This document shows, piece by piece, positions 1 to 64,000 of a stretch of 64,000 bases of DNA. Below the pieces are notes generated by a model, which made no database searches, had not been told where the DNA came from, and was given only the letters and a program-made list of their open reading frames with translations. The position numbers were made by a program, and so were the translations under genes. Positions within the stretch are counted from its first letter, which is position 1. Each line of letters begins with the position of its first letter. The DNA is from Acidicapsa ligni (lineage in GTDB: Bacteria; Acidobacteriota; Terriglobia; Terriglobales; Acidobacteriaceae), in NCBI RefSeq assembly GCF_025685655.1, contig NZ_JAGSYG010000003.1:806001-870000 (forward strand). Reading direction: 5' to 3'.

Positions 1-1287
1 CTGACGGCGGAAAATCTGCGACTGTTTGCGCCGGTGGGTGCGGCTGCGGGACTGGCGGCGGCGTTCAACGCTCCGATCACGGCGCTGCTGTTTGTGATTG
101 AAGAGGTTGTCGGGAACTGGAATGCGTCGGTACTGGGGTCGATTGTGCTGGCGGCGATCTCGGGGGATGCGGTTTCGCGGTGGTATTTTGGCGATGCGCC
201 GCTATTTCGGATTCCGGAACTGGAGTTGCGCGATCCGCGCGAGTTGGGCGCTTACGCGATTCTCGGCGTGGCGGGCGGGCTGGCATCGTGGCTGTTTGCG
301 AGTGCGTTGCGGCAGTTGCGGCCGAGGCTGGCGGCTCTGCCGCATTGGACGCGGCTGATTCAGCCTCCGTTGGCGGGCCTGGCGATTGGGCTGATCGGAT
401 ATCTCGGTTTTCCCCAGGTGCTGGGCGTGGGGTACGAGACGATCAACCAGGCGGCTGGCGGAGGGATGGCCTGGAAGCTGTTGTTTGCGCTGGCGATTTT
501 GAAGATGCTGGCGACAACTCTAGGCTTTTCATCCGGAACACCAGGCGGCATGTTTGCTCCGACTTTGTTTATCGGAGCCATGCTGGGGACGGGCATCGGA
601 ACTCTGCAACAGATGTGGCTGCCGCACCTGACGGGGCCGATTGCGTCCTACACGATGGCGGGGATGGGTGTGCTGTTTGCGGCGTTCTTGCGGGCTCCGC
701 TGACGAGCGTGTTTATGGTGCTGGAGGTGAGCGGGAACTACTCCATTGTGGCGCCGGTGATTCTGGCGAATACGGTGGCCTACCTAATTGCTCGCAAGCT
801 CGATCCGGTGCCGATCTTTGAGGTGTTCACCAAGCAGGAGGGGCTGGATCTGCCCTCGATGGAAGAGATGCGCGAGGAGGAACGGCTGCGCGTGGAGGAT
901 GCGCTGGGGAAGCCAATGGTGCCGATTTTGCCCGCCAGATTACCGATCGGTGCGGCGATGGTGAAAGCGGAGCATGAGGTGGCGGTGATCGTCCAGTTTG
1001 AGAATGGAAGCGGTTATGCGTTGACACCGAAGGAGTTAGGGGAGATTGGGTCATCGTTTGCACCCGAAACGGATGTGGGCAGCGTGGTGGCGGCTCGTAC
1101 TGAGGAGCGGCTGCCGGTGATCTATCCCGATATGTCTCTGGAGGTTACGCTACATCACTTTGGCCGGTGGCCGGCGTTGCTGGTACGCAATCGGGCACGG
1201 GCGACGGAGGCGGTGGGCGTGTTGACCGAGGCGGAGGTGCTGGGATGTTTTCGCGGGGCGCACACGCATTATGAGAAGAAGTCGTAA
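1..1287 (+). CDS. ClC-family chloride channel/transporter, 5'-truncated by window edge
   Basis: The frame is open from the first base, so the true start lies upstream. The visible 428 residues begin in a ClC core motif (GAAAGLAAAFNAPI, then IEE), followed by several hydrophobic helices and the later pore segment GGMFAPTLFIGA. The family's GSGIP and GREGP (gating Glu) motifs would lie before the window. From about residue 290 a soluble tail follows whose last part (VGSVVAARTEERLPVI ... VGVLTEAEVLGCF) looks like CBS-type regulatory sequence. Family members move chloride across the inner membrane as channels or Cl-/H+ exchangers; which applies cannot be told without the gating Glu. It is followed by about 200 bases without a recognisable gene. 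Confidence 0.93.
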   Translation: MTAENLRLFAPVGAAAGLAAAFNAPITALLFVIEEVVGNWNASVLGSIVLAAISGDAVSRWYFGDAPLFRIPELELRDPRELGAYAILGVAGGLASWLFASALRQLRPRLAALPHWTRLIQPPLAGLAIGLIGYLGFPQVLGVGYETINQAAGGGMAWKLLFALAILKMLATTLGFSSGTPGGMFAPTLFIGAMLGTGIGTLQQMWLPHLTGPIASYTMAGMGVLFAAFLRAPLTSVFMVLEVSGNYSIVAPVILANTVAYLIARKLDPVPIFEVFTKQEGLDLPSMEEMREEERLRVEDALGKPMVPILPARLPIGAAMVKAEHEVAVIVQFENGSGYALTPKELGEIGSSFAPETDVGSVVAARTEERLPVIYPDMSLEVTLHHFGRWPALLVRNRARATEAVGVLTEAEVLGCFRGAHTHYEKKS

Positions 1288-1489
1288 CGAGCGGGATTTG
1301 GGGCTAATCTAAAAGCAGACCTTATTCGTCTATCAAGTGGGTAGTGCGAGCAGCTCTGATAGTTACTAAAGAAATGGATCATTGCGATGCCAGTCTCAAA
1401 TTTATTGAACTCTTACTCTTTGATCGTTGCCGCGTCCACTAAAATTGGGAGTCATTCCCATAATTTCAAGGTGTGCCAGTAGGGGTTGA

Positions 1490-2485
1490 ATGCCTGTTGA
1501 GACGTTGATCGCCCAAGCAGAGATCGAAGGTTTACCTGCTTCGGAAATTTCCGTTCGTGATCGAATTGTTGCGCATATTCGGATAGCGCGGCTGGATCAT
1601 AGCGTAAAGCAAATTTTCATTCTTCCGGGAATCGTGCTGGCAATGGCGTTGACTGGTGAGCGGCTGAGCCTGGCGCTGACCGGAAAGATTGTTCTCGGGC
1701 TGGTGGCGGCTACGCTGATTGCGTGCAGCAACTATGTCATCAACGAGATTTTGGACGCGCCGTGCGACCGGCTGCATCCGACCAAGAAATATCGTCCGGC
1801 GGCCTGTGGGCTGGTGCATATCGGCTGGGGTTATGCGCAGTGGATTGGGATGATGCTGGTTGGGCTGGCGCTGGCGAGTACGATTTCCCTCGGATTTTTG
1901 TATAGTGCCGCCGCGCTGTGGGTGATGGGATGTGTATATAACATTCCGCCGGTGCGCAGTAAAGACCTGCCTTATATCGACGTTCTGAGTGAGTCGATCA
2001 ATAATCCACTGCGATTTTGCCTGGGGTGGTACATTGTGGCCTCGATGTTGCTGCCGCCGCTTTCGCTGCTGCTTTCTTACTGGATGCTGGGGGCTTATTT
2101 CATGGCTCTGAAGCGGTTCAGCGAGTACAGGCAGATTGGCGATGGAGCCGTGGCTGCCAGTTATCGCAAGTCTTTTCATTACTATCGGGAAGAATCGCTG
2201 CTGAATTCAGTGGTGTTTTACGCGGCGACTTCGATGCTGTTCTTTGGCGCGTTCATCATGCGATACCGGATGGAATTGATCCTGGCGTTTCCGCTGGTGG
2301 CGTGGCTGATGGCGGTGTATTTCGGGCTTTCCTTTCATAACGAAAGCGCGGTGCAAAACCCGGAGAAGCTGTACCGGGAGCCTAAGCTGATGATTGCGCT
2401 AGGGCTGTGCATTTGTGCTTTTGTGGTGCTGTTGTTTGTGGACCTGCCGTGGATTGGCAATGCTTTTCCAAAGTCATTGCCGTAA
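1490..2485 (+). CDS. UbiA-family prenyltransferase (decaprenyl-phosphate phosphoribosyltransferase-like)
   Basis: A 331-residue polytopic membrane protein. The first Asp-rich motif is NEILDAPCD (residues 85-93), followed by RLHPTKKYRPAACG; the HPTK..RP signature is characteristic of the branch containing 5-phosphoribosyl-1-pyrophosphate:decaprenyl-phosphate transferases. The second conserved loop is YNIPPVRSKDLPYIDVLSES near residues 150-170. The second residue of the first motif is Glu instead of the usual Asp. UbiA enzymes transfer a prenyl or prenyl-phosphate group in the inner membrane using Mg-pyrophosphate chemistry. The substrate is not determined by sequence; a role in polyprenyl-linked sugar metabolism is an inference. 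It is followed on the same strand by another membrane protein after about 200 bases. Confidence 0.85.
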   Translation: MPVETLIAQAEIEGLPASEISVRDRIVAHIRIARLDHSVKQIFILPGIVLAMALTGERLSLALTGKIVLGLVAATLIACSNYVINEILDAPCDRLHPTKKYRPAACGLVHIGWGYAQWIGMMLVGLALASTISLGFLYSAAALWVMGCVYNIPPVRSKDLPYIDVLSESINNPLRFCLGWYIVASMLLPPLSLLLSYWMLGAYFMALKRFSEYRQIGDGAVAASYRKSFHYYREESLLNSVVFYAATSMLFFGAFIMRYRMELILAFPLVAWLMAVYFGLSFHNESAVQNPEKLYREPKLMIALGLCICAFVVLLFVDLPWIGNAFPKSLP

Positions 2486-2680
2486 GAGTCTGAAATACGG
2501 GTCGGTGCGCGGAACTGTATCCGGAAAAATTCCAAAAATGGAATTCTGAATACGATAGACTGAGGTTACGGAAATTGTTTGAACGAGTTATTGGATGGGC
2601 AGTTCTGTGACCCAGTGCATGTTGAACCCAACCTCGACTCACGATCTTCGATTATCCCCAATCTTTTCAAGAGAGTGTCT

Positions 2681-4225
2681 ATGAAAGTTAGCCCAAGCGG
2701 GCGCTTGCCCATCCTGCGTCTGGGCGCCTTGACGATAGCGGCTCTTGGTATCCACGGGTACCACCTGGGAGTAGAAGACGGCGAGATTTATATTCCGGCG
2801 GCTCGAAAGCTGCTGGACCCGACACTTTATCCTTTCGGAACCGAGTTTTTCCTTTCGCATGGGCGGTTATCGCTTTTTAGCCCCATTCTTGCGTGGACGG
2901 CGCGGCTAACCCACCTTTCGATGGACTGGACGGTGCTGGCCTGGTACGTGGTTTGCCTATTCGCCATGCTGAGCTCATGCTGGCTGCTGGCTGCGGCTTG
3001 TTTTTCTTCGGAGAGGGCGCGTTGGAGCGGGATGCTGATCATGACGGCGGTGCTTTCGATGCCGGCGGCTAACACTTCCCTGCTGCTGGTCGATCCGTAC
3101 CTGACGGCGCGATCGCTTTCGACGCCGCTGACGCTGTTTGTGCTGGCGAGTTTTCTGGAGCGCAAGTATGTTCGCGCGGCTGTTGGGGCGGTACTGACGG
3201 CGACTATTCATCCGCAGATGGTGGTCTATGTGCTGTTTTTGACGGCGGTGATCTGGCTGGTGGATCGCAGCAAGACGGCGGTGCGGGAGCGTGTTCCGGT
3301 GCTGGCTTCGGCGGCGTCTGCCGGGGTGTTGCCGAGCGATTTCCGGTTGGCTCCGGCGACGGGGCCTTACCGCGAGGCGCTGTATTCGAGAGACTATTTT
3401 TTCCTGAGTAACTGGTCCTGGTATCACTGGGCAGGGCTGCTGGCTCCGCTGGCTATTCTGGCGTGGTTCTGGAAGGGAAATCTGCGGGGAGAGCCACTTC
3501 GGGGAACGAAGGTGGGATTTCAGAAGCTGAGCTTTGCGCTGATTCCTTTTGGACTGCTGTCGATTGCGGCTGGGCTGGTTTTCTCTTCTTCTCATGAGCT
3601 GGATATGTTTGCCCGGTTGCAACCGCTGCGCTCATTTCACCTGATCACCATTGTCTTTGTGCTGCTGCTTGGCGGGGTGGTTGGCGAGTACCTGGGCAAA
3701 GGGCGTCCGTGGGCTGTGGCGGGTATCTCGATTGGACTGGCGGCGCTGATGTTTGTGGTGGCGCGGGATACGTATCCGAGCAGTCCGCAGGTGGAGCTGC
3801 CTTCGAATACCAGTTCAAATGGATGGGCGAACGCGTTGTTGTGGGTGCGGCAGAATACGCCGACGGACGCGGTGTTTGCTGTGGATTCGCGCTACTTCAA
3901 GGACGAAGGCACGGATGTGCATGGCTTCCGCGCGGTGTCGGAGCGTTCGGCACTGGCAGACTACTTCAAGGATGGCGGGGTGGTTGCGCTGTTTCCCGAC
4001 CTGGCGACGGAGTGGAAGCAGATGAGCAATGCCACCTATGGGCTGAACCACTTTTCCGCGGCGGACTTTGGCCGGTTGCAGCAGGAGTATCCGGTGGTTT
4101 CATGGACGGTGGTTCATGGTGCGGCCCCGGTGGGGTTGGACTGCCCGTATCAGCAGCGGGGCTATGCGGTTTGCCGGTTGCAGCGGTTGACTGCTTCGGC
4201 GACTCCGATCGCTGGCGTACTTTGA
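2681..4225 (+). CDS. Polytopic membrane protein of unknown function with C-terminal soluble domain
   Basis: I chose the ATG at 2681, preceded by AAGAGAG, over an in-frame TTG at 2579 that would add 34 non-hydrophobic residues. The protein has about 514 residues. Roughly ten hydrophobic stretches fill the first 390 residues, and a soluble C-terminal part contains NALLWVRQNTPTDAVFAVD and HGFRAVSERSALADY. The early GVEDGEIYIPAARKLLDP segment in a periplasmic loop position and the helix count recall GT-C-type glycosyltransferase-like membrane proteins, but I see no clear catalytic DxD or ExD motif. It sits between the UbiA-type prenyltransferase and a signalling pair, all on the same strand. No function is assigned. 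Confidence 0.75.
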   Translation: MKVSPSGRLPILRLGALTIAALGIHGYHLGVEDGEIYIPAARKLLDPTLYPFGTEFFLSHGRLSLFSPILAWTARLTHLSMDWTVLAWYVVCLFAMLSSCWLLAAACFSSERARWSGMLIMTAVLSMPAANTSLLLVDPYLTARSLSTPLTLFVLASFLERKYVRAAVGAVLTATIHPQMVVYVLFLTAVIWLVDRSKTAVRERVPVLASAASAGVLPSDFRLAPATGPYREALYSRDYFFLSNWSWYHWAGLLAPLAILAWFWKGNLRGEPLRGTKVGFQKLSFALIPFGLLSIAAGLVFSSSHELDMFARLQPLRSFHLITIVFVLLLGGVVGEYLGKGRPWAVAGISIGLAALMFVVARDTYPSSPQVELPSNTSSNGWANALLWVRQNTPTDAVFAVDSRYFKDEGTDVHGFRAVSERSALADYFKDGGVVALFPDLATEWKQMSNATYGLNHFSAADFGRLQQEYPVVSWTVVHGAAPVGLDCPYQQRGYAVCRLQRLTASATPIAGVL

Positions 4226-4328
4226 ACTATGCCGGAAGCAGGATGCCGGATTGCGCTGCTTGGCGATTTGAGCCCTTTGCTCCAAAATGGTCAGAGTATC
4301 TGTTAAAGACTTTCGGAGTTCTCTGCCC

Positions 4329-5780
4329 ATGTTGAACTTGACGCAGCGCCTCACGCTGGGATGTACGCTGCTGGTGGCGCTTTCGCTGACGCTGGCAGTG
4401 TGGGTGCATCGAGAGCTTGCGCCGATTGGAGCGGCGGCCGGGCATACGACGAAGAGCCTGCTGATCCTGTGGACGCTTTCGGGATGCGCGATCCTGGTGG
4501 CGGTGGGGACGCTGCTGCTGGTTCTGCTGCCTATTCAGCGGCTTTCCAAAGACATTCGAAGAATTGCTTCGGGCGATCTGGCGCATCGGACGGAGTGGGG
4601 CCGCCAGGGGACGGGTGGCGACAGTTTTGGGGTGATTGCCAACGAGATGAACCGGCTGGCGGTGCGGCTGCGGGAGCTGCGCGAGACGGAGGCCGGGCGG
4701 CGGCAGATGGAATTTCAACTGTCGGATGCGGTGCTGCAGTCGATCTTCGAACCGATCATTGTTACCGACAGCAAGGGACATGTGTTGAAGCTGAACCAGT
4801 CGGCTGCCGAGGTACTGGGGGCGGGCGCGACGGACAGGATGGCGTTGATCAACCTGGCGAATACTCCGGGGGGCGACAGGATTCTGGATGCGATACGAAA
4901 TGCTGTGTCGATGCAGAAGGCGGTGGCGACGGAGGATGAGGCTGCGCTGCTGCCGATGCGGATTGGCGAGCATGAGCGCAGTTACCGGCTGAGGACGACG
5001 CCGATGCGCGATTCCGAGGGAAGATTGCTGGGGGCGGTGACGACGCTGGAAGATGTGACTTCGCTGCAGGATACGGACCGGTTCAAGACGCAGTTTATCG
5101 CCGTGGCTTCGCAGAAGTTGCGCGATCCGCTGTTGCAGTTGCGGCGCGGGCTGTATGCGCTGGGGATGGGGTTTGCGGGTGAGTTGCGGCCGTTGCAGAC
5201 GGAGCTGGTGGCTTCGGCGGGGCAGGAAGCGCAGAAGCTGGATGATCTGATGGCCGACCTGATCGAGGTGGCGGAGTTGGACTCCGGCAAGCGCGAGCCG
5301 CAGTTGGAGAAGCTGCGGCCTTATGCGTTGCTCGTCGATGCGCGCAACCAGGTGGCAGATGAGGCGAGCCATAAGGGCATTCGGCTGGAGATCAAGGCTT
5401 TTGCGGATCTTTCGCATATCCAGGCGGATCGGCGCGCGGTGAGGACGATTCTGTATAACCTGTTGAGCAATGCTCTGCGCTACACTCCGGAGGGCGGCGA
5501 GGTTGTGCTGGAGGCTGAGGAACGGAAGAAGTTCATCCAGTTCACGGTTCGAGATACGGGCAAAGGCATTGCGACGGAGCGGCTGAGCACCATATTCGAC
5601 CGCTTCAGTGCGTTATCCGATAGTGGAACGGGGCTTGGCCTGGCGCTGGTACGACGGCTGGTGGAGTCGCTGGATGGACAGATTTCAGTTGAGAGCCGGT
5701 TGGGGCATGGTGCGACATTTCGGTTCACCTTGCCGGTGGCCGCGCTGGAACTTGGGCACCATCCGGTTGAGGTGGGCTAA
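4329..5780 (+). CDS. Histidine-kinase-like sensor (HAMP-PAS-HisKA-HATPase) lacking the phospho-acceptor His
   Basis: The ATG at 4329 has GGAG 10 bases upstream; an in-frame ATG at 4287 would add 14 residues. It has two transmembrane segments with a short periplasmic loop, a HAMP region (LPIQRLSKDIRRIASGDLAHR), a PAS domain (FEPIIVTDSKGHVLKLN), a HisKA dimerisation helix and a HATPase domain with N-box (ILYNLLSNALRYTP), G1 (VRDTGKGI) and G2 (GTGLGLALV). The H-box reads FIAVASQKLRDPL where kinases have SHELRTPL: codon CAG at 5112-5114 encodes Gln in place of the phosphorylated His. The ATP site looks intact. The next gene, 3 bases downstream, encodes a KdpD-type sensor domain, so the two probably work together. 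It could be a pseudokinase, or a phosphatase/allosteric partner. Confidence 0.9.
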   Translation: MLNLTQRLTLGCTLLVALSLTLAVWVHRELAPIGAAAGHTTKSLLILWTLSGCAILVAVGTLLLVLLPIQRLSKDIRRIASGDLAHRTEWGRQGTGGDSFGVIANEMNRLAVRLRELRETEAGRRQMEFQLSDAVLQSIFEPIIVTDSKGHVLKLNQSAAEVLGAGATDRMALINLANTPGGDRILDAIRNAVSMQKAVATEDEAALLPMRIGEHERSYRLRTTPMRDSEGRLLGAVTTLEDVTSLQDTDRFKTQFIAVASQKLRDPLLQLRRGLYALGMGFAGELRPLQTELVASAGQEAQKLDDLMADLIEVAELDSGKREPQLEKLRPYALLVDARNQVADEASHKGIRLEIKAFADLSHIQADRRAVRTILYNLLSNALRYTPEGGEVVLEAEERKKFIQFTVRDTGKGIATERLSTIFDRFSALSDSGTGLGLALVRRLVESLDGQISVESRLGHGATFRFTLPVAALELGHHPVEVG

Positions 5781-5783
5781 ACG

Positions 5784-6920
5784 ATGGCAGAGTTGAAGCT
5801 CGACCGTTCGACGGAATCGGCAGAACCGGCCAAGCTGCGCATCTACATCGGTGCGGCTCCTGGAGTGGGCAAGACCTATCACATGCTCAACGATGCGCAC
5901 CTGTTACGAGAGCAGGGTGCCGACGTGGTTGTGGGGCTGGTGGAGACGCATGGACGCGCGGAGACAGAGGCGCAGATTCGCGACCTGGAAATTGTGCCCC
6001 TGAAGCAGATTCCTTATCGCTCCGTTGAGTTGAAGGAGATGGATGTCGAGGCGATTTTGGCGCGGCATCCGCATACGGTTGTGGTGGATGAGCTGGCCCA
6101 CACGAATGTGCCGGGGAGCAAGAATCGAAAGCGGTACGAGGATGTTCTAGACCTGCTGGATGCGGGCATCAACGTGTTGACGGCGGTAAATATCCAGCAC
6201 CTGGAGACGCTGAACGATGCGGTTACTCGTTCTGCGAACACGACGATTCGCGAGACGGTGCCCGATAGCATCGTGAAGCGCGCGGACGAAGTGGTGAACG
6301 TCGACGTGACGGTGGATGAGCTGCGGCTGCGGTTGCGGCAGGGCAAGATCTATTCCCCGGAGAAGATTGAGCAATCGCTGGCGAACTTCTTTCGCAAGGG
6401 CAACCTGAATATGCTACGCGAACTGGCGCTGCGGACGACGGCGGAGCAGGTTGGTTCGCAGGCGGCACAGTACAGGCGGAACCAGGGGTTGGAGCAGGCT
6501 CCGATACCGGAGAAGGTAATGGTGTGCCTGTCGACGCGGCCTGGGACGGAGAAGCTGGTGCGCGTGGGTGCGCGTGTGGCTGGGCGACTGGCTACGAACT
6601 GGTTCGCGGTGAATGTCAGCGGGCCGGATGAGTATGAGGGGCACGATGATCCGGAGGCATTTCAGCGCTTGCAGGAATATCAGCGCATGGCGCGGGATCT
6701 TGGTGCGCAGGTGGTCACGCTGCGGGACAAGAATGTTGCCGATGCGCTGATTCGGTTTGCACAGCAGGAGAGCATTTCGCATGTGGTGTTTGGGCAGTCG
6801 GTGCGCTCGCGATGGGAGATTCTATTGCGCGGATCGGTGCTGAATCGCTTTCTTGCCGAGGTGCGGGATATTACGGTGCAGGTGGTTCCAGTGCAGAAGA
6901 TACAACGCAGGGATAAGTAG
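5784..6920 (+). CDS. KdpD N-terminal sensor domain plus universal-stress domain, without kinase domain
   Basis: 378 residues. The KdpD sensor domain has Walker A GAAPGVGKT (23-31), the family signature VVVDELAHTNVPGS (100-113) and KRYEDVLDLLDAGI. A Usp-like nucleotide-binding domain follows (about 240-370; VMVCLSTRPGTEKLVRVGAR ... HVVFGQS). Full-length KdpD continues with four transmembrane helices, a GAF-like domain and a histidine kinase core; none of these is present and the frame ends cleanly at 6920. The start overlaps the upstream signalling gene's Shine-Dalgarno context (GAGGTGGG) with a 3-base gap, indicating translational coupling. In KdpD this region senses K+ or ATP and, in some species, c-di-AMP. 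No kdpABC or kdpE is in the window, so a potassium role is inferred only. Confidence 0.92.
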   Translation: MAELKLDRSTESAEPAKLRIYIGAAPGVGKTYHMLNDAHLLREQGADVVVGLVETHGRAETEAQIRDLEIVPLKQIPYRSVELKEMDVEAILARHPHTVVVDELAHTNVPGSKNRKRYEDVLDLLDAGINVLTAVNIQHLETLNDAVTRSANTTIRETVPDSIVKRADEVVNVDVTVDELRLRLRQGKIYSPEKIEQSLANFFRKGNLNMLRELALRTTAEQVGSQAAQYRRNQGLEQAPIPEKVMVCLSTRPGTEKLVRVGARVAGRLATNWFAVNVSGPDEYEGHDDPEAFQRLQEYQRMARDLGAQVVTLRDKNVADALIRFAQQESISHVVFGQSVRSRWEILLRGSVLNRFLAEVRDITVQVVPVQKIQRRDK

Positions 6921-7240
6921 AGTTAGCTGTCCTATCTAACTTGATCGTTTCTCTACCCGATAAGTAACATTCGTTCAGTAACTAAAGGTTGGACAAGTAA
7001 CCAAAGCAACTATAAGTTCATAACATAAATTCAAATAAAAATAGTTATACAAATACCGATCACGAGCAATCCGAAATCGGCATCATAGCGTACATTGAAT
7101 GGGATTCAATCAAGCTGACTGAACGACAATTCTCAAGATAAAGAGCGAAGCTTCGTATGGACCGACTCAACTATCTTCCCCCTCTGGATAGCCACAGCCG
7201 CAAGGTTAAGTCCCCCATATAAATCCATTGGAGGAACGTG
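6921..7240. other. Intergenic region, AT-rich, upstream of ferritin-like gene
   Basis: About 320 bases without a gene. It is clearly more AT-rich than the flanking genes. A short inverted repeat (AGTTAG ... CTAACT, 6921-6941) follows the KdpD-type gene and may be a weak terminator. Three copies of AGTAAC lie at 6963, 6977 and 6996. I see no RNA gene. Confidence 0.5.
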
Positions 7241-8155
7241 ATGAAAGCGATCAGGACAGATGAAGATGTACAGCGTGAACTGCTGAAGCGTCGGCAGTTT
7301 CTGACCACGGCAGGCGGAGCGGGAGTTGCAGCGGCGGCAGCGTTTCTGTTGCCGGGGAAAGCCAACGCGGTAGCTCCAGCGCAACTGGACAATACTTCAG
7401 GGGACACGGCTGAGCAGATTTTGACAGCGGCTTTGATTGCTGAGGATCTGGCCACTGTTTTTTACTACAACGGTCTGAGGGGAATGGTGATTGAGGATCC
7501 AAGCCTGGCAGGACCGGGAGGAACGGCGAATAAGATTTCGTCGACCGGCAATGCGGGGAACGTGAGCTACCTCAAGGCTGCACTGATCGAGGAAGGAACG
7601 CACGCTACTTTGTTCAGGAATTTGCTGAACAGCAATGTCCCCTCAAGCGATCCGTATCAGACGTTTTATTTTCCGACCGGCACATTCGATACTCTTGGGG
7701 CGTTTACATCGATGCTGAATGCATTGGAAGATGCTTTCATCGGAGCATATCTGGCGGCAACGCTGGAATTTGCGCAGATGGCGACTGACAGCCGGGCCAA
7801 TGGCGTACGTCAGCCCCGGGCAACGGGCGGCTATTATGGGGCGCACGAACTGCAGTGGTTTTCGCAGGTATGTGCATCCATCCTGGGAGTGGAGGCGGAG
7901 CATCGCGTTCTGGGCCGCGATCTTTCGAATACGGTTCCTCCGAACCAGTATGTCTATGAGCAGACGGACGGAATCGCGACTGTATTCAATGGAAGCGCTT
8001 CTGCAGTGGCAGCATTGACGCCGTTCCTGGCGGCAGGGTCGGGGCTTACGGCTTACTCGCTGCATGATGCTGTATCGGGTTCGCAATCGTACAAGATTGC
8101 GATTTCGGGAACAGCATTGCCGCCGCAACCTCCGGCGCGTGGTGACGGGCAGTAA
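7241..8155 (+). CDS. Tat-exported ferritin-like domain protein
   Basis: GGAGG lies six bases before the ATG at 7241 (a GTG sits one codon earlier). The N-terminus KRRQFLTTAGGAGVAAAAAF, ending in ANA, is a typical twin-arginine signal peptide, so the folded protein is exported. The mature part shows paired helices with carboxylate/His signatures: AEDLATVFYYN, IEEGTHATLF, LEDAFIGAYL and VEAEHRVLGRDL, giving the E...ExxH...E...ExxH pattern of four-helix di-iron proteins. It resembles the ferritin-like family related to plant desiccation-associated PCC13-62 proteins. Enzymatic function is unknown; periplasmic oxidative or desiccation protection is an inference. A strong terminator follows, so it is probably monocistronic. 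Confidence 0.88.
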   Translation: MKAIRTDEDVQRELLKRRQFLTTAGGAGVAAAAAFLLPGKANAVAPAQLDNTSGDTAEQILTAALIAEDLATVFYYNGLRGMVIEDPSLAGPGGTANKISSTGNAGNVSYLKAALIEEGTHATLFRNLLNSNVPSSDPYQTFYFPTGTFDTLGAFTSMLNALEDAFIGAYLAATLEFAQMATDSRANGVRQPRATGGYYGAHELQWFSQVCASILGVEAEHRVLGRDLSNTVPPNQYVYEQTDGIATVFNGSASAVAALTPFLAAGSGLTAYSLHDAVSGSQSYKIAISGTALPPQPPARGDGQ

Positions 8156-8205
8156 GGACGGACAGTAAGAACGGGCAAATTAGAGAAACACTCGGTTGAT
8201 TTTTA

Positions 8206-8239
8206 TGCGGTGAGCGCTATTGGCGTTCACCGCATTTTT
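8206..8239 (+). terminator. Rho-independent terminator after ferritin-like gene
   Basis: TGCGGTGA (8206-8213) pairs with TCACCGCA (8227-8234), with additional GCG/CGC pairing in between, followed by TTTTT. The T-run is only downstream on the plus strand, so it serves the gene ending at 8155. Confidence 0.85.
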
Positions 8240-8275
8240 GGTTTCAGGAACAGATCCGTGGTCGACAAATAAGGC

Positions 8276-11200
8276 TCAGGGAACCATGAGCGGACGTAGC
8301 GGGTGCTGGTCGTCGACCTGGAAAAGGCCGGTGGGTCCGGCGACTGTTGAAGGCTGGGAGCGGAAGAGATAGCGAATGGAGAAGCCTGCTCCGACGCTGG
8401 TGTAGTCGCGGGAGTTGTTCGCTCCTGCGAAGCCGCCTACGAACCAGTGATCGCTGATGCCATAGGCTACCTGGCCGCGCAAATCGTAGTTGGAGCCTAC
8501 GCTGGTTTTGGCGGCGAGGAATGGGTTGTTCTGAGAGACCTCGATGGACTTATCGAGCGGATAGAGGGCCACTGAATCCTGCTGGAATGCCTGAATACCG
8601 ATGCTACCGAGGATGGTGTAGTGCCAGCGGGTCAGGTAGTGGCCGGTCCACGTCAGAGGCACGTTGGCGAGGAAGTATGCCTGGGGACTGAAGTATCCTC
8701 CCATGCCGTAGGTGAAGGCCTGGACGTTGTTGCTGTAGTGCATGGCGAAGAAGTTACCGCCGATATTGAGGGTGCCGTATTCGGGGTTGGCATAGACGCG
8801 CCAGTATGCACCCATGGAGCCGTCGAAACGCGTGTTGTTCTGAACGTGAAAGCCGGTGATGTACTGGCCGCCTGCGCCTACATAAAAGCCGGAGGATAGG
8901 TCGCCGCGCGCGTATTGCACGTTGCCCTGGTTGGCGATTACTCCGCCCCAGACGTTGCCGGGGAAGAAGGCGGAGGCGGAGCCAGGATCGCGCAAACCTG
9001 CGTAGGAGAGCTGCGTGTCTTTGATGGAGTCACGATTGAAGATGAAGGTGAATGGGCCGCCGCCGGGACGCCAGTTGGCGCGACCGGTGAAGTTTCGGAC
9101 GAGAAAGCCCTGGGGAGTGATTCCGGCTGCGAGAGCGAGGTTGCCGAGGGAGAGTTGGCCTTCGGCGGCAAGACCGGCTGCATTCTGCTGTGCGGGCGGT
9201 GTGGCGGTGGCTACGGCTCCGCTTTCGGTGCCGAATGGCTCAGGACCGGCGCCGGAGGTAAGTTGGATCACGGCGGTGCCGTCGGCCTGGCCTGAGTCCA
9301 GAAATACGGGCTTGGCGATGATGGTTAAGCGGGCCTTGGTGCTGAGCGGGACGGATGCTTCAAATGGAGCTTCGAGAGCGGTCAGAGACTCGTAACCGAG
9401 GACGCCGGTGCGGTGGTTGATGATTCCGGTACCGCCCAGCCAGGCGCTGTAGCCACCCTCGATGGTGCGGAGCTGCGTTTCTGCTTCTTCGCGGGGGCTG
9501 ATGATCTTTGGCTCGCGGGCAGTGCGAACCCAGGGGCCGCGCAGGGGAGGCAGATTGCGATTTTGGAGTTCCTGATCGGAGAGGCCGGTCGTCGTCGTGG
9601 GCTGGCTCGCTGGGAGTTGGCCGTCGGTGATCGACTGTTGGGGAGCTGGGGTTTCGCCCGGAGCTGTGACCAGGGTGGGCACGGACTGGGTGGTGGCTGG
9701 TTTTGCCCTGCGGCGTCGGCGGACGGGTTTGGCATTCTGCGAAGAGTTCAGCGAAGGAAGCGGTTTTGCGGGTTGCTGGATTGCCGGTTGTACGGGCTGA
9801 GGGGCTGTTGGTTGCTGGCCCTGCTTCTGAGCGGAGTAGGCTCCGGCGGCTGCGTCCTGTGCGGATGGCGTGTATTGGGCGTTACTGTAAGCGGCGTTTG
9901 GAGATGAGATTTGCTGCAGGGCGTTCAGTCCGTCGGGGCCGGTTGTTGCGTTCGAGAGATAACGGATCGAAAGGCCCTGGGTGAGTTGGCCATCGGTCTG
10001 GTCGGCCAGCATGGCTTGCGCACGTGCTGCAGTGGGGTTCATGGGCTGCGAGGTGATGCGCAGATTGGGCTGGGTATTTTGGGGCTGCGTGGATGGTTGA
10101 TAGTTTTGCGGGACTAGATAGGGCTGCACTGGTTGCGATGGGCGTTGGGGTAGGGAATAGGTTGGGGTTGGGGCTTGAATTGGAGCGGGGGTGATGGGAT
10201 TGGCAGCGGGCGGGTGCATGCGTCCGGAGTAGTTGGTGGCGCTGGCTGCGCTCTTTTTATGGGTGGGTGAGGCTTGCTGGGTGCTGGGCTGCGAACTGGC
10301 GTTGCCGGACGGGATAGTGTCGGAGGCGGGCAGCGGTGTGGTGGTCGTGGTGGGAACAGCGTAGACCGGCGTGGTGCCGGGGGTCTGGTTTGGGGTCTGC
10401 TGAGTCAGTACGACGGGGGCTGAGCCATCATAGGGATCGCGGCCGTAGCTGGGTAGCGGGGGCAGGTCCCTGGCGCCACGCGGCGTGGGTTCTTCGTCTG
10501 GATTGAGCAGGTGAGCGAGGTCGCGCGGGGTGGCGGCGTGGGGGCTGGACTTTTCCTGCTCGGGGTTGACGAGTTCGTGGGCCAGCTTGTCGGTGGGCGA
10601 GACCTGGGGCATGACGGCGAGCGAGGCGCGCCAGTAGTCGGCGGCTCGGGCGTTATCTCCGCGGGCCTGTTCGAAACGGGCTGCGAGGCCGAGGATGGCG
10701 GGGTCGCGGGGAAAGCGATCGAGGGCCTGACGGAGCCAGATTTCGGCCTGAGCTTTATCGCTGGCCGCGAGGGCTGAGCCGATGGCTCCCTGGAAGTCAC
10801 CGGCGCTGGCGTTCTGCATGTCGATCTCTTTGAAGATGGCGAGCGCTTCCCTGCTTTTGCCTGCGGTGAGATAACCTCCGGCGACGGCTTTGCGGACGGT
10901 GAGATTATCGGGAAAGGCTTGCGCTGCGGCGTCGAGGATATCGATGGCGCGGGCGGTGTTGCCTGCGGCGAAGGCGGTAGCTGAGCGGCGGACGCTCCAG
11001 TTAGCCCATAGGCCCTGGATGGTTTCGCGCTGGGCGGTGGTGAGGTCCTGGCGAGCGCCGAGATTCATGAGGGCCGGATAGAGGGCGCGATCGTTTTTGG
11101 TGTTGTAGAGGAGGTAGGCGCTCTGGATATCTACGTCGGCGGGAGGCTGTTGATGCAGGGTAGCGTAGTGCTTCTGAATGCGGTTGAAGAGGGCAAAGGA

Positions 11201-13318
11201 GTTCACGGTGTCTCCGGCGGCAGCGTAGAGGCTGGCTTCACTCTGCTCGAACTGGACATCGGCTTCGAGTTGCTTGCGCACGGCGGGGGGGATGAGCTGG
11301 ATTTGCTGGAGGGCCTCGGTGTTGCGATTGGTGACTTGCAGGGTGCCGATCAGGCCGCGCCAGGCGTCGAGGTTGTCGGGATGGGTTTGCAATATCTGGC
11401 GATAGAGGCCGTAGGCTTGCGCTGTGTTGTTGCGCAAAAGGTAGATTGAGGCCAACTGAATCTGGAGCGAGAGCGAGGGCTGTCCGCTGGACTGCATTTG
11501 AATTTTGGCGGAACGTTCGAGCAGACCCTGGGCTATCTCGAATTGGTTCGACTGTTGATACATGGAACCGAGCATGGAAAGGAAGCCGGGATCGGAGAGC
11601 GAGGCTTCATAGGTGGCCGGCGGCATCTTTTCTACGAGGTCGATGGCGTCGCGGTCCTGACCGAGTTGGTGGTCGGCGGTGACGAGGCCCATCCATGCGG
11701 GAAGGCTGTCGGTGCCGTCGTTGAGGATCTGCTTGTAGAGTTCGGCGGCCTGGTCATAGCGTTTGGCGGCCATTAGAATGCCTGCGTACTGGAGGCGGGT
11801 GCCGGTTTTGAGGTTGGCTCCGTTGTCGGGGAATGGCAGGGCTAGGGCCTGGGCGAGGACGCGCTGCGCGTCGGCGTCGCGACCGTCGGCCTGATAGATG
11901 ACGGCCAGGGTGCGGAGGAAATCCGGATCGCGATTGAGGGCGGTTTTAACCCGAACGGGAAAGCGGGCCATTACGGTGAGCGCCTGCGTGTTTTGATTGG
12001 CGCGGGCGTAACCGAGGAAGAGTCCGCGCCATGCATCGGTGGAGGCAGGTTGAATTTTCAGGATCTGCTGATAGACACCGATGGCTTCAGGGAACTGTTC
12101 ATTTTTGGTGTAGACGCCGGCGAGACCGTTGAGTGCTTCGGGGCTGCGCGGGCGCATGGTCAGGGCTTCTTTGTACTTGTCGGCAGCGGCATCGAGCTGG
12201 TTGGCGTCGAAGGCGGCTGAGGCTTCGCCCATGGTGAACCAGAAGCGGGAGGTGGCAAGACCCTCGACGACGGAGCGGTCACGGAAGCCATTCTGCTCGG
12301 CCTGGACGAGGTAGCTGATGGCTCCGCCGAAGTTGCTTTGCTGCATGCGGAGGAAGCCCATGCCTGCGGCGGCTCGGGCGTCCTTTTCGTTGGCGTCGAG
12401 CATGACTTTGAAGCGAGCTTCGGCGTCCTGCAGGTGATGGGCGTTCAATGCGGCGAAGGCAGCTCTCTCGGCGGGAGTGCGGGCGATGCCTGAGTTCATC
12501 TCGGCCAGCTTACCTTCGTTTTCCTTGAGGCGGGATTCGAGCTCGGAATCCTTGGGGTGAGTGCGGAGGTATTCGCGCAGCTCAGCGGCGGAGGTGGGGT
12601 TGGCGGAGTCCCAGATGAGGGCCTGGCGCAGCGAGTTTTGCGCATCGGAATCTTCGGCGTGTTCATGAAGAATCCTGATGCCTTCGGCGCGGGTGCGTGG
12701 ATCGTAGGTGAGCATGCGGCCGAGGGTGACGATGAAGCGCGGGTCTCCGGGATTGCGGGCGGCGGCGGCGCGCATGGCATTGAGCGCCTCGGTTTTACCG
12801 CTGGGCGTGGCGTAGAGGGTTTCGTAATAGGCGAGGGCGATGTCGCCGTCGGGGGGATGATCTCCGTAATACTCGCGGTAGATCTTCATGGCTGCGTCAG
12901 GGTTGCCGGCTTTGGCGTAGGAGCCAGCCTGACTGAGACGTTGATCGCGGGTCTTGTCGCTGGTGAGGCCTTGAATTCTGCCGATGTTGGGATCGCTGGG
13001 GTTGATACGGCGCAGTTTGTCGAGTGCCTGGTCGGAGGCGCTGGAGTTGCCGCTGAGGCGATAGTCGCGGGCTACGCCTTCAAGGGCCAGGGCGTTGTTG
13101 GGATCGGAAAGGAGAATCTGCTGCCAGACCTGGACGGCGATGTCGGGACGTCCGCGAGCCTCCAGAGCCTTGGCCTTGTCGATCAGGGTCTTTTCTGCGT
13201 CGCTCTCCTTTTGCGCCTGGACCGTGATGGCCGGGAGGCACATGCTGAGAGCAATTGCGGAAAGAAATATCCAACTCCAACCGTTTTGGGGCTTTTTACT
13301 CGTCATTCGCGCGTCCAT
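8276..13318 (-). CDS. bcsC: Cellulose synthase outer-membrane/TPR subunit BcsC
   Basis: About 1,680 residues, much longer than the roughly 1,150 of E. coli BcsC. A signal peptide (WSWIFLSAIALSMCLPA ... VQAQ) precedes TPR repeats spanning about residues 40-920. A Pro/Gln/Thr-rich, presumably disordered linker covers about 920-1280 and contains the basic patch RRRRRAK. The C-terminal BCSC domain (about 1280-1680; EGGYSAWLGGTGIINHRTG, GGYFSPQAYF) forms the outer-membrane beta-barrel that exports the glucan. The stop of bcsZ overlaps the start: ATG at 13306 gives an ATGA overlap, while ATG at 13318 adds four residues; either is possible. It is the last gene of the minus-strand cellulose operon. 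Confidence 0.95.
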   Translation of the reverse strand: MDARMTSKKPQNGWSWIFLSAIALSMCLPAITVQAQKESDAEKTLIDKAKALEARGRPDIAVQVWQQILLSDPNNALALEGVARDYRLSGNSSASDQALDKLRRINPSDPNIGRIQGLTSDKTRDQRLSQAGSYAKAGNPDAAMKIYREYYGDHPPDGDIALAYYETLYATPSGKTEALNAMRAAAARNPGDPRFIVTLGRMLTYDPRTRAEGIRILHEHAEDSDAQNSLRQALIWDSANPTSAAELREYLRTHPKDSELESRLKENEGKLAEMNSGIARTPAERAAFAALNAHHLQDAEARFKVMLDANEKDARAAAGMGFLRMQQSNFGGAISYLVQAEQNGFRDRSVVEGLATSRFWFTMGEASAAFDANQLDAAADKYKEALTMRPRSPEALNGLAGVYTKNEQFPEAIGVYQQILKIQPASTDAWRGLFLGYARANQNTQALTVMARFPVRVKTALNRDPDFLRTLAVIYQADGRDADAQRVLAQALALPFPDNGANLKTGTRLQYAGILMAAKRYDQAAELYKQILNDGTDSLPAWMGLVTADHQLGQDRDAIDLVEKMPPATYEASLSDPGFLSMLGSMYQQSNQFEIAQGLLERSAKIQMQSSGQPSLSLQIQLASIYLLRNNTAQAYGLYRQILQTHPDNLDAWRGLIGTLQVTNRNTEALQQIQLIPPAVRKQLEADVQFEQSEASLYAAAGDTVNSFALFNRIQKHYATLHQQPPADVDIQSAYLLYNTKNDRALYPALMNLGARQDLTTAQRETIQGLWANWSVRRSATAFAAGNTARAIDILDAAAQAFPDNLTVRKAVAGGYLTAGKSREALAIFKEIDMQNASAGDFQGAIGSALAASDKAQAEIWLRQALDRFPRDPAILGLAARFEQARGDNARAADYWRASLAVMPQVSPTDKLAHELVNPEQEKSSPHAATPRDLAHLLNPDEEPTPRGARDLPPLPSYGRDPYDGSAPVVLTQQTPNQTPGTTPVYAVPTTTTTPLPASDTIPSGNASSQPSTQQASPTHKKSAASATNYSGRMHPPAANPITPAPIQAPTPTYSLPQRPSQPVQPYLVPQNYQPSTQPQNTQPNLRITSQPMNPTAARAQAMLADQTDGQLTQGLSIRYLSNATTGPDGLNALQQISSPNAAYSNAQYTPSAQDAAAGAYSAQKQGQQPTAPQPVQPAIQQPAKPLPSLNSSQNAKPVRRRRRAKPATTQSVPTLVTAPGETPAPQQSITDGQLPASQPTTTTGLSDQELQNRNLPPLRGPWVRTAREPKIISPREEAETQLRTIEGGYSAWLGGTGIINHRTGVLGYESLTALEAPFEASVPLSTKARLTIIAKPVFLDSGQADGTAVIQLTSGAGPEPFGTESGAVATATPPAQQNAAGLAAEGQLSLGNLALAAGITPQGFLVRNFTGRANWRPGGGPFTFIFNRDSIKDTQLSYAGLRDPGSASAFFPGNVWGGVIANQGNVQYARGDLSSGFYVGAGGQYITGFHVQNNTRFDGSMGAYWRVYANPEYGTLNIGGNFFAMHYSNNVQAFTYGMGGYFSPQAYFLANVPLTWTGHYLTRWHYTILGSIGIQAFQQDSVALYPLDKSIEVSQNNPFLAAKTSVGSNYDLRGQVAYGISDHWFVGGFAGANNSRDYTSVGAGFSIRYLFRSQPSTVAGPTGLFQVDDQHPLRPLMVP

Positions 13319-14487
13319 CGTACTAACAGTTCTCCGCTGCTTCCAAACTGAAAGCGCTTCTCCATCCAGCCGGTGGCGAAGAGAGCTAGATTCTGATCGT
13401 AATATGCAGGGCCAGATCCGTAACCTGCGCCGTACAGATTTGATTTTTCATCGAGTTGCGATTTGAAGCGCACCAACTGTTGGGCAAGTGCGGGCTGGCT
13501 TGAAAGGCTCTGCAAATAGGGCAACAGAGCGGCAGAAAATCCGACCGGGCCGTCCTGTCCGAGAGGTATGCCCTGATTGCTGATCTTCTCGGGCGGTGCA
13601 GTGTGGTTTTGGAGATAGGTGTTCATGCCGGGCAGTGCGTTCAGAATGCGGGCTTTGGCGGGGCTGGAATCGGCGAGCATTCCTGCCCAGAGATAGACGC
13701 GGATAGCGTCATAGCTGCCGGTAGCCTGTGGGCCAGTGTGGTTATTGGCGAGCGAGGGAGTGAAGCCGCTGCCGGGTGTGTAGCTGACCCAGTCCATGGC
13801 AAAGCCGTTACGGGCGCTGCGTTCGAGGAGGGTGGGAATCTCGGCGGCTACGTCGGCGAATTGGCTTGCCGGATCTGCTTTCGCGAGGCGATCGAGGAGG
13901 AATACAGGGGTATAGCTGGGATTCAGTACCCATGCTTTGGGAAACTTGAAGTTGACGGCTGCGGGCAGCAGCGCGGGGCCAAAGCCGGGAAGGTTGGCTA
14001 CTTCGCGATGGCTGATGAGGGTGGCGAGCTTGCGGCCTAGCGAGAAGTAGTGTGGATCTTTCCAGAGGCGGCCGGCTTCGACGAGATCGTAGGCGATCCA
14101 GAGATCGGAGTCGGAGGCTGAGTTGGGATCGAGGATGCCCCACTCGCCATCTTTGGCGCGGCCCCATGTCCATGCGGGGAGATGGGTGGCGATGTCCCCG
14201 GCGGCGAGGTTGCTTTGCGTCCACTCGAATACTTTGTCGAAGCGGGCTCGGTCGTCGTTGACGAGAGCAAAGAAGAGCGCGTAGCTCTGACCTTCGGAGG
14301 TGGTGCGGTCTTCGCCCTGGGGATCGATGACGCGTCCGTCGGCGCTGATGAAGTGGCTGCAGTAGGCCTGCCAGAGTTTGGCATGGTCGGAATTCTGGGC
14401 GCGGGCCGGGGCGGTAGCGACTCCTAGCACCGCCAGCAAGCTTCCAATTCCGATCATGAGGGAGATCCTTCGTTTCAGTTGCAGCAT
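13303..14487 (-). CDS. bcsZ: Periplasmic endo-1,4-beta-glucanase BcsZ (GH8)
   Basis: The start at 14487 overlaps the stop of bcsAB in a TAATG arrangement; an upstream in-frame extension (to 14634) lies wholly inside bcsAB and is not used. The signal peptide is LKRRISLMIGIGSLLAVLGV ending in APARA. The GH8 signature TTSEGQSYALFFALVNDD near residue 65 carries the catalytic acid Glu, and DSDLWIAYDLVEAG and SYDAIRVYLWAGM are further family segments, the latter with the catalytic-base Asp region. BcsZ trims cellulose in the periplasm and is normally needed for efficient secretion. 394 residues is close to the usual length. Its stop overlaps the bcsC start. Confidence 0.95.
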   Translation of the reverse strand: MLQLKRRISLMIGIGSLLAVLGVATAPARAQNSDHAKLWQAYCSHFISADGRVIDPQGEDRTTSEGQSYALFFALVNDDRARFDKVFEWTQSNLAAGDIATHLPAWTWGRAKDGEWGILDPNSASDSDLWIAYDLVEAGRLWKDPHYFSLGRKLATLISHREVANLPGFGPALLPAAVNFKFPKAWVLNPSYTPVFLLDRLAKADPASQFADVAAEIPTLLERSARNGFAMDWVSYTPGSGFTPSLANNHTGPQATGSYDAIRVYLWAGMLADSSPAKARILNALPGMNTYLQNHTAPPEKISNQGIPLGQDGPVGFSAALLPYLQSLSSQPALAQQLVRFKSQLDEKSNLYGAGYGSGPAYYDQNLALFATGWMEKRFQFGSSGELLVRWTRE

Positions 14488-17400
14488 TAGTTGTCTTCCA
14501 AATGCAGTCGCTTGCGAGCATGGGCGCGGAGCCAGATGCGTACCCAGACTGCGACAAGGAAAGCGAGAACCAATGCCCCGACGGCAGCCAGCCACGGTAC
14601 CTGCATGAACCACAGTGTCATGCGTGTCCACCAAGGCAGAACGCCGACGTGATAGACATTGCTGCCGATGCGGAAGGATTGGAAGAGCGAGCCGTGCAAG
14701 ACGGACACGCTGCCGTTGATGTCGCTGGACTGCTGAATTTTCAGGAACGTGGTGAGGAACTGGTCATAGGTGGCGGAGTCTTTGACGTTGATGACGACTA
14801 CGCTGCGTCCGGATGAGAAGGGCGACTCTATGCCTTCGATGACTGAGTCCGGAGTGCCAGAGGTGGTGAGGTCGCCGGACTCGTTGTGTTCGCGGGGCTG
14901 GATCTTCCACCAGGCGCGATGCGGAAGAGAGAAGAAGCCTGCTGTATCCCTGACCTGCACCTGGCCGCCGCGCACGTTTACGGGCAGGTTGGCGGTGAGT
15001 TTGTCGAAGCCGGGCTGATCGTCACCGGTGCCCAGGACGAGGAAGTCGGTGGCTGCTCCGGGCTTCATGGCGTCGGAACCGGCGACGGTGACGCGGAAGA
15101 CGGGAAGGCCGGTCTGGCGTCCGAAATGTCCCATGAGGGTGAGGAACATTTCGATTTCCTGCGGAGTGGGTAGCGAGGGCAGGACGACGGTGGTTTCGCT
15201 GAGGTCGGCGTGGTAGGTGAAGGGGAAACCGGCGTTAGCGAAGATCTCAAGATTGGGCAGCGGGGCGTAGTGCGGATAGCCGCGCAGATCGAGATACGTA
15301 TCGCGCAGGATTGCTCCCTGCATGTTGATGGGAGTGGTATCGGTGCATCCACCTTTTTTGAGCAACTGGAAGGTGAAGTCGAAGGAAAGCGAGTTCGAGA
15401 AAGGCCTCAGATTCACGACTGGAACGGGGATGTCGGCTTTCATGACACGCGATGGTTCCGAGCCGGGGATGAGCGGCAGCGAGCCGAGGAAGGCGTTGTT
15501 GACACGAACCTGGATGCTGGAGATAGGGCCGATCGGCATGGGGTTGTAGCGATAGACCATCTTCAGCAGGGAGTTGGGCTTCTCTCCGTAGAAGATGTCA
15601 GGGGGAATGCGGAAGTAGACGTTGACGGGAGCTGAGCCGTCGCCCTGGAGTTCCTGGGCATTGGCGTAGTCCCAGAGAGCTATGGTTTGATCGGTACGCG
15701 CCCAGCGGGGAGCTGCGTCGGCTGCCGGGGACTCGGGCAACTTAAGGTTGTCGATCGACGCGATGGATCCCTGGATGAAATTGGAGTGGAGGGCTACGGC
15801 TTGTGCGGCAATGAGGGTCTGATCCGCGTCCTGACCGGTGATGATGAGGATTTTGCTGTAGGGATCGGAGGGATTGGCGCGCATGGCGACGGTGGGGCCC
15901 ACGATATTGCCGAGGTTGAGACCTCCGGGGAGGCTGGCGGGATTTTCGGCGATGAGGACGGCGTTGCCTGCGGGGATTTGACCGAGGTAGGTCGGGAAGC
16001 GGACGGGGCGATTTTCCGACTCCATACCGAAGTAGGAAGTGACTACGCCAGCGGCCTGGATTGCTCTGGAGGAAGGCGTGGAAGCGAAGACTACGGGGAT
16101 CTTCGGTGCATCCACGACCTCGGTGTCGAGAAATGGGAGCGGCAATTGCTTGAGGTCGTCGGTGAGCGGGAGAATGTCGCCGGAGAAATCGAGATACGTG
16201 CCGGTGCCTACGCGCGCCCACAACGTGGTGTTGGATGGGTCTTCGCAGACCATGACATAGTGGCCGATGAACTCGATGGTGAGGACGTTTTTGCGCACCA
16301 GCAGTTCGGCGGGGATAGAGATATCCGCTTCTTCTACTTTGCTGCCGGTGGTGGAGTTTTCGCCCGGCGGGACGGGGAGTGTGGCGAAGAGTGTGCCGTT
16401 GAGCATGAGTTGGATGTGGCTCAACTGCTGCAGCAGGCTGGGGGAAAACGCGTAGTAGATGTGAATCTTCGCTGTCTTGACTACGTGCGTCTGGTTGAGC
16501 GTGAAAAAGGTGGAGTGCTGGCTGTCGATGCCACGCATTTCGATCGGCGAGGCGCCTGTTTCGGCCAGCGAAAAGACATCGTGAAACTGGCCGGGGGCTG
16601 GTGGTCCGGCTTTGGCGATGGCCTGACGTGTTTCGTAGCCCATGCTGGTTTGCGCATGAAGGGCTTTGCTGCCAGAGGTGAGCAGGACAAGAGACGTAAG
16701 GAAGAGCACGAGAATTTGAGCGACGCGGGCGGCGGAAACTCCCTTGGCTTTGGCGGCGGGCTTTTCCTTGAAGAAGAGGCTGGTGAATGTCATCTTGAGG
16801 CCTTGCATCGAGATATAGAAAATGCGCGCCAGGCTCTTCATTGGCCGATCTATTTCGCGGCTTTCACCCCAGCCCAGCCAGGTGTCGGCGCGAGAGTACA
16901 AGATCATGGTGAGCAGCTCCTGCTCTGAGATGGAGAGCTCGTTGAAGCTGACACGAATGCTCATGAGATCGCTGGAAACGATGGTGACGGGCAGATCTCC
17001 TTCCACGGAGGAAAGTGGGAAGGATAGCCTGGCTAGTTCGCCGGGTATGGCTTCGATTGGTTCCACCAGGCGGATGGCGGTGCCTCCGCTGGAGAGGTCG
17101 ATGGTTTCGCCTTTGACTGAGCGGCCGTCTGCGAGCTTGAGTATGGCCGAGGTGACGACCTTGACGCGAACGTGGCCGCGAAGCTGACGCATTTCACGAG
17201 AGACGGCGGAGCAGACGCCGAGTATGACGATGTTAAGGAAGCACCAGATCGCGTTCATGATGACGGTGCCGGGGCGATCTCTATCCCAGATGAAGAAGCG
17301 CGGGATGGCAACGAGCAGGCCCATGAAGTTGAAGAAGAGAAGCACGAGAAATGGCTGCGCAATGCGGACATCGAAGAAGCTGCGCTTGACGATGCCTCCC

Positions 17401-18899
17401 TTGGCCGTGACATTGAATTTACCCAGCTTGGGATTGATGAGCGCCATGAGGGTTGGCAAGAGGATGTAGGGCGAGAGAACAGTCTCGTAGATTTCGTTCC
17501 AGAAGGAATGGCGATGCTGGCCCTGGATGCGTGAGTTGGTGATGTTCGAGAGTGTGAGATGCGGCAGAGCGTAGGCGAGAATGGCGGCCCAGTAGCCGGG
17601 CACATTGGTGTGCGAGAGCAGGAGATAGATGAGCGGCGCGGTGAGGAAGATCAGACGCGGCAACGCATACAGGAAGTGCGCCATGGCGTTGAAGTAGCAG
17701 AGGCGCTGGGCGAGACTAAGCCTGGGAGCGAAAAGAGGGTTGTCTGTACGCAGAATCTGAATCATGCCGCGAGCCCAGCGGATACGCTGTCCTACGTGTG
17801 CGGAGAGACGTTCTGTGGCGAGGCCGGCGGCTTGGGGAATGTTGATGTAGGCGGTGTTCCAGCCGTTCGATTGCATGCGCAGCGAGGTGTGCGCGTCTTC
17901 GGTGACGGTTTCGACGGCGATGCCGCCGATCTGGTCAAGTGCGGTGCGGCGGAGGACGGCGCAGGAGCCGCAGAAGAAGGTGGCGTTCCAGAAATCGTTG
18001 CCGTCCTGCACGATGCCGTAGAAGAGTTCGTTCTCGTTGGGGATGGTGCGGAACTGGCCGAGGTTTCGTTCGAAGGGATCGGGGGAATAGAAGTGATGCG
18101 GCGTTTGCAGCATGGCCAGATTGCGGTCGCGGAGGAACCAGCCGATAGTCATCTGCAGAAAGCTGCGCGTGGGCACGTGGTCGCAGTCGAAGATAACGAC
18201 GTAGGGTGAGTCCAGCGACTTGAGGGCTGTGTTGATGTTGCCGGCCTTGGCGTGGAAGTTGCCGTTGCGAATCTTGTATCCGACGCCAGCTTCAAAGGCG
18301 AATTGCTCAAACTCTTTGCGGCGTCCGTCATCGAGGATGTAGACGTGGAGTTTGTCGGTGGGCCAGTCGATGTTGAGTGCGCCTAGTGCGGTGTAGCGGA
18401 CTACTTCGAGGGGTTCGTTGTATGTGGGTACGAGGATGTCGACGTGCGGCCAATCTTCGGTCATCTCAGGTAGAGGGATGGGTGCGCGACGCAATGGCCA
18501 TATGGTCTGAAAGAAGCCGAGGAAGAGGATGATGAAGGCGTAGCCTTCAGCGAAGATCAGCGAGAGGATGAAGAAGGCGTCGAGCGCTCCCCAGTGATTG
18601 CCGGGGTCGCGGAAGAAATCGACGGTCATGGATAGACGCCAGTATCCGTAACGAAAGGTCGCGAAGAGCGAGAGGATCATCAGGGTGAGCGTGATGAGGT
18701 AGGAGTCTGATGTGCGGGCCAGGGTGAGGCCCATGAGCAGTGTGAGCAGTCCGCATACGGCTTGCTGCGGCCAGGTGAGCGGCAGCGTGGCGAAGAAATA
18801 GAACATGACCAGCGCGATCACAAGGAAGATGAATCGCAATAGCCGGGTCAGGAATGTCTCACCGGCACCGATATCGTGCCAGATTTGAGATACCGTCAT
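14487..18899 (-). CDS. bcsAB: Fused cellulose synthase catalytic and c-di-GMP/periplasmic subunits (BcsA-BcsB)
   Basis: One 1,470-residue protein. The BcsA half has N-terminal membrane helices, a GT2 domain with DDG (190-192), DCD (238-240), TED (333-335) and QRIRW (371-375), more helices, then a PilZ domain with RGHVR (574-578) and DLSSGG (601-606), the intact RxxxR and D/NxSxxG c-di-GMP motifs. From about residue 745 a BcsB half follows (carbohydrate-binding, flavodoxin-like repeats), ending with a single transmembrane helix (WLAAVGALVLAFLVAVWV). Similar A-B fusions are known from acetic acid bacteria. It polymerises UDP-glucose and threads the chain to the periplasm. ATGA overlap with bcsQ upstream and TAATG with bcsZ downstream indicate translational coupling. 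Confidence 0.97.
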   Translation of the reverse strand: MTVSQIWHDIGAGETFLTRLLRFIFLVIALVMFYFFATLPLTWPQQAVCGLLTLLMGLTLARTSDSYLITLTLMILSLFATFRYGYWRLSMTVDFFRDPGNHWGALDAFFILSLIFAEGYAFIILFLGFFQTIWPLRRAPIPLPEMTEDWPHVDILVPTYNEPLEVVRYTALGALNIDWPTDKLHVYILDDGRRKEFEQFAFEAGVGYKIRNGNFHAKAGNINTALKSLDSPYVVIFDCDHVPTRSFLQMTIGWFLRDRNLAMLQTPHHFYSPDPFERNLGQFRTIPNENELFYGIVQDGNDFWNATFFCGSCAVLRRTALDQIGGIAVETVTEDAHTSLRMQSNGWNTAYINIPQAAGLATERLSAHVGQRIRWARGMIQILRTDNPLFAPRLSLAQRLCYFNAMAHFLYALPRLIFLTAPLIYLLLSHTNVPGYWAAILAYALPHLTLSNITNSRIQGQHRHSFWNEIYETVLSPYILLPTLMALINPKLGKFNVTAKGGIVKRSFFDVRIAQPFLVLLFFNFMGLLVAIPRFFIWDRDRPGTVIMNAIWCFLNIVILGVCSAVSREMRQLRGHVRVKVVTSAILKLADGRSVKGETIDLSSGGTAIRLVEPIEAIPGELARLSFPLSSVEGDLPVTIVSSDLMSIRVSFNELSISEQELLTMILYSRADTWLGWGESREIDRPMKSLARIFYISMQGLKMTFTSLFFKEKPAAKAKGVSAARVAQILVLFLTSLVLLTSGSKALHAQTSMGYETRQAIAKAGPPAPGQFHDVFSLAETGASPIEMRGIDSQHSTFFTLNQTHVVKTAKIHIYYAFSPSLLQQLSHIQLMLNGTLFATLPVPPGENSTTGSKVEEADISIPAELLVRKNVLTIEFIGHYVMVCEDPSNTTLWARVGTGTYLDFSGDILPLTDDLKQLPLPFLDTEVVDAPKIPVVFASTPSSRAIQAAGVVTSYFGMESENRPVRFPTYLGQIPAGNAVLIAENPASLPGGLNLGNIVGPTVAMRANPSDPYSKILIITGQDADQTLIAAQAVALHSNFIQGSIASIDNLKLPESPAADAAPRWARTDQTIALWDYANAQELQGDGSAPVNVYFRIPPDIFYGEKPNSLLKMVYRYNPMPIGPISSIQVRVNNAFLGSLPLIPGSEPSRVMKADIPVPVVNLRPFSNSLSFDFTFQLLKKGGCTDTTPINMQGAILRDTYLDLRGYPHYAPLPNLEIFANAGFPFTYHADLSETTVVLPSLPTPQEIEMFLTLMGHFGRQTGLPVFRVTVAGSDAMKPGAATDFLVLGTGDDQPGFDKLTANLPVNVRGGQVQVRDTAGFFSLPHRAWWKIQPREHNESGDLTTSGTPDSVIEGIESPFSSGRSVVVINVKDSATYDQFLTTFLKIQQSSDINGSVSVLHGSLFQSFRIGSNVYHVGVLPWWTRMTLWFMQVPWLAAVGALVLAFLVAVWVRIWLRAHARKRLHLEDN

Positions 18900-20686
18900 C
18901 GTTCGCTCCAGCGCACGCCGCGAGGATTTTCGGCGGCAGGGGCAGACAGACTTCTCACCCAGCCAGCGAGATTGGTGTAGTCCTCGGCAATGTTGGCATT
19001 GGGGGCGTAATCCATGACGGTCATTCCTTCGGCGAGGGCTTCGCTGACGGCGGGGCTGCGGCGCAGGGCGAATGGAAGCAGGCGATCGCCGATCTGTTCG
19101 CGAAGGATTTCACGCACGTCGAGGTGCAATGGCAGGGAGTAGTCGAACTGGTTCAGGAGATAGTAGGGCAAGATGGGACGGCCTGAGCCTGCGCTGTGAC
19201 GAAAGAAGGCTTCAATGGCCCCGACGCTGACTACGGAACTCATGTCGGGAACGACGGGGACGAGGACGACGGGCGACATACGCAGGATGCGGCGGGTTGT
19301 CGATCCGGAGGCTGTGGGCAGGTCGATGAGGATGCGATTGGCACCACGGGAGTAGCGGGCTACTTCGCTGAGCATCCAATCCTGACGTGTTTGATCTTGA
19401 GGTGTGTCCTGATTCTTATCTGGAGTAGCGCTTTCGGAAGCTGGTGCGTCGGGATCGAGTGTTATGAGCTGGATGGGAGCGTCTGCGCTGGCGGTCGGCG
19501 GATTGAAGGTACGCAGGGCACCGGGACGCTGGTCACGTGCTCCGAAGAAAAATGGCAGAAGGCCGAAGGCGGCTGTGTCGACGACGAGGATGCGCTCTCC
19601 GCGTGAAGAGAGGGCACGGCTGAGCGAGGCTACGAGGCTGGTTTTACCGACACCTCCGGCGAGCGAGAAGACGGCTAGAACAGGCACGCGGGCGGGTGGA
19701 TGAATGGGAGCTGGTTCGGCGGGCGCGGCGCTGGGGTCGAAGATGTTCTTGAGGGCGAACCAGCGATTGGTCATGCGTTCGCGGGAGCCGAGAAGTGTGT
19801 CATCGACGAGGCCCGGGACTTGGGATGCGGGTTGGGTGAAGCGGCCTGAGGGTTGATTGCCCTGGGTCTGGTGTTCGCTGTACGGGGGCTGGTTCGAACG
19901 AAGCTGGTTTGGAAGAACTGGGCTCGCGGAAGCGGGGGCGAGCCATGCAGGCTGGGAGAGCGATTCGCGTTGCTCGGCTTGCTGCCGGTTTGAGGGCGGC
20001 GCCTGATCCGGATATTGCGAGTTGTAGGATGGCGGAGCGAATGTATCTGGGGGCTGAGTTTGAGCCTGAGCTTGAGCTTGATCCTGCACCTGCACCAGCC
20101 GTGCGCTTTGCGGCGGATTGGGGGATTGATATGCCGCGAGAGGCGATTGCGGGAACTGCGTCAGATTGGGAACTATGGGATTGGGAACGGCGGCATTGGA
20201 AACGGCGGTCCGAGGTGCTTCCCTGTCCAGGTAGGAGGGCGCGAAGGGATGCTGCAATGTGCCGGGAGCGATGGATTCGAAGCTGCCTTGATAGGCTTCG
20301 GGCGGTGGCGGCTGCCAGGCACGTTGCTGGACGGACTGGCGCTGCGCTTCCTGGGCTGCGAGAACAGCCTGGCGTTCGACTTCGGCTTGGCGTGCTATTT
20401 CGGCGAGGCGGTCGGCTTCGGCCTGACGTGCGGCTTCGGCTGCTTCGGCGGCGAGGCGGGTAGCCAGCTGGGCTTCTTCCTGCGCGAGACGCTCAGCTTC
20501 TTCCTGCTGGCGACGCTTTTCGGCGGCTAGAGCTTCTTCTACGCGGAGGCGGGCTTCTTCACGGGCAAGGGCTCGGGAAGCGGTGAAATCCCGATATTTA
20601 GCTCCGTGCAGATTAGCCCACGAATACAGGGTTGCCACATCTTCGGGTGTTTCGTTTGGTTCGGCCTGCGGTTTCTGATCGGTCAT
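18896..20686 (-). CDS. bcsQ: BcsQ-like MinD/ParA ATPase with BcsR-like N-terminus and long Ala/Glu- and Pro/Gln-rich linker
   Basis: The ATG at 20686 has AGGTGG just upstream; an in-frame TTG at 20698 adds four residues. The N-terminus DVATLYSWANLHGAKYRDFT (16-35) has the spacing D-[IV]-x2-L-x5-L-x4-Y-x-D-[IF]-[ST] that I recall from E. coli BcsR. An Ala/Glu/Arg-rich coiled-coil-like region (about 40-120) and a Pro/Gln-rich linker (about 120-320) follow, then a SIMIBI ATPase (about 335-590) with Walker A LAGGVGKTSL, ILVVDTAAFG and ILIDLPTASG. The lysine before GG found in MinD/ParA is Ala here. BcsQ supports cellulose secretion and its localisation. First gene of the operon; its stop overlaps bcsAB by ATGA. 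Confidence 0.88.
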   Translation of the reverse strand: MTDQKPQAEPNETPEDVATLYSWANLHGAKYRDFTASRALAREEARLRVEEALAAEKRRQQEEAERLAQEEAQLATRLAAEAAEAARQAEADRLAEIARQAEVERQAVLAAQEAQRQSVQQRAWQPPPPEAYQGSFESIAPGTLQHPFAPSYLDREAPRTAVSNAAVPNPIVPNLTQFPQSPLAAYQSPNPPQSARLVQVQDQAQAQAQTQPPDTFAPPSYNSQYPDQAPPSNRQQAEQRESLSQPAWLAPASASPVLPNQLRSNQPPYSEHQTQGNQPSGRFTQPASQVPGLVDDTLLGSRERMTNRWFALKNIFDPSAAPAEPAPIHPPARVPVLAVFSLAGGVGKTSLVASLSRALSSRGERILVVDTAAFGLLPFFFGARDQRPGALRTFNPPTASADAPIQLITLDPDAPASESATPDKNQDTPQDQTRQDWMLSEVARYSRGANRILIDLPTASGSTTRRILRMSPVVLVPVVPDMSSVVSVGAIEAFFRHSAGSGRPILPYYLLNQFDYSLPLHLDVREILREQIGDRLLPFALRRSPAVSEALAEGMTVMDYAPNANIAEDYTNLAGWVRSLSAPAAENPRGVRWSER

Positions 20687-21091
20687 ACCCACCTGCAACT
20701 CTCCGTTGCTACGCTTATTGCTTCGGTACTTCGCAGTCCTGAGTTAATGGACCTGCTACCTGGTTTTCGCAAAACCGAAAGAGATGTTACCTGCGCAGAA
20801 CTAGCCGTAGTTTACAGACTAAAAAGTAGCCTAATAGCCAAACAATAACACTGCCTCTGGTTACCGAGGTACTACTTTCTTGTTACCGAGCAATGCATGG
20901 CTCCAGGGCTGTCGAGTTACACGGGGAATTTTATGCTGTACAGTAGCATCGACTTGCCGTGTTTGACATAGCAAGTGTGATGCCCGGCAAAGATATATGG
21001 CACAAAACGGAGCAGTTGCATGGGCTTCCCTGAGGAGTTGTGCGGACTGGAATCGCAAGTCTGTGCTACCTTGGTATTGGAAGGCCTTTGG
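20687..21091. other. Intergenic region upstream of cellulose operon and tRNA-Lys
   Basis: About 405 bases separating the minus-strand bcs operon from the plus-strand tRNA. It holds two direct repeats and a third related hexamer (separate entry) on the bcs side. I see no coding frame with convincing start and no other RNA gene; the promoters of both flanking units should lie here. Confidence 0.5.
20860..20890 (-). promoter_or_regulatory. Direct repeats GTTACCGAG, possible bcs operator
   Basis: GTTACCGAG occurs at 20860-20868 and again at 20882-20890, start to start 22 bases, about two helical turns. A third GTTACC lies at 20786-20791. They are 100-205 bases upstream of the bcsQ start. Spacing suggests a protein bound on one face of the helix; no regulator is identified. 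Confidence 0.35.
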
Positions 21092-21167
21092 GAGCACGTA
21101 GCTCAGTTGGTAGAGCAACGCACTTTTAATGCGTGGGTCCTGGGTTCGATTCCCAGCGTGCTCACCA
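21092..21167 (+). tRNA. tRNA-Lys (anticodon TTT)
   Basis: The acceptor stem GAGCACG pairs with CGTGCTC, followed by discriminator A and encoded CCA. The D-arm contains GCTCAGTTGGTAGAGC. The anticodon stem is ACGCA/TGCGT with loop CTTTTAA, giving anticodon TTT. The T-arm GGGTTCGATTCCC is canonical. 76 bases including CCA. Confidence 0.98.
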
Positions 21168-21224
21168 CACTCCCGGGCCGCCATCCTTTTCACAACTGAC
21201 AATTCAATCTAAACAGCGGGATTG

Positions 21225-21263
21225 CTATGAGCGGTTTCCTAACGGAAACCGCTCATAGTTTCT
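21225..21263 (+). terminator. Strong hairpin, likely terminator of tRNA-Lys
   Basis: CTATGAGCGGTTTCC (21225-21239) pairs perfectly over 15 bases with GGAAACCGCTCATAG (21244-21258), loop TAAC, followed by TTTCT. The T-tract is short but the stem is very stable. The minus side has no T-run, so it does not look like a terminator for anything reading leftward. Confidence 0.65.
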
Positions 21264-21300
21264 GGCTCTACGTTTCTGGTTCTGTGAAGATGGCGGGCAG

Positions 21301-22326
21301 CTATTCGCTTGCGGCGCGCAGGCGGGCGGCGGCATCTTCGGGGGTGATGTCGCGCTGGGGCATGCCTAGCATTTCGAAGCCGACCATGAATTTACGGACG
21401 GTGGCGGAGCGCAGCAGCGGCGGATAGAAGTGGGCGTGGAAGTGCCATTCGGGATGGTCGGGGGTGTCTACCGGGGACTGATGGAAGCCCATGGTGTAGG
21501 GGAAACTGACGTCGAAGAGGCTGTCGTAGCGGCTGGTGAGACGTTTGAGGATGTCGGCGAGACCATCGCGTTCACTGGTGTCGAGTTCGGGAAAGAGGCC
21601 GCAGTGACGGCGCGAGAGGATCATGGCTTCAAACGGCCAGGTTGCCCACCAGGGGACCAAGGCGGTGAAGTGATCGTTCTCAACGATGATACGGTCGCCA
21701 CTGGCGCGCTCGGCGGCGAGGTAGTCGCAGAGGAGGCAGGTTCCGTGTTCGGCGAGGTAGGCAGCCTGGGCTTCGGTTTCGAGGGCTGGTTCGTCGGGGA
21801 TGTGGCTGGTTGCCCAGATCTGGCAATGGGGATGCGGGTTACTGGCGCCCATCATGGAGCCGCGATTTTCGAAGATCTGGATGTTGTTGATCTCTTTTTG
21901 GGCGGCGAACTCTTCTGTCTCCGCGGCCCAAGCGTCGATGACCAGACGGATGTCGGCACGCTGCATCTTTGCGAGCGTGAGGCTGTGGTCGGGGTGGAAG
22001 CAGAGGACCTTGCAGATGCCCTGTACTGGTTCGGCGACAAGCAGAGGCGATGGAGATTGATCGACGACTGCTGGAGGGTTGGGAAGGACTGCGGAGTAAT
22101 CGTTTACAAATGAAAATACTTTCGGATACGCCGGATTCACTTCCCCATTCGCACGCGTGTTGCCGGGGCAGAGGTAGCACTCGGGGTCGTAGCTAATGCT
22201 GGCTGGCGGGGTGGTTTTGCTGACTTCCCCCTGCCAGGGACGCTGGGTGCGATGCGGGGAGACCATGACCCAGGATTTCCGGAGCGGGTTCCAACGCCGG
22301 TGCGGGTATTGCCACTGCTTTTCCAT
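21301..22326 (-). CDS. galT: Galactose-1-phosphate uridylyltransferase
   Basis: 341 residues, the normal length for the GalT family (HIT superfamily). Zinc-type cysteines are in CYLCPGN (C50, C53). The active site is NPHPHCQIW (161-171; H165, H167, Q169), where the second His of HPH forms the uridylyl intermediate. A C-terminal half with a second HIT-like fold contains FPYTMGFHQSP and WHFHAHFYPP. It exchanges UMP between UDP-glucose and galactose-1-phosphate in the Leloir pathway, in the cytoplasm. AAAGGAAAG precedes the start. It follows the ATP-grasp gene on the same strand after 89 bases and may share its transcript. Confidence 0.96.
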   Translation of the reverse strand: MEKQWQYPHRRWNPLRKSWVMVSPHRTQRPWQGEVSKTTPPASISYDPECYLCPGNTRANGEVNPAYPKVFSFVNDYSAVLPNPPAVVDQSPSPLLVAEPVQGICKVLCFHPDHSLTLAKMQRADIRLVIDAWAAETEEFAAQKEINNIQIFENRGSMMGASNPHPHCQIWATSHIPDEPALETEAQAAYLAEHGTCLLCDYLAAERASGDRIIVENDHFTALVPWWATWPFEAMILSRRHCGLFPELDTSERDGLADILKRLTSRYDSLFDVSFPYTMGFHQSPVDTPDHPEWHFHAHFYPPLLRSATVRKFMVGFEMLGMPQRDITPEDAAARLRAASE

Positions 22327-22415
22327 CTCGTTGCTTTCCTTTTCGTTCTTTCAGCTTCAGTAGGACTTTACACCGTCGGGCCTGCTGGTTTCACTCCAGA
22401 CTGGGACATGAGGCG

Positions 22416-23621
22416 TCAGGCGGTTGGACGGGCGGGTGGGGGCATGGAGGCGAGGAACTGGTTCATGAAGGCGTGGCTGTACTCTTCGAGGAGCTGCTGG
22501 ACGCGATCCGGGTTGCCGGAGCGGACGATGAGACCGGCGTGGTGGTGCTTTTTCATGCGATAGACGATCTCTGGTGCGTCGAAGGCTGAGGTGTCGGGGT
22601 TGTCTTCTTTGGCGAGACAGAGGACGCTGCCGGCGTATTCTTCGCGCGTTGGGGGCGGAATGTAGGTTTCGGCGCGCAAGTTGGCTACTTCGAGTTTGGC
22701 CCATTCGCGCCAGAGGTTGACGCCGGTGGAGTGTTCGACGAGATCGGCGATGAAGGCACCACCGACGCGGGCGGCGATTTCGAGGAAATAGAAGCGACCG
22801 TCGGCATGGGCCTTGATGTATTCGCCGTGGGTGACGCCGCGCTGCATGCCGAGAGCGGGCGCGAGCCTGGCGTTGAGGGCCGTGAGGTCCTGCCAGTCGC
22901 GGCTGAGGCGGTTGACGGTGCGGGTGGTGAAGACTCCGCCCTCGTGCATGACCTGCATGGGTGGACGGCCGTATTGATGGACGGATGAGAAAACTACCTT
23001 GCCTTCACTGATGACGGAGTCAACGTGGAAGATGTCGCCGGGAACGAATTGCTCCATGAGGAAGTAGCTTTGGCGGTCGCCTAGTTCGTCGAGAGCGCGC
23101 CAGAGGTCTTCGGGCTGCTGGATTTTCCGGATACCGAGGGCTGAGGCTTCGGAACGCGGCTTGAGGAGCCAGGGAGCCGGCACTCGGCTCATGTATTCGC
23201 GCAGCTCGTCATAGTTGAGGACGCGGACAAATTCGGGAACGAGGAATCCGGCGTCGCGGGCAGCGGTACGCATGGCCAGCTTGTCTCGATAGAAGGCGAT
23301 GGCGGTGGTGCCCATGCCGGGAATACGCATGTGTTCGCGAAGCTGGGAGATGACTTCCATGTCGAACTCGTCGAGAGCAATGAGACGGTCGAATTTGCGG
23401 CCGCGAGCCATCCATGTGACGGTGTTGATGATCTGTTCGTTGGAGAGCCCGGCGGGCATGGTGACGAGTTCTTCGAGGATGTCCCGGGGCCAGGGAGAAT
23501 TCGCGAATTTGTCCATGGTGAGCAGCGTGGGTTGGACGCCGAGTTCGGCGAGCTGGCGCAGGAAGTCATGGCCCTTCTCGTAGCTGGTAACACACAGGAA
23601 CCGCTGGCTGCTTTGAGGCAT
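22416..23621 (-). CDS. ATP-grasp domain carboxylate-amine ligase-like protein of unknown substrate
   Basis: The ATG at 23621 with CAGGAG eight to thirteen bases upstream is preferred to the longer frame from 23705. The 401-residue protein has an N-terminal Rossmann-like part (RFLCVTSYEKGHDFLRQLAE), the central ATP-grasp lid and strand (PWLLKPRSEASALGIRKI, residues about 155-175), YFLMEQFVPGDIFHVDSVIS, and the Mg-binding end (FYFLEIAARVGGAFIADLVE) in place of the usual E-x-N-x-R. Such enzymes join a carboxylate to an amine or thiol through an acyl-phosphate. Substrate and product cannot be read from sequence. Neighbours are galT downstream and, divergently, a DUF4254 gene, suggesting a link to cell-surface sugar or peptide modification, but this is inference. 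Confidence 0.82.
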   Translation of the reverse strand: MPQSSQRFLCVTSYEKGHDFLRQLAELGVQPTLLTMDKFANSPWPRDILEELVTMPAGLSNEQIINTVTWMARGRKFDRLIALDEFDMEVISQLREHMRIPGMGTTAIAFYRDKLAMRTAARDAGFLVPEFVRVLNYDELREYMSRVPAPWLLKPRSEASALGIRKIQQPEDLWRALDELGDRQSYFLMEQFVPGDIFHVDSVISEGKVVFSSVHQYGRPPMQVMHEGGVFTTRTVNRLSRDWQDLTALNARLAPALGMQRGVTHGEYIKAHADGRFYFLEIAARVGGAFIADLVEHSTGVNLWREWAKLEVANLRAETYIPPPTREEYAGSVLCLAKEDNPDTSAFDAPEIVYRMKKHHHAGLIVRSGNPDRVQQLLEEYSHAFMNQFLASMPPPARPTA

Positions 23622-24025
23622 GCTTTCTTTCTCCTGAAGGGGTCGAATCTTGTGGCCTGCATCTGCGCGGGATGGATGTCGCCCGAATGTGGATAGTTCT
23701 ACCATAGTGGGCGTGAAGGCTTAACTGCATAATCGGTGGCGGTTCTGGAAGTTCGTTTTGGATTGCAGATTTTGAGAGCCGGACGAGCAACGTTGGCGGC
23801 CGGAGCCTGCCGCTGGTGAATCCGTGGGAAGCTTGAGCGATGGTAATGGGCCGACACGATACACTGAGTCGTAGAACCGATAGAAGATTCATACTGCTGA
23901 TGAACCAATTTGGGAATGAAAAACATTTCCCTTGGTGGCTAAAGCCGTATTGATTCGATTTCGTTTGCTGTGTGGCTGAAGCCACGCTATTTCAAAACGA
24001 AGGCTTTCATCAAGCTGGATTATCT
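23622..24025. other. Intergenic region with short palindromic repeat
   Basis: About 404 bases between divergent genes. It contains GTGGCTAAAGCC (23935-23946) and the hairpin GTGGCTGAAGCCAC (23972-23985, stem GTGGCT/AGCCAC). The rest shows no gene or RNA that I recognise. Confidence 0.5.
23972..23985. repeat. Short palindromic repeat GTGGCTGAAGCCAC
   Basis: Stem GTGGCT / AGCCAC with a 2-base centre, 26 bases after a related partial copy GTGGCTAAAGCC at 23935. A further related fragment, GAGCTAAAGCCTAT, lies in the next intergenic region at about 24763. This looks like a dispersed intergenic element rather than gene-specific control. Confidence 0.45.
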
Positions 24026-24643
24026 ATGCTTTCTCTTCATGACATAGCTGCGCTGCAAGATCAATTGACGCTTCGCTGGCACCAGGAGGCGATGGAGACG
24101 TGGCGCGCGCCTGAGGATGTGTGGGGTTCGCTGGTGGCGCGACAGCACCTGGCGAATTTTGAGCTGTGGCATACCGAGGATGCGGCGCGGACTCCGGAGG
24201 CTACGGATGCAGACCTGGCACGGGTGAAACGGCGCATCGATGAAACGAATCAACGGCGCAACGATCTTTCAGAACAGCTTGACCGGATGCTGCTTGAGAC
24301 GCTGGCGCGGCAGGGATTGCCGAAGGATGATGCTGAGTTGAATTCAGAATCTCCAGGGTTGATGATCGATCGGCTGTCTATTCTGGCGCTGAAAATCTTT
24401 CACACGGCGGAAGAGATTGCGCGAGTGGGAGCTCCTGCGGGACATGCTGAGCGTAATCGCGAACGGATGGATGTTCTGACTGCGCAGCGCGACGATCTGG
24501 CGGGATGCCTCAATCATTTGTGGGCGGAAACACTTGCTGGGCGGCGGCGTTTCAAGCTTTATCGGCAGTTGAAGATGTACAACGATCCGGCGTTGAATCC
24601 CGCAGTCTATAGGCAATTTACAAACGACAAAACAATCGCGTGA
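24026..24643 (+). CDS. DUF4254 domain-containing protein
   Basis: I take the ATG at 24026; the longer frame starting at 23972 would begin inside a palindromic repeat. The protein has 205 residues, mostly helical and charged. The family core is LNSESPGLMIDRLSILALKIFH (near residues 105-126), and the C-terminus RRRFKLYRQLKMYNDPALNP is also conserved in DUF4254. Its biochemical function is not known to me; members are found near envelope sugar genes in several phyla, which agrees with the adjacent ATP-grasp/galT genes. The stop codon lies inside a 16-base perfect palindrome. No clear Shine-Dalgarno is visible, so the start is moderately sure. Confidence 0.82.
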   Translation: MLSLHDIAALQDQLTLRWHQEAMETWRAPEDVWGSLVARQHLANFELWHTEDAARTPEATDADLARVKRRIDETNQRRNDLSEQLDRMLLETLARQGLPKDDAELNSESPGLMIDRLSILALKIFHTAEEIARVGAPAGHAERNRERMDVLTAQRDDLAGCLNHLWAETLAGRRRFKLYRQLKMYNDPALNPAVYRQFTNDKTIA

Positions 24644-24656
24644 GCAATATTGCTCA
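24641..24656. repeat. Perfect 16-base palindrome over the DUF4254 stop codon
   Basis: TGAGCAATATTGCTCA is its own reverse complement; its first three bases are the stop codon of the upstream gene. It could form a 6-bp hairpin with loop ATAT but no T-run follows. Confidence 0.5.
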
Positions 24657-24899
24657 GGATAGATTTCCGAAATTCATTTCAAGCAAAATTACCTGGCCGT
24701 CGGTTCGAATAAATCCAACTCCTGAAGCTAAAGACCCTTTGTTCCTGCAGGTTTTATGCATGAGCTAAAGCCTATACCCTTCATGCTGATCCGTTGCCGG
24801 AAAGCAGGGGCCATTGACGCGGGGCGGGGTTCTGCGTATAAAGAGGGCCTGAAGATACAATCAGTTCATGGGTAAGACTGAAGGAATAGTCGAGTCCCA

Positions 24900-25499
24900 G
24901 TGAAAGTGATTTGTACTGCCAGCCAACCAACCATGATGCTCGAGGCACGAACACCGTCATCCAGCCGCAAGAAGGTTACACCGTCGGCACCACGCGCCGG
25001 TGCTCATGGAGCCACGAATCACGATGGCCCCGTCTATCAGCATTACCAAGCAGCGCTCCAGTTGCTGCAGCAGGCGAAGTTCGAGAAGGCGCTGGTTGCT
25101 TTTGAGAAACTGCTGGCGACGGCTCCGCCGGAACTGGCTGAACGCTGCAGGATGTATATAACTGCGTGTCACCGTCAGTTAGGTAAAACCAAGCTTGAGT
25201 TTGTCACGCCCGAAGAGCGGTATGACTATGCCGTCTCGTTGTTGAATCTGGACTATTACGAAGAGGCTCGGGAGCAATTTTCCGAGATTCTTCGCGGTCA
25301 TCCGTCTGCGGATTATGCGCTCTACGGGATGGCGGTTCTGGATGCGATCACCGGGCAGGTGGAGGAGTGTCTCGATCACTTGTCGAAGGCGATCAACGGC
25401 AATCCTCGGACACGGCTGCAGGCGCGCACAGATACCGATTTTCAGAGCATGCAGGATGATCCGCGATTTACGGAATTGCTGTATCCGGAAGCACCGTAG
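24900..25499 (+). CDS. TPR-containing cytoplasmic protein of unknown function
   Basis: 199 residues from a GTG start (AAGGA about 14 bases upstream); an ATG at 24933 is an alternative that removes 11 residues. After a disordered, basic N-terminus (about 1-45), tetratricopeptide-like helical pairs fill the rest: YQHYQAALQLLQQAKFEKAL, YDYAVSLLNLDYYEEAREQF and YALYGMAVLDAITGQVEECL. The C-terminus FQSMQDDPRFTELLYPEAP is the tail seen in many bacterial TPR proteins that end with a D(D/E)P(R/E)F motif. No signal peptide or membrane segment. It lies 44 bases before the YvcK-like gene on the same strand and may be cotranscribed. TPRs indicate protein binding; the partner is unknown. Confidence 0.75.
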   Translation: MKVICTASQPTMMLEARTPSSSRKKVTPSAPRAGAHGATNHDGPVYQHYQAALQLLQQAKFEKALVAFEKLLATAPPELAERCRMYITACHRQLGKTKLEFVTPEERYDYAVSLLNLDYYEEAREQFSEILRGHPSADYALYGMAVLDAITGQVEECLDHLSKAINGNPRTRLQARTDTDFQSMQDDPRFTELLYPEAP

Positions 25500-25543
25500 G
25501 AAAACGTGTCTCTGAAGTTTCTTCCAAGACGAGAGAAGGCTAT

Positions 25544-26620
25544 TTGAGTACCTCCAACATCGACGCACAGCCGTCGCCCATGCGGGTGGTGGCAATTGGA
25601 GGAGGTACCGGGCTGTCCACGCTGCTGCGAGGCCTGCGGCGGCACGTTGCTGTGCCGGGACAGACGGCTACCTCAGACCCTGCGACGGGATTGATCTGCG
25701 ACCTGGCGGCGCTGGTGACGGTGACGGACGATGGAGGCTCTTCGGGGCGGCTGCGCAAGGGATTCAACATGCTGCCGCCGGGCGACTTGCGCAATTGCAT
25801 GGTGGCGTTGAGCGAAGAGGAAGATTTGCTGGCGCAGTTGTTTCGGCATCGCTTTCGCTCGGGTGGGGATATCGAGGGTCACAATTTTGGCAATCTGTTC
25901 GTGGCTGCGCTGACGGAGATTACGGGAGACTTTGGGCAGGCGATTCAACTTGCGTCGAAGATCCTGGCGACGCGGGGACGCATCTACCCGGTGACGACTG
26001 CGGACACAACATTGATTGCCCACATGGACGATGGCAGCACGGTGCGAGGCGAGACGAATATCAGCGCTACCAAGCAGCGGATTGTGGAGCTGATGCTAGA
26101 CCCGCCGGATGCTGCTCCGCTGCCGGAGGCGATGGATGCGCTTGAGCGCGCGGACCTGATCACGGTCGGGCCGGGGTCGCTGTATACGTCCTTGATTACG
26201 AATCTGCTGGTCAAGGGAATCTCTGAGGAGCTGGCTGCCGCTCGCGGGCTTCGCGTGTTTGTCTGCAACCTGATGACGCAGGCGAATGAGAGCCTGGGGC
26301 TGACTGCATCGCAGCATATTGAGCGCATCTACGAGCATACGGGCGCGCCGATTTTTGATTACGCACTGATCAACACGGCTCAGGTTTCGCCGGAGATGCT
26401 GGTGCGTTATGCGGCAGAGGGCGCGGTGCCGATTGAGCCGGATATCGAGCGCGTGGAGAGTATGGGCGTGCGCTGCGTGGTGGGGAATTTTCTGAGCGAG
26501 GGCGATGTGCTGCGCCATGCTTCGGATCGCGTTACAGGAGCGCTGATGGAGTTAGGCCGGGTGGCGATGGCGCGAACGGGACGAAATCCACAGGATTGCA
26601 TTTCTCCCGTTTCGCAGTGA
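25544..26620 (+). CDS. yvcK: YvcK/CofD-like protein (gluconeogenesis factor)
   Basis: 358 residues from a TTG start preceded by AGAAGG at 5 bases; an ATG at 25580 is possible. Motifs of the family are all present: VVAIGGGTGLSTLLRGL near residues 15-31, TVTDDGGSSGRLRKG, LPPGDLRNCMVAL, EGHNFGNLFVAALTEI and LITVGPGSLYTSLI. The first loop is longer than in Bacillus YvcK (VAVPGQTATSDPATGLICDL). YvcK binds UDP-GlcNAc and is needed for cell-wall homeostasis on gluconeogenic carbon; CofD relatives transfer phospholactate. Here the YvcK subfamily is indicated by length and the absence of F420 genes. The preceding TPR gene may be in the same transcript. Confidence 0.92.
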   Translation: MSTSNIDAQPSPMRVVAIGGGTGLSTLLRGLRRHVAVPGQTATSDPATGLICDLAALVTVTDDGGSSGRLRKGFNMLPPGDLRNCMVALSEEEDLLAQLFRHRFRSGGDIEGHNFGNLFVAALTEITGDFGQAIQLASKILATRGRIYPVTTADTTLIAHMDDGSTVRGETNISATKQRIVELMLDPPDAAPLPEAMDALERADLITVGPGSLYTSLITNLLVKGISEELAAARGLRVFVCNLMTQANESLGLTASQHIERIYEHTGAPIFDYALINTAQVSPEMLVRYAAEGAVPIEPDIERVESMGVRCVVGNFLSEGDVLRHASDRVTGALMELGRVAMARTGRNPQDCISPVSQ

Positions 26621-26718
26621 TGCTGTGAGATTACTTACACATCCAGACTGACGCATTCAGGTGGAGACACCATCGCCCGGTAAACTCTCTGCTGTTTTAT
26701 TTCTCATCAACTGCAGCC

Positions 26719-27264
26719 TTAGACGTTCGGGCGGCGTTTGCAGACCAGATGATCGCCAGAGACAAAGTTGAGTGGAGTGGTCTTGCTGATCTTCCAATCG
26801 ATTGTGAAGGAATCGGCACCGTTGATGGTGTAGATGAAGCGGTTGGCGACGTAGGGAGCCTTGGGGTCGTCGGTGACGGCTGAAGTCATGGTGAGGACTC
26901 CGTTTTTCCAGCCTTCAGTGCTGGTGTAGACGGCGGTACTGAAGTTGTTGGCGTCATATTCGACCAGGGCTTTTTGCTGGGGATCGTAGCCAATCAGGTA
27001 TTTGGCCAGGTAGCCGGTGGACGGAACCAGATCGCGCTCGGTGATCTCAAGCCACTTTTCTCCGAGGATGGCTCCGGCGGCAAAGACGGCTTTGTGTACC
27101 TGGTTGGTGCGGAAGGTGCCGGCGCAATCCCAGGTGCCTGTGAACTGAAAGTCTGAGGGAACGGCGGCCAGGGGTGGGTTATCCGGCAACTGGGCTGCGC
27201 CTGCTACTAAAAAAGAAGAACAAAATAAAAGGCATACGAAAACTAATTTGGAGACATTGCGCAT
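26719..27264 (-). CDS. Small secreted protein of unknown function (lipocalin-like/DUF1579-like)
   Basis: The ATG at 27264, with GGGAG seven bases upstream, is chosen over a frame extending to 27429 through low-complexity DNA. The 181-residue product begins with a signal peptide (NVSKLVFVCLLFCSSFLVAG, cleavage near GAA-Q). The mature part has alternating beta-strand character with FTGTWDCAGTFRTNQVHKAV, WLEITERD and GWKNGVLTMTSAV, reminiscent of small beta-barrel proteins that begin with a GxW motif. Two Cys (in WDCAG and LVCKR) near the ends could form a disulfide. Function is unknown. It lies alone on the minus strand between convergent yvcK and a low-complexity repeat region. Confidence 0.72.
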   Translation of the reverse strand: MRNVSKLVFVCLLFCSSFLVAGAAQLPDNPPLAAVPSDFQFTGTWDCAGTFRTNQVHKAVFAAGAILGEKWLEITERDLVPSTGYLAKYLIGYDPQQKALVEYDANNFSTAVYTSTEGWKNGVLTMTSAVTDDPKAPYVANRFIYTINGADSFTIDWKISKTTPLNFVSGDHLVCKRRPNV

Positions 27265-27362
27265 TGAGTTACTCCCTATCGCGATTTCTGATGAGACTCG
27301 GTTGGTGTGGGAAAAGTCGCTGGTGGGTGGGTTCATTTTGTGGTGGGGTAGCGAAGGAAGAA

Positions 27363-27386
27363 GCAGATTCCCTTCGGGAATGACAG
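27363..27386. repeat. Short dispersed palindromic repeat, copy 1
   Basis: A 24-base unit with core ATTCCCTTCGGGAAT (stem ATTCCC/GGGAAT) flanked by GCAG and GACAG. 22 of 24 bases match the unit at 46449-46472. It is followed by about 130 bases of low-complexity DNA rich in GGCAACG/GACAA runs (to about 27500). Confidence 0.7.
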
Positions 27387-27500
27387 CCAGAAAGGCAACG
27401 GCAACGACAAAGGCAAAAAGCAACGACAAGGGCAGAAAGGCAACGGCAGAAAAGCTACAGCTAGAGCAAAAACAAGCAACAACAACCGCAAGGGCAACAC
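27387..27500. repeat. Low-complexity purine/CAA-rich stretch
   Basis: Irregular iterations of AAGGCAACGGCAACGAC and AAAAGCAACGACAAGGGC. No stable reading frame; probably degenerate tandem repeats next to the palindromic repeat. Confidence 0.6.
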
Positions 27501-27532
27501 TTTATTGCAGACGGACTTGCTACTTGCTTTTG

Positions 27533-28771
27533 CTACTGGGTGGCGCTCTCTGTGGTGCGCTTTAGCTGGCCGCAGGCGGCGTAGATGTCGCGGCCTCGGG
27601 GGCGGCGGATGTAGGTTTGGATGCCTGCTGCCAGTAGCTGTTGCTGGAAGCGGGAGACGGAGTCTGCTGAGGGGCTGTTGTAGGCGATTCCAGGGCCGGG
27701 GTTCCAGGCGATCAGGTTGATCATGGCTGGGAGGTTGGCGCGGCGGACGAGCTTGATTACTTCTTCGGCGTGTTCAGGTTGGTCGGTTACGCCGCCCAGC
27801 ATGACGTACTCAAAGGTGACGCGTTCGCGAGTTTTGAAGGGGATGGTGCGGACGGCATCGAGAACCGCGGCGATGTTCCATTTGCGGTTAATGGGCATGA
27901 TGCTTTCGCGGACGGTATCGTTTGGCGCGTTGAGGCTGATGGCAAGTTTGGGGCGGATCTTTTCTTCGGCAAAGCGCAGGATGCCGGGAACGATGCCGGA
28001 GGTGGACACGGTCATGCGTGGGGCGGCGATGCCGACTTCGTCCATGAGGATGCGAACGGCGGACATGAAGTTGTCGTAGTTCAAAAAGGGCTCGCCCATG
28101 CCCATGAAGACGAGGTTGACGCGGCTCTTGTTCAACTCGACTTTGTGGCGTTCGAGAACGGCGACTACCTGGCCTGCGATTTCGCCTGGCGTCAGATTGC
28201 GTTGCATGCCGAGTTTGGCGGTGAGACAGAACTGGCAGTTGACGGCGCAGCCGATCTGGCTAGAAACACAGATCGTAGCCCTCTTCCAGGCACTCGCGGC
28301 TGAAGATGCGCCTTCGGCGCCCGGATCTTCTCCTGGTTCAAGACTGTACTCTGCTCCTTCGTCGCCTTCCGGCATCCAGACGGTTTCTACGGTCTGGGCA
28401 GAGCCGATTGGTCCTACGCCCTGGACGAGGTAGCGCTCGGTGCCGTCGATGCTTTTGAAGCTTTCGGCGATGCGGGGGCGGCCGACTTCCCAGCCTGCGG
28501 ACGCGAGTTTGTCGCGCAGGGCTTTGGGGAGGGTGGTGATTTCATCAAGATGGGTTACGCGCTGACGATAAAGGGCTTCGGCTAACTGCTTGCCGCGATA
28601 GGGCTTTTCGCCCAGCTCGGCGAAGAGGCTTGCGAGGGCGGCGGTATCGAGGCCGAAGAGCTGGCGCTGCGCGGCTTGTTCCGGACCGGGCACGAAGCTG
28701 GTGAGGGTGACGAGGTCCTCTGGTTGGACGGCAGATGGCTGGATGGCGGATTGGAGGAGGGGTTGGGTCAC
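27533..28771 (-). CDS. rlmN: Dual-specificity RNA methyltransferase RlmN
   Basis: 412 residues from a GTG start. The radical-SAM cluster motif is C175-x3-C179-x2-C182 in IGCAVNCQFC. VNLVFMGMGEPFLNYDN (SAM-binding GMGEP) and the C-terminal TYIRRPRGRDIYAACGQL (catalytic Cys in the CGQL tail) match RlmN. It methylates C2 of A2503 in 23S rRNA and A37 of some tRNAs. Compared with E. coli RlmN there is an insertion of about 28 acidic residues (133-162; EGDEGAEYSLEPGEDPGAEG) just before the radical-SAM core. The N-terminus is also extended. Monocistronic as far as visible; the next gene on the other side is divergent. Confidence 0.96.
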   Translation of the reverse strand: MTQPLLQSAIQPSAVQPEDLVTLTSFVPGPEQAAQRQLFGLDTAALASLFAELGEKPYRGKQLAEALYRQRVTHLDEITTLPKALRDKLASAGWEVGRPRIAESFKSIDGTERYLVQGVGPIGSAQTVETVWMPEGDEGAEYSLEPGEDPGAEGASSAASAWKRATICVSSQIGCAVNCQFCLTAKLGMQRNLTPGEIAGQVVAVLERHKVELNKSRVNLVFMGMGEPFLNYDNFMSAVRILMDEVGIAAPRMTVSTSGIVPGILRFAEEKIRPKLAISLNAPNDTVRESIMPINRKWNIAAVLDAVRTIPFKTRERVTFEYVMLGGVTDQPEHAEEVIKLVRRANLPAMINLIAWNPGPGIAYNSPSADSVSRFQQQLLAAGIQTYIRRPRGRDIYAACGQLKRTTESATQ

Positions 28772-28877
28772 GGAAATCGGAATGCTGCTGCTTATTCAGG
28801 ATACCAGTGATTCCGATTCGAGACGTGGGTTGCCCTGCGGGGAGGAATTAACGGGAATACAATGGAAGAGATAACTT

Positions 28878-30188
28878 ATGACGATTTCCAGTACGAATTT
28901 ACTCACGAATGAACCTTTTGCGGAGCGCAATCTGCGTCGCACTGTGCTGCCGAACGGGCTGATTGTTTTGACGGAGCGGATGGAGCATCTGCGCTCGGTG
29001 GCGATGGGGGTGTGGGTCAAGTCCGGCTCGCGCTATGAGGCGGCGGAGATTAACGGCATTTCGCACTTTGTGGAGCACATGCTGTTCAAAGGAACGCGGT
29101 CGAGGTCTGCGCAGCATATTGCGCGCGAGATGGACGCGATTGGCGGCAATCTCGATGCTTTTACGGGCAAGGAAACGATTTGTTTCAGTGTGAAGGCGCT
29201 ATCGAATCATGTGCCTATTGCGCTGGATGTGCTTTCGGACCTGGTGCTGAATCCTACGTTTGCGGATAACGATATCGAGCGCGAACGGGGCGTGATTCTG
29301 GAAGAGATCAAGATCGACGAAGACAATCCGGATGTGCTGGTGCATGAGATTTTCACGCAGAACTTCTGGAAGGATCAGCCGCTGGGCAAGCCGATCCTGG
29401 GAACGACGAAGACGGTTTCAGGCATGGGGCAGACGACCCTGTTCGATTACCACGGAGATCGGTTTCGCGGCGGGAATATGGTGTTTTCCGCGGCGGGGCA
29501 ACTGGATCATGACCAGTTTGTGGAGTCGATAGCGCAGAAGTTTGGTTCGCTGTCTGCGGGAACGACAGAGATGAATTTTCAGACGGCTGAGGTGAGTGCG
29601 CCGATTATTCTGCGCAACAAGCGTTCGCTGGAACAGGTGCAGATTTGCCTGGGCGTGCCTTCGCCGCCGATCACGGATGAGAACCGCTATGCGACGTTGA
29701 TTTTGAATACAGTGCTGGGCGGGGGAATGAGTTCGCGACTGTTTCAGACGATTCGCGAAGAGCGTGGCATGGCGTACTCGATCTATTCGGATCTGAGTCC
29801 GTACAGCGATACGGGTTCGCTTTGCGTTTACGCGGGAACTTCGGCGGATAAGGCTCTGGAGATGATCGACCTGGTGATGGCGGAGTTCAGCGCGCTGAAA
29901 GAGACGTTGCTTACAACAGAAGAACTGACGCGGGCCAAGGAGCAGGTGAAGGGCAATATTCTGCTGGGACTTGAAAGCTCGAATGCGCGCATGTCGAACC
30001 TGGCTCGGCAGGAGATGTATTTCCGCCACTTCTTCTCGGTGGAGGAAGTACTGGATCGGCTGGATGCGGTGACGGCTGAGCAGGTGCAGATGATGGCGCA
30101 GAAGTTATTTGTGTCGGAACGCATCGCGGTGACGCTGCTGGGACGGTTGGATGGGTTGAAGCTTTCGCGGGCGCGCCTGGCCTGCTAA
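28878..30188 (+). CDS. M16 family zinc metallopeptidase (processing-peptidase-like)
   Basis: 436 residues; GGAAGAG precedes the ATG. The inverted zinc motif HFVEH is at 63-67 and the distal acidic segment GVILEEIKIDEDNPD (about 139-153) supplies the third ligand. The C-terminal half (LGVPSPPITDENRYATLILN, GGGMSSRLFQTIREERGMAYS) is the inactive M16_C domain. The length fits the single-chain M16B group related to mitochondrial processing peptidase and PqqL-type enzymes. No signal peptide, so it is predicted cytoplasmic. These enzymes cut peptides within a closed chamber. In many bacteria a gene of this type lies near pnp or dut; here its neighbours are rlmN (divergent) and a pilin. Confidence 0.93.
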   Translation: MTISSTNLLTNEPFAERNLRRTVLPNGLIVLTERMEHLRSVAMGVWVKSGSRYEAAEINGISHFVEHMLFKGTRSRSAQHIAREMDAIGGNLDAFTGKETICFSVKALSNHVPIALDVLSDLVLNPTFADNDIERERGVILEEIKIDEDNPDVLVHEIFTQNFWKDQPLGKPILGTTKTVSGMGQTTLFDYHGDRFRGGNMVFSAAGQLDHDQFVESIAQKFGSLSAGTTEMNFQTAEVSAPIILRNKRSLEQVQICLGVPSPPITDENRYATLILNTVLGGGMSSRLFQTIREERGMAYSIYSDLSPYSDTGSLCVYAGTSADKALEMIDLVMAEFSALKETLLTTEELTRAKEQVKGNILLGLESSNARMSNLARQEMYFRHFFSVEEVLDRLDAVTAEQVQMMAQKLFVSERIAVTLLGRLDGLKLSRARLAC

Positions 30189-30404
30189 CGGCCTGAGCGA
30201 TCCGGGGTGTACATGCGTCTATTGGATTGCAGCATACTCTCTTTGAAGCGGTAGTCGGCAAGATGACTCGCCCTGTTACGCTGGGATTTCCTTTTACGGG
30301 CCCGAGGCGTTAGGATGCTTCCTGTAGAGGTCGGCAATCCGGCCTTGCGTTCGGACCATTGAAATTGGTGAAATTGGAAAGCTGAAACTGAGGCTTTGGA
30401 TACT

Positions 30405-30938
30405 ATGAACATTATGTCAACGACGATTCGCCGCCACCGTGCTCACGGTTCCAGAAAAGCCAACGGCTTCACGCTTATGGAACTTCTGATTGTTATCAGC
30501 ATCATGCTCATCCTGATGTTGCTGGCGATTCCTAACTTCAGCAAGATGAGAATGACCGGCAACGAGACTTCGGCGATCAATTCGCTGCAAGCGATCAACA
30601 AGGCGCAGATCCTGTTTCAGACGACGTATCCTGCAAACGGATACGCGTGTGATCTGACGGCGCTGGGTGGAGATCCGAAGCAGGGCAATCCGACGCCGAC
30701 TTCGGCGCAGATGTTGCAGAACGATCTGGCTTCGGGAACCAAGTCCGGTTACACATTCAAGATTGTGAACTGCAGCAAGGTCACGGTGAACAACACCGAT
30801 CAGATCACTGGATATGAAGTGACTGCGGTGCCGCAGGCGGTGGGCAAGACGGGCAATCGCGGATTCTGCATCGACCAGTTCAATACCATCAAGAGCGATC
30901 CGCTGGGCGGGACGAATTGCACTCAGTCGATTCAGTAA
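30405..30938 (+). CDS. Type IV pilin-like prepilin
   Basis: About 177 residues starting at the ATG at 30405 (ATG 30414 and TTG 30396 are also in frame). The N-terminus is a prepilin leader with many basic residues, then NG|FTLMELLIVISIMLILML: cleavage after Gly, Phe+1 and Glu+5, followed by a hydrophobic helix, the hallmark of class III signal/type IVa pilins. The C-terminal globular part carries four cysteines (in YACDL, VNCSK, GFCID and TNCTQ), likely disulfide-bonded. It may be a major or minor pilin, or a pseudopilin. No other pilus genes are nearby, so assembly must depend on genes elsewhere. The LolA-like gene follows within 40 bases. Confidence 0.9.
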   Translation: MNIMSTTIRRHRAHGSRKANGFTLMELLIVISIMLILMLLAIPNFSKMRMTGNETSAINSLQAINKAQILFQTTYPANGYACDLTALGGDPKQGNPTPTSAQMLQNDLASGTKSGYTFKIVNCSKVTVNNTDQITGYEVTAVPQAVGKTGNRGFCIDQFNTIKSDPLGGTNCTQSIQ

Positions 30939-30976
30939 TACGATCACGTAAGTCAGAAGAACGAAGCAGCAGCGTC

Positions 30977-31648
30977 ATGAGCCGACAAATATTGGGCTTG
31001 ATGGCGCTGCTGCTTTTTGTTGTTTGTGCGGCTACAGTTGGAGCGCAAGCGCCTGGATCGCCGCAGCTAACGGCGAGTGCGCTGGCCAGGCGTGTTGACC
31101 AGCATTACAACCAACTCAAGTCGTTGAAGACTGGATTCAGCGAGCAATATGACGGACTGGGCATGCATCGCGATGAATCCGGTACGATGTTGCTGCGTAA
31201 GCCGGGAAAGATGCGCTGGGAGTATTCGAGCACGAAGGGCAAGGTCTTTGTGCTGGACGGTAAATATGCGTGGTTCTATTCGCCGGGGGATAGTCAGGTG
31301 CAGCGCATTGCTGCGAGCCAACTGGATGATCTGCGTTCGCCGCTACGGTTTTTGTTGGGACATACGAAGATCGAGAGTGAGTTGCAGGGGTTGACTGTTG
31401 CTGGAGCTTCGAGTGGAAATTATGTGCTGGGCGGTGTGCCCAAGGGACAGCAGAAACGCATTGCGAAGCTGACGTTGACGGTGACGGGCGATGGGGTGAT
31501 TCGCTCGATTGTGATTGAGGAAGTGAGTGGGGCCAGGACGGCTTTCAACTTCACCAATGAAGAGCCGGATGCGGTGATTCCTGAGAGCGCTTTTCATTTC
31601 GCGCCGCCTGCTGGAATTCCCGTGGTGGATGCTTTGCCGCCGGTTTAG
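30977..31648 (+). CDS. LolA-like outer-membrane lipoprotein carrier protein
   Basis: 223 residues from the ATG at 30977. A signal peptide (ILGLMALLLFVVCAATVGAQ) precedes a LolA-fold region: ALARRVDQHYNQLKSLKTGF, GTMLLRKPGKMRWEY, KVFVLDGKYAWFYSPGDSQV and LRSPLRFLLGH. These match the family's half-barrel strands and the conserved Arg/Trp around the mouth of the hydrophobic cavity. LolA shuttles lipoproteins across the periplasm from LolCDE to the outer membrane. The two downstream minus-strand permeases belong to the same MacB/LolC superfamily, but no LolD-type ATPase is present. Probably cotranscribed with the pilin gene 38 bases upstream. Confidence 0.85.
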   Translation: MSRQILGLMALLLFVVCAATVGAQAPGSPQLTASALARRVDQHYNQLKSLKTGFSEQYDGLGMHRDESGTMLLRKPGKMRWEYSSTKGKVFVLDGKYAWFYSPGDSQVQRIAASQLDDLRSPLRFLLGHTKIESELQGLTVAGASSGNYVLGGVPKGQQKRIAKLTLTVTGDGVIRSIVIEEVSGARTAFNFTNEEPDAVIPESAFHFAPPAGIPVVDALPPV

Positions 31649-31690
31649 GCCAAGAGATTTAGGACAAGGGCAGCTGGTTAGCGGGTTAGC

Positions 31691-31708
31691 GCCGCTGTCG
31701 CGGCTTTA
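31691..31708 (+). terminator. Possible weak terminator after LolA-like gene
   Basis: GCCGC (31691-31695) pairs with GCGGC (31700-31704), loop TGTC, followed by TTTA. The stem and T-tract are short; located between convergent genes. Confidence 0.35.
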
Positions 31709-31750
31709 GTTGGTTAGCTGGATTGTTCCGGGTGTTGCTTGTATTGCGGA

Positions 31751-32989
31751 TTACTCGTAGCGCAGGGCTTCTATCGGGTCGAGGTTGGCTGCTCGGATTG
31801 CTGGGATCATGCCGCTTACGAGACCGGTGATTACGAGAATTCCGGTAGCTACCAGAACCGATGTGGGCGAGATGCGCAGATAGATATCTGCGTTTTCTGC
31901 GTGATCGGCGATGGCGCTGTAGAAGGTAATGCGACCGATCGATATGGATACAATCTCGGCGAGCGCTATGCCTAATGCTCCACCGACTGCGGTGATGACG
32001 AAGGACTCTGCGAGGAATTGAGTGAGGATGTGGCGCTTTTGTGCGCCGAGTGCTTTCTCTATGCCTATCTCGCGGGTACGCTGCTGCACGGCTACGAACA
32101 TGATGTTCATGAGGCCGATGCCTGCGATGCCCAGTGTCAGAGCGCCGACGAGAGCCAGCAGAACCTGGAGAGCTATGGAAAGAATTCGGAACTGGCTTAG
32201 CTGCTCCATGAGATTGGCTACATTGATGGCGTTGTGGTCTGAGGGACGGAAGTTGTGAGCCGCGGCGAGAGTGGCGCGCAGGTTCTTCTCGACGAGTTCG
32301 TGGTCACCGGTGTAGTTCATCCAGATGCCGTCGAGGTACTTGGTGTCCTTGATGTCGCTCATGGTTGAGAAGGGGATATAGATCTGGCGATTGGCGTCGT
32401 TGTCGCCCTCTTGCATTTTGGCTTCGAGGATACCAATTACGGTGAAGCGGATGCCGTTGAGCCGGATGGATTCGCCGATGGGATAGCTGCCGGAGAAGAG
32501 CTTGGTCTTGGCTTCGGAACCGATGACGGCTACGTGGGCGCGCTCTAGTTCTTCTGCTCCGTTGAAGAAACGGCCTGTCATGGTGGGGAGATGCATGACC
32601 TCCTGGCCGACGGGATAAATGCCGCTTACGGTCCAGGTGAAGGTGTGCAGATCGTCTTGCACGGGAACGTCTTTGCTGACCATGGGGGTGATGTGGATGA
32701 GGCCGGGAACGCCGTTCCATACCGTGTCTAAGTCATCCTGCGTGAAGCGCACCTGGACGCCGGCCTTGTCGCCTCCGGCTTGTTCGCTGGTGCGGCCGGG
32801 AAAGGTGCCGATGAGTGTGGTGCCCCATTGGGCGAAGATGGCTTCGATGGCGCGGCTGAAACCTGCTCCGTAAGCGAGCAGAAGCACGACGGTGGCGATG
32901 CCCCAGGCCATTCCGACGATCGTGATCATAGTGCGACGGCGATTGAAGACCATCGCTTCCCATGCTTGCATCAGAATGTCTTTTAACAT
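31751..32989 (-). CDS. MacB-like ABC transporter permease (copy 2)
   Basis: The start at 32989 follows GAAGGGAAG; the frame continues upstream to 33121 but inside the preceding gene. 412 residues: an N-terminal transmembrane helix (TMITIVGMAWGIATVVLLLAY), a large periplasmic MacB_PCD-type domain (about 45-280) and three C-terminal helices of the FtsX type, ending EALRYE. A cytoplasmic coupling motif RTREIGIEKALGAQKRHIL lies between helices 2 and 3. MacB family permeases export macrolides, peptides or lipoproteins and need an ATPase. It is the second of two tandem permeases separated by 17 bases and probably forms a heterodimer with the first. No ATPase is in the vicinity. Confidence 0.92.
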   Translation of the reverse strand: MLKDILMQAWEAMVFNRRRTMITIVGMAWGIATVVLLLAYGAGFSRAIEAIFAQWGTTLIGTFPGRTSEQAGGDKAGVQVRFTQDDLDTVWNGVPGLIHITPMVSKDVPVQDDLHTFTWTVSGIYPVGQEVMHLPTMTGRFFNGAEELERAHVAVIGSEAKTKLFSGSYPIGESIRLNGIRFTVIGILEAKMQEGDNDANRQIYIPFSTMSDIKDTKYLDGIWMNYTGDHELVEKNLRATLAAAHNFRPSDHNAINVANLMEQLSQFRILSIALQVLLALVGALTLGIAGIGLMNIMFVAVQQRTREIGIEKALGAQKRHILTQFLAESFVITAVGGALGIALAEIVSISIGRITFYSAIADHAENADIYLRISPTSVLVATGILVITGLVSGMIPAIRAANLDPIEALRYE

Positions 32990-33006
32990 CGCTACTACTT
33001 CCCTTC

Positions 33007-34260
33007 TTACTCTCTTCGTAAGGCTTCTACTGGTTCGAGGGCGGCGGCCTGGCTGGCTGGGTAGACTCCGGCGACGATGCCGCAGACGGCGAGTGAGCCC
33101 ATGGCCAGCGCGGCGGACCACCAGACAAGTTGAGGCGGATCGAAGCCGGGCATTTTGCCCGTGAGCAGGGATTGCAGGATGGCCATGAATCCGGCGGAGA
33201 TGCCTATGCCGATGATGCCGCTGACGGTGGTGAGGATCAATCCTTCGAGGAAGAACTGAACGAGGATGCTGCGACTGGTGGCTCCGAGGGCTTTGCGCAG
33301 GCCGATTTCGCGGGTGCGTTCGGTGACGGAGACAAGCATGATGTTGATGATGCCGACGGCTCCGAGACCAAGGGTGACAACGCCTACGCCGCCGAGAAAG
33401 AGATCCATGGCATCGAAGATTTTATCGACGAGCTTGGAGGTGTGGATGGTGTCCCACTCGTCGAAGGCTTCTTTGAGAAGTGGATCGAAGCTGTGGTTGC
33501 GTCCGAGAACGCGATGTACGGCTGCTACGGCCGCTGTGCTGTCGCCTTTAATGGTCGGCTGATATTGGATGGTGGTGAGAGAATCGCGGGGGATGTTTTC
33601 GCCTTTCATGGCGAAGAGCTCCATCATGGTGCTTAGCGGAATGTAGACCTTCTGATCGTCGAAATCCTGCCCACCTCGGGCAATGGTGGCTACGCTGCCG
33701 ACGACGGTGAAACTGGTGCCGTTGATGGTGATGGATTCGCCCAGAAACGGATGACCGGGGTACAACATGCGAGCAGCTTTGGAGCCGAGGACAGCGACGC
33801 GCCTGCGATTGGTGAGGTCGTCATTATCCAGAAAACGGCCTTGCTCCACGGGGACGAAACGCACCTGCGAGAAATTGGGTTCGACGCCGAAGACAAGCAT
33901 GGAGGTGTTGGACCAGGCGCTTACTTCGTAGAGATCGGAGCGGTTCAAGGTGGCAGTGACGGCGCGCAGCTCAGGCAGGGCGCGCATGTCGGCTTCGTCC
34001 TTGAGAGTGAGCTTGTAGGGGCGCATGGCGGTGTGCTGAAAGGGCAGCGCAGGAATGGTGGAATCGAAGGCCATGACTACGTCGTTGCCGACGCTGGCGA
34101 GGTTACGCCGCTGGCCGGAGCGGAAGCCCTCGCCGAGGCCGACGAGTACAAGCAGAGAGCCTACTCCCCAGGCAATACCGAACATGGTGAGGAAGGTACG
34201 CAGCTTGTTGGCCATCATGGCGCGGAAGACTTCACCGAGGATATCTGCGAGGCTTTGCAT
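33007..34260 (-). CDS. MacB-like ABC transporter permease (copy 1)
   Basis: 417 residues from the ATG at 34260. It has the same architecture as its downstream neighbour: a transmembrane helix (FLTMFGIAWGVGSLLVLVGL), a periplasmic domain with the insert GFRSGQRRNLASVGNDVVMA, and three C-terminal helices with the loop RTREIGLRKALGATSRSIL. C-terminus ALEPVEALRRE. The pair is a hetero-permease by gene order. The periplasmic domains differ in sequence, so the pair is not a recent tandem duplication. The partner ATP-binding protein and any membrane-fusion protein must lie elsewhere. Substrate unknown. Confidence 0.92.
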   Translation of the reverse strand: MQSLADILGEVFRAMMANKLRTFLTMFGIAWGVGSLLVLVGLGEGFRSGQRRNLASVGNDVVMAFDSTIPALPFQHTAMRPYKLTLKDEADMRALPELRAVTATLNRSDLYEVSAWSNTSMLVFGVEPNFSQVRFVPVEQGRFLDNDDLTNRRRVAVLGSKAARMLYPGHPFLGESITINGTSFTVVGSVATIARGGQDFDDQKVYIPLSTMMELFAMKGENIPRDSLTTIQYQPTIKGDSTAAVAAVHRVLGRNHSFDPLLKEAFDEWDTIHTSKLVDKIFDAMDLFLGGVGVVTLGLGAVGIINIMLVSVTERTREIGLRKALGATSRSILVQFFLEGLILTTVSGIIGIGISAGFMAILQSLLTGKMPGFDPPQLVWWSAALAMGSLAVCGIVAGVYPASQAAALEPVEALRRE

Positions 34261-34341
34261 AGCGACTTTCGGCGAACAGGTTGGCCTATTGCATTCTACG
34301 CAGATGGGAGGCTGCTGGTTCCGTAATTCTGGCGGGTTGAT

Positions 34342-34932
34342 TTAGAGCAGGAGGGCTTCGGCGGCGTCCAGTTCTACTGCGGGGGTGTAGCCGAGGCGCT
34401 GCCAGAAGTTTCGCACCAGGGATTGTGTTGCCGGGGTAGTTGCGCTGGTGATGCGAATGGGGATGGTTTGCGCTGTGGGGCCGGGCTGGGTGCCGGACTG
34501 GGATCCGAATTCGGTGCTGGCAGAAAGCTGGGTGGCGTCGATTGCCAGGCCTACGCACTGGCCGGGTCGGTAGGTGCAGCGAGCCAGATCGGCGATGGAG
34601 AGATTGGTGGTTGGGGTCGCAAAAATGGTGCGCGGCGGGGCCATGCGGTCGAGGAGGCTGAAGATTTCCAGCTTGGACTCAAGTTCGTCAGGAACACAAT
34701 CGATGGCGAGATCGGCTTCGCGGACGGCTTCTTCTACTGTGCCAGCGAAGGTGACCAGCGGCATGTTGGCTGGGCTGAGTTCGAGGCGCAAGGCTTCCTC
34801 GGCGTGGCGCAGGCTGGAGGGCATTACGTCTTCAAGAATGACGCGGAAGCCGGCCCGCGCGGCGTGAGAGGCGAGACGCCTGCCGAGCGGTCCAGCTCCG
34901 ATGATGGCTACGGTGATGGTGTTTTCAGGCAA
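34342..34932 (-). CDS. Stand-alone 3-hydroxyacyl-CoA dehydrogenase NAD-binding domain, catalytically degenerate
   Basis: 196 residues from a TTG start located 4 bases after the stop of the 60-residue ORF upstream. The Rossmann motif is VAIIGAGPLGRRLA (8-21) and the rest parallels the N-domain of the full-length enzyme at 48304-49155, e.g. TTNLSIADLARCTYRPGQCVG against the latter's TSSISITKLAAL and NRPAQVIG. The catalytic His of that enzyme (H141 in GMHFFNP) aligns with Ala130 here (GLAIDAT), and the C-terminal dimerisation/catalytic domain is absent. It therefore probably binds a nucleotide but does not oxidise hydroxyacyl-CoA. Not obviously a decayed gene, since the frame is intact and the Rossmann motif is preserved. 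Confidence 0.78.
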   Translation of the reverse strand: MPENTITVAIIGAGPLGRRLASHAARAGFRVILEDVMPSSLRHAEEALRLELSPANMPLVTFAGTVEEAVREADLAIDCVPDELESKLEIFSLLDRMAPPRTIFATPTTNLSIADLARCTYRPGQCVGLAIDATQLSASTEFGSQSGTQPGPTAQTIPIRITSATTPATQSLVRNFWQRLGYTPAVELDAAEALLL

Positions 34933-34936
34933 AAGG

Positions 34937-35119
34937 CTACTTGGCTGCGAGGGCGTTCAGAACGTCGCTGGCGCTGGGCTTGGCCTGGGCGAGATGTTCG
35001 GAGACCAGGGCGCGCTCATCGTCGTCGAGGGTGGCTACTCCGGTGAGAATGCGGCGCAGGGTTACGGATACGTCGTCGATGTAGTTCATGAGGCGGATTG
35101 CTTCTCCGGAGAGTGGCAT
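34937..35119 (-). CDS. Small (60-residue) conserved-looking protein of unknown function
   Basis: Starts at the ATG at 35119 with GAGGGA eight bases upstream and ends 4 bases before the TTG start of the 3-hydroxyacyl-CoA dehydrogenase-like gene, implying translational coupling. The product (PLSGEAIRLMNYIDDVSVTL then RRILTGVATLDDDERALVSE) is acidic, helical and soluble, with no Cys. I do not recognise a family. The tight coupling suggests that it works with the downstream nucleotide-binding protein. Confidence 0.6.
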   Translation of the reverse strand: MPLSGEAIRLMNYIDDVSVTLRRILTGVATLDDDERALVSEHLAQAKPSASDVLNALAAK

Positions 35120-35261
35120 GGATGAGTCCCTCGAATCGTGATCGATGTGGTGTTGCGTTAACAGTCTCATTGTCCGCGCTGCGGGGGTGGAGTGTAAAGG
35201 CGAGCGGTTATGGGTGTGAGGGAATTTGAGGAAATCCAACCCTTGGAGGTAAATCTACTCC

Positions 35262-37004
35262 CTATTGTTGCCAGCGCAGGCGGACGAGGGCTACTCCCTG
35301 ACGAGGTAGTTGGAGAGTTGTCGCGGCTGTGTCGTTTGCGATGGAGAGCGAATGCTGGGCGACTGATTGCTGGAGGTCGCCGGAGGCTTCGAGCTGCTTT
35401 TGTTGCTCAGAGGTCGGGGTTTGCGGGCTGCCCATCTGTTGCCAGACGGCGTAGGAGTTGCTGTGGGTTGCGTCCATGCGGAACTCTTCGGCGGTAGCGG
35501 ATTTTGCTGCGGCAAGGCCGTCGATGTTCAGTTGAATTGTGACCGGGGTGGTGGGCAGATCGTCGTCATGATAGTTCCAGAGGAGGATGTCCAACTCGTG
35601 CTGATTGCCTGCGGAGGATGATGTTGCGGCGGCGTTGATGTCGGGTGAGCCGACTGCGCCGACCTGCTCGATGTCATCGAGTGAAAGTGCTCCGGTGCTG
35701 TCTGCCTGGACCCAGTTACCGTTCAGCTTGCCCATCATGCGAAAGACGTTGAGGACGGGCTTGTCGATGCCGTTCGTAGCTAGTTCGCGGAAGCCTGCGA
35801 AGTAAGGTTGATTTTCGAATTCGAAGGCCCAGGTTACGGAGCCCTCGACGGTAAGGCCGTATTTGCGGGCCAGCTCGTAGGTGCGCATGGTGGCTTCGGC
35901 TACGCTGACGCCGTAGAGCGGGCCGTTGCGGTAGCCATTCTCTGGGCCTTTACAAGCGGCGCAGCCTTCGGGGTCGCTCTCGCCCAGAACGATAGGGGTG
36001 TTTTTCCATTCGGGATACGAGGCTATGACGCGCATGCCGCGATCTATGGCGCGGAGTTGATGTCCTATATCCATACGAACGTGACCGTTGACGGTTGAGG
36101 GACGGCCTTTGGGGTGATAGCTGATGAAGTCGAGGGGCGCGCCTTTGGCTCCGGTGGCGGTGTTTGTGCCGTGAGCGCAGTGTTCGAGGAACTGTCGCAG
36201 GAAGGCTTCGGCGCGGGATGAGGCAACGCCGGTTGATTCGGGGCCGCCAATGCGAGCATTGGGGAGCACTGTGCGGATGGCGCTGGTTGTGATGTCGTAG
36301 AGATGGTCGTACTCTTCGGGAGTGCCCTGCCAGTAGCCGATGTCGGGCTCGTTCCAGACTTCCCACATCCAGTTGTCGACTGCGCTGCCGTAACGTTGTT
36401 TGAGGTGTTCGGCGTAGGCGTGGATGAGCTTTCCCCACTTTGCGTAGTCCCTTGGCGGATAGGCCCACCCGGTGTAGATATCACCTTTGGGGAAGGTGTG
36501 GCGATAGGGTTCGGGGTGCGTGGAAAGCGCCTCGGGCATGAAGCCAATCTCTACGATAGGACGGACGTGCGCGGCGGTGATGGCGTCAAAGATGCGATCA
36601 GTAATGGTCCAATCGTAGACTGCTGTGCCGTCCGGTTTCTCGGTGTAGGCGTTGGTGGAGCCCCACTTGAGTGAGCTATCTCCGTTGCCTGTCGTGAGCA
36701 GATTGTGAGGGCGGAAGTAGACGGGGATCGGATGCTCAGCCGGGCCTAGCGAGCCTAATTCATGCAGGAGCTTTTGGCCGTTTGGGGCGTAGGTGAAGTT
36801 GGGTTCGTCGGCGCCGAAGAAGTTCCAAAGCGGCTTGTAGGGGGCTATGGTTTTATTGGCATGGACGGTGATGATTACGGCTTGAGTAGCCTGCGCCAGA
36901 GCGGGGATAGTCGCCGGACAAATCGTCATCGCTGGGAGTGCCATTACTGCGAATACAAGCCTGGTCATAGCGCGAGAGATTGCTGGGCGGCGGATGTTGA
37001 TCAT
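35262..37004 (-). CDS. Secreted GH39-family glycoside hydrolase (beta-xylosidase-like)
   Basis: The ATG at 37004 has GGAG five bases upstream; the longer frame to 37070 is not needed. The 580-residue product begins with an RR-containing, then hydrophobic signal region (MTRLVFAVMALPAMTICPAT ending in ALAQ). The (beta/alpha)8 domain shows the GH39 acid/base Glu in MWEVWNEPDIGYW (Glu219) and the nucleophile Glu in PIVLGESDPEG (Glu342). A C-terminal beta-rich part (DILLWNYHDDDLPTTPVTIQ ... GVALVRLRW) completes the family architecture. Likely a periplasmic or extracellular enzyme acting on xylo- or related oligosaccharides; exact substrate is inferred. It is divergent from a secreted carbohydrate-binding protein. 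Confidence 0.9.
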   Translation of the reverse strand: MINIRRPAISRAMTRLVFAVMALPAMTICPATIPALAQATQAVIITVHANKTIAPYKPLWNFFGADEPNFTYAPNGQKLLHELGSLGPAEHPIPVYFRPHNLLTTGNGDSSLKWGSTNAYTEKPDGTAVYDWTITDRIFDAITAAHVRPIVEIGFMPEALSTHPEPYRHTFPKGDIYTGWAYPPRDYAKWGKLIHAYAEHLKQRYGSAVDNWMWEVWNEPDIGYWQGTPEEYDHLYDITTSAIRTVLPNARIGGPESTGVASSRAEAFLRQFLEHCAHGTNTATGAKGAPLDFISYHPKGRPSTVNGHVRMDIGHQLRAIDRGMRVIASYPEWKNTPIVLGESDPEGCAACKGPENGYRNGPLYGVSVAEATMRTYELARKYGLTVEGSVTWAFEFENQPYFAGFRELATNGIDKPVLNVFRMMGKLNGNWVQADSTGALSLDDIEQVGAVGSPDINAAATSSSAGNQHELDILLWNYHDDDLPTTPVTIQLNIDGLAAAKSATAEEFRMDATHSNSYAVWQQMGSPQTPTSEQQKQLEASGDLQQSVAQHSLSIANDTAATTLQLPRQGVALVRLRWQQ

Positions 37005-37129
37005 GATGCTCCGATGGAACGCAATTGAGAGGTGCCGATCGAACAGAGCTGATCTTACTGCATTCTGCACTCTGTATTCCGCGTTGCATTCTGGTTAGTG
37101 TGGCTTGAGAGAAATAGTAGGATGTTTGA

Positions 37130-37834
37130 ATGTTGAAACTTCGCCTCGATATTGCTGGAATGATCTTTGCCGCTTTTGCGCTGACTTTATCTGCGGATGG
37201 GATCGCTGCAGATTTTTTGACTGTTTACAAAGGGATTCCGTATGTGGATAGCCGCTATACGGGAGGCGCGCAGGCGGTTCCCGGACGAGTGCAGTGCGCT
37301 TATTACGACTTAGGCGGTGAAGGCATTGCTTATCACGACACTACGTTCAAGAATGAAGGTAGTGGCGGGCTTAATCCCGCGGATGGAAGTTATTTAAACG
37401 AGTTTCGCAAGAATGAAGGTGTAGATACTTCGTACACCAAATTTCATGATGCGATTGATAACAATCCTTATGGGATGGTGAAGGTTGAAGAGAACCAGCT
37501 TTATGTTGGCTGGACGCAACCAGGGGAGTGGTTCAATATCACGGTCGACGCTACACATGCAGGTGTTTATAGCGCAGATCTGCTCTATACCTCAAATCGT
37601 GGTGGGATGATTGCTTTGGATGTGAATGGGGCCTCTGCGACGGAGCCGATCCATATTATTTCCACTTACAATCCTGCGGACCCGATTGCATGGCGGCAGT
37701 GGCATCACTGGAACATGATGCATGACGCTGTGAAGGTAAAACTGAATGCCGGAAAGAATGTGCTCACGGTGCATATTTTGACAGAAGGCAATATGAATCT
37801 GGCCTGGTTTCAGTTCGTTCCAGTTCCAGTTTAA
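37130..37834 (+). CDS. Secreted CBM6/35-like carbohydrate-binding protein
   Basis: 234 residues. Signal peptide IAGMIFAAFALTLSADGIAA. The mature part is one beta-sandwich-like module: PGRVQCAYYDLGGEGIAYHD, LYVGWTQPGEWFNITVDATH, GVYSADLLYTSNRGGMIALD and MNLAWFQFVPV. The GEW(F/I)xITVD ... Y ... S.. GG motif and the final N-x-W-F are typical of CBM6/CBM35-like modules that are usually attached to glycosidases. Here the module stands alone. It is divergently transcribed from the GH39 gene with about 125 bases between the starts, so the two may share control. Base composition is somewhat richer in A+T than its neighbours. No catalytic residues are identifiable. Confidence 0.72.
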   Translation: MLKLRLDIAGMIFAAFALTLSADGIAADFLTVYKGIPYVDSRYTGGAQAVPGRVQCAYYDLGGEGIAYHDTTFKNEGSGGLNPADGSYLNEFRKNEGVDTSYTKFHDAIDNNPYGMVKVEENQLYVGWTQPGEWFNITVDATHAGVYSADLLYTSNRGGMIALDVNGASATEPIHIISTYNPADPIAWRQWHHWNMMHDAVKVKLNAGKNVLTVHILTEGNMNLAWFQFVPVPV

Positions 37835-37874
37835 GTTCAAGGATGAGCGATAGAGAGCGTGGCTGAATTGCCGA

Positions 37875-39164
37875 TCAGGTTCGTCCCTGGAAGATTTGGA
37901 CGAGCAGCCACAGATTGAGTCCGGCGATAACTATTGCGCTGGTCCATGAGAGTGCTTTGATCCATGCTGAGTTTACGAACTCGCCCATCTTGCTGCGATT
38001 GCCGGTGAAGGCGACGAGTGGAATTACTGCGAAGCTGAGCTGCATGCTTAGGACGACCTGACTTAGGATGAGCAGCCTGGCGGTGCCGTGTTCTCCATAG
38101 AATGCGACGACGATGACGGTGGGGATGATAGCCAGCAGGCGTGTGACGAGGCGGCGCTGCCATTGGGGCAGATGGATGTTCAGGAAGCCTTCCATGACGA
38201 CCTGACCTGCCAATGTGCCGGTGAGGGTGGAGTTCTGGCCTGAGGCCAGCAGCGCGACGGCGAAGATTGCGCTGGCTCCCGCTATTCCGAGAAGTGGTGA
38301 AAGCAGCTTGTAGGCGTCTTCGATTTCAGCTACTTCGGTGTGTCCACTGCTGTGGAAGACGGCGGCGGCAACGATCAGGATAGCGGCGTTGACGAGGAGG
38401 GCCATTGTCAGTGCTGCGGCTGAGTCCCAGTTGGCGAAGCGGATGGCTTCGCGCTTCCCTTCCGCAGTGCGCGGGTAGTTGCGCGTCTGCACGATGGATG
38501 AATGCAGGTAGAGATTGTGGGGCATGACGGTTGCGCCGAGGATGCTGATTCCTATGTAGAGCATGTCGGAGTTGGTCAGTATCTGTGCTGAGGGAATGAA
38601 GAGGTGGCGCAGGATGGGAGCCCACTCCGGATGCGAGAAGAGTATCTCCACGCCAAAAAGCGCTGCAATGGTGCCGATGAGCACGATGACCAGCGCCTCA
38701 AGATAGCGGAAGCCTCGATGCTGCAACAGCAGGATTAACAGCACATCGGCGCTGGTGATCAGGACTCCTACCATGAGTGGAATGTGGAAGAGCAGTTGCA
38801 GAGCGATGGCAGAGCCGATTACTTCGGCGAGGTCGCAGGCGGCGATGGCTATCTCCGCGATGAGCCACAGGCCGATGTTAACGCGGCGGCTGTAATGGGC
38901 GCGACAGGCCTGGGCCAGATCCTGCTCGGTGGCGATGCCGAGCTTGATGGCGAGACTTTGGAGGAGGATCGCCATCAGATTTGACAGCATGATGACGAAG
39001 AGCAGGGTGTATCCGTAGCGCGAACCGGCGGCTAGATCCGTGGCCCAGTTGCCTGGGTCCATGTAGCCGACGGCAATGAGAAAGCCCGGACCGATGAAGC
39101 CGAGCAGGCGCCGCCATAACTGCGGGGAACGCGAGACATGAACGGAGGAGAAAGCCTCTGGCAT
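37875..39164 (-). CDS. mntH: Nramp-family proton-coupled manganese/divalent metal transporter
   Basis: 429 residues with 11 predicted transmembrane helices. The metal-binding motif in helix 1 is [16 protein letters not shown] (Asp and Asn ligands), and helix 6 carries [18 protein letters not shown] (the Met and Ala/His site of Nramp). These are the defining residues for Mn2+/Fe2+ import driven by protons. It lies downstream of the DtxR/MntR-type regulator on the same strand with 144 bases between them. The gap holds a palindromic operator overlapping the predicted promoter, so it is probably repressed when manganese is abundant. Confidence 0.96.
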
Positions 39165-39258
39165 GGAGGGCCGAGAGCGTTCCGTTTCGATACTGGATTC
39201 CCGCGAGATTTGAGGGGTCTGCGTAGTCCACCATCCTGCGGGCGGAGCCCTTAGCAGT

Positions 39259-39289
39259 ATTATGGCATGGATAGTTAACTATAGTTAAC
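39259..39289 (-). promoter_or_regulatory. Palindromic operator GTTAACTATAGTTAAC overlapping predicted mntH promoter
   Basis: GTTAACTATAGTTAAC (39274-39289) is a perfect 16-base palindrome between the mntR-like stop and mntH. On the minus strand its first TTAACT is a plausible -35 with an 18-base spacer to CATAAT (39259-39264), giving a leader of roughly 88 bases before the mntH start. A DtxR/MntR regulator gene lies directly upstream. The sequence differs from the Bacillus MntR box; assignment as its operator is inferred. Confidence 0.6.
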
Positions 39290-39308
39290 GAATTTATTTT
39301 GCCTATGG

Positions 39309-39992
39309 TTATCTAGTTGAATCTCTTGAAGTGACTCGCTTGACCCAGATGCGCTCCGCGGCAGGACGGCCAAGGGTGGCCTGACCGGAGGCGGTTTCGA
39401 TGGAGACGGTCTGGTCGTAGTTCTTGGCGATGAGCCGGATGCGGGTGCTGGGGCTGATGCCGGATTGATGGAGGAAAACGAGCAGGCGGGGGTCGCGTTC
39501 ATAGAGGGAGGTAACGATGTAATCGGTGTTTTCCTGGGCCTCTGAGAGTTGGATCAGGCCGCGTTTCCGGCGCTGGCTGGGGCTCTCGGGCAGGACGGTG
39601 TTGCCGTGAGGGCAGGCTCCTTTTTCGCCGAGCTTTTCGATGAGGCGGGCTTCGAAGGCGGGAGAAACGGCGTGTTCGAGACGCTCCGCTTCAGCGTGGA
39701 TTTCATACCACTCCATGCCGAAGATTTCGGACAACATGCGTTCTATAAGGTGATGGCGGAGGGCGGTGCGATAGGCGGTTTCTTTGCCGCTGGCGGTTAG
39801 GCGAACGATGCCGTCGGCCTTGACGTCGACGAAGCCGTCCCGTTTGAGGCGCTTGAGAGCCATGGTGACAGCGGGAGCGGAGACCGAGAGCCAATGCGCC
39901 AGTGTGGCGGGGATGACGTGATGGCCTTCCGACTCGGCTTCGAGAATGGCTTTGAGGTAGTCCTCTTTGGAGACGGTGATGGAATCGGTCAT
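39309..39992 (-). CDS. mntR: DtxR/MntR-family metal-dependent transcriptional regulator
   Basis: 227 residues. N-terminal winged helix-turn-helix (SKEDYLKAILEAESEGHHVI, VSAPAVTMALKRLKRDGFVD), then the metal-binding and dimerisation domain (ERMLSEIFGMEWYEIHAEAERLEHAVS, which holds the E-x2-H-x-E...H ligand pattern) with PHG in CPHGNTVLP, and a C-terminal FeoA/SH3-like domain (about 150-225). Family members bind DNA when loaded with Mn2+ or Fe2+ and repress uptake genes. Position directly upstream of the Nramp gene indicates manganese, though iron is possible. A TATAAT at 40022-40027 on this strand would be its -10 element. Confidence 0.92.
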   Translation of the reverse strand: MTDSITVSKEDYLKAILEAESEGHHVIPATLAHWLSVSAPAVTMALKRLKRDGFVDVKADGIVRLTASGKETAYRTALRHHLIERMLSEIFGMEWYEIHAEAERLEHAVSPAFEARLIEKLGEKGACPHGNTVLPESPSQRRKRGLIQLSEAQENTDYIVTSLYERDPRLLVFLHQSGISPSTRIRLIAKNYDQTVSIETASGQATLGRPAAERIWVKRVTSRDSTR

Positions 39993-40378
39993 CTGGTTTG
40001 GCTCTTCAGAAACAAACTTTGATTATAGGCGGAATGACTGAAATGGCATGAAAATCTGAAGTAACTAGAGGGCCTAAATAGAATTGAGATATAAGTTAGA
40101 TTGAATTTGACGCGAGTTATTTTTCATGTCTCATTAGCTATCAACAATAGTTAGCCTTGTAACACTCGAGAATCTACACAGATCACCTGTTGTCTGCCAG
40201 GAGTTAGCAAATGATCTTTGTTGGGGCTGCTGTTCACATCTGATGCTTACGAATCGATAAGCTGGTACGCAGAGATCATTGTGAAATCTGGTGGTATTCT
40301 CGACACAACAAACTCAAAGACCACCTTAGGTCCATATCGATGAACTTCCAAGAAACAGAGAAGGAGAGAGTATAGAGT
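39993..40378. other. AT-rich intergenic region between mntR and HEAT-like gene
   Basis: About 386 bases, more AT-rich than surroundings. It contains TATAAT on the minus strand at 40022-40027, a probable -10 for the mntR-like gene, and an imperfect inverted repeat TTAGCTATCAACAATAGTTAG near 40134-40154 that resembles the mntH operator half (ATAGTTA). No gene or RNA recognised. Confidence 0.45.
40022..40027 (-). promoter_or_regulatory. Probable -10 element (TATAAT) of the mntR-like gene
   Basis: Perfect TATAAT on the minus strand, 30 bases upstream of the ATG. No good -35 hexamer at 17 bases is visible, so it may need an activator or be an extended type. Confidence 0.4.
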
Positions 40379-40987
40379 ATGCGATGGATGATTTCGTCAA
40401 TGCTCGCGATAGGGCTGACTTCAGGATTAGGCCTGAACCTCACAAGCCAAGAACCGGCACATCTGCAACAAATTTTCACGGATCTCCAAAGTTCCGCGAC
40501 AAGTGATAACGCTGCAGCACAATTGCGTAAAGAAGCAGAAAGTGACACCGAGACGCGCCGATATGTAGCTGCTCACTTGCCGTCTTTAATAAAGGACTCC
40601 GGACCAGGATCGGTTTGGTTAAATGAAGTGCGCTTGGCCGGCGATCTCAAGATATCGGAAGCTGTACCTGTCCTGATCGATCAAGTTATGAGGGCTAACA
40701 CCCAAGGCGGCTTTGTAACCCTTACTCGAGCCTTGAACCTTGACAACGATCCGCCTGGGAAAGCTCTTGCACAAATCGGCGAACCGGCAATTGTGGTGGT
40801 TGGTCATCTCCTCGAAAGTAGTGATCGATCTGTACGATTTCGAGCATGTTATATTTTAGCAAAGATCGGCTCAGCAAACGCCAAAGGGATGTTGCGCAAT
40901 CATCTCGATAAAGAAAATGATCGAGGAATCAGGCACTTTACCCAGAATGTACTCGATGCTGCATCGCAGGGATCAGAGCAGCGATAG
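40379..40987 (+). CDS. HEAT-like repeat protein of unknown function
   Basis: 202 residues; AAGGAGAGAG precedes the ATG. The N-terminus (RWMISSMLAIGLTSGLGLNL) could be a signal peptide. The rest is helical: YVAAHLPSLIKDSGPGSVWL, VRLAGDLKISEAVPVLIDQV and VRFRACYILAKIGSANAKGM, with the A-L-x-x-I-G pattern of HEAT/PBS-lyase repeats. Such folds mediate protein interactions; the partner is unknown. The coding sequence is richer in A+T and uses rarer codons than its neighbours, suggesting separate origin. Flanked by the metal regulator (divergent) and by malQ (convergent, 11 bases away). Confidence 0.7.
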   Translation: MRWMISSMLAIGLTSGLGLNLTSQEPAHLQQIFTDLQSSATSDNAAAQLRKEAESDTETRRYVAAHLPSLIKDSGPGSVWLNEVRLAGDLKISEAVPVLIDQVMRANTQGGFVTLTRALNLDNDPPGKALAQIGEPAIVVVGHLLESSDRSVRFRACYILAKIGSANAKGMLRNHLDKENDRGIRHFTQNVLDAASQGSEQR

Positions 40988-40998
40988 TTTCTGAACTA

Positions 40999-42564
40999 TC
41001 ACAAAGATTGGATCATCGCTTTATCTTGCCCTCGGGTTGTAGCAGAAGATTTTAGTGGATCGTTGTCGCGGTCGCTGACATCGACGAGGTCGGCCAGGCC
41101 GCGGGAGATGTCTTCGGTCCAGCAGTCTTCGGGGGCGCGCCAGCTCCAGTTTCCGGATGCAATGGCGGGGGTGTTCATGCGGGCTTCAGAGCCGAGGGCG
41201 AGCAGGTCCTGGGCGGGGACGATGGCCAGTTCGGCTACCGAGGTTGAGGAGGCACGCATCAGGGCCCAAACGGGGGTCATGGCTACCGGGCCGAGATAGG
41301 TTTCGAGGGCGGCGCGCTCTACGTCCGTGGCATGTTGCCACCAGCCTAGAGTGGTGTCGTTGTCGTGGGTGCCGGTGTAGGAGACGGTGGCCGGGACGAA
41401 GCGATGTGGGAGATGGTTGTGCGCTTCCACAGAGCTGAAGCCGAATTGGAGAACGCGCATTCCGGGCATGGAGCAGTTGATACGAAGGGCGTCCACTTCG
41501 GGGGTGATCAGGCCGAGGTCTTCGGCTACGAGGGGCAGCGGGCCAAGGACATGTTCGAGGCGGTCGAAGAGATCGGCTCCGGGAGCCTTGATCCATTCGC
41601 CATTGATGGCGGTTTCTTCGTTGGCGGGAATAGACCAGTAGGCTTCGAAGCCGCGGAAGTGGTCGAGGCGGACGATGTCGTACTGATTGCAGGAGCGGCG
41701 AATGCGCTGCACCCACCAGCCGTAGCCGGTTTCGGCCAGCACGTCCCAGCGATAGAGTGGATTGCCCCAGCGCTGGCCGGTGGGGGAAAAATAGTCGGGT
41801 GGAACGCCTGCTACGCGGATGGGGTTTAGATCTTCATCGAGTTGGAAGAGGCCGGGATTGGCCCAGACGTCGGCTGAGTCCATGCTGACGAAGATGGCGA
41901 TGTCTCCGAGGAAGCGAATTTTCTGCTTGGCGGCAGCGGAGCGCAGGCTGGTCCACTGCTCTTCAAATGCGAACTGGAGAGCTTGTTCGACGGCTAATTC
42001 ATTGCCGTATTGGGCAGCGGCCTGCTCCATTGCGGCTGGTTCACGGCGACGCAGCGGTTCGGGCCATGCGGTCCAGGCGCCGGTTTTGAACTCGCGACGG
42101 AGGACGGCGTAATAGGCGTAATCATTGAGCCAGGAGGCTTCCTGGGTGCAGAAGGCGGTGAAGCGCTGCCATTGCGATTGGAAGCGCTCTTCTTTGGGGC
42201 CGAGTTCGAGGAAATTCTTTGCGGCTTCGTAAAGCAGAGGACGCTTGCGATTTTCTACATCTTCGAAATTGACGTTGCCGTTGCGTCCGGCCAGATTGGC
42301 AATGCGATCGCCGGCGATCCAGCCCCAGTCTGACAGTAGTTCCAGGCTGATGAGCGAGGGATTGCCTGCGAAGGCGGAGCTGCCTGCGTAAGGTGAGTTT
42401 CCATAGCCGGTGGGGCAGAGTGGGAGCACTTGCCAGATGTGCTGTTTACCCGCATGAAGAAAGTCGAGGAACTTGTATGCCTCCGGCCCCATGTCACCAA
42501 TGCCGCCGTAGGAAGCTAAAGAGCTGATGTGCAGGAGGATGCCGGATGAACGCTGGAATTCCAT
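40999..42564 (-). CDS. malQ: 4-alpha-glucanotransferase (amylomaltase, GH77)
   Basis: 521 residues, the usual length for GH77. The N-terminus RSSGILLHISSLASYGGIGD is the family opening. The catalytic residues are visible: nucleophile Asp in DIVRLDHFRGFEAYW, acid/base Glu in PLVAEDLGLITPEVD, and third Asp in YTGTHDNDTTLGWW. The 250s loop region FFSPTGQRWGNPLY is intact. The enzyme transfers maltosyl or longer alpha-1,4-glucan segments between chains and releases glucose in maltodextrin or glycogen metabolism. It is read towards the convergent HEAT-like gene and does not share an operon with the foldase gene, which is followed by a terminator. Confidence 0.96.
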   Translation of the reverse strand: MEFQRSSGILLHISSLASYGGIGDMGPEAYKFLDFLHAGKQHIWQVLPLCPTGYGNSPYAGSSAFAGNPSLISLELLSDWGWIAGDRIANLAGRNGNVNFEDVENRKRPLLYEAAKNFLELGPKEERFQSQWQRFTAFCTQEASWLNDYAYYAVLRREFKTGAWTAWPEPLRRREPAAMEQAAAQYGNELAVEQALQFAFEEQWTSLRSAAAKQKIRFLGDIAIFVSMDSADVWANPGLFQLDEDLNPIRVAGVPPDYFSPTGQRWGNPLYRWDVLAETGYGWWVQRIRRSCNQYDIVRLDHFRGFEAYWSIPANEETAINGEWIKAPGADLFDRLEHVLGPLPLVAEDLGLITPEVDALRINCSMPGMRVLQFGFSSVEAHNHLPHRFVPATVSYTGTHDNDTTLGWWQHATDVERAALETYLGPVAMTPVWALMRASSTSVAELAIVPAQDLLALGSEARMNTPAIASGNWSWRAPEDCWTEDISRGLADLVDVSDRDNDPLKSSATTRGQDKAMIQSL

Positions 42565-42601
42565 GAGTTTATTATCTGCTGAGTCGGAGCGTTCTGTAGG
42601 G

Positions 42602-42642
42602 CAAAAAGCGACAAGGCCGTTGCGGTGGCAACGGCCTTGTCG
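42602..42642 (-). terminator. Strong Rho-independent terminator after ppiD-like gene
   Basis: On the minus strand CGACAAGGCCGTTGC pairs perfectly with GCAACGGCCTTGTCG, 4-base loop, followed by CTTTTTGC. Bases 42609-42623 and 42628-42642 form the stem. It lies 60 bases after the stop of the foldase gene and just before malQ. Confidence 0.92.
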
Positions 42643-42701
42643 GATGAATTTCTATGGGAAGAGTGGTTATCCCATAGATTGTTGTCTGATCCGGAAAAGT
42701 T

Positions 42702-44663
42702 TTACAAGCCCTGGTCGGGGGACTTGGCCACTTTCGCGTTGATCTGGATCAGCTTGGCTTTCTTGAAGCGATCTTCGGTGGTGCTTACGAAGATGCCGAA
42801 GACTTCTTCCCGTTTTTGATCGAGGAACTGGTCGCGGGTTTGATCGAGGTTCTTGGTGATTTCGTCCGCTGAGGGTTCCTGCTTGTCGAGGATCTTGGCG
42901 ACAACGCCGGTGCGCTGGGCGTTGATTGGGCCGCTGATACCGCCGACAGGAAGGTTGAAGAGATCGGGAGCTACGGAGCCAACCTGACCGAAGTCGGGAA
43001 CCTGGCCAGCATCGCCTACGAGATCGCTGGTCTTGATGGTTGCGCCAGCTTCTTTCGCGGCCTTGGCCAGATCACCTGAGGCCTTGGCCTTGGCGGCGAG
43101 GTCCTTGGTCTTCTGTTCGAGGAGCATGGGAAGACGTTCGTCTGCGTAGTCCTTGGCGATCTGGGCTTTGGAGTCAGCGAAAACAGGCGCGTGAGGTGGG
43201 GTGATTCCGGTGACCTGGAAGATGGCGTAGCCCTCGCCCGTCTGCGCGAACTGCGGTTCGCTGCCCTGCTTGGAGGTAAAGGCCTTGGCGATCACCTGGG
43301 AACCATCGGGAAGACCGGCGATCACTCCCTGGGCGGAAACGGAGGGGGTATCGACCAATTCAAGATGATGTGCGGCGGCAGTTTTGGCGAGGCCGTTGTG
43401 GGCTGCTTCCGTGGCAAGTGCCTGCGCATAGTTCTGTTCGGCCTGGGCTTCCTTCTGACGAAGGAGGGTGACCTGAATGGCAGGGGTAACCTCGGCAAGA
43501 GCCTGGGTGTGCGCGGTCTGGCGTTCTTCAACCTGGATGATGTGGTAGCCGAACTGGCTCTTTACGATCTGGGTATCGCCGATTTTCTGCGAGAAGATAG
43601 CTGAGTCAAATTCAGGAACCATCGTGCCGTGACGGGCAAAGCCGAGTTCCCCGCCCTGGGCGCCGCTGCCGGTGTCTTCCGACTCTTTCTTGGCGAGATC
43701 GGCGAAGTTAGCGCCGCCCTGAATCTGCTTCAGGATTGCGTCGGCCTTGGCCTTGGCTTCTGCGTCGGTCTTGGCTGCTCCGCCGGGAAACTTGATGAGG
43801 ATGTGCCGCGAACGAGCCTGCTCAGGCTGCTGATATTCAGCCTGGTGAGCGTTGTAGTATGTCTGAATCTCCTGTGGGGAGATTTGCGGAATGCCGCCGG
43901 GAATCTGGTTCGCGTTGAAGGCGAAGTAGCTAAGTTTGCGCTCTTCTGGAACAGCGTTGGCGTAGCGGGCCGCGTTCTTGGTGAAGAAGGCCTGCAGATC
44001 GCTGTCGCTGGGGTTGATCTGCTTGCGCAGATCGTCGGCGGAGATGACCGCGTAGTCGAACTTGATCTTGATGTTCTGCTTGCGGTACTGGTCGCGAATC
44101 TCGCTGTCGTTGACAGTGACGCCGGAGGTGATGAACGAGCGCAGGCGGTTGATGGTGATGCCTTCGCGAAGTTCCTTTTCGAAGTCTGCGGTGCTGAGCT
44201 GGAACTGAGAAGAGATGAACTGCTTGTACTTGTCCTCGCCGATGAACTGGCCATTGGGGAAAAGCAGTTGGCCGTACTGACCGCTGTGCAGGAAGTTACG
44301 CACATCTTCGTCATTGGCTTCAACGCCGAGCTTGGAGGCTTCCGCGAGCAGGAGCTTTTGCAGGATGAGTTGCTGGCCGACGCGCTGCACCATGTAGGGC
44401 AGGGCGAAGTCGGGCAGTTTCTGACGTTGAAGCTGCTGCTGGGCCACTTCCTGTACGCGGGTCATGGTGACCTGTTCGCCGGTAAAGGTAAAGCGGCTGT
44501 ACCAGTGCGGGTAGACCGTGGCGTAGGTGTCGCCGGTGGTGGCTTCGTTCTGGAAGATGCCTGGAATGAGAGTGATGACCATCGTGATGACGGCTGCGCC
44601 GATGATGACGATGAACACGGCTTTAACGAAGCGGTTGTCTTTACTTTGCAGGAAACGAATCAT
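42702..44663 (-). CDS. Membrane-anchored SurA/PpiD-like peptidyl-prolyl isomerase
   Basis: 654 residues from the ATG at 44663. A short cytoplasmic head (IRFLQSKDNRFVKA) and one transmembrane helix (VFIVIIGAAVITMVITLIPG) anchor it in the inner membrane, the PpiD topology. The periplasmic part has a SurA_N-type chaperone region (about 65-270), a PpiC/parvulin domain (about 285-385; ARSRHILIKFPGG ... GGELGFARHGTMVPEF ... FGYHIIQVEER) and a C-terminal chaperone-like region. It assists folding of secreted and outer-membrane proteins. The frame to 44786 is disregarded because the head starts at the ATG. Divergent from the WcaF-like gene. Confidence 0.92.
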   Translation of the reverse strand: MIRFLQSKDNRFVKAVFIVIIGAAVITMVITLIPGIFQNEATTGDTYATVYPHWYSRFTFTGEQVTMTRVQEVAQQQLQRQKLPDFALPYMVQRVGQQLILQKLLLAEASKLGVEANDEDVRNFLHSGQYGQLLFPNGQFIGEDKYKQFISSQFQLSTADFEKELREGITINRLRSFITSGVTVNDSEIRDQYRKQNIKIKFDYAVISADDLRKQINPSDSDLQAFFTKNAARYANAVPEERKLSYFAFNANQIPGGIPQISPQEIQTYYNAHQAEYQQPEQARSRHILIKFPGGAAKTDAEAKAKADAILKQIQGGANFADLAKKESEDTGSGAQGGELGFARHGTMVPEFDSAIFSQKIGDTQIVKSQFGYHIIQVEERQTAHTQALAEVTPAIQVTLLRQKEAQAEQNYAQALATEAAHNGLAKTAAAHHLELVDTPSVSAQGVIAGLPDGSQVIAKAFTSKQGSEPQFAQTGEGYAIFQVTGITPPHAPVFADSKAQIAKDYADERLPMLLEQKTKDLAAKAKASGDLAKAAKEAGATIKTSDLVGDAGQVPDFGQVGSVAPDLFNLPVGGISGPINAQRTGVVAKILDKQEPSADEITKNLDQTRDQFLDQKREEVFGIFVSTTEDRFKKAKLIQINAKVAKSPDQGL

Positions 44664-44827
44664 GTGCGAATGACGACCTTTACGGATGGGCGCTTGCGGA
44701 CTTGTGGGCGGTGACTGGCCCTGCCGGAGGCGAACTTCTCCTACAGAAATTCTTTGTTCTCTGCGATTATAGACGAGGCAAGGCATGTAACAGGGAATAG
44801 AGATCAGGGATTAGAGATGAAGTTCCC

Positions 44828-45445
44828 ATGGAGGGCAGCTTGGGTTTAGAGGTAGAGCAAAAGGTTGATGCAATTGGCTCGTCGGGCGAGGGCCCGCTAC
44901 GCATCAACTTGTACAAGGTGCCCAGCGGTACTCCGCTGAAAGTGAAAATTTTGCGGGCACTGTGGTCACTGTTTCAACTGCCGTTTTTTTTGCATACGCC
45001 TAAGGCGTTGAGTCCATTGAGGATCGCGTTATTACGGTTGTTTGGGGCGAAGATTGGACCATCCTGCAATATAGGCCGGGGCGTCAAGGTCTGGGTGCCG
45101 TGGAATCTGATCATGGGCGAGTGCTCGGCGATTGGGTTCGACACAGAAATTTACAATTTCGCGCCGGTGGTAATTGGGGATCATGTCATTGTTTCGCAGC
45201 ATAGCTATGTCTGCACGTCGACGCATGACCATACGCATCCGCACTTTCCACTGGTTTCAAAGCCGATACGGATTGAGTCGCAGTCGTGGGTAGCTACGGG
45301 ATGCATGCTTTCGCCGGGGGTGACGATTGGCGAGGGAGCAGTGATTGGAGCGCGGTCGCTGGTGACGCGTTCGATGCCGCCGTGGATGGTTTGCACGGGG
45401 AGCCCTTGCAGGCCGATCAAGGAGCGGGTGATTCAGAAAATATAG
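44828..45445 (+). CDS. WcaF-like hexapeptide acyltransferase
   Basis: 205 residues. Hydrophobic/basic N-terminus (VKILRALWSLFQLPFFL) and then a left-handed beta-helix of hexapeptide repeats: FGAKIGPSCNIGRGVKVWVP, VVIGDHVIVSQHSYVCTSTH (with the catalytic His region THDHTH), and WVATGCMLSPGVTIGEGAVI followed by GARSLVTRSMPPWMVCTGSP. This is the O-acetyltransferase family of WcaF/WcaB/LacA-type proteins. The most likely role is acetylation of a surface polysaccharide. It precedes pyrD by 45 bases; whether they share a transcript is uncertain. The acceptor sugar is unknown. Confidence 0.85.
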   Translation: MEGSLGLEVEQKVDAIGSSGEGPLRINLYKVPSGTPLKVKILRALWSLFQLPFFLHTPKALSPLRIALLRLFGAKIGPSCNIGRGVKVWVPWNLIMGECSAIGFDTEIYNFAPVVIGDHVIVSQHSYVCTSTHDHTHPHFPLVSKPIRIESQSWVATGCMLSPGVTIGEGAVIGARSLVTRSMPPWMVCTGSPCRPIKERVIQKI

Positions 45446-45490
45446 GCAACTATAATTAGGTCAGATCACGAAGTAAGAAAGCGGCTGCCT

Positions 45491-46420
45491 TTGAAGCCTG
45501 ATATGACAGTGCGATTTGCCGGTCTGGAGCTGGCGAATCCGGTGATAGCCGCGAGCGGAACCTTTGGCTATGGGATCGAGTTCGAGGAAATTGTCGGGCT
45601 CGAAAGGATTGGCGCGTTTGTGACCAAGGGGCTTTCGCGCGAGCCGATGGCGGGTAACCAGGCCCCGCGGATTGTGCAGACGGCATCGGGGATGTTGAAT
45701 GCGATTGGGCTGCAGAATATCGGCGTTGCGGACTTTGTGGAGAAGAAGCTGCCGGAACTGAAGCGGTATCCCAAGGCGCAGGTGATTGTGAATGTCTTCG
45801 GCTACAAGGTTGAGGACTATGTTGCGGTGATCGAGCGGCTGAACGATGCTGCGGGGATTGCGGCCTATGAGCTGAACGTCTCCTGCCCGAATGTGCATGA
45901 GGGCGGCATGACGTTTGGGGCTGATCCGGGGGCGCTGGAATTTCTGGTGGCCAAGGCAAAAACTGCGGCTACGCGGCCTTTGATTGTGAAGCTGTCGCCG
46001 AATGTTACTTCTGTGACGCAGATGGCGCGGATTGCGGCGCTGGCGGGGGCGGATGCGATTTCGCTGGTGAATACTTTTATGGCGATGGCGATCGATGCGG
46101 AGACGCGGCAGCCGATGATTCGCAATGTAACGGCGGGGCTGTCGGGACCGGCAATCAAGCCGATTGCGCTGCGGATGGTCTACGAAACGGCAAAGGCAGT
46201 TTCGATTCCGGTGCTGGGAATGGGCGGGATTGTTACTGCAGAGGATGCGGTGGAGTTTCTACTGGCTGGGGCTACGGCGGTGCAGGTGGGGACGGCTAGT
46301 TATGCCGATCCGCGCGCGGTGGAGCGGTTGGTTAAAGGGTTGGAGAGCTGGTGTAAGAGCCACCACGTGGAGCGGGTGGCTTCGCTTACGGGGGGGATGA
46401 CTATTCCGTGGCAGGGGTAG
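45491..46420 (+). CDS. pyrD: Dihydroorotate dehydrogenase, class 1B catalytic subunit
   Basis: 309 residues. A TTG at 45491 gives MKPDMTVRFAG, a common family opening; the ATG at 45503 is an alternative. Family motifs: NPVIAASGTFGYGIEFEEIV, TKGLSREPMAGNQAPRI, the class-1 catalytic Cys in NVSCPNVHEGG, IVKLSPNVTSV, VNTFMAMAIDA and GMGGIVTAEDAVEFL (FMN phosphate site). Class 1B enzymes use NAD+ through a partner subunit PyrK (iron-sulphur flavoprotein), which is not next to this gene and must be elsewhere. It oxidises dihydroorotate to orotate in pyrimidine synthesis, in the cytosol. Confidence 0.95.
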   Translation: MKPDMTVRFAGLELANPVIAASGTFGYGIEFEEIVGLERIGAFVTKGLSREPMAGNQAPRIVQTASGMLNAIGLQNIGVADFVEKKLPELKRYPKAQVIVNVFGYKVEDYVAVIERLNDAAGIAAYELNVSCPNVHEGGMTFGADPGALEFLVAKAKTAATRPLIVKLSPNVTSVTQMARIAALAGADAISLVNTFMAMAIDAETRQPMIRNVTAGLSGPAIKPIALRMVYETAKAVSIPVLGMGGIVTAEDAVEFLLAGATAVQVGTASYADPRAVERLVKGLESWCKSHHVERVASLTGGMTIPWQG

Positions 46421-46448
46421 AACAGGTAGATATTCGATTGAGGCAACA

Positions 46449-46472
46449 GCAGATTCCCTGCGGGAACGACAG
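46449..46472. repeat. Short dispersed palindromic repeat, copy 2
   Basis: 24-base unit with core TTCCCTGCGGGAA, preceded by GGCAACAGCAG and followed by CGACAG. It matches the unit at 27363-27386 at 22 of 24 bases, in the same orientation. Located between the convergent pyrD and zinc-finger genes. Confidence 0.7.
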
Positions 46473-46516
46473 ACTGAAAAACCAAGGATCAAATCTGAGT
46501 TTTTCTGTCTAAATTT

Positions 46517-46978
46517 TTACCGCGGTCGCAGGCTGCGGATGGATTCAGGCAAGCGGGCTTCTAAGCCTCGTGCGCGTTCCATTGCCATGCCGCCCAGGTA
46601 GGCAGAGGCGGGAGTGGTGGCCAGCACCAGGATGAAAGCGATCAAAGAGAAGCCTAGTCCGGCGAAGGCTGCGGAGACGAGCATCTGGTAAACAGAAACT
46701 GGTTCGAGATGGAGGATTTTGAAGGCTACATGCTCCATCAGCTTGACGCGTTGCAGGACGGCCAGAGCGAAGAGAAACGATATAATCGACAGCGCAGTCA
46801 GAACGGCCAGTGAGGCATCCAAGGTGCGATGAAACTTCTGCCGAGCACGGCAGTGGGCGCATTCGGCGAGGTGATATTCGTAATCTTTGCGCATCTCCGG
46901 AGAGATACCGGAAATGTCATAGCGCCAACTACTCAAAATGGCCCCAACTATTCGATCCGTGCATTGGGTTCTCGCCAT
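46517..46978 (-). CDS. Membrane protein with N-terminal anti-sigma-type zinc finger
   Basis: 153 residues from the ATG at 46978. The N-terminal part has the putative zinc-finger YHLAECAHCRARQKFH (H-x3-C-x2-C, residues about 34-50) of the zf-HC2 anti-sigma factor type. Two hydrophobic segments follow (LTALSIISFLFALAVLQ and MLVSAAFAGLGFSLIAFILV). No sigma factor gene lies beside it, so it is not shown to be an anti-sigma factor. The last 30 residues are basic and cytoplasmic or periplasmic. Monocistronic on the minus strand. Confidence 0.68.
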   Translation of the reverse strand: MARTQCTDRIVGAILSSWRYDISGISPEMRKDYEYHLAECAHCRARQKFHRTLDASLAVLTALSIISFLFALAVLQRVKLMEHVAFKILHLEPVSVYQMLVSAAFAGLGFSLIAFILVLATTPASAYLGGMAMERARGLEARLPESIRSLRPR

Positions 46979-47127
46979 AGTGTTTAGACTCGCTTTTCTC
47001 TTGTTTAGCTTCAGAATTAAATGGGATGAAGATATACGCCAAAGATGTGGTGCTGATTCAACATTCACCACTTCCCGAAGCGGCGCATGTTACTTCATTG
47101 TAACCGAAGCGCGTTACATACGTGGGA

Positions 47128-48201
47128 TCAAAAACATACCGGAGCCATGGGTTCATGTTGACTGGCAAGGAACAATCGGTTGGCGAGCAGGCTGGGTTTG
47201 CAGGTCAATGCCCGTTCGGCGGCGATTCTTGCGAGCTCCGGATGATTGTTGCTTTCGGAGAGATGGGCAAGGATGAGATAGGTCGCGGAGCCGTCGTAAA
47301 TCTCTTCGAGAAAGCTGGCGGCGGCATCGTTGGAGAGATGGCCGACGCGGGAGAGAACGCGCTGCTTGACGGACCAGGGATATGGGCCGTCGCGGAGCAT
47401 TTCGAGATCGTGATTCGACTCCAGCATGATGAGATCGCAGCGGCGAAGCTGGGCCTGCACATTGGGGGGCATGTAGCCGAGGTCGGTGGCGACGGCGAGA
47501 CGTGTGCCTTCGGCGGTGAAGACGAATCCAACGGGATCGGCGGCGTCGTGTGGGATAGTGAAGGGGCTGACGGCAATGTCGCCGATGGCGAAGGATTCGC
47601 CGGGACGGAAGTATTCGACGGATGGTAGCCGGGCTGGGTCTTTTGCCGGTTCTGTTGCTGGGTCAGATGCTACTGGGGCCGATGCCTGGTCGGCTGCGAA
47701 CTCTGGTTCCGGTTCGGATTCAGGATCGCGCTCGTCTGCCGGGTCGGGTGCGAAGTTGCAGCGGATGGTATCGGCCGCGGCTTCGGCAGCGAGTTCCTCT
47801 AATTCTGAGGACTCCTTGTGGGAAGCGATAGCTTCCTGCTCGGCCTGCTGGCGGTCTTTGGCTTCGCGGTACTGCTGGGCCCACTCGGCGTAGGTGATGC
47901 GTTTGCGCGGGGTGACCTGACGGACCCAGGCGCGATGTGTTGCTTCAGTGAAATAAACCGGGATGCCGAGTTTACGGGCGGTGACGGCGAGGCCGTTGAT
48001 GTGGTCCTGATGCTCGTGGGTGATGAGGATGGCATCGAGCGTGGAGGGATCTTCGCCGACCTGCTTCATGCGGCGGAAGAGTTCGCGGCAGCTCAGGCCT
48101 GCATCCACGAGGATGCGCGTCTGGCCGCCGGTCGCCGAGAGGCAGGAAACGATGGAGCTGTTTCCCTTGGAACCGGAGGCGAGGACGGTGAAACGGACCA
48201 T
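47128..48201 (-). CDS. Metallo-beta-lactamase-fold hydrolase, YycJ/WalJ-like, with a long acidic insertion
   Basis: 357 residues. The N-terminus MVRFTVLASGSKGNSSIV is typical of the YycJ/PhnP-like group, and the metal motif is H62-x-H64-x-D66-H67 in ITHEHQDHINGL. Further ligands follow in FTIPHDAADPVG, VATDLGYM and LESNHD, with a final HLS (GHLSNDAA). Members act as DNA exonucleases in mismatch-repair-type processing (YycJ) or as phosphodiesterases. An acidic, Ala/Pro/Glu-rich insertion of about 90 residues (about 105-195) separates the first metal motif from the rest; without it the length would be the normal 260-270. The insertion may be a flexible loop. Function by family only. Confidence 0.88.
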   Translation of the reverse strand: MVRFTVLASGSKGNSSIVSCLSATGGQTRILVDAGLSCRELFRRMKQVGEDPSTLDAILITHEHQDHINGLAVTARKLGIPVYFTEATHRAWVRQVTPRKRITYAEWAQQYREAKDRQQAEQEAIASHKESSELEELAAEAAADTIRCNFAPDPADERDPESEPEPEFAADQASAPVASDPATEPAKDPARLPSVEYFRPGESFAIGDIAVSPFTIPHDAADPVGFVFTAEGTRLAVATDLGYMPPNVQAQLRRCDLIMLESNHDLEMLRDGPYPWSVKQRVLSRVGHLSNDAAASFLEEIYDGSATYLILAHLSESNNHPELARIAAERALTCKPSLLANRLFLASQHEPMAPVCF

Positions 48202-48303
48202 CTTTCAAGAATAGCCCCAATCGATGTGGAAGATGGGGTTGGAATCGAGGGGATATTTCCTAACTAGTAACGGGTGCAAAAACGCGGCACTCAAACGGGG
48301 ACG

Positions 48304-49155
48304 CTAATAGGAGTAAAAGCCTCGACCTGATTTGCGGCCCAGCCATCCTGCGTCCACCATGCGGATGAGGAGTGGGCATGGACGATATTTGGGGTCGCCG
48401 AGACCTTCGTGGAGGACGCGTAGGATATCGACGCAGACGTCGAGGCCGATGAAGTCGGCGAGGGTGAGCGGACCCATGGGGTGAGCCATGCCAAGTTGGA
48501 AGACTTGATCGACAGCTTCGGCGGTGGCTACGCCTTCCATGACGGTGAAGGCCGCTTCGTTGATAAGCGGCATGAGGACTCGATTGGAGACGAAGCCGGG
48601 GGAATCGTTGACCTCAACGGGAGTTTTGCCGAGTTCTATTGAAAGATCGCGAACGGCGTCGTAGGTGGCCTGGTCGGTTTGGAGGCCGCGGATGATTTCG
48701 ACGAGCGTCATGACGGGCACGGGATTGAAGAAGTGCATGCCGATAACCTGCGCGGGGCGGTTGGTGAGCGCGGCAAGTTTGGTGATGGAGATGGAGCTGG
48801 TATTGGTGGCGAGGATTGCGCCGTGGGGCAGGATGGTGTCGAGGGAGCGGAAGATTTCGCTCTTGATGTCGAAGCGCTCGCTGGCTGCCTCTACTGCGAA
48901 TTGGGCGGAGGCCAGGGTGTTGCGGTCGGTGGTGAGGGTGATGCGCGCGATGGATGGCTCGACCTGATCGGAGGGCAGCTTGCCTTTGGCTGCTTCCCTC
49001 CCCAGGTTGGTGCGGATGCGAGTCAGGGATTGATCGAGGAAGCTTTGCTGGACGTCGCAGAGAAGGACGTTGAAGCCGGAGCGGGCGAAGAGGTGGGCGA
49101 TGCCGCTGCCCATGGTGCCTGCTCCGATTACTGCGATGGTTTGGATGGTTGGCAT
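48304..49155 (-). CDS. 3-hydroxybutyryl-CoA dehydrogenase
   Basis: 283 residues, the standard length for the Hbd/PaaH family. Rossmann motif VIGAGTMGSGIAHLFARSGF (9-28); the catalytic His is H141 in VIGMHFFNPVPVM, and the Glu partner is in RGLQTDQ..LSIELGKTPVEV. The C-terminal domain (NDSPGFVSNRVLMPLINEAA ... HPMGPLTLADFIGLD) makes the dimer. It oxidises (S)-3-hydroxybutyryl-CoA with NAD(P). No crotonase or thiolase gene is in the window, so its pathway (butyrate, PHB or fatty-acid degradation) is unknown. A degenerate paralog is at 34342-34932. Confidence 0.94.
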   Translation of the reverse strand: MPTIQTIAVIGAGTMGSGIAHLFARSGFNVLLCDVQQSFLDQSLTRIRTNLGREAAKGKLPSDQVEPSIARITLTTDRNTLASAQFAVEAASERFDIKSEIFRSLDTILPHGAILATNTSSISITKLAALTNRPAQVIGMHFFNPVPVMTLVEIIRGLQTDQATYDAVRDLSIELGKTPVEVNDSPGFVSNRVLMPLINEAAFTVMEGVATAEAVDQVFQLGMAHPMGPLTLADFIGLDVCVDILRVLHEGLGDPKYRPCPLLIRMVDAGWLGRKSGRGFYSY

Positions 49156-49217
49156 TCGTTAGTTCACCGTTAATTACGAGGATTCGGCGTATACATCGAA
49201 GACTAGCAAACTTCTGC

Positions 49218-49610
49218 TTAGCGAACTTCTGCGGTAAACGCCCGTTGCCATTCATGCCCATTCAAAGAGAACTCTTTTGGCGACACTGTGGCTGGCCCAA
49301 TCTCCTTAACCAGAAACCGAGCGCCAACCTTGCCATCCTTGATCAAATCAATACGTCTTGGCATTTGAACGCCTGCATAGCCTTTAGCCTCCTGTGGACG
49401 AATTTCATAGCCCAGAGTATAGGTCTTGATGAGATGGCCGCTGTCATCGAACCAATATCCTTGTGACTTCCCTGGTTCCAGTTGACCATCCGGACCTTCC
49501 GGACCGCGAAAAACACGGACAGTTTTCTCTCCATCCAAAATGTCACGGCGGATTCGCCAGTCGGATTCCGTCATGGTATCGGCTGCGGGGATTGGTTCAA
49601 CCATCATCAT
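49218..49610 (-). CDS. Separated C-terminal fragment of the TonB-domain gene (frameshift)
   Basis: A 130-residue frame starting at ATG 49610, which overlaps the stop (TAA) of the upstream ORF. It lacks a signal peptide although the upstream part has one. The start region MMMVEPIPAADTMTESDW aligns with MIRPVPIPADALSKR in the N-terminal part of the upstream ORF (see the finding), so the two frames look like one protein interrupted by loss of one base near 49614-49618. The rest (FDDSGHLIKTYTLGYEIRP) is beta-rich. Whether it is translated by re-initiation at the TAATG overlap, is a real pseudogene, or is a sequencing error cannot be judged here. Confidence 0.6.
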   Translation of the reverse strand: MMMVEPIPAADTMTESDWRIRRDILDGEKTVRVFRGPEGPDGQLEPGKSQGYWFDDSGHLIKTYTLGYEIRPQEAKGYAGVQMPRRIDLIKDGKVGARFLVKEIGPATVSPKEFSLNGHEWQRAFTAEVR

Positions 49611-50917
49611 TACCAAGCGAGAAGATTGATTTCGGGGCCTTCGGAAATTACGTAATATTTGTCCCCTTCTTCTGTACGCACCAGGTGACTTGAACCAAAC
49701 CAGGCCTCTCTCTTCCACTTTGTTGCGCTAATCCAGGTGTCTTCATATCGACCGGTCTGGATGCCGGACTTCGTAGCTATCTGAAATTCTGCTCGCAACA
49801 GGTACGGCTCGCTTGAGCCGGAGCCGAGGCAGCTTACTTTGCGCCCTCGTTCGAAGTAGTTGTGAGCACTATCGAAATTTTCAATGCCTGAAGGACGAAC
49901 CGTTTTGAATCGAAGGGATAATCGGCCCATAGCTTGTACAGGAATCCCATCGCGGAGGATTGGGCTGAACTGCATGGAGCGAAAGGTCTGCTCGGCTGCC
50001 TCCTTGACACCCGGATTATCTGCTATGGGCGGGATCATCTCGCGAATCGTACCGGTCCTATCTACTACGACCTCAGTCCAGACAACGCCTTCCAGTGGGC
50101 CATCCTGTAGCGCGGGCCAATCGAACGATTTGCCGGGTAACAGGTTCTTGCGGAGGTTCGACTCGTCAAGTACGACGGTTTGGATCGGCTCTCCATCGCC
50201 TCCAGGTGCAGTCGCGTTAAAGTAATCCTCAGGTGTAGCTGCCAAATCTTCGAGCACAGAGATTTTTGCCGTGACCTCAACGTAGCCTGCTGCCACTGTA
50301 TAAGCGATCATGCGACCGTGGAAATCTTTGAAGTCATGATAAAGACCATTGAATCCGGGCCCACCGGTATATAGCAGGAGGCCTGTCTTATCGCTGAGAG
50401 CCAAGTACCCTTTGCCGTCAATCTGTTCATTCGGAGGCGTAGACAAAGGAGTGCTTATGGCCTGCCATTCAATATTGGTCTGAGTGAATACATGGTGTAC
50501 TTCGGCAGTCTTTATGCGCTTTGATAAAGCGTCCGCAGGTATCGGAACAGGGCGAATCATGGCTTCGGATAGCTCCCTCAGCCATTCAGGAAAGTAGTTG
50601 CCGTCGTTTTTCTGCCACTCTTTCTGTCCATCCACGATTGCAATCTGATGGAATTCAGGCGATCGAACTTCTCGGCGCCACTTAGTCGGTGACTGCCACC
50701 ATATTTCGATTTCTCCAGTGCGATTTGAAGCCTTGTCGCGTTCGAGGCTTGGCGCATACGTGGCTTTCAAGTGAAATGGATGCGTTCCCGGTTGATCCAG
50801 AGTACTTTTACCCACCGCTTTATTGGCGATGCCGGACATGTCTTCAGCGGCCACAAATGTAGTAGTTATCCAAGCAGAACTTAGGAGAAAAACGCAAATC
50901 ATCTGCGATGCTTTCAT
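49610..50917 (-). CDS. Secreted protein with TonB C-terminal domain (energy-transducer-like), likely frameshifted at its end
   Basis: 435 residues from the ATG at 50917 (GGGAG 10 bases upstream; TTG at 50938 is also in frame). Signal peptide ASQMICVFLLSSAWITTTFV. Structure: a beta-rich region (IEIWWQSPTKWRREVRSPEF ... LREL.EAMIRPVPIPADAL), a middle part, a TonB C-terminal-like domain (about 255-340; GVVWTEVVVDRTGTIREMIP, RSMQFSPILRDGIPVQAMGR), and a second copy of the first region (YEDTWISATKWKREAWFGSS) that is cut off by the stop. Such acidobacterial proteins are annotated as energy transducers, but without an N-terminal TonB anchor box the role is unclear. Confidence 0.78.
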   Translation of the reverse strand: MKASQMICVFLLSSAWITTTFVAAEDMSGIANKAVGKSTLDQPGTHPFHLKATYAPSLERDKASNRTGEIEIWWQSPTKWRREVRSPEFHQIAIVDGQKEWQKNDGNYFPEWLRELSEAMIRPVPIPADALSKRIKTAEVHHVFTQTNIEWQAISTPLSTPPNEQIDGKGYLALSDKTGLLLYTGGPGFNGLYHDFKDFHGRMIAYTVAAGYVEVTAKISVLEDLAATPEDYFNATAPGGDGEPIQTVVLDESNLRKNLLPGKSFDWPALQDGPLEGVVWTEVVVDRTGTIREMIPPIADNPGVKEAAEQTFRSMQFSPILRDGIPVQAMGRLSLRFKTVRPSGIENFDSAHNYFERGRKVSCLGSGSSEPYLLRAEFQIATKSGIQTGRYEDTWISATKWKREAWFGSSHLVRTEEGDKYYVISEGPEINLLAW

Positions 50918-50983
50918 TCGCACTAAACTCCCGAACAATCAGGTATATGATTTCTACGAATTTTAGCGTATTGGACTAGAAAT

Positions 50984-51724
50984 TTAGTCGACGCGGATGA
51001 TCAGGCAGGTGATGTTGTCGTGACCGCCGGCTTTGTTGGCGGCCTGGACGAGTTGGGTGCAGATTTCGTCGAGGGTGGCGGGGGTGTTCAACAAGGCCTC
51101 GATCTTTTCGTCGGAGAGTTCGCGGGTCAGGCCATCGGAGCAAAGCAGGAAGATGTCGCCGGGGTCGGTTTCGATTTCGATTACATCCGGGGTGACGCTG
51201 CCCTGCGTTCCAAGTGCGCGGGTGATGACGTTGCGCAGCGGGGAGCGGGCTGCTTCGGCGCGGGTCATGCGGCCGAGACGAATCTGTTCTTCAACGAGCG
51301 AGTGATCCTGGGTACATTGCTGTATCCGCTGACCGCGCAGGCGATAGCAGCGGCTGTCGCCGATGTTGAGAATCCAGGCCTGGCGTTCTTCAGCGAGAAA
51401 GCCGACGAGGGTGGTACCCATGCCGCTGAGGCGGAGGTTGCGCTGGGCGCGGGAGTGAATGGCTTCATTGGCTGCATCGACGGCTTCGGTGGCGATATGA
51501 GGGAGGATGCCGGACTCGGCTGCGCGGCGTTCGGTGACCAGGCGCAGGACTTCGTCGACGGCGAGGGAGCTGGCGATTTCACCAGCTGCAGCTCCCCCCA
51601 TGCCGTCACAGACGACATAGATTCCATGCTCGACGGAGTATCCGAAGGCATCTTCATTGGAGGCGCGTTTGCGGCCACGATCCGTAATAGCGGCGGCGGT
51701 ATAGCGCACGACAGCGGTAGCCAA
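50984..51724 (-). CDS. PP2C-family serine/threonine protein phosphatase
   Basis: About 246 residues. GGGGAG six bases before the TTG at 51724 favours this start; TTG 51742 would add six residues. Motifs of bacterial PP2C are present in order: TDRGRKRASNEDAF (metal Asp), VVCDGMGGAAAGEIAS, LSGMGTTLVGF, LNIGDSRCYRLRG, LLCSDGLTREL and AGGHDNITCLII. All metal-binding Asp residues are in place, so it should dephosphorylate Ser/Thr proteins (Stp1/PrpC type). No partner kinase such as PknB is next to it. It is followed by a short gap and then the propeller-type gene on the same strand, but in the opposite transcription order. Confidence 0.94.
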   Translation of the reverse strand: MATAVVRYTAAAITDRGRKRASNEDAFGYSVEHGIYVVCDGMGGAAAGEIASSLAVDEVLRLVTERRAAESGILPHIATEAVDAANEAIHSRAQRNLRLSGMGTTLVGFLAEERQAWILNIGDSRCYRLRGQRIQQCTQDHSLVEEQIRLGRMTRAEAARSPLRNVITRALGTQGSVTPDVIEIETDPGDIFLLCSDGLTRELSDEKIEALLNTPATLDEICTQLVQAANKAGGHDNITCLIIRVD

Positions 51725-51813
51725 AGCCCATCTCCCCGGCAACTAGTTTACAACGATATGTCAATGGACGGGGTGGCGATGCGGTCCATAGACACAGGAA
51801 GCTGTAATTTGGG

Positions 51814-53178
51814 CTACGGCATTGCCGGGGCCGGCGTCAGATTGTAGATCTGGATGGCTCCGGCATTCAGAACGGCCAGGCGATTGCCCGAGGGGGACAG
51901 GGCGAAGTTGCCGCCTCCATCAAGTGCCGGATTGGCGGGCACTGTGAGTTTTAGATTGCCGGTGGCGAGATCGTAGACCTGAACGATCTGGCCACGGATG
52001 TCATCGTAATCGAGCGGATTGCTGGGGCCGATGGGGTGGGTGACATCCAGAGTGGCGCGAGCGATGCGCCGGGCGCCGGGCGCGTTGGCCAGAGTGGGCC
52101 AGACCCAGGTCGGTGGCAGGGTCTGATCCCAGGGCAACGCCTTGTCTTTGGAGACGACGGAGAGCCTTCGAACGCCACCATCGAGACAGGCTGAGATGAG
52201 AACGACATCGGGAGCGACAGCATCGAGTGTCGGCGAGCAGATGGACTCGACCTCGGTAAGAGGAACGGTGGAGCCACCCAGGTTCTGGCGAACGATGGTC
52301 CAATAGCGGCCGTTTCCGCGGAGTGCTTCGTAGTACCCCTCGCCATCGAGGGGCAGGTGGATCGTGCCGGAGACGCGGCTGAAGAGCATGACGCTGCGGG
52401 AATCCATGCTGAGAATGCGCAGCAGGCTTTGGGATGTAGCGGTATCGTGATGTTCTTCCAAGGTGACGTTGGCGGATGCTGTTGCGGGGAAGATTCCTTT
52501 ATCCGGCCTGGCTTCGGTGCTGGCCTCGGGAGCTGGGGCTTCCGAGGTGTTGGCGACGAGGAGATGCTGTGCGGGGTCCAGCTCGATGTCGTTGACCGGG
52601 CCGGGAAAACGGAGAAACGGATCGAGGCGCAGAGCTGCATCGCCGCGGTGGACAGTGTTTTTATCGCGCAGAAGGAAATGCCGGTCCTTGAGCATCCAGA
52701 GGTAGCGAGCACGGTCGTGGACTGTCCACAGAGCCTCGGCGGTGACGCGGCCATCGGGCAGGGAGAGAACGACAGCTCGGATGTGGCGTTCATTCCAGAG
52801 GGGCTGATCCTGTTGCGCGTCTTGTGTGTCGGACTGACTGTGCGTGTCGGAACTGGATGACGGGCTGGGGGACGGGATGGGACGTTCGCGCACGACGAGG
52901 CCGGGGACGTGGAAGGTGAAGAGCAGGGTATCTTCATCGAGAAAATCGAGCGATAGTTGTGCGATGCGCATGCTGATGTAAAAGGGCGCGGGCGGACCGA
53001 AGCCGAGTGGAGCTGTTGCAATGCTTATGTCCGGCTTGAGTGCAGGCTTATCCGCTACTTTGTGACTTTTATGCGTCGACGGGTCGGGCGCGATGAGGTC
53101 CAGTTGCTGAGCGAAAGCTGCCCTCGGAATGAGGCTGATTCCTCCAACGAACACGGCACTGAAAAACCACTTTTTCAT
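51814..53178 (-). CDS. Secreted protein of unknown function with beta-propeller-like C-terminal part
   Basis: 454 residues. Signal peptide KKWFFSAVFVGGISLIPRAA then FAQQ. The mature protein has a low-complexity Ser/Pro/Gln/Asp segment (about 105-125; PSPSPSSSSDTHSQSDTQDA) and many short beta-strands: WMLKDRHFLLRDKNTVHRGD, LLVANTSEAPAPEA, ADVVLISACL-like strands, and a C-terminal LALSPSGNRLAVLNAGAIQIYNL-type strand that ends the frame. This is reminiscent of WD40/lactonase-type propellers, but I cannot name a family. No catalytic motif. Divergent from the DMT transporter gene and separate from the phosphatase by 71 bases. Confidence 0.7.
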   Translation of the reverse strand: MKKWFFSAVFVGGISLIPRAAFAQQLDLIAPDPSTHKSHKVADKPALKPDISIATAPLGFGPPAPFYISMRIAQLSLDFLDEDTLLFTFHVPGLVVRERPIPSPSPSSSSDTHSQSDTQDAQQDQPLWNERHIRAVVLSLPDGRVTAEALWTVHDRARYLWMLKDRHFLLRDKNTVHRGDAALRLDPFLRFPGPVNDIELDPAQHLLVANTSEAPAPEASTEARPDKGIFPATASANVTLEEHHDTATSQSLLRILSMDSRSVMLFSRVSGTIHLPLDGEGYYEALRGNGRYWTIVRQNLGGSTVPLTEVESICSPTLDAVAPDVVLISACLDGGVRRLSVVSKDKALPWDQTLPPTWVWPTLANAPGARRIARATLDVTHPIGPSNPLDYDDIRGQIVQVYDLATGNLKLTVPANPALDGGGNFALSPSGNRLAVLNAGAIQIYNLTPAPAMP

Positions 53179-53232
53179 CGCTCACTATTGTCGCTGATTC
53201 GGGCCGGTCGCGCGTGTGCGACATTGGAAGGA

Positions 53233-54201
53233 ATGACAAATGTTCAAAAGACCGGGCGGATGACCGGAGGGCAGACAAGGCGATTGACCTGGCTGGGCTA
53301 TGGGTCTTGTGCGATGGCCGGATGCCTGTGGGGAACAGGATTTTACTTTGGCAAGCTTGCGCTACGAGAGATGAGCGTGGGGCATATGGTGCTGTACCGG
53401 TTTTTGTTTGCCAGCCTGGGCATGCTGCCGGTGTTGCTGGTGAGTGCGCTACACCCAACTGGCCCGAAGTGGTCAGCGCGGGAATGGCGGACGTTGCTGA
53501 TTGCTGCGGCGCTGGGGATTCCGATTCAGTTTCTGCTGCAGTTTGCCGGGTTGGCCAGGACTACGGTCAGTCATGCATCGCTGATGGTGGGGACGATGCC
53601 GGTGTTGCTGGCTTTGGGGGCGACGATCTGGTCGGGGGAACGGCTTGATCGTATTGGATGGATCGCGCTGGCGGGATCGACGGTTGGAGCGGCCCTGATC
53701 GTGATGGGTGGACATCCGGCTTCGGCGGCGGGTTCAGGTCCAACGCTGGCGGGCGATCTGTTGGTGGTGCTTTCGCTGACGATTGCGTTGGGATGGATTT
53801 TGCTCAATAAGCATCTGATGGAGGTTCACAGCCCGCTGACTGTGACGGCTTACGGAATTCTCTCGGGGACGGCGATGCTGGCTGCCTGGGTGGTGACGGT
53901 GGATGGGCCTCCGCCGGTGATGCATGTGAGCAGGACGGCGTGGCTGGCGTTGGCTGCAAGTGGAGTGCTATGTACGGCGACGACTACGCTGCTTTGGAAC
54001 TGGGGAATTCACCATGTGCCGGCATCGCGGGCGGGGGTATTTCTAAATATCGAACCGGCCCTTGGCTCTCTGCTGGGAGTGGAGTTACTAGGAGATACGC
54101 TGGGGCCGTTTGCGTGGGTGGGCGGTGGACTGATTCTGGCTGCGGCGGTGACGCTTACGGCGCGAGGGCAGAAGATGGAGCCGGAAGTGATATTGGAGTA
54201 A
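53233..54201 (+). CDS. EamA-family (DMT superfamily) transporter
   Basis: 322 residues from the ATG at 53233, preceded by GGAAGGA; a longer frame from 52957 overlaps the opposite-strand gene. Two EamA domains with about ten transmembrane helices: first copy from CAMAGCLWGTGFYFGKLALR to ALIVMGGHPA, second from ALGWILLNKHLMEVHSPL to LILAAAVTLTARG. The second repeat ends with EPALGSLLGVELLGDTLGPF, the E-P-x4 signature of the family. Such transporters export or import amino acids, nucleotide-type metabolites or drugs; substrate unknown. A half-size relative is encoded at 57827-58246. Confidence 0.9.
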   Translation: MTNVQKTGRMTGGQTRRLTWLGYGSCAMAGCLWGTGFYFGKLALREMSVGHMVLYRFLFASLGMLPVLLVSALHPTGPKWSAREWRTLLIAAALGIPIQFLLQFAGLARTTVSHASLMVGTMPVLLALGATIWSGERLDRIGWIALAGSTVGAALIVMGGHPASAAGSGPTLAGDLLVVLSLTIALGWILLNKHLMEVHSPLTVTAYGILSGTAMLAAWVVTVDGPPPVMHVSRTAWLALAASGVLCTATTTLLWNWGIHHVPASRAGVFLNIEPALGSLLGVELLGDTLGPFAWVGGGLILAAAVTLTARGQKMEPEVILE

Positions 54202-54285
54202 AGACGAGTCCCGTATCGGCATTCAACTCTTAATTTAAGATCGATTTTTCCTGCTTACAATTGTTTACCAAAAGGAATAACGACT

Positions 54286-55059
54286 TTGTCCCACCAGCAT
54301 CGTTCGGAAATTGAGTCCGACTCAGGCCTGACAGAGGATCAGATTGAGGATTTTGAGGCTCAATTTGCAGCGCAGCAAACTATCGTCAACCTTTGCTGTA
54401 TTCCGTCTGGACTTGCGTTCTTCTTTATCGCGCATGCGATTTTGGCAGCAATCAGCAATTGGCTCGTGAACTCTGACGGTATCGCAGGATACCGTGTTCC
54501 TTATCAATCTGTGATTTTGTGGTTCTTTCCTGGCTTCGGGGCATTGAGCCTGTGTTTTGAGATAACTCTCCAGATCTGGGCGCTGTTTGTCGGTCAACGT
54601 GTCGTTGAACTTTACAGCGACTGGGATAGCCGACAACCCAAGAAATCGCGCGGAGGCATTGTCTATTACGATGCGCGCAAAGTCCTTCGCGGATTTGCGC
54701 TCCTGCTTGTCTTTCCTATAGGCATATTCACCAGCCTTGCTCTAAATATGCACACAACCTTCGGTGACGACGGTATTCACGAATTCGGATATGCCTTTGC
54801 GAAACAGACCTTTCATTCTTATCAAGATATTCGCAATATCACTTTGGTAAGTGGGGCATTCGATAAGCACGGAAAATTCATAAGCAGGCCTGCTTATGTT
54901 CTCGATTTCGCAGATGGCCACCGCTGGTCGCAAGCCAATTGGGACGATTCGGCAAAAGGCATCCAAGTCTCGTTGGCCGCGATCCTCGCCCGGAAGACCC
55001 AGCTACCTACAGTCGACGTAGAATCGATCCACGATTTACAGCTTCCCGCTCGCAAATGA
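54286..55059 (+). CDS. Membrane protein of unknown function with three hydrophobic segments
   Basis: 257 residues from a TTG start (AAGGA upstream). A hydrophilic N-terminus (MSHQHRSEIESDSGLTEDQI) is followed by a hydrophobic segment (about 35-60; NLCCIPSGLAFFFIAHAI), another (80-110; VILWFFPGFGALSLCFEITL), a third (140-160; GFALLLVFPIGIFTSLALNM) and a soluble C-terminal part with a DIRNITLVSGAFDKHGKFIS motif (about 185-205) and a charged tail. I do not recognise the family. The coding sequence is noticeably more AT-rich and its codon use differs from the neighbouring metabolic genes. It converges with holA 15 bases away. Confidence 0.62.
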   Translation: MSHQHRSEIESDSGLTEDQIEDFEAQFAAQQTIVNLCCIPSGLAFFFIAHAILAAISNWLVNSDGIAGYRVPYQSVILWFFPGFGALSLCFEITLQIWALFVGQRVVELYSDWDSRQPKKSRGGIVYYDARKVLRGFALLLVFPIGIFTSLALNMHTTFGDDGIHEFGYAFAKQTFHSYQDIRNITLVSGAFDKHGKFISRPAYVLDFADGHRWSQANWDDSAKGIQVSLAAILARKTQLPTVDVESIHDLQLPARK

Positions 55060-55073
55060 TAACTGCGATCACT

Positions 55074-56240
55074 CTAGCCTTCGAAGGTTAGTTGCGGAGA
55101 GGCGTAGGCGGGCGCATAGGGGCGTGGTTCGCTGGCGAGGTCGTAGATCAGACGTTCCAAGACGAGACGCTTGTCGGGTGGGGATGAACGTAATTCGAGA
55201 TCGGCGCGGGCAATCAGGCGCAGTGCTCGAGTGAGATCGCGGCGGCTCTTGTAGCGGCGAGCCTGGCGAATAAGATCGTCGGCTGCGAATGGGGGCATGC
55301 GGAAACCCTGCCAGAGTGCCTGCCAGATGGCGCGAGAGTCGCGCACATTTTTCTCCAGGATGACGAGCATCTGCCGGAAGGTACGGGCGAGCATGTAGAG
55401 ATGGCCGATGGCGGCTTCTTCGCCTGCTTCAGAGCTGTTGAGCAGACCGTGCAGAAGGGCCAGAGCGCGTGGCCGGTCTTTGGAGCTGATGGCGTCGGTG
55501 AGTTCATACAAGGATCGCTGCTTGGCGCTGAGAACCATTGTCTCCACATCGCCAAGAGTGATGCGCCCGCGGCCGTAGGTGTAGAGCAAGAGTTTTTCGA
55601 GTTCTGAGGCGATGAGCATCATGTCGGAGCCGAGAGCGTCGACCAGTTCCCTTGCCGCGTCGGGATCCATCCTGGTCGCCTGCTCCTGCGCGGTGGAAGC
55701 GACCCAGCGCATGGCGTCGGTGTCATCGACACGGGCCAGTTCGACGATGCTGCAGTGGTCGCCGAGAGTTTCGCGGAGACGCTCGAACTTGTTTTTGTCG
55801 TCCATGTCCATGCGGCGTGGATCGGCGGGAATGCGGAGATGATCGGCGATGAAGAGGATGAGCGCCTGGGGATTGGGCGAACGGAAGTAGCGATCTATCT
55901 CGGCGAACTCGTCTTTTTTCGCGCCGCGGGTGTAGAGCTGTTTTAGATTTCGGACAAAGACAACTTGAAATGGAGCCATCAGGGATGGCGTGCGGGCGCG
56001 GTCCAGGATTTCAAAGATGGAGTTCTGGGCCAGGTCCATCTCTGAGAGGCAGAAGTCGCGGAGCTCCTCGGGCACGAAAGCCTGAAGGACGGCCCGGCGG
56101 CAGCGTTCGTAGAGAAAGATTTCATCGCCGACAAGAACGTAGCCAGGTTTGAGAGCTGCAGGATTGGCGGTAGCGGCTGCGACCTCGGCAACGAAACGAT
56201 CTGTCGCGGCAAAGCCCACGCCGGAGCGCTGAGTGCTCAT
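55074..56240 (-). CDS. holA: DNA polymerase III delta subunit
   Basis: 388 residues. Family features: the N-terminal YVLVGDEIFLYERCRRAVLQ fold (degenerate nucleotide-binding part), LAPFQVVFVRN (FKTVVVRN-type strand), ADHLRIPADPR, and a middle helical domain with ARELVDALGSDMMLIASELEKLLLY, the signature segment of HolA. C-terminal QMLVILEKNVRDSRAIWQAL. Delta opens the beta clamp in the clamp-loader complex with gamma/tau and delta prime. Gene order lptE-holA is common. It is encoded 140 bases after lptE on the same strand and may be translated from one mRNA. Confidence 0.9.
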   Translation of the reverse strand: MSTQRSGVGFAATDRFVAEVAAATANPAALKPGYVLVGDEIFLYERCRRAVLQAFVPEELRDFCLSEMDLAQNSIFEILDRARTPSLMAPFQVVFVRNLKQLYTRGAKKDEFAEIDRYFRSPNPQALILFIADHLRIPADPRRMDMDDKNKFERLRETLGDHCSIVELARVDDTDAMRWVASTAQEQATRMDPDAARELVDALGSDMMLIASELEKLLLYTYGRGRITLGDVETMVLSAKQRSLYELTDAISSKDRPRALALLHGLLNSSEAGEEAAIGHLYMLARTFRQMLVILEKNVRDSRAIWQALWQGFRMPPFAADDLIRQARRYKSRRDLTRALRLIARADLELRSSPPDKRLVLERLIYDLASEPRPYAPAYASPQLTFEG

Positions 56241-56379
56241 GCTTGCGGCTCGCCGACGCTGTGTTCCATGCCCATTGCTTCAAGGATACCCTTCGGGCGG
56301 CCTGTGGAGGCGGTGGAAAACGTGGGCGGAATTGTATTGGTTACGTCGGAGTGCCCTGATTTTGCTGCATTTTCTGTGA

Positions 56380-56904
56380 TCAGAAGCCTTCGAGGACGTC
56401 GGCGACAAGGGATTTAGCGAAGTCGCGGGAGAGACGTTCGATGGCCGCAGGGCTTTCTTCAAGGAAAGTGGGCAGATCCGTGGTGGATTGATACTGCTGG
56501 CGAAAGACGTACTTGTCGTTCTTGTAGAGGATTTTTCCTTCGCGATCGTTGAGTACGACTGAGCAGGCGATGGTGATGAGGAAGCTTGAAGACTGCTGGG
56601 TCTGCGAGTTATAGGTGAGCGGGACCACGGTCTGGCTGAGGATGGTACCATGCAGAACGAGATCGGAGTCGGATGTTTCGTCAGGCGTGACGCGTAGACG
56701 GGTGCGCGTTGCGAATTCGCGGACGACGGCGGTAGTCATCACGGTCTCTGTTCGATACGCAGTAGTTTTGGTTGCAAAAACCGGAATCGACAGGCTCCTG
56801 GTGCCTGCGGGCAGGTGTGTGGCGGAGCCGACGGTGTGGTAGCCACAACCGTTCAGGCAGAGGACGGACGAGGCTATCGCGAGAAAAAGAGCAAACCTGC
56901 GCAT
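56380..56904 (-). CDS. lptE: LPS-assembly lipoprotein LptE
   Basis: 174 residues from the ATG at 56904 (TTG at 56925 in frame adds seven). Lipoprotein signal ALFLAIASSVLCLNGCGYHT: the lipobox LNGC places the lipidated Cys after residue 18-20. The mature part has the LptE pattern: SATHLPAGTRSLSIPVFATK, VTTAVVREFATRTRLRVTP-like strand, SDSDLVLHGTILSQTVVPLT and RLSRDFAKSLVADVLEGF. It forms a plug for the LptD barrel and helps LPS reach the outer leaflet. LptD is not in the window. The start of the gene overlaps the stop of the methyltransferase gene if the TTG is used. Confidence 0.86.
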   Translation of the reverse strand: MRRFALFLAIASSVLCLNGCGYHTVGSATHLPAGTRSLSIPVFATKTTAYRTETVMTTAVVREFATRTRLRVTPDETSDSDLVLHGTILSQTVVPLTYNSQTQQSSSFLITIACSVVLNDREGKILYKNDKYVFRQQYQSTTDLPTFLEESPAAIERLSRDFAKSLVADVLEGF

Positions 56905-56921
56905 GACTTTTATCAGTGTAC

Positions 56922-57764
56922 TCAAACCCAGGCGGTTGCGAGTTTGCCCAGTCCCTCGGCGGGTAACTCCAGGCCGTCGCTGCGGTTGGCAAAGTAGCGG
57001 ACATTGAGGTCTATGGTGTCGAGTTGCTCGATGCGCTGGAAGCCTGCTGAGGTGAGTTCGTTGTCCATCTGTAATGAGCGGAAGAAGAGTTGGAAAGGCT
57101 CTCCGGCAGCAGCGACTCGGGCGGCCAGGGATTTTGCCGCGGATTGCAATCGGGGGCTGAGTTCGTCGTGAGAGAGGGAGTAGTCGAAGGTGATTCCGCT
57201 ATGGGTTGGAAGATTGGCGACGACGTCGAGTGTGGAACGGAAGGCGGGAAGCGTCAGATAGGGGATGACGCCAAGCCAGGTGAAGAAGGCCGGTGCCTGA
57301 GCATCGAAGCCTGCTTCGGTGAGGCCGGACATGAGTGTCTGGTGCTCGAAGTCGAGGGGAATAAATGTGAGATTGGCCGGCTCGGCGATGGTTGCGGACT
57401 GGAGCATACCGCGCTTCCATTGCTGCATGGCAGGCACGTCCACTTCAAAGACGCGGAGTGTGGGAAAGGGATTGCGATAGGCGAAGGTGTCGAGGCCAGC
57501 GCCTAGAACTACGTACTGAGATACACCAGCGGCTACTGCGGATGCCAGGTTGTCCTCTGCATAGCGGCTGCGAGCGACCATGAAGGCGCGAAAGGCGCGC
57601 GATCTGGGATCGGCGTGGCGGACGGGGTCGGCGAAGAATTCGGGACCCAGGATGGGAACCGCGATGGGGTCGTCGAGGACTTTGGGTGAGTCGTCAAGGA
57701 CCTGGTGTGCGGCCCGGCGACTGGCTACTCCCCTGGCTGTCATGCTGATGCGGCCCGGCTTCAT
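56922..57764 (-). CDS. Class I SAM-dependent methyltransferase (leucine carboxyl methyltransferase-like family)
   Basis: 280 residues. SAM-binding motif I is YVVLGAGLDTFAYRNPF (residues about 85-101), preceded by the family-specific MVARSRYAEDNLASAVAAGV and followed by RVFEVDVPAMQQWKR (acidic residue for ribose). Further: FIPLDFEHQTL, FTWLGVIPYLTLPAFRSTL and SGITFDYSL. This is the PPM-type/LCMT-like family (often annotated as class I SAM-dependent methyltransferase, TIGR00027-type). The substrate is not predictable; relatives act on carboxyl groups or O-positions of secondary metabolites. The upstream gene is divergent. Confidence 0.88.
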   Translation of the reverse strand: MKPGRISMTARGVASRRAAHQVLDDSPKVLDDPIAVPILGPEFFADPVRHADPRSRAFRAFMVARSRYAEDNLASAVAAGVSQYVVLGAGLDTFAYRNPFPTLRVFEVDVPAMQQWKRGMLQSATIAEPANLTFIPLDFEHQTLMSGLTEAGFDAQAPAFFTWLGVIPYLTLPAFRSTLDVVANLPTHSGITFDYSLSHDELSPRLQSAAKSLAARVAAAGEPFQLFFRSLQMDNELTSAGFQRIEQLDTIDLNVRYFANRSDGLELPAEGLGKLATAWV

Positions 57765-57826
57765 GATGACTAGTTTAATGCGGGAGGCCCAAGCGGACGT
57801 AGCCTCAACAGACGTAGCATGGAAGG

Positions 57827-58246
57827 ATGAACTGGATTGGGTGGGCTTTACTCTCGGCGTTGTTTGCGGCGGCTACGGCGATTCTGGCCAAGGTTGGAGT
57901 GGCGCATATTGATTCCAACCTGGCTACGGCAATTCGCACGACGGTGGTTGTAGTCTTTGCCTGGGCGATTGCGCTGGGGCTGGGGAAACATAATGAACTG
58001 CGGCAAGTGGATGGAAGAGCGTGGCTGTTTCTGGCGCTTTCGGGGCTGGGGACGGGGCTTTCCTGGCTTTGCTACTTTCGGGCGTTGCAGCTTGGGCCGG
58101 CTTCGCGCGTAGCTCCGCTGGATAAGCTGAGCGTGGTGCTGGTGATGCTGTTTGCCGTGATTTTTCTGGGGGAAAAGTTGTCGCCCTGGGCCATGGTGGG
58201 TGGGTTGATGATTGCCGGTGGGGCCGTAGTTATGGTGCTGGCTTGA
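57827..58246 (+). CDS. Half-size EamA-type transporter
   Basis: 139 residues with a single EamA domain (about five hydrophobic segments), from WALLSALFAAATAILAKVGV to MVGGLMIAGGAVVMVLA; ASRVAPLDKLSVVLVMLFAV then IFLGEKLSPWA carries the E-K/E-x-L-S motif of the domain end. Full DMT proteins have two such repeats (see 53233-54201). Small one-repeat proteins of this kind are known and probably dimerise. Start ATG 57827. The terminator at 58269-58306 follows it and is shared with ftsH from the other side. Confidence 0.85.
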   Translation: MNWIGWALLSALFAAATAILAKVGVAHIDSNLATAIRTTVVVVFAWAIALGLGKHNELRQVDGRAWLFLALSGLGTGLSWLCYFRALQLGPASRVAPLDKLSVVLVMLFAVIFLGEKLSPWAMVGGLMIAGGAVVMVLA

Positions 58247-58268
58247 GCGAGAGGCTCATACTTACGTG

Positions 58269-58306
58269 AAAAAGCCCTATATCTTCATTGAAGATGCAGG
58301 GCTTTT
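58269..58306. terminator. Bidirectional Rho-independent terminator
   Basis: AAAAGCCCT (58270-58278) pairs with AGGGCTTTT (58298-58306); inner ATCTTC/GAAGAT extends the stem. A-run on the left and T-run on the right allow termination from both sides, between the half-size EamA gene (plus) and ftsH (minus). Confidence 0.85.
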
Positions 58307-58341
58307 GAATTTCAGCTTGAAGCTTGCAGCCAGAAGCTGAG

Positions 58342-60276
<1,935 letters not shown>

Positions 60277-60673
60277 CAGGACTCCTTTTGGGGCGGGGGA
60301 GGAACTGTTTAGGGCTCCGAAGCCGCCTACTTACCCGATTAGACTCCATATCCGGCTGCAAAGTATCAGATAAGATTGCACTGATTTGATTGCGCTGAAC
60401 AACTGGATCTGGAGTGACTACACAGTCCGTTGATTGTACTCCTAAGAGGGCCGCTCTCGCATGGCACAAGTGAGCGAATTGAAGATATCCGGTAGATCTC
60501 AAAAAATCGATTTGCCCTATAAGTCCAATGCCAGCTTATATTTCGGTTAGGATGCGACGGTCTTCTTTCCTGCTGGCCAGGGGCCAATCCGGGTAGCTAA
60601 TTCAATGTAGCTGACGCTTCCGGTTGCACAGCCAGCCAAACGTTGGCTAGTGAACGGGAACCGAAACGGCAAT
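60277..60673. other. Intergenic region between tilS and ftsH
   Basis: About 397 bases without a gene. It should contain the ftsH promoter. A small hairpin AGCCAAACGTTGGCT sits near 60633-60647 but has no T-run. No RNA gene recognised. Confidence 0.45.
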
Positions 60674-62005
60674 TTATTCCTTCTGCGCGGAAATGGTCAA
60701 TTCCTGGATGGGCTGGAGTTCTGCGCCCTGCATCCAGACGATGAGGCCTTGCCATTCGACGACAGGCCAGTGTTCCCTGTCGGTTCCGGTGACTTTGAGG
60801 CGTTCAAGTACTTCTTTTACCTTGCGTGGACCGCTGGAGTAGCGCAGGGTTACTCGGTCACCAGGCTTCCAATTGCGGATGATTGCGGGGGAAACCGGGG
60901 CAGTGGCGGTGGCCTGAAAACGCAGGCCAAAGGCGGTGGCCTCGCCAGGCACAGGAAGCGGGCAGGCGGCTGGCGCTTCCGATGAGTGGATTTTAGGCTG
61001 GTTACGCGAGAGGCGGAGTTCACGGGGAGTGCGTTCGACGGTGAGCGGGCCGGGGAGTGCCAGTTGCTGGCCTGCGCGGCCCTGGGTGGCGAGCAGGCGC
61101 AGGGTCTCGGTTGCGTCGAAACTGAGCGATACTCCGAGGGTAGCGGCGGCATGGCGAAGCAGGCGGCGTTGCAGGGCGGGAGGCAGCGCGCTGACGCGGA
61201 CTATGTCCAGAGCGAGGGCGTCTTCATTCGCGGAGGCACGACCACCGCCGCGGACGGGACGCCCGGTGAGGATGAGCTGGGGAGCGAGGCGGGCTAGTTC
61301 GGATTGCCACCAGGCTTCTTCATCGCGGGATAGCTCGGCCATGTTGGAGAGATGTTTCCGAATCTGGGGGTTCCATTGCTCAAGTTCCGGAAGCAACTGG
61401 TGGCGGAGGCGGTTGCGGGTGTAGGCCGGGTCGCTGTTGGAGGCATCTTCGCGCCAGCCCTGACCCAGTTCATGAAGATACGCCTCGATTTGAGGACGCG
61501 TGGCAGCGAGGAGCGGGCGGAGAATCCTGCCCTCAGGGAATACGACGATGGGATGGATGCCGGAGAGGCCTTCGGTCCAGGCACCGCGAAGGAATTTCCC
61601 TAAAACGGTCTCTGCCTGATCGTCGAGGGTGTGGGCAGTGGCTACAGCATCCACGTGGCCATGGGCCATGAGTTGGCGGAACCAAGTGTAGCGCAGGCGG
61701 CGGGCTGCTTCTTCTATGGATTCCTTATGCTCTTCCGCTTCGCTGGCGGTATCAACCTGAGCGGAATGAAAGATGAGGCCGAGGGATTGGGCGAGGTCCG
61801 AGGCGAATTGCCGATCGGCATCGGCTGCAGCGCCGCGGAGGCCGTGATGCAGATGGGCGGCGTGAAGGACGATGCCCAGTTCATCAGCACGGGCGGCGAG
61901 TGCACGGGTAAGGGCTACGGAATCGGCGCCGCCGGAGAGTCCGATGGCCAGCCGCAGGCCGGGCTTGAGGAAGGATGTGCTGAGAGGAAGATGCGTAGCG
62001 ATCAC
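60674..62005 (-). CDS. tilS: tRNA(Ile)-lysidine synthase
   Basis: 443 residues from a GTG start (AAGGA immediately upstream). PP-loop motif SGGADSVALTRAL (residues about 24-36), then LHAAHLHHGLRG, VDAVATAHTLDDQAETVLGKFLRGA and GIHPIVVFPEGRILRPLL, the core of the N-type ATPase domain. The C-terminal TilS domains follow (about 330-443; FQATATAPVSPAIIRNWKPG, KKVLERLKV-like helix). It adds lysine to C34 of tRNA-Ile (CAU), changing decoding to AUA. Divergent from ispD. Together with ftsH downstream this is a conserved arrangement. Confidence 0.95.
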   Translation of the reverse strand: MIATHLPLSTSFLKPGLRLAIGLSGGADSVALTRALAARADELGIVLHAAHLHHGLRGAAADADRQFASDLAQSLGLIFHSAQVDTASEAEEHKESIEEAARRLRYTWFRQLMAHGHVDAVATAHTLDDQAETVLGKFLRGAWTEGLSGIHPIVVFPEGRILRPLLAATRPQIEAYLHELGQGWREDASNSDPAYTRNRLRHQLLPELEQWNPQIRKHLSNMAELSRDEEAWWQSELARLAPQLILTGRPVRGGGRASANEDALALDIVRVSALPPALQRRLLRHAAATLGVSLSFDATETLRLLATQGRAGQQLALPGPLTVERTPRELRLSRNQPKIHSSEAPAACPLPVPGEATAFGLRFQATATAPVSPAIIRNWKPGDRVTLRYSSGPRKVKEVLERLKVTGTDREHWPVVEWQGLIVWMQGAELQPIQELTISAQKE

Positions 62006-62074
62006 TCCTTGATGTTAGAACGGTGAGACCGAATGGTGGGACAGAACGGTGTAACAGGGTATACTCCACTGGTT

Positions 62075-62803
62075 ATGCAGGTTTTTGCGATCCTTCCCGC
62101 TGCTGGTCTGGGCACGCGCATGGCTGCGGCGTTGCCAAAACAATTTCTGGAACTGAATGGGCTGCCAATCCTCATTCATTCTCTTCGCGCCTTTGCGTCT
62201 GTACCGAGGGTGACGGCGATCTACGTTGCAGTCCGCGGCAATGAGGTGGAGCGTGTTCGAGCGCAGGTGGCCGAATATGCGGATGCCTATGGTTTTGCCG
62301 GACGGGTGCATGTGGTCGAAGGCGGAGATAATCGCCAGGGATCGGTGGCGAATGCCCTGGCTGCGCTGAAGAGCGGCAACGAGGATATTGTGCTCGTTCA
62401 TGACGCGGTGCGGCCTTTGATCGATACGGCGACCATCGAACGAACGATTGACGCGGTGGTGGAGTTTGGCGCAGCGATTGTGGGGCTACCTGCGATTGAT
62501 ACGGTGAAGCAGGTGGAGCGTACGGCGCATGGGGCGCTGGTGACTTCGACGATTCCGCGAGAATTTGTGGTGCTGGCGCAGACTCCCCAGGGATTTCGCT
62601 GCGGAGTGCTGCACAAGGCGTTTGCGGAAGCGACGGCGGACGGATTTGTGGGAACCGATGAGGCCTCGGTGGTAGAGCGAATGGGGCACCCGGTGGCGGT
62701 GGTTCCCGGCTCACAGGTTAATCTTAAGATCACACAACCTGGGGACATTGAACTCGCGGAGTTCTATTTGCGACAAAGAGACCGGGATCGTAATCGGGTT
62801 TAA
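62075..62803 (+). CDS. ispD: 2-C-methyl-D-erythritol 4-phosphate cytidylyltransferase
   Basis: About 242 residues using the ATG at 62075; the in-frame ATG at 62033 adds 14. The nucleotide-binding loop is FAILPAAGLGTRMAAALPKQ and the rest matches IspD: VHVVEGGDNRQGSVANAL, IVLVHDAVRPLIDTATI, GLPAIDTVKQV and EFVVLAQTPQGFRC, finishing with VAVVPGSQVNLKITQPGDIE. It activates MEP with CTP in the non-mevalonate isoprenoid pathway. ispF follows after 61 bases on the same strand, so they are an operon. Its promoter region faces tilS. Confidence 0.95.
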   Translation: MQVFAILPAAGLGTRMAAALPKQFLELNGLPILIHSLRAFASVPRVTAIYVAVRGNEVERVRAQVAEYADAYGFAGRVHVVEGGDNRQGSVANALAALKSGNEDIVLVHDAVRPLIDTATIERTIDAVVEFGAAIVGLPAIDTVKQVERTAHGALVTSTIPREFVVLAQTPQGFRCGVLHKAFAEATADGFVGTDEASVVERMGHPVAVVPGSQVNLKITQPGDIELAEFYLRQRDRDRNRV

Positions 62804-62864
62804 GCGGGATCATTCAAAACTTCTATTCTTCATTCAGGATGGATAAGGAACAGGCACGAACATT

Positions 62865-63482
62865 ATGGATACACGAATTGGATTTGGTTGGGATTCGCAT
62901 GCGTTTAAACCGGGCGTTCCTCTGCGCATTGGCGGGATGACTCTGGAACATGACTCTGGGTTGGCTGGCCATTCGGATGGCGATGTGCTGTTGCATGCAA
63001 TTACCGATGCACTGCTGGGAGCGGTGGCGGCTGGAGATATTGGAAGCTTTTTTCCGCCGGGCGATCCGCGCTGGAAGGATGCGGATTCCGCTATCTTTTT
63101 GAACCTGGCCCTGGAAGAGATTCAGCATGCCGGGTACGGCATTGTGAATGTGGATACGACACTGGTGCTGGCGGCTCCGAAGATTTCTCCGATTGCCGGG
63201 GAGATGCGGGTGCGTGTTGCTGAATTGCTCAATGTCGATCTGGACCAGGTAAGCATCAAGGCCAAGACTCCTGAGGGACTTGGATTGGATCATGTGGCGC
63301 AGGCTCATGCCGTGGTGCTGCTGGAACGGGTGCGCGATCCTGAGGATCTGAAGAGCATGTCGGCGGTCATTCAGAGCCAGCGTGAGTTGGAAGATGTTGT
63401 CGAAGACCTGCTGACACAGGTGCATGGCGTACCCAAGCGCAGGGAGATTGTGCCGGCGTTTGATACGGAAGACATCACCTAG
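62865..63482 (+). CDS. ispF: 2-C-methyl-D-erythritol 2,4-cyclodiphosphate synthase with C-terminal extension
   Basis: 205 residues versus about 157-160 usual. The core has GFGWDSHAFKPGVPLRIGGM (metal Asp/His), GLAGHSDGDVLLHAITDALL (catalytic and metal His), DIGSFFPPGDPRWKDADS and KAKTPEGLG. The trimeric enzyme makes the cyclic diphosphate and CMP with zinc. After AHAVVLLER (about residue 160) there is an additional tail of about 45 charged residues (VRDPEDLKSMSAVIQSQREL ... PAFDTEDIT), which I do not recognise. The tail is probably helical and acidic at the end. Downstream of ispD, upstream of gltX. Confidence 0.93.
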   Translation: MDTRIGFGWDSHAFKPGVPLRIGGMTLEHDSGLAGHSDGDVLLHAITDALLGAVAAGDIGSFFPPGDPRWKDADSAIFLNLALEEIQHAGYGIVNVDTTLVLAAPKISPIAGEMRVRVAELLNVDLDQVSIKAKTPEGLGLDHVAQAHAVVLLERVRDPEDLKSMSAVIQSQRELEDVVEDLLTQVHGVPKRREIVPAFDTEDIT

Positions 63483-63647
63483 ATCTGGTGATACTGGTCC
63501 TGATGATCGTTGTTCTGTGAGTGAACATCGGGATGCTGTATGTCTTCGCTTTTACGAACTGGAGGATGGTTTCGGCGACACTTGACGCGTGACCATCTTC
63601 CCCCGCATCGGCTTTGCCGTGAGATTGAACTCTGGCGAACTGGTTAG

Positions 63648-64000
<353 letters not shown>

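Follow-up and report, generated by a model that had tools for sequence, protein, structure and literature searches.

A histidine kinase-like protein lacking the phosphoacceptor His is encoded beside a predicted KdpD-type serine kinase in Acidicapsa ligni

The window analyzed here, a 64,000-nucleotide stretch of the Acidicapsa ligni genome (contig NZ_JAGSYG010000003.1, positions 806,001 to 870,000), contains two genes on the same strand, with 3 nt between the stop codon of the first and the start codon of the second. Gene 1 encodes a pseudo-histidine kinase (PSK) and gene 2 a free N-terminal half of KdpD (KdpD-N); their features are listed in Table 1. An in-frame ATG at position 4287, upstream of gene 1, is an alternative start that would yield a 497-aa protein.

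Table 1. Features of the PSK and KdpD-N genes, in positions of the window
Feature	Position	Strand	Description
Gene 1, pseudo-histidine kinase (PSK)	4329..5780	+	483 aa: 2 TM, HAMP, PAS, DHp, CA
Two TM helices, predicted	4350..4529	+	Residues 8-26 and 49-67 (hydropathy)
HAMP domain	4521..4676	+	Pfam PF00672, 24.6 bits, under cut-off of 25
PAS domain	4743..5066	+	PF08448 (PAS_4), 38.8 bits, above cut-off
DHp (HisKA) helices without phosphoacceptor	5085..5288	+	PF00512, 20.8 bits, under cut-off of 26.9
CAG codon for Gln 262, where the phosphoacceptor His is expected	5112..5114	+	Context FIAVASQKLRDPL
CA (HATPase_c) domain	5427..5741	+	PF02518, 96.3 bits, above cut-off; N, G1 and G2 boxes intact
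C-terminal tail HPVEVG of PSK, conserved	5760..5777	+	[VI]-E-x-G end in 85 sequences
Gene 2, KdpD-N: KdpD domain and Usp, no HK part	5784..6920	+	378 aa; predicted atypical serine kinase
KdpD-N Walker A, G-X5-GKT	5850..5876	+	Residues 23-31; GKT in 88/88 close orthologues
KdpD-N Walker B Asp-Glu, D102 E103	6087..6092	+	E. coli D109 E110; 88/88
KdpD-N Arg 183	6330..6332	+	E. coli R190, adenine contact; 88/88
Usp domain	6510..6860	+	PF00582, 32.9 bits, above cut-off

The HAMP, PAS, HisKA and ATP-binding domains assigned to gene 1 in an earlier note on this DNA were all recognized, with the HAMP and HisKA scores falling under the Pfam cut-offs. The loop between the TM helices of PSK is only 22 residues long; in six longer relatives that we checked it spans approximately 150-180 residues, and a 4HB_MCP_1 match was obtained above the cut-off in locus L208 and below it in L210 and L211. 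In an AF2 model of PSK (mean pLDDT 72, pTM 0.45), which served for fold recognition only and whose domain packing is not trusted, the DHp helices were predicted at residues 244-279 and 288-319.

The earlier note had proposed that Gln replaces the phosphoacceptor His, and the family alignment bears this out: none of the 90 non-redundant orthologues carries His at the position of Gln 262 (Arg 58, Gln 15, Ser 4, Lys 3, Glu 3, Ala 2, Asp 2, Gly 2 and Asn 1). The Gln itself, whose conservation had been suggested as a check, is not conserved; nine residues occur at the site, and the conserved state is "anything but His". The N, G1 and G2 boxes expected of an active HisKA protein are present, the ATP-site residues D367, N377, N381, D409, G411, G413, I414 and G437 were invariant (90/90), and dN/dS was approximately 0.1 (the two closest pairs gave 0.12 and 0.10). 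Judged from these alignments, the window protein is a conserved pseudo-histidine kinase that is under selection and has an intact-looking ATP site. A substitute acceptor His was sought as well; across the family, the DHp has no conserved His, and the columns with at least 50% His (residues 27, 86, 151, 460 and 478) all lie outside it.

Phosphatase activity in HisKA proteins requires an acidic residue at H+1 and Thr or Asn at H+4. At H+1, the orthologues of PSK carry Lys (88/90, including the window protein) or Arg (2/90) in place of Glu. H+4, instead of Thr, is occupied by Asp in 67 of the 90, the window protein among them, and Gly (7), Thr (5), Asn (5), Glu (4) and Gln (1) are also listed. 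Because the residues of the motif are mostly gone at both positions, the phosphatase role once put forward for PSK is unlikely, at least in its canonical form.

Gene 2 has no domains other than KdpD and Usp, as previously stated (Pfam scores of 305.9 bits, above the cut-off, and 32.9 bits, respectively). The N-terminal domain of E. coli KdpD has been described as a serine kinase that inhibits KdpB and the potassium pump (Silberberg et al. 2024, PMC11018627), and the authors of that study call for further characterization of how this activity is controlled. The Walker A, Walker B and Arg residues that the article names for E. coli are kept in the KdpD-N of the window, and the corresponding GKT, DE and R190-equivalent residues were found in 88 of 88 close orthologues, contrary to the previous description of gene 2 as a KdpD fragment without a kinase. 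The site of E. coli W39 is Tyr in 70, Phe in 16 and Trp in 2 of these 88 (Tyr or Phe in 86/88), with Tyr in the window, and the KdpB of the same genome carries the target motif TGES. The best NCBIfam match of gene 2 was NF038185 (KdpD_non_kinase, "KdpD-like non-kinase potassium sensor"; 428.9 bits, under its cut-off of 550), the name of which says non-kinase, yet the serine-kinase residues are present. We predict that KdpD-N is an atypical serine kinase rather than a kinase-free protein, and infer, by analogy with E. coli, that it would phosphorylate the TGES Ser of KdpB in this genome.

Our profile scan gave no receiver-domain match at positions 1-14000 of the window, and there were no kdp genes among the scanned neighbors of the pair, in agreement with the earlier statement that neither a response regulator nor kdpABC is adjacent. 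A KdpE-like regulator gene (kdpE) and kdpABC are located on another contig, C7, beside a gene for the C-terminal half of KdpD (KdpD-C), which has DUF4118 and a kinase part with HisKA above the cut-off and His intact. Since the true C-half with His is this separate gene, the interpretation of the pair as KdpD split in two is ruled out. The four-TM DUF4118 domain of the C7 kinase is absent in the window protein, which has two TM helices, HAMP and PAS. His was present in 20 of the 20 KdpD-C proteins detected; their architecture includes DUF4118 and gave no HAMP match, and KdpD-C also occurs in genomes without the pseudokinase. The pair-bearing genomes provided 23 kdp loci, 22 of which have visible kdpA flanks (the remaining one, L172, is cut by its contig), and KdpD-N was located in none of the 22. 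The HAMP-PAS pseudokinase traces back instead to another kinase with kdp linkage.

Of 200 genomes of the order, PSK was detected in 48 and KdpD-N of this type in exactly the same 48; the two genes are adjacent by coordinates in 48/48, counting G144 and G179, in which PSK is cut by contig ends (L163) and by a contig start, respectively. In the loci of at least 12 kb, including the window, the two genes lie at -1/0 on one strand without exception (45/45), so that the adjacency named as a check in the earlier note was observed. Their commonest other neighbor, found in 31 of these 45 loci (the window counted), belongs to a membrane protein family. Cultured soil species that carry the pair include Acidicapsa dinghuensis (L036) and Terracidiphilus gabretensis (L096). 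At most 2 of the 48 pair-bearing genomes have a more distant KdpD-N as well; otherwise, a genome carries one or the other. The more distant form was approximately 41% identical in the 10 cases inspected, 9 of which lie within the kdp cluster. Over the 200 genomes, KdpD-N and kdpA were both present in 175, both absent in 19 and discordant in 6 (Fisher 1e-20, phylogeny not corrected). Genus-2 genome G056 lacks kdpA, KdpD-N and PSK alike, and kdpA was found in 47 of the 48 pair-bearing genomes; the pair without detectable kdpA in G057 raises the possibility of another target. The strict gene pairing could stem from co-expression alone. We also considered the HPVEVG tail as a peptide for docking. 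GAGGTGG, a Shine-Dalgarno-like stretch for KdpD-N, overlaps the final three codons of the tail. Because the H and P codons vary synonymously, the ribosome site explains the conservation of HPVEVG only in part.

Relatives with His, which the earlier note had named as a refuting observation if close, were found only outside the family, among acidobacterial kinases with an adjoining receiver gene. In family f22, the order kdpABC-KdpDN-kinase-regulator was observed in L210, L279, L280, L282 and L283, as well as in L284, where kdp is partial; L211 has kdpABC-kinase-regulator-KdpDN. A receiver-domain gene adjoins 15 of the 15 mapped kinases with His (directly downstream in 11, preceding in 4). Families f11 and f88, the kinases of which lack His, show the order kdpA-kdpB-kdpC-PSK-KdpDN (L208, L209, L241 and L242). 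Among the kinases without His in f11, f88 and f71, none of eight has an adjoining receiver gene, the nearest being at least 1.4 kb away or absent, and no receiver match was found anywhere in the 45 loci of the window type; the receiver gene and His are thus absent together. In the f71 lineage, the pseudokinase remains beside KdpD-N even though its ATP-site motifs decay, which indicates that the partner does not have to bind ATP in every case. The tree favors two losses of His, a single loss being recovered in 6% of the 200 bootstrap trees, but the latter scenario was not rejected by the AU test (p 0.09). Family f71 is probably a separate lineage with a second loss of His beside KdpD-N, which suggests that such a demotion can happen repeatedly.

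On balance, we lean towards the view that PSK is a retired histidine kinase kept as an ATP-binding membrane regulator of the KdpD-N serine kinase. The pair would regulate the Kdp potassium pump from a site unlinked to the kdp genes, and KdpD-N may inhibit the pump by phosphorylating the TGES Ser of KdpB. PSK would derive from a histidine kinase of the kdp operon; its phosphoacceptor, the response regulator next to it and, in this clade, the periplasmic domain would have been lost, while the HAMP, PAS, dimerization and ATP-binding parts were kept. It most likely now acts as a membrane-bound allosteric partner, ATP- and PAS-responsive, that activates, inhibits or anchors the serine kinase, leaving the transcription of kdpABC to the separate KdpD-C/KdpE pair. 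What we infer on this basis is that the two proteins interact physically, that PSK controls the serine kinase activity and that KdpB is the target in A. ligni. More tentatively, a histidine-kinase scaffold might have been converted, after loss of the regulator and phosphoacceptor, into a dedicated ATP-sensing allosteric serine-kinase subunit that gates the Kdp brake.

Three other roles for PSK appear unlikely. In the first, which follows the DivL model, PSK would serve as a docking site for a phosphorylated response regulator, KdpE~P or a different one, and relay this state to KdpD-N or KdpD-C. The DHp fold is kept, DivL (4q20) was at rank 7 of our fold search, and DivL is described as a protein that has neither kinase nor phosphatase activity and binds DivK~P (PMC4211667); however, where a mapped kinase has no His, it also has no receiver-domain gene next to it, and ATP binding by DivL is weak whereas the main ATP-site residues of PSK are invariant. 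Slightly less probable is a passive membrane anchor for a soluble KdpD-N, with ATP binding being structural only, which would suit both the KdpD-plus-Usp composition of KdpD-N and the 22-residue loop of PSK; an invariant ATP site, PAS and HAMP would be needless in such an anchor, and f71 lets the ATP site decay. Ranked after it is heterodimerization with KdpD-C or a different active histidine kinase, to which PSK would lend its ATP domain or which it would tune. An intact ATP domain with the acceptor side lost would fit this role, for which RocA-CovS (PMC7028121) and ChrS-HrrS (PMC9491836) are precedents, but KdpD-C differs in architecture and occurs without PSK, and in f71, also His-less, the ATP site decays while KdpD-N stays adjacent. 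Decay of a relict gene, or an error in sequencing such as the genome-specific one at the Gln codon raised earlier, is almost certainly the wrong explanation: nine different residues at the site reveal no constraint beyond "not His", but the agreement of many separately sequenced genomes on the absence of His (90/90), purifying selection, the invariant ATP site and the long open frames refute it.

The preferred reading makes PSK, in the genomes of the order that encode it beside KdpD-N, a natural candidate regulator of the KdpD serine kinase. The relatives form a series in which a two-component sensor loses its regulator and histidine yet is retained, and the intact retention, in many soil Acidobacteriaceae, of a sensor without His beside KdpD-N implies that it may be re-used to control the pump switch. 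Whether a dead histidine kinase controls a live serine kinase thereby becomes a testable question. In our open-licence literature search, no title or abstract opening among the matches listed concerned the PSK and KdpD-N pair. The signal described for short KdpD is c-di-AMP (PMC11018627). No diadenylate cyclase match was found in this genome, so c-di-AMP is probably not the input; nevertheless, the cyclase is also missing, as is PSK, from 90 of the 131 genomes in which the more distant KdpD-N is the only one, and the lack of c-di-AMP therefore does not by itself require PSK.

Among known systems, the closest is the split KdpD of Acidobacteriota, in which a KdpD/Usp serine-kinase chain is accompanied by a TM/GAF/DHpCA histidine-kinase chain (PMC11018627); the main text of that article names Acidobacteriota once and does not use the word pseudokinase. 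As in the split form described there, KdpD-N of A. ligni is on its own chain and KdpD-C with His is beside kdpE-kdpABC; unlike it, KdpD-N is located outside the kdp cluster, with an extra HAMP-PAS pseudokinase. The short KdpD of Deinococcus geothermalis, described in the same article as a c-di-AMP-regulated serine kinase, likewise has KdpD and Usp only, but here there is no diadenylate cyclase match and the neighbor is a membrane pseudokinase gene. PSK resembles Caulobacter DivL (PMC4211667) in its PAS-DHp-CA arrangement, its non-His acceptor position and a predicted fold matching 4q20. DivL is reported to bind ATP weakly and to have a response-regulator partner, whereas PSK has invariant ATP residues, no linked regulator and, unlike DivL, a predicted serine kinase as its neighbor. 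RocA and a ChrS variant are described as accessory pseudokinases that modulate another signaling protein (PMC7028121, PMC9491836); for RocA, alanine substitution of the predicted His, H246, is reported to leave activity unaffected (PMC7028121). The partners given for RocA and ChrS in these articles are histidine kinases, unlike the serine kinase that we propose for PSK.

The window carries a gene for a histidine kinase-like protein that lacks the phosphoacceptor His (the pseudokinase), followed by a gene for KdpD-N, and the two genes form a unit. Homologues close to this KdpD-N (at least 580 bits, with the following score at 303) occurred in 48 of 200 genomes surveyed in the order, and the pseudokinase was found in exactly the same 48. 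The two genes were adjacent by coordinates in every case, with the pseudokinase split by contig ends in G144, where its last part lies beside KdpD-N (L163), and truncated by the contig start in G179. Of the loci spanning 12 kb or more there were 45, the window and 44 from relatives; in all of them the pseudokinase directly precedes KdpD-N on the same strand, so that the adjacency proposed as a check in the earlier note held throughout. A homologue of the upstream protein of unknown function was present near the pair in 31 of the 45 loci (window counted); 27 of them have it on the pair's strand at position -2, KdpD-N being 0.

The gene pair and neighboring features in the window
Feature	Position (strand)	Description
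Upstream gene	2579-4225 (+)	Uncharacterized protein; DUF6798 matched, but under the cut-off
Pseudokinase	4329-5780 (+)	483 residues; two predicted TM helices, HAMP, PAS, DHp, CA
Gln 262	5112-5114	CAG at the expected His position
HPVEVG	5760-5777	Conserved C-terminal peptide of the pseudokinase
KdpD-N	5784-6920 (+)	KdpD and Usp domains only; starts 3 nt past the pseudokinase stop
Ferritin gene	7238-8155 (+)	Lies downstream of the pair and encodes a Ferritin_2 domain protein; leader resembles a secretion signal by eye
Cellulose genes	8276-14634 (-)	BcsC-like protein (cellulose synthase operon protein C, 1680 aa) and a family 8 glycosyl hydrolase (443 aa), which probably belong to a cellulose synthesis cluster

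The H-box of the pseudokinase is FIAVASQKLRDPL, which confirms the earlier reading of Gln in place of His. Our tblastn count of 112 loci, redundant between collections, gave 105 aligned residues at this site (R77, Q14, K4, A3, S3, E2, D2); eight loci had no aligned residue, and the single His counted came from L113, a locus outside the 112 that holds the unrelated KdpD C-half. After exclusion of L001, L002, L113, L122, L221, L239 and matches below 140 bits, 183 frames were reduced to 105 sequences distinct over the last 350 residues. Among these, 90 non-redundant members of the window's family never carry His (R58, Q15, S4, K3, E3, A2, D2, G2, N1), L196 (Q) forms a lineage of its own, and 14 more distant kinases carry His. 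The loss of His was upheld among the orthologues, but conservation of Gln was not. The main ATP-site residues (D367, N377, N381, D409, G411, G413, I414 and G437) were invariant in all 90 members, in agreement with the intact appearance of the ATP domain, while Glu was replaced by Lys at H+1 in 88 and Thr by Asp at H+4 in 67 (positions counted from the His site). The dN/dS values against the two closest relatives were 0.12 and 0.10; in other pairs synonymous sites were saturated or nearly so. The loss of His is genuine and old, and this single site is the only one where change is tolerated. Strong selection combined with a drifting acceptor site points to a functional pseudokinase, which probably still binds ATP.

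Pfam scored HATPase_c strongly, and HAMP and HisKA under their cut-offs. The window pseudokinase is missing the long stretch that separates the TM helices in the six longer relatives checked. An AlphaFold2 model built with 47 family sequences adopted the usual fold of sensor kinases (mean pLDDT 72, pTM 0.45). In Foldseek the top match was a WalK model, and DivL (4q20) came seventh; the prediction confirms the fold only. HPVEVG was not found in the tails of four kdp-linked pseudokinases and four kinases with His, and its conservation is partly explained by a Shine-Dalgarno-like stretch.

The suggestion that the pair represents KdpD split in two was not borne out. The source genome has one KdpD-N match and one kdpA, and another contig (C7) encodes a separate DUF4118-HisKA-HATPase kinase with THELRTPL, facing kdpE-kdpA-kdpB-kdpC. 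In 10 inspected genomes that carry a different KdpD-N (about 41% identical), this gene lay within the kdp cluster between KdpD-C (the KdpD C-half) and kdpE or kdpA in 9; L153 had no kdp genes seen and L157 no kdpE match. Of 23 kdp loci taken from pair-bearing genomes, one (L172) was cut by its contig, and none of the other 22 had KdpD-N at the kdpA flanks; KdpD-C was detected in 20, always with His, and neither KdpD-C nor KdpE was seen in L175 and L181. A second KdpD-N was present in at most 2 of the 48 genomes (G179, with an operon-type copy, and G096, with an unlisted weaker match). Therefore, the pair appears to replace the operon-encoded KdpD-N.

In E. coli, KdpD-N is reported to act as an atypical serine kinase with KdpB S162 as its target, relying on Walker A, Walker B D109/E110 and W39/R190; c-di-AMP is reported to stimulate a short Deinococcus KdpD (PMC11018627). 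Aligned to E. coli KdpD, all 88 members of the window's KdpD-N family keep GKT, DE and R190 and have an aromatic residue at W39; the source genome's KdpB has the TGES motif. Across the 200 genomes, KdpD-N and kdpA tend to occur together: they were both present in 175, both absent in 19 and discordant in 4 and 2 (Fisher test 1e-20, uncorrected for phylogeny). G056 lacks kdpA, KdpD-N and the pseudokinase. Diadenylate cyclase had no match in the source genome and occurred in 1 of the 48 pair-bearing genomes (G179) versus 41 of 131 with a more distant KdpD-N alone.

Gene orders among relatives point to another kdp-linked kinase as the origin of the pseudokinase. The order in family f22 is kdpABC-KdpD-N-kinase (SHELRTPL)-response regulator (L210, L279, L280, L282, L283, and L284 with partial kdp), and in L211 kdpABC-kinase-regulator-KdpD-N; the L210 regulator has a receiver domain and no further Pfam match at E 0.001. 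Families f11 and f88 (L208, L209, L241, L242) have kdpABC-pseudokinase-KdpD-N, and their His site is occupied by Ser, Asn or Gly; f71 has KdpD-N-pseudokinase with Gln, Gln and Ala (L213, L277, L278). At E up to 1e-5, a receiver gene adjoined all 15 mapped kinases with His (directly downstream in 11; preceding in L215, L216, L218 and L219) and none of 8 without His. Receiver matches, KdpE genes among them, lay 1.4 to 8 kb away in L208, L209, L241, L242 and L278, and there was none in L213, L277 or the short contig L281. No receiver match was found across any of the 45 window-type loci, consistent with the earlier observation that no response regulator adjoins the pair.

The kinase tree (44 hand-chosen rows, H-box columns excluded) needs two changes of His state; of 200 bootstrap trees, 6% showed a single loss, which the AU test on these rows did not reject (p 0.09). 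Two changes are also needed in a faster tree, built from 59 sequences left of the 105 once those more than 85% identical or too short had been dropped. Family f71 is probably a separate pseudokinase lineage beside KdpD-N, with its ATP-site motifs also decaying (N and G2 boxes, most in L247 and L248). Compared with this decay, the invariant main ATP positions of the window's family suggest that ATP binding matters in that family.

Most likely, the pseudokinase is a sensory and ATP-binding regulatory subunit of KdpD-N, a predicted serine kinase. Signals would pass to KdpD-N by way of HAMP, PAS and the CA domain's ATP state rather than by a phosphoryl relay; we infer the interaction, the direction of control and the signal. 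Two observations count against this reading: kdpA was not found in G057 (L243), a 99% complete assembly, despite the pair, and f71 keeps its pairing with KdpD-N though its ATP site decays. DivL (PMC4211667), RocA and ChrS (PMC7028121, PMC9491836) are described as pseudo-histidine kinases that can act by binding partners; however, the partners named in those accounts are two-component proteins, whereas that proposed for the window pseudokinase is a predicted serine kinase.
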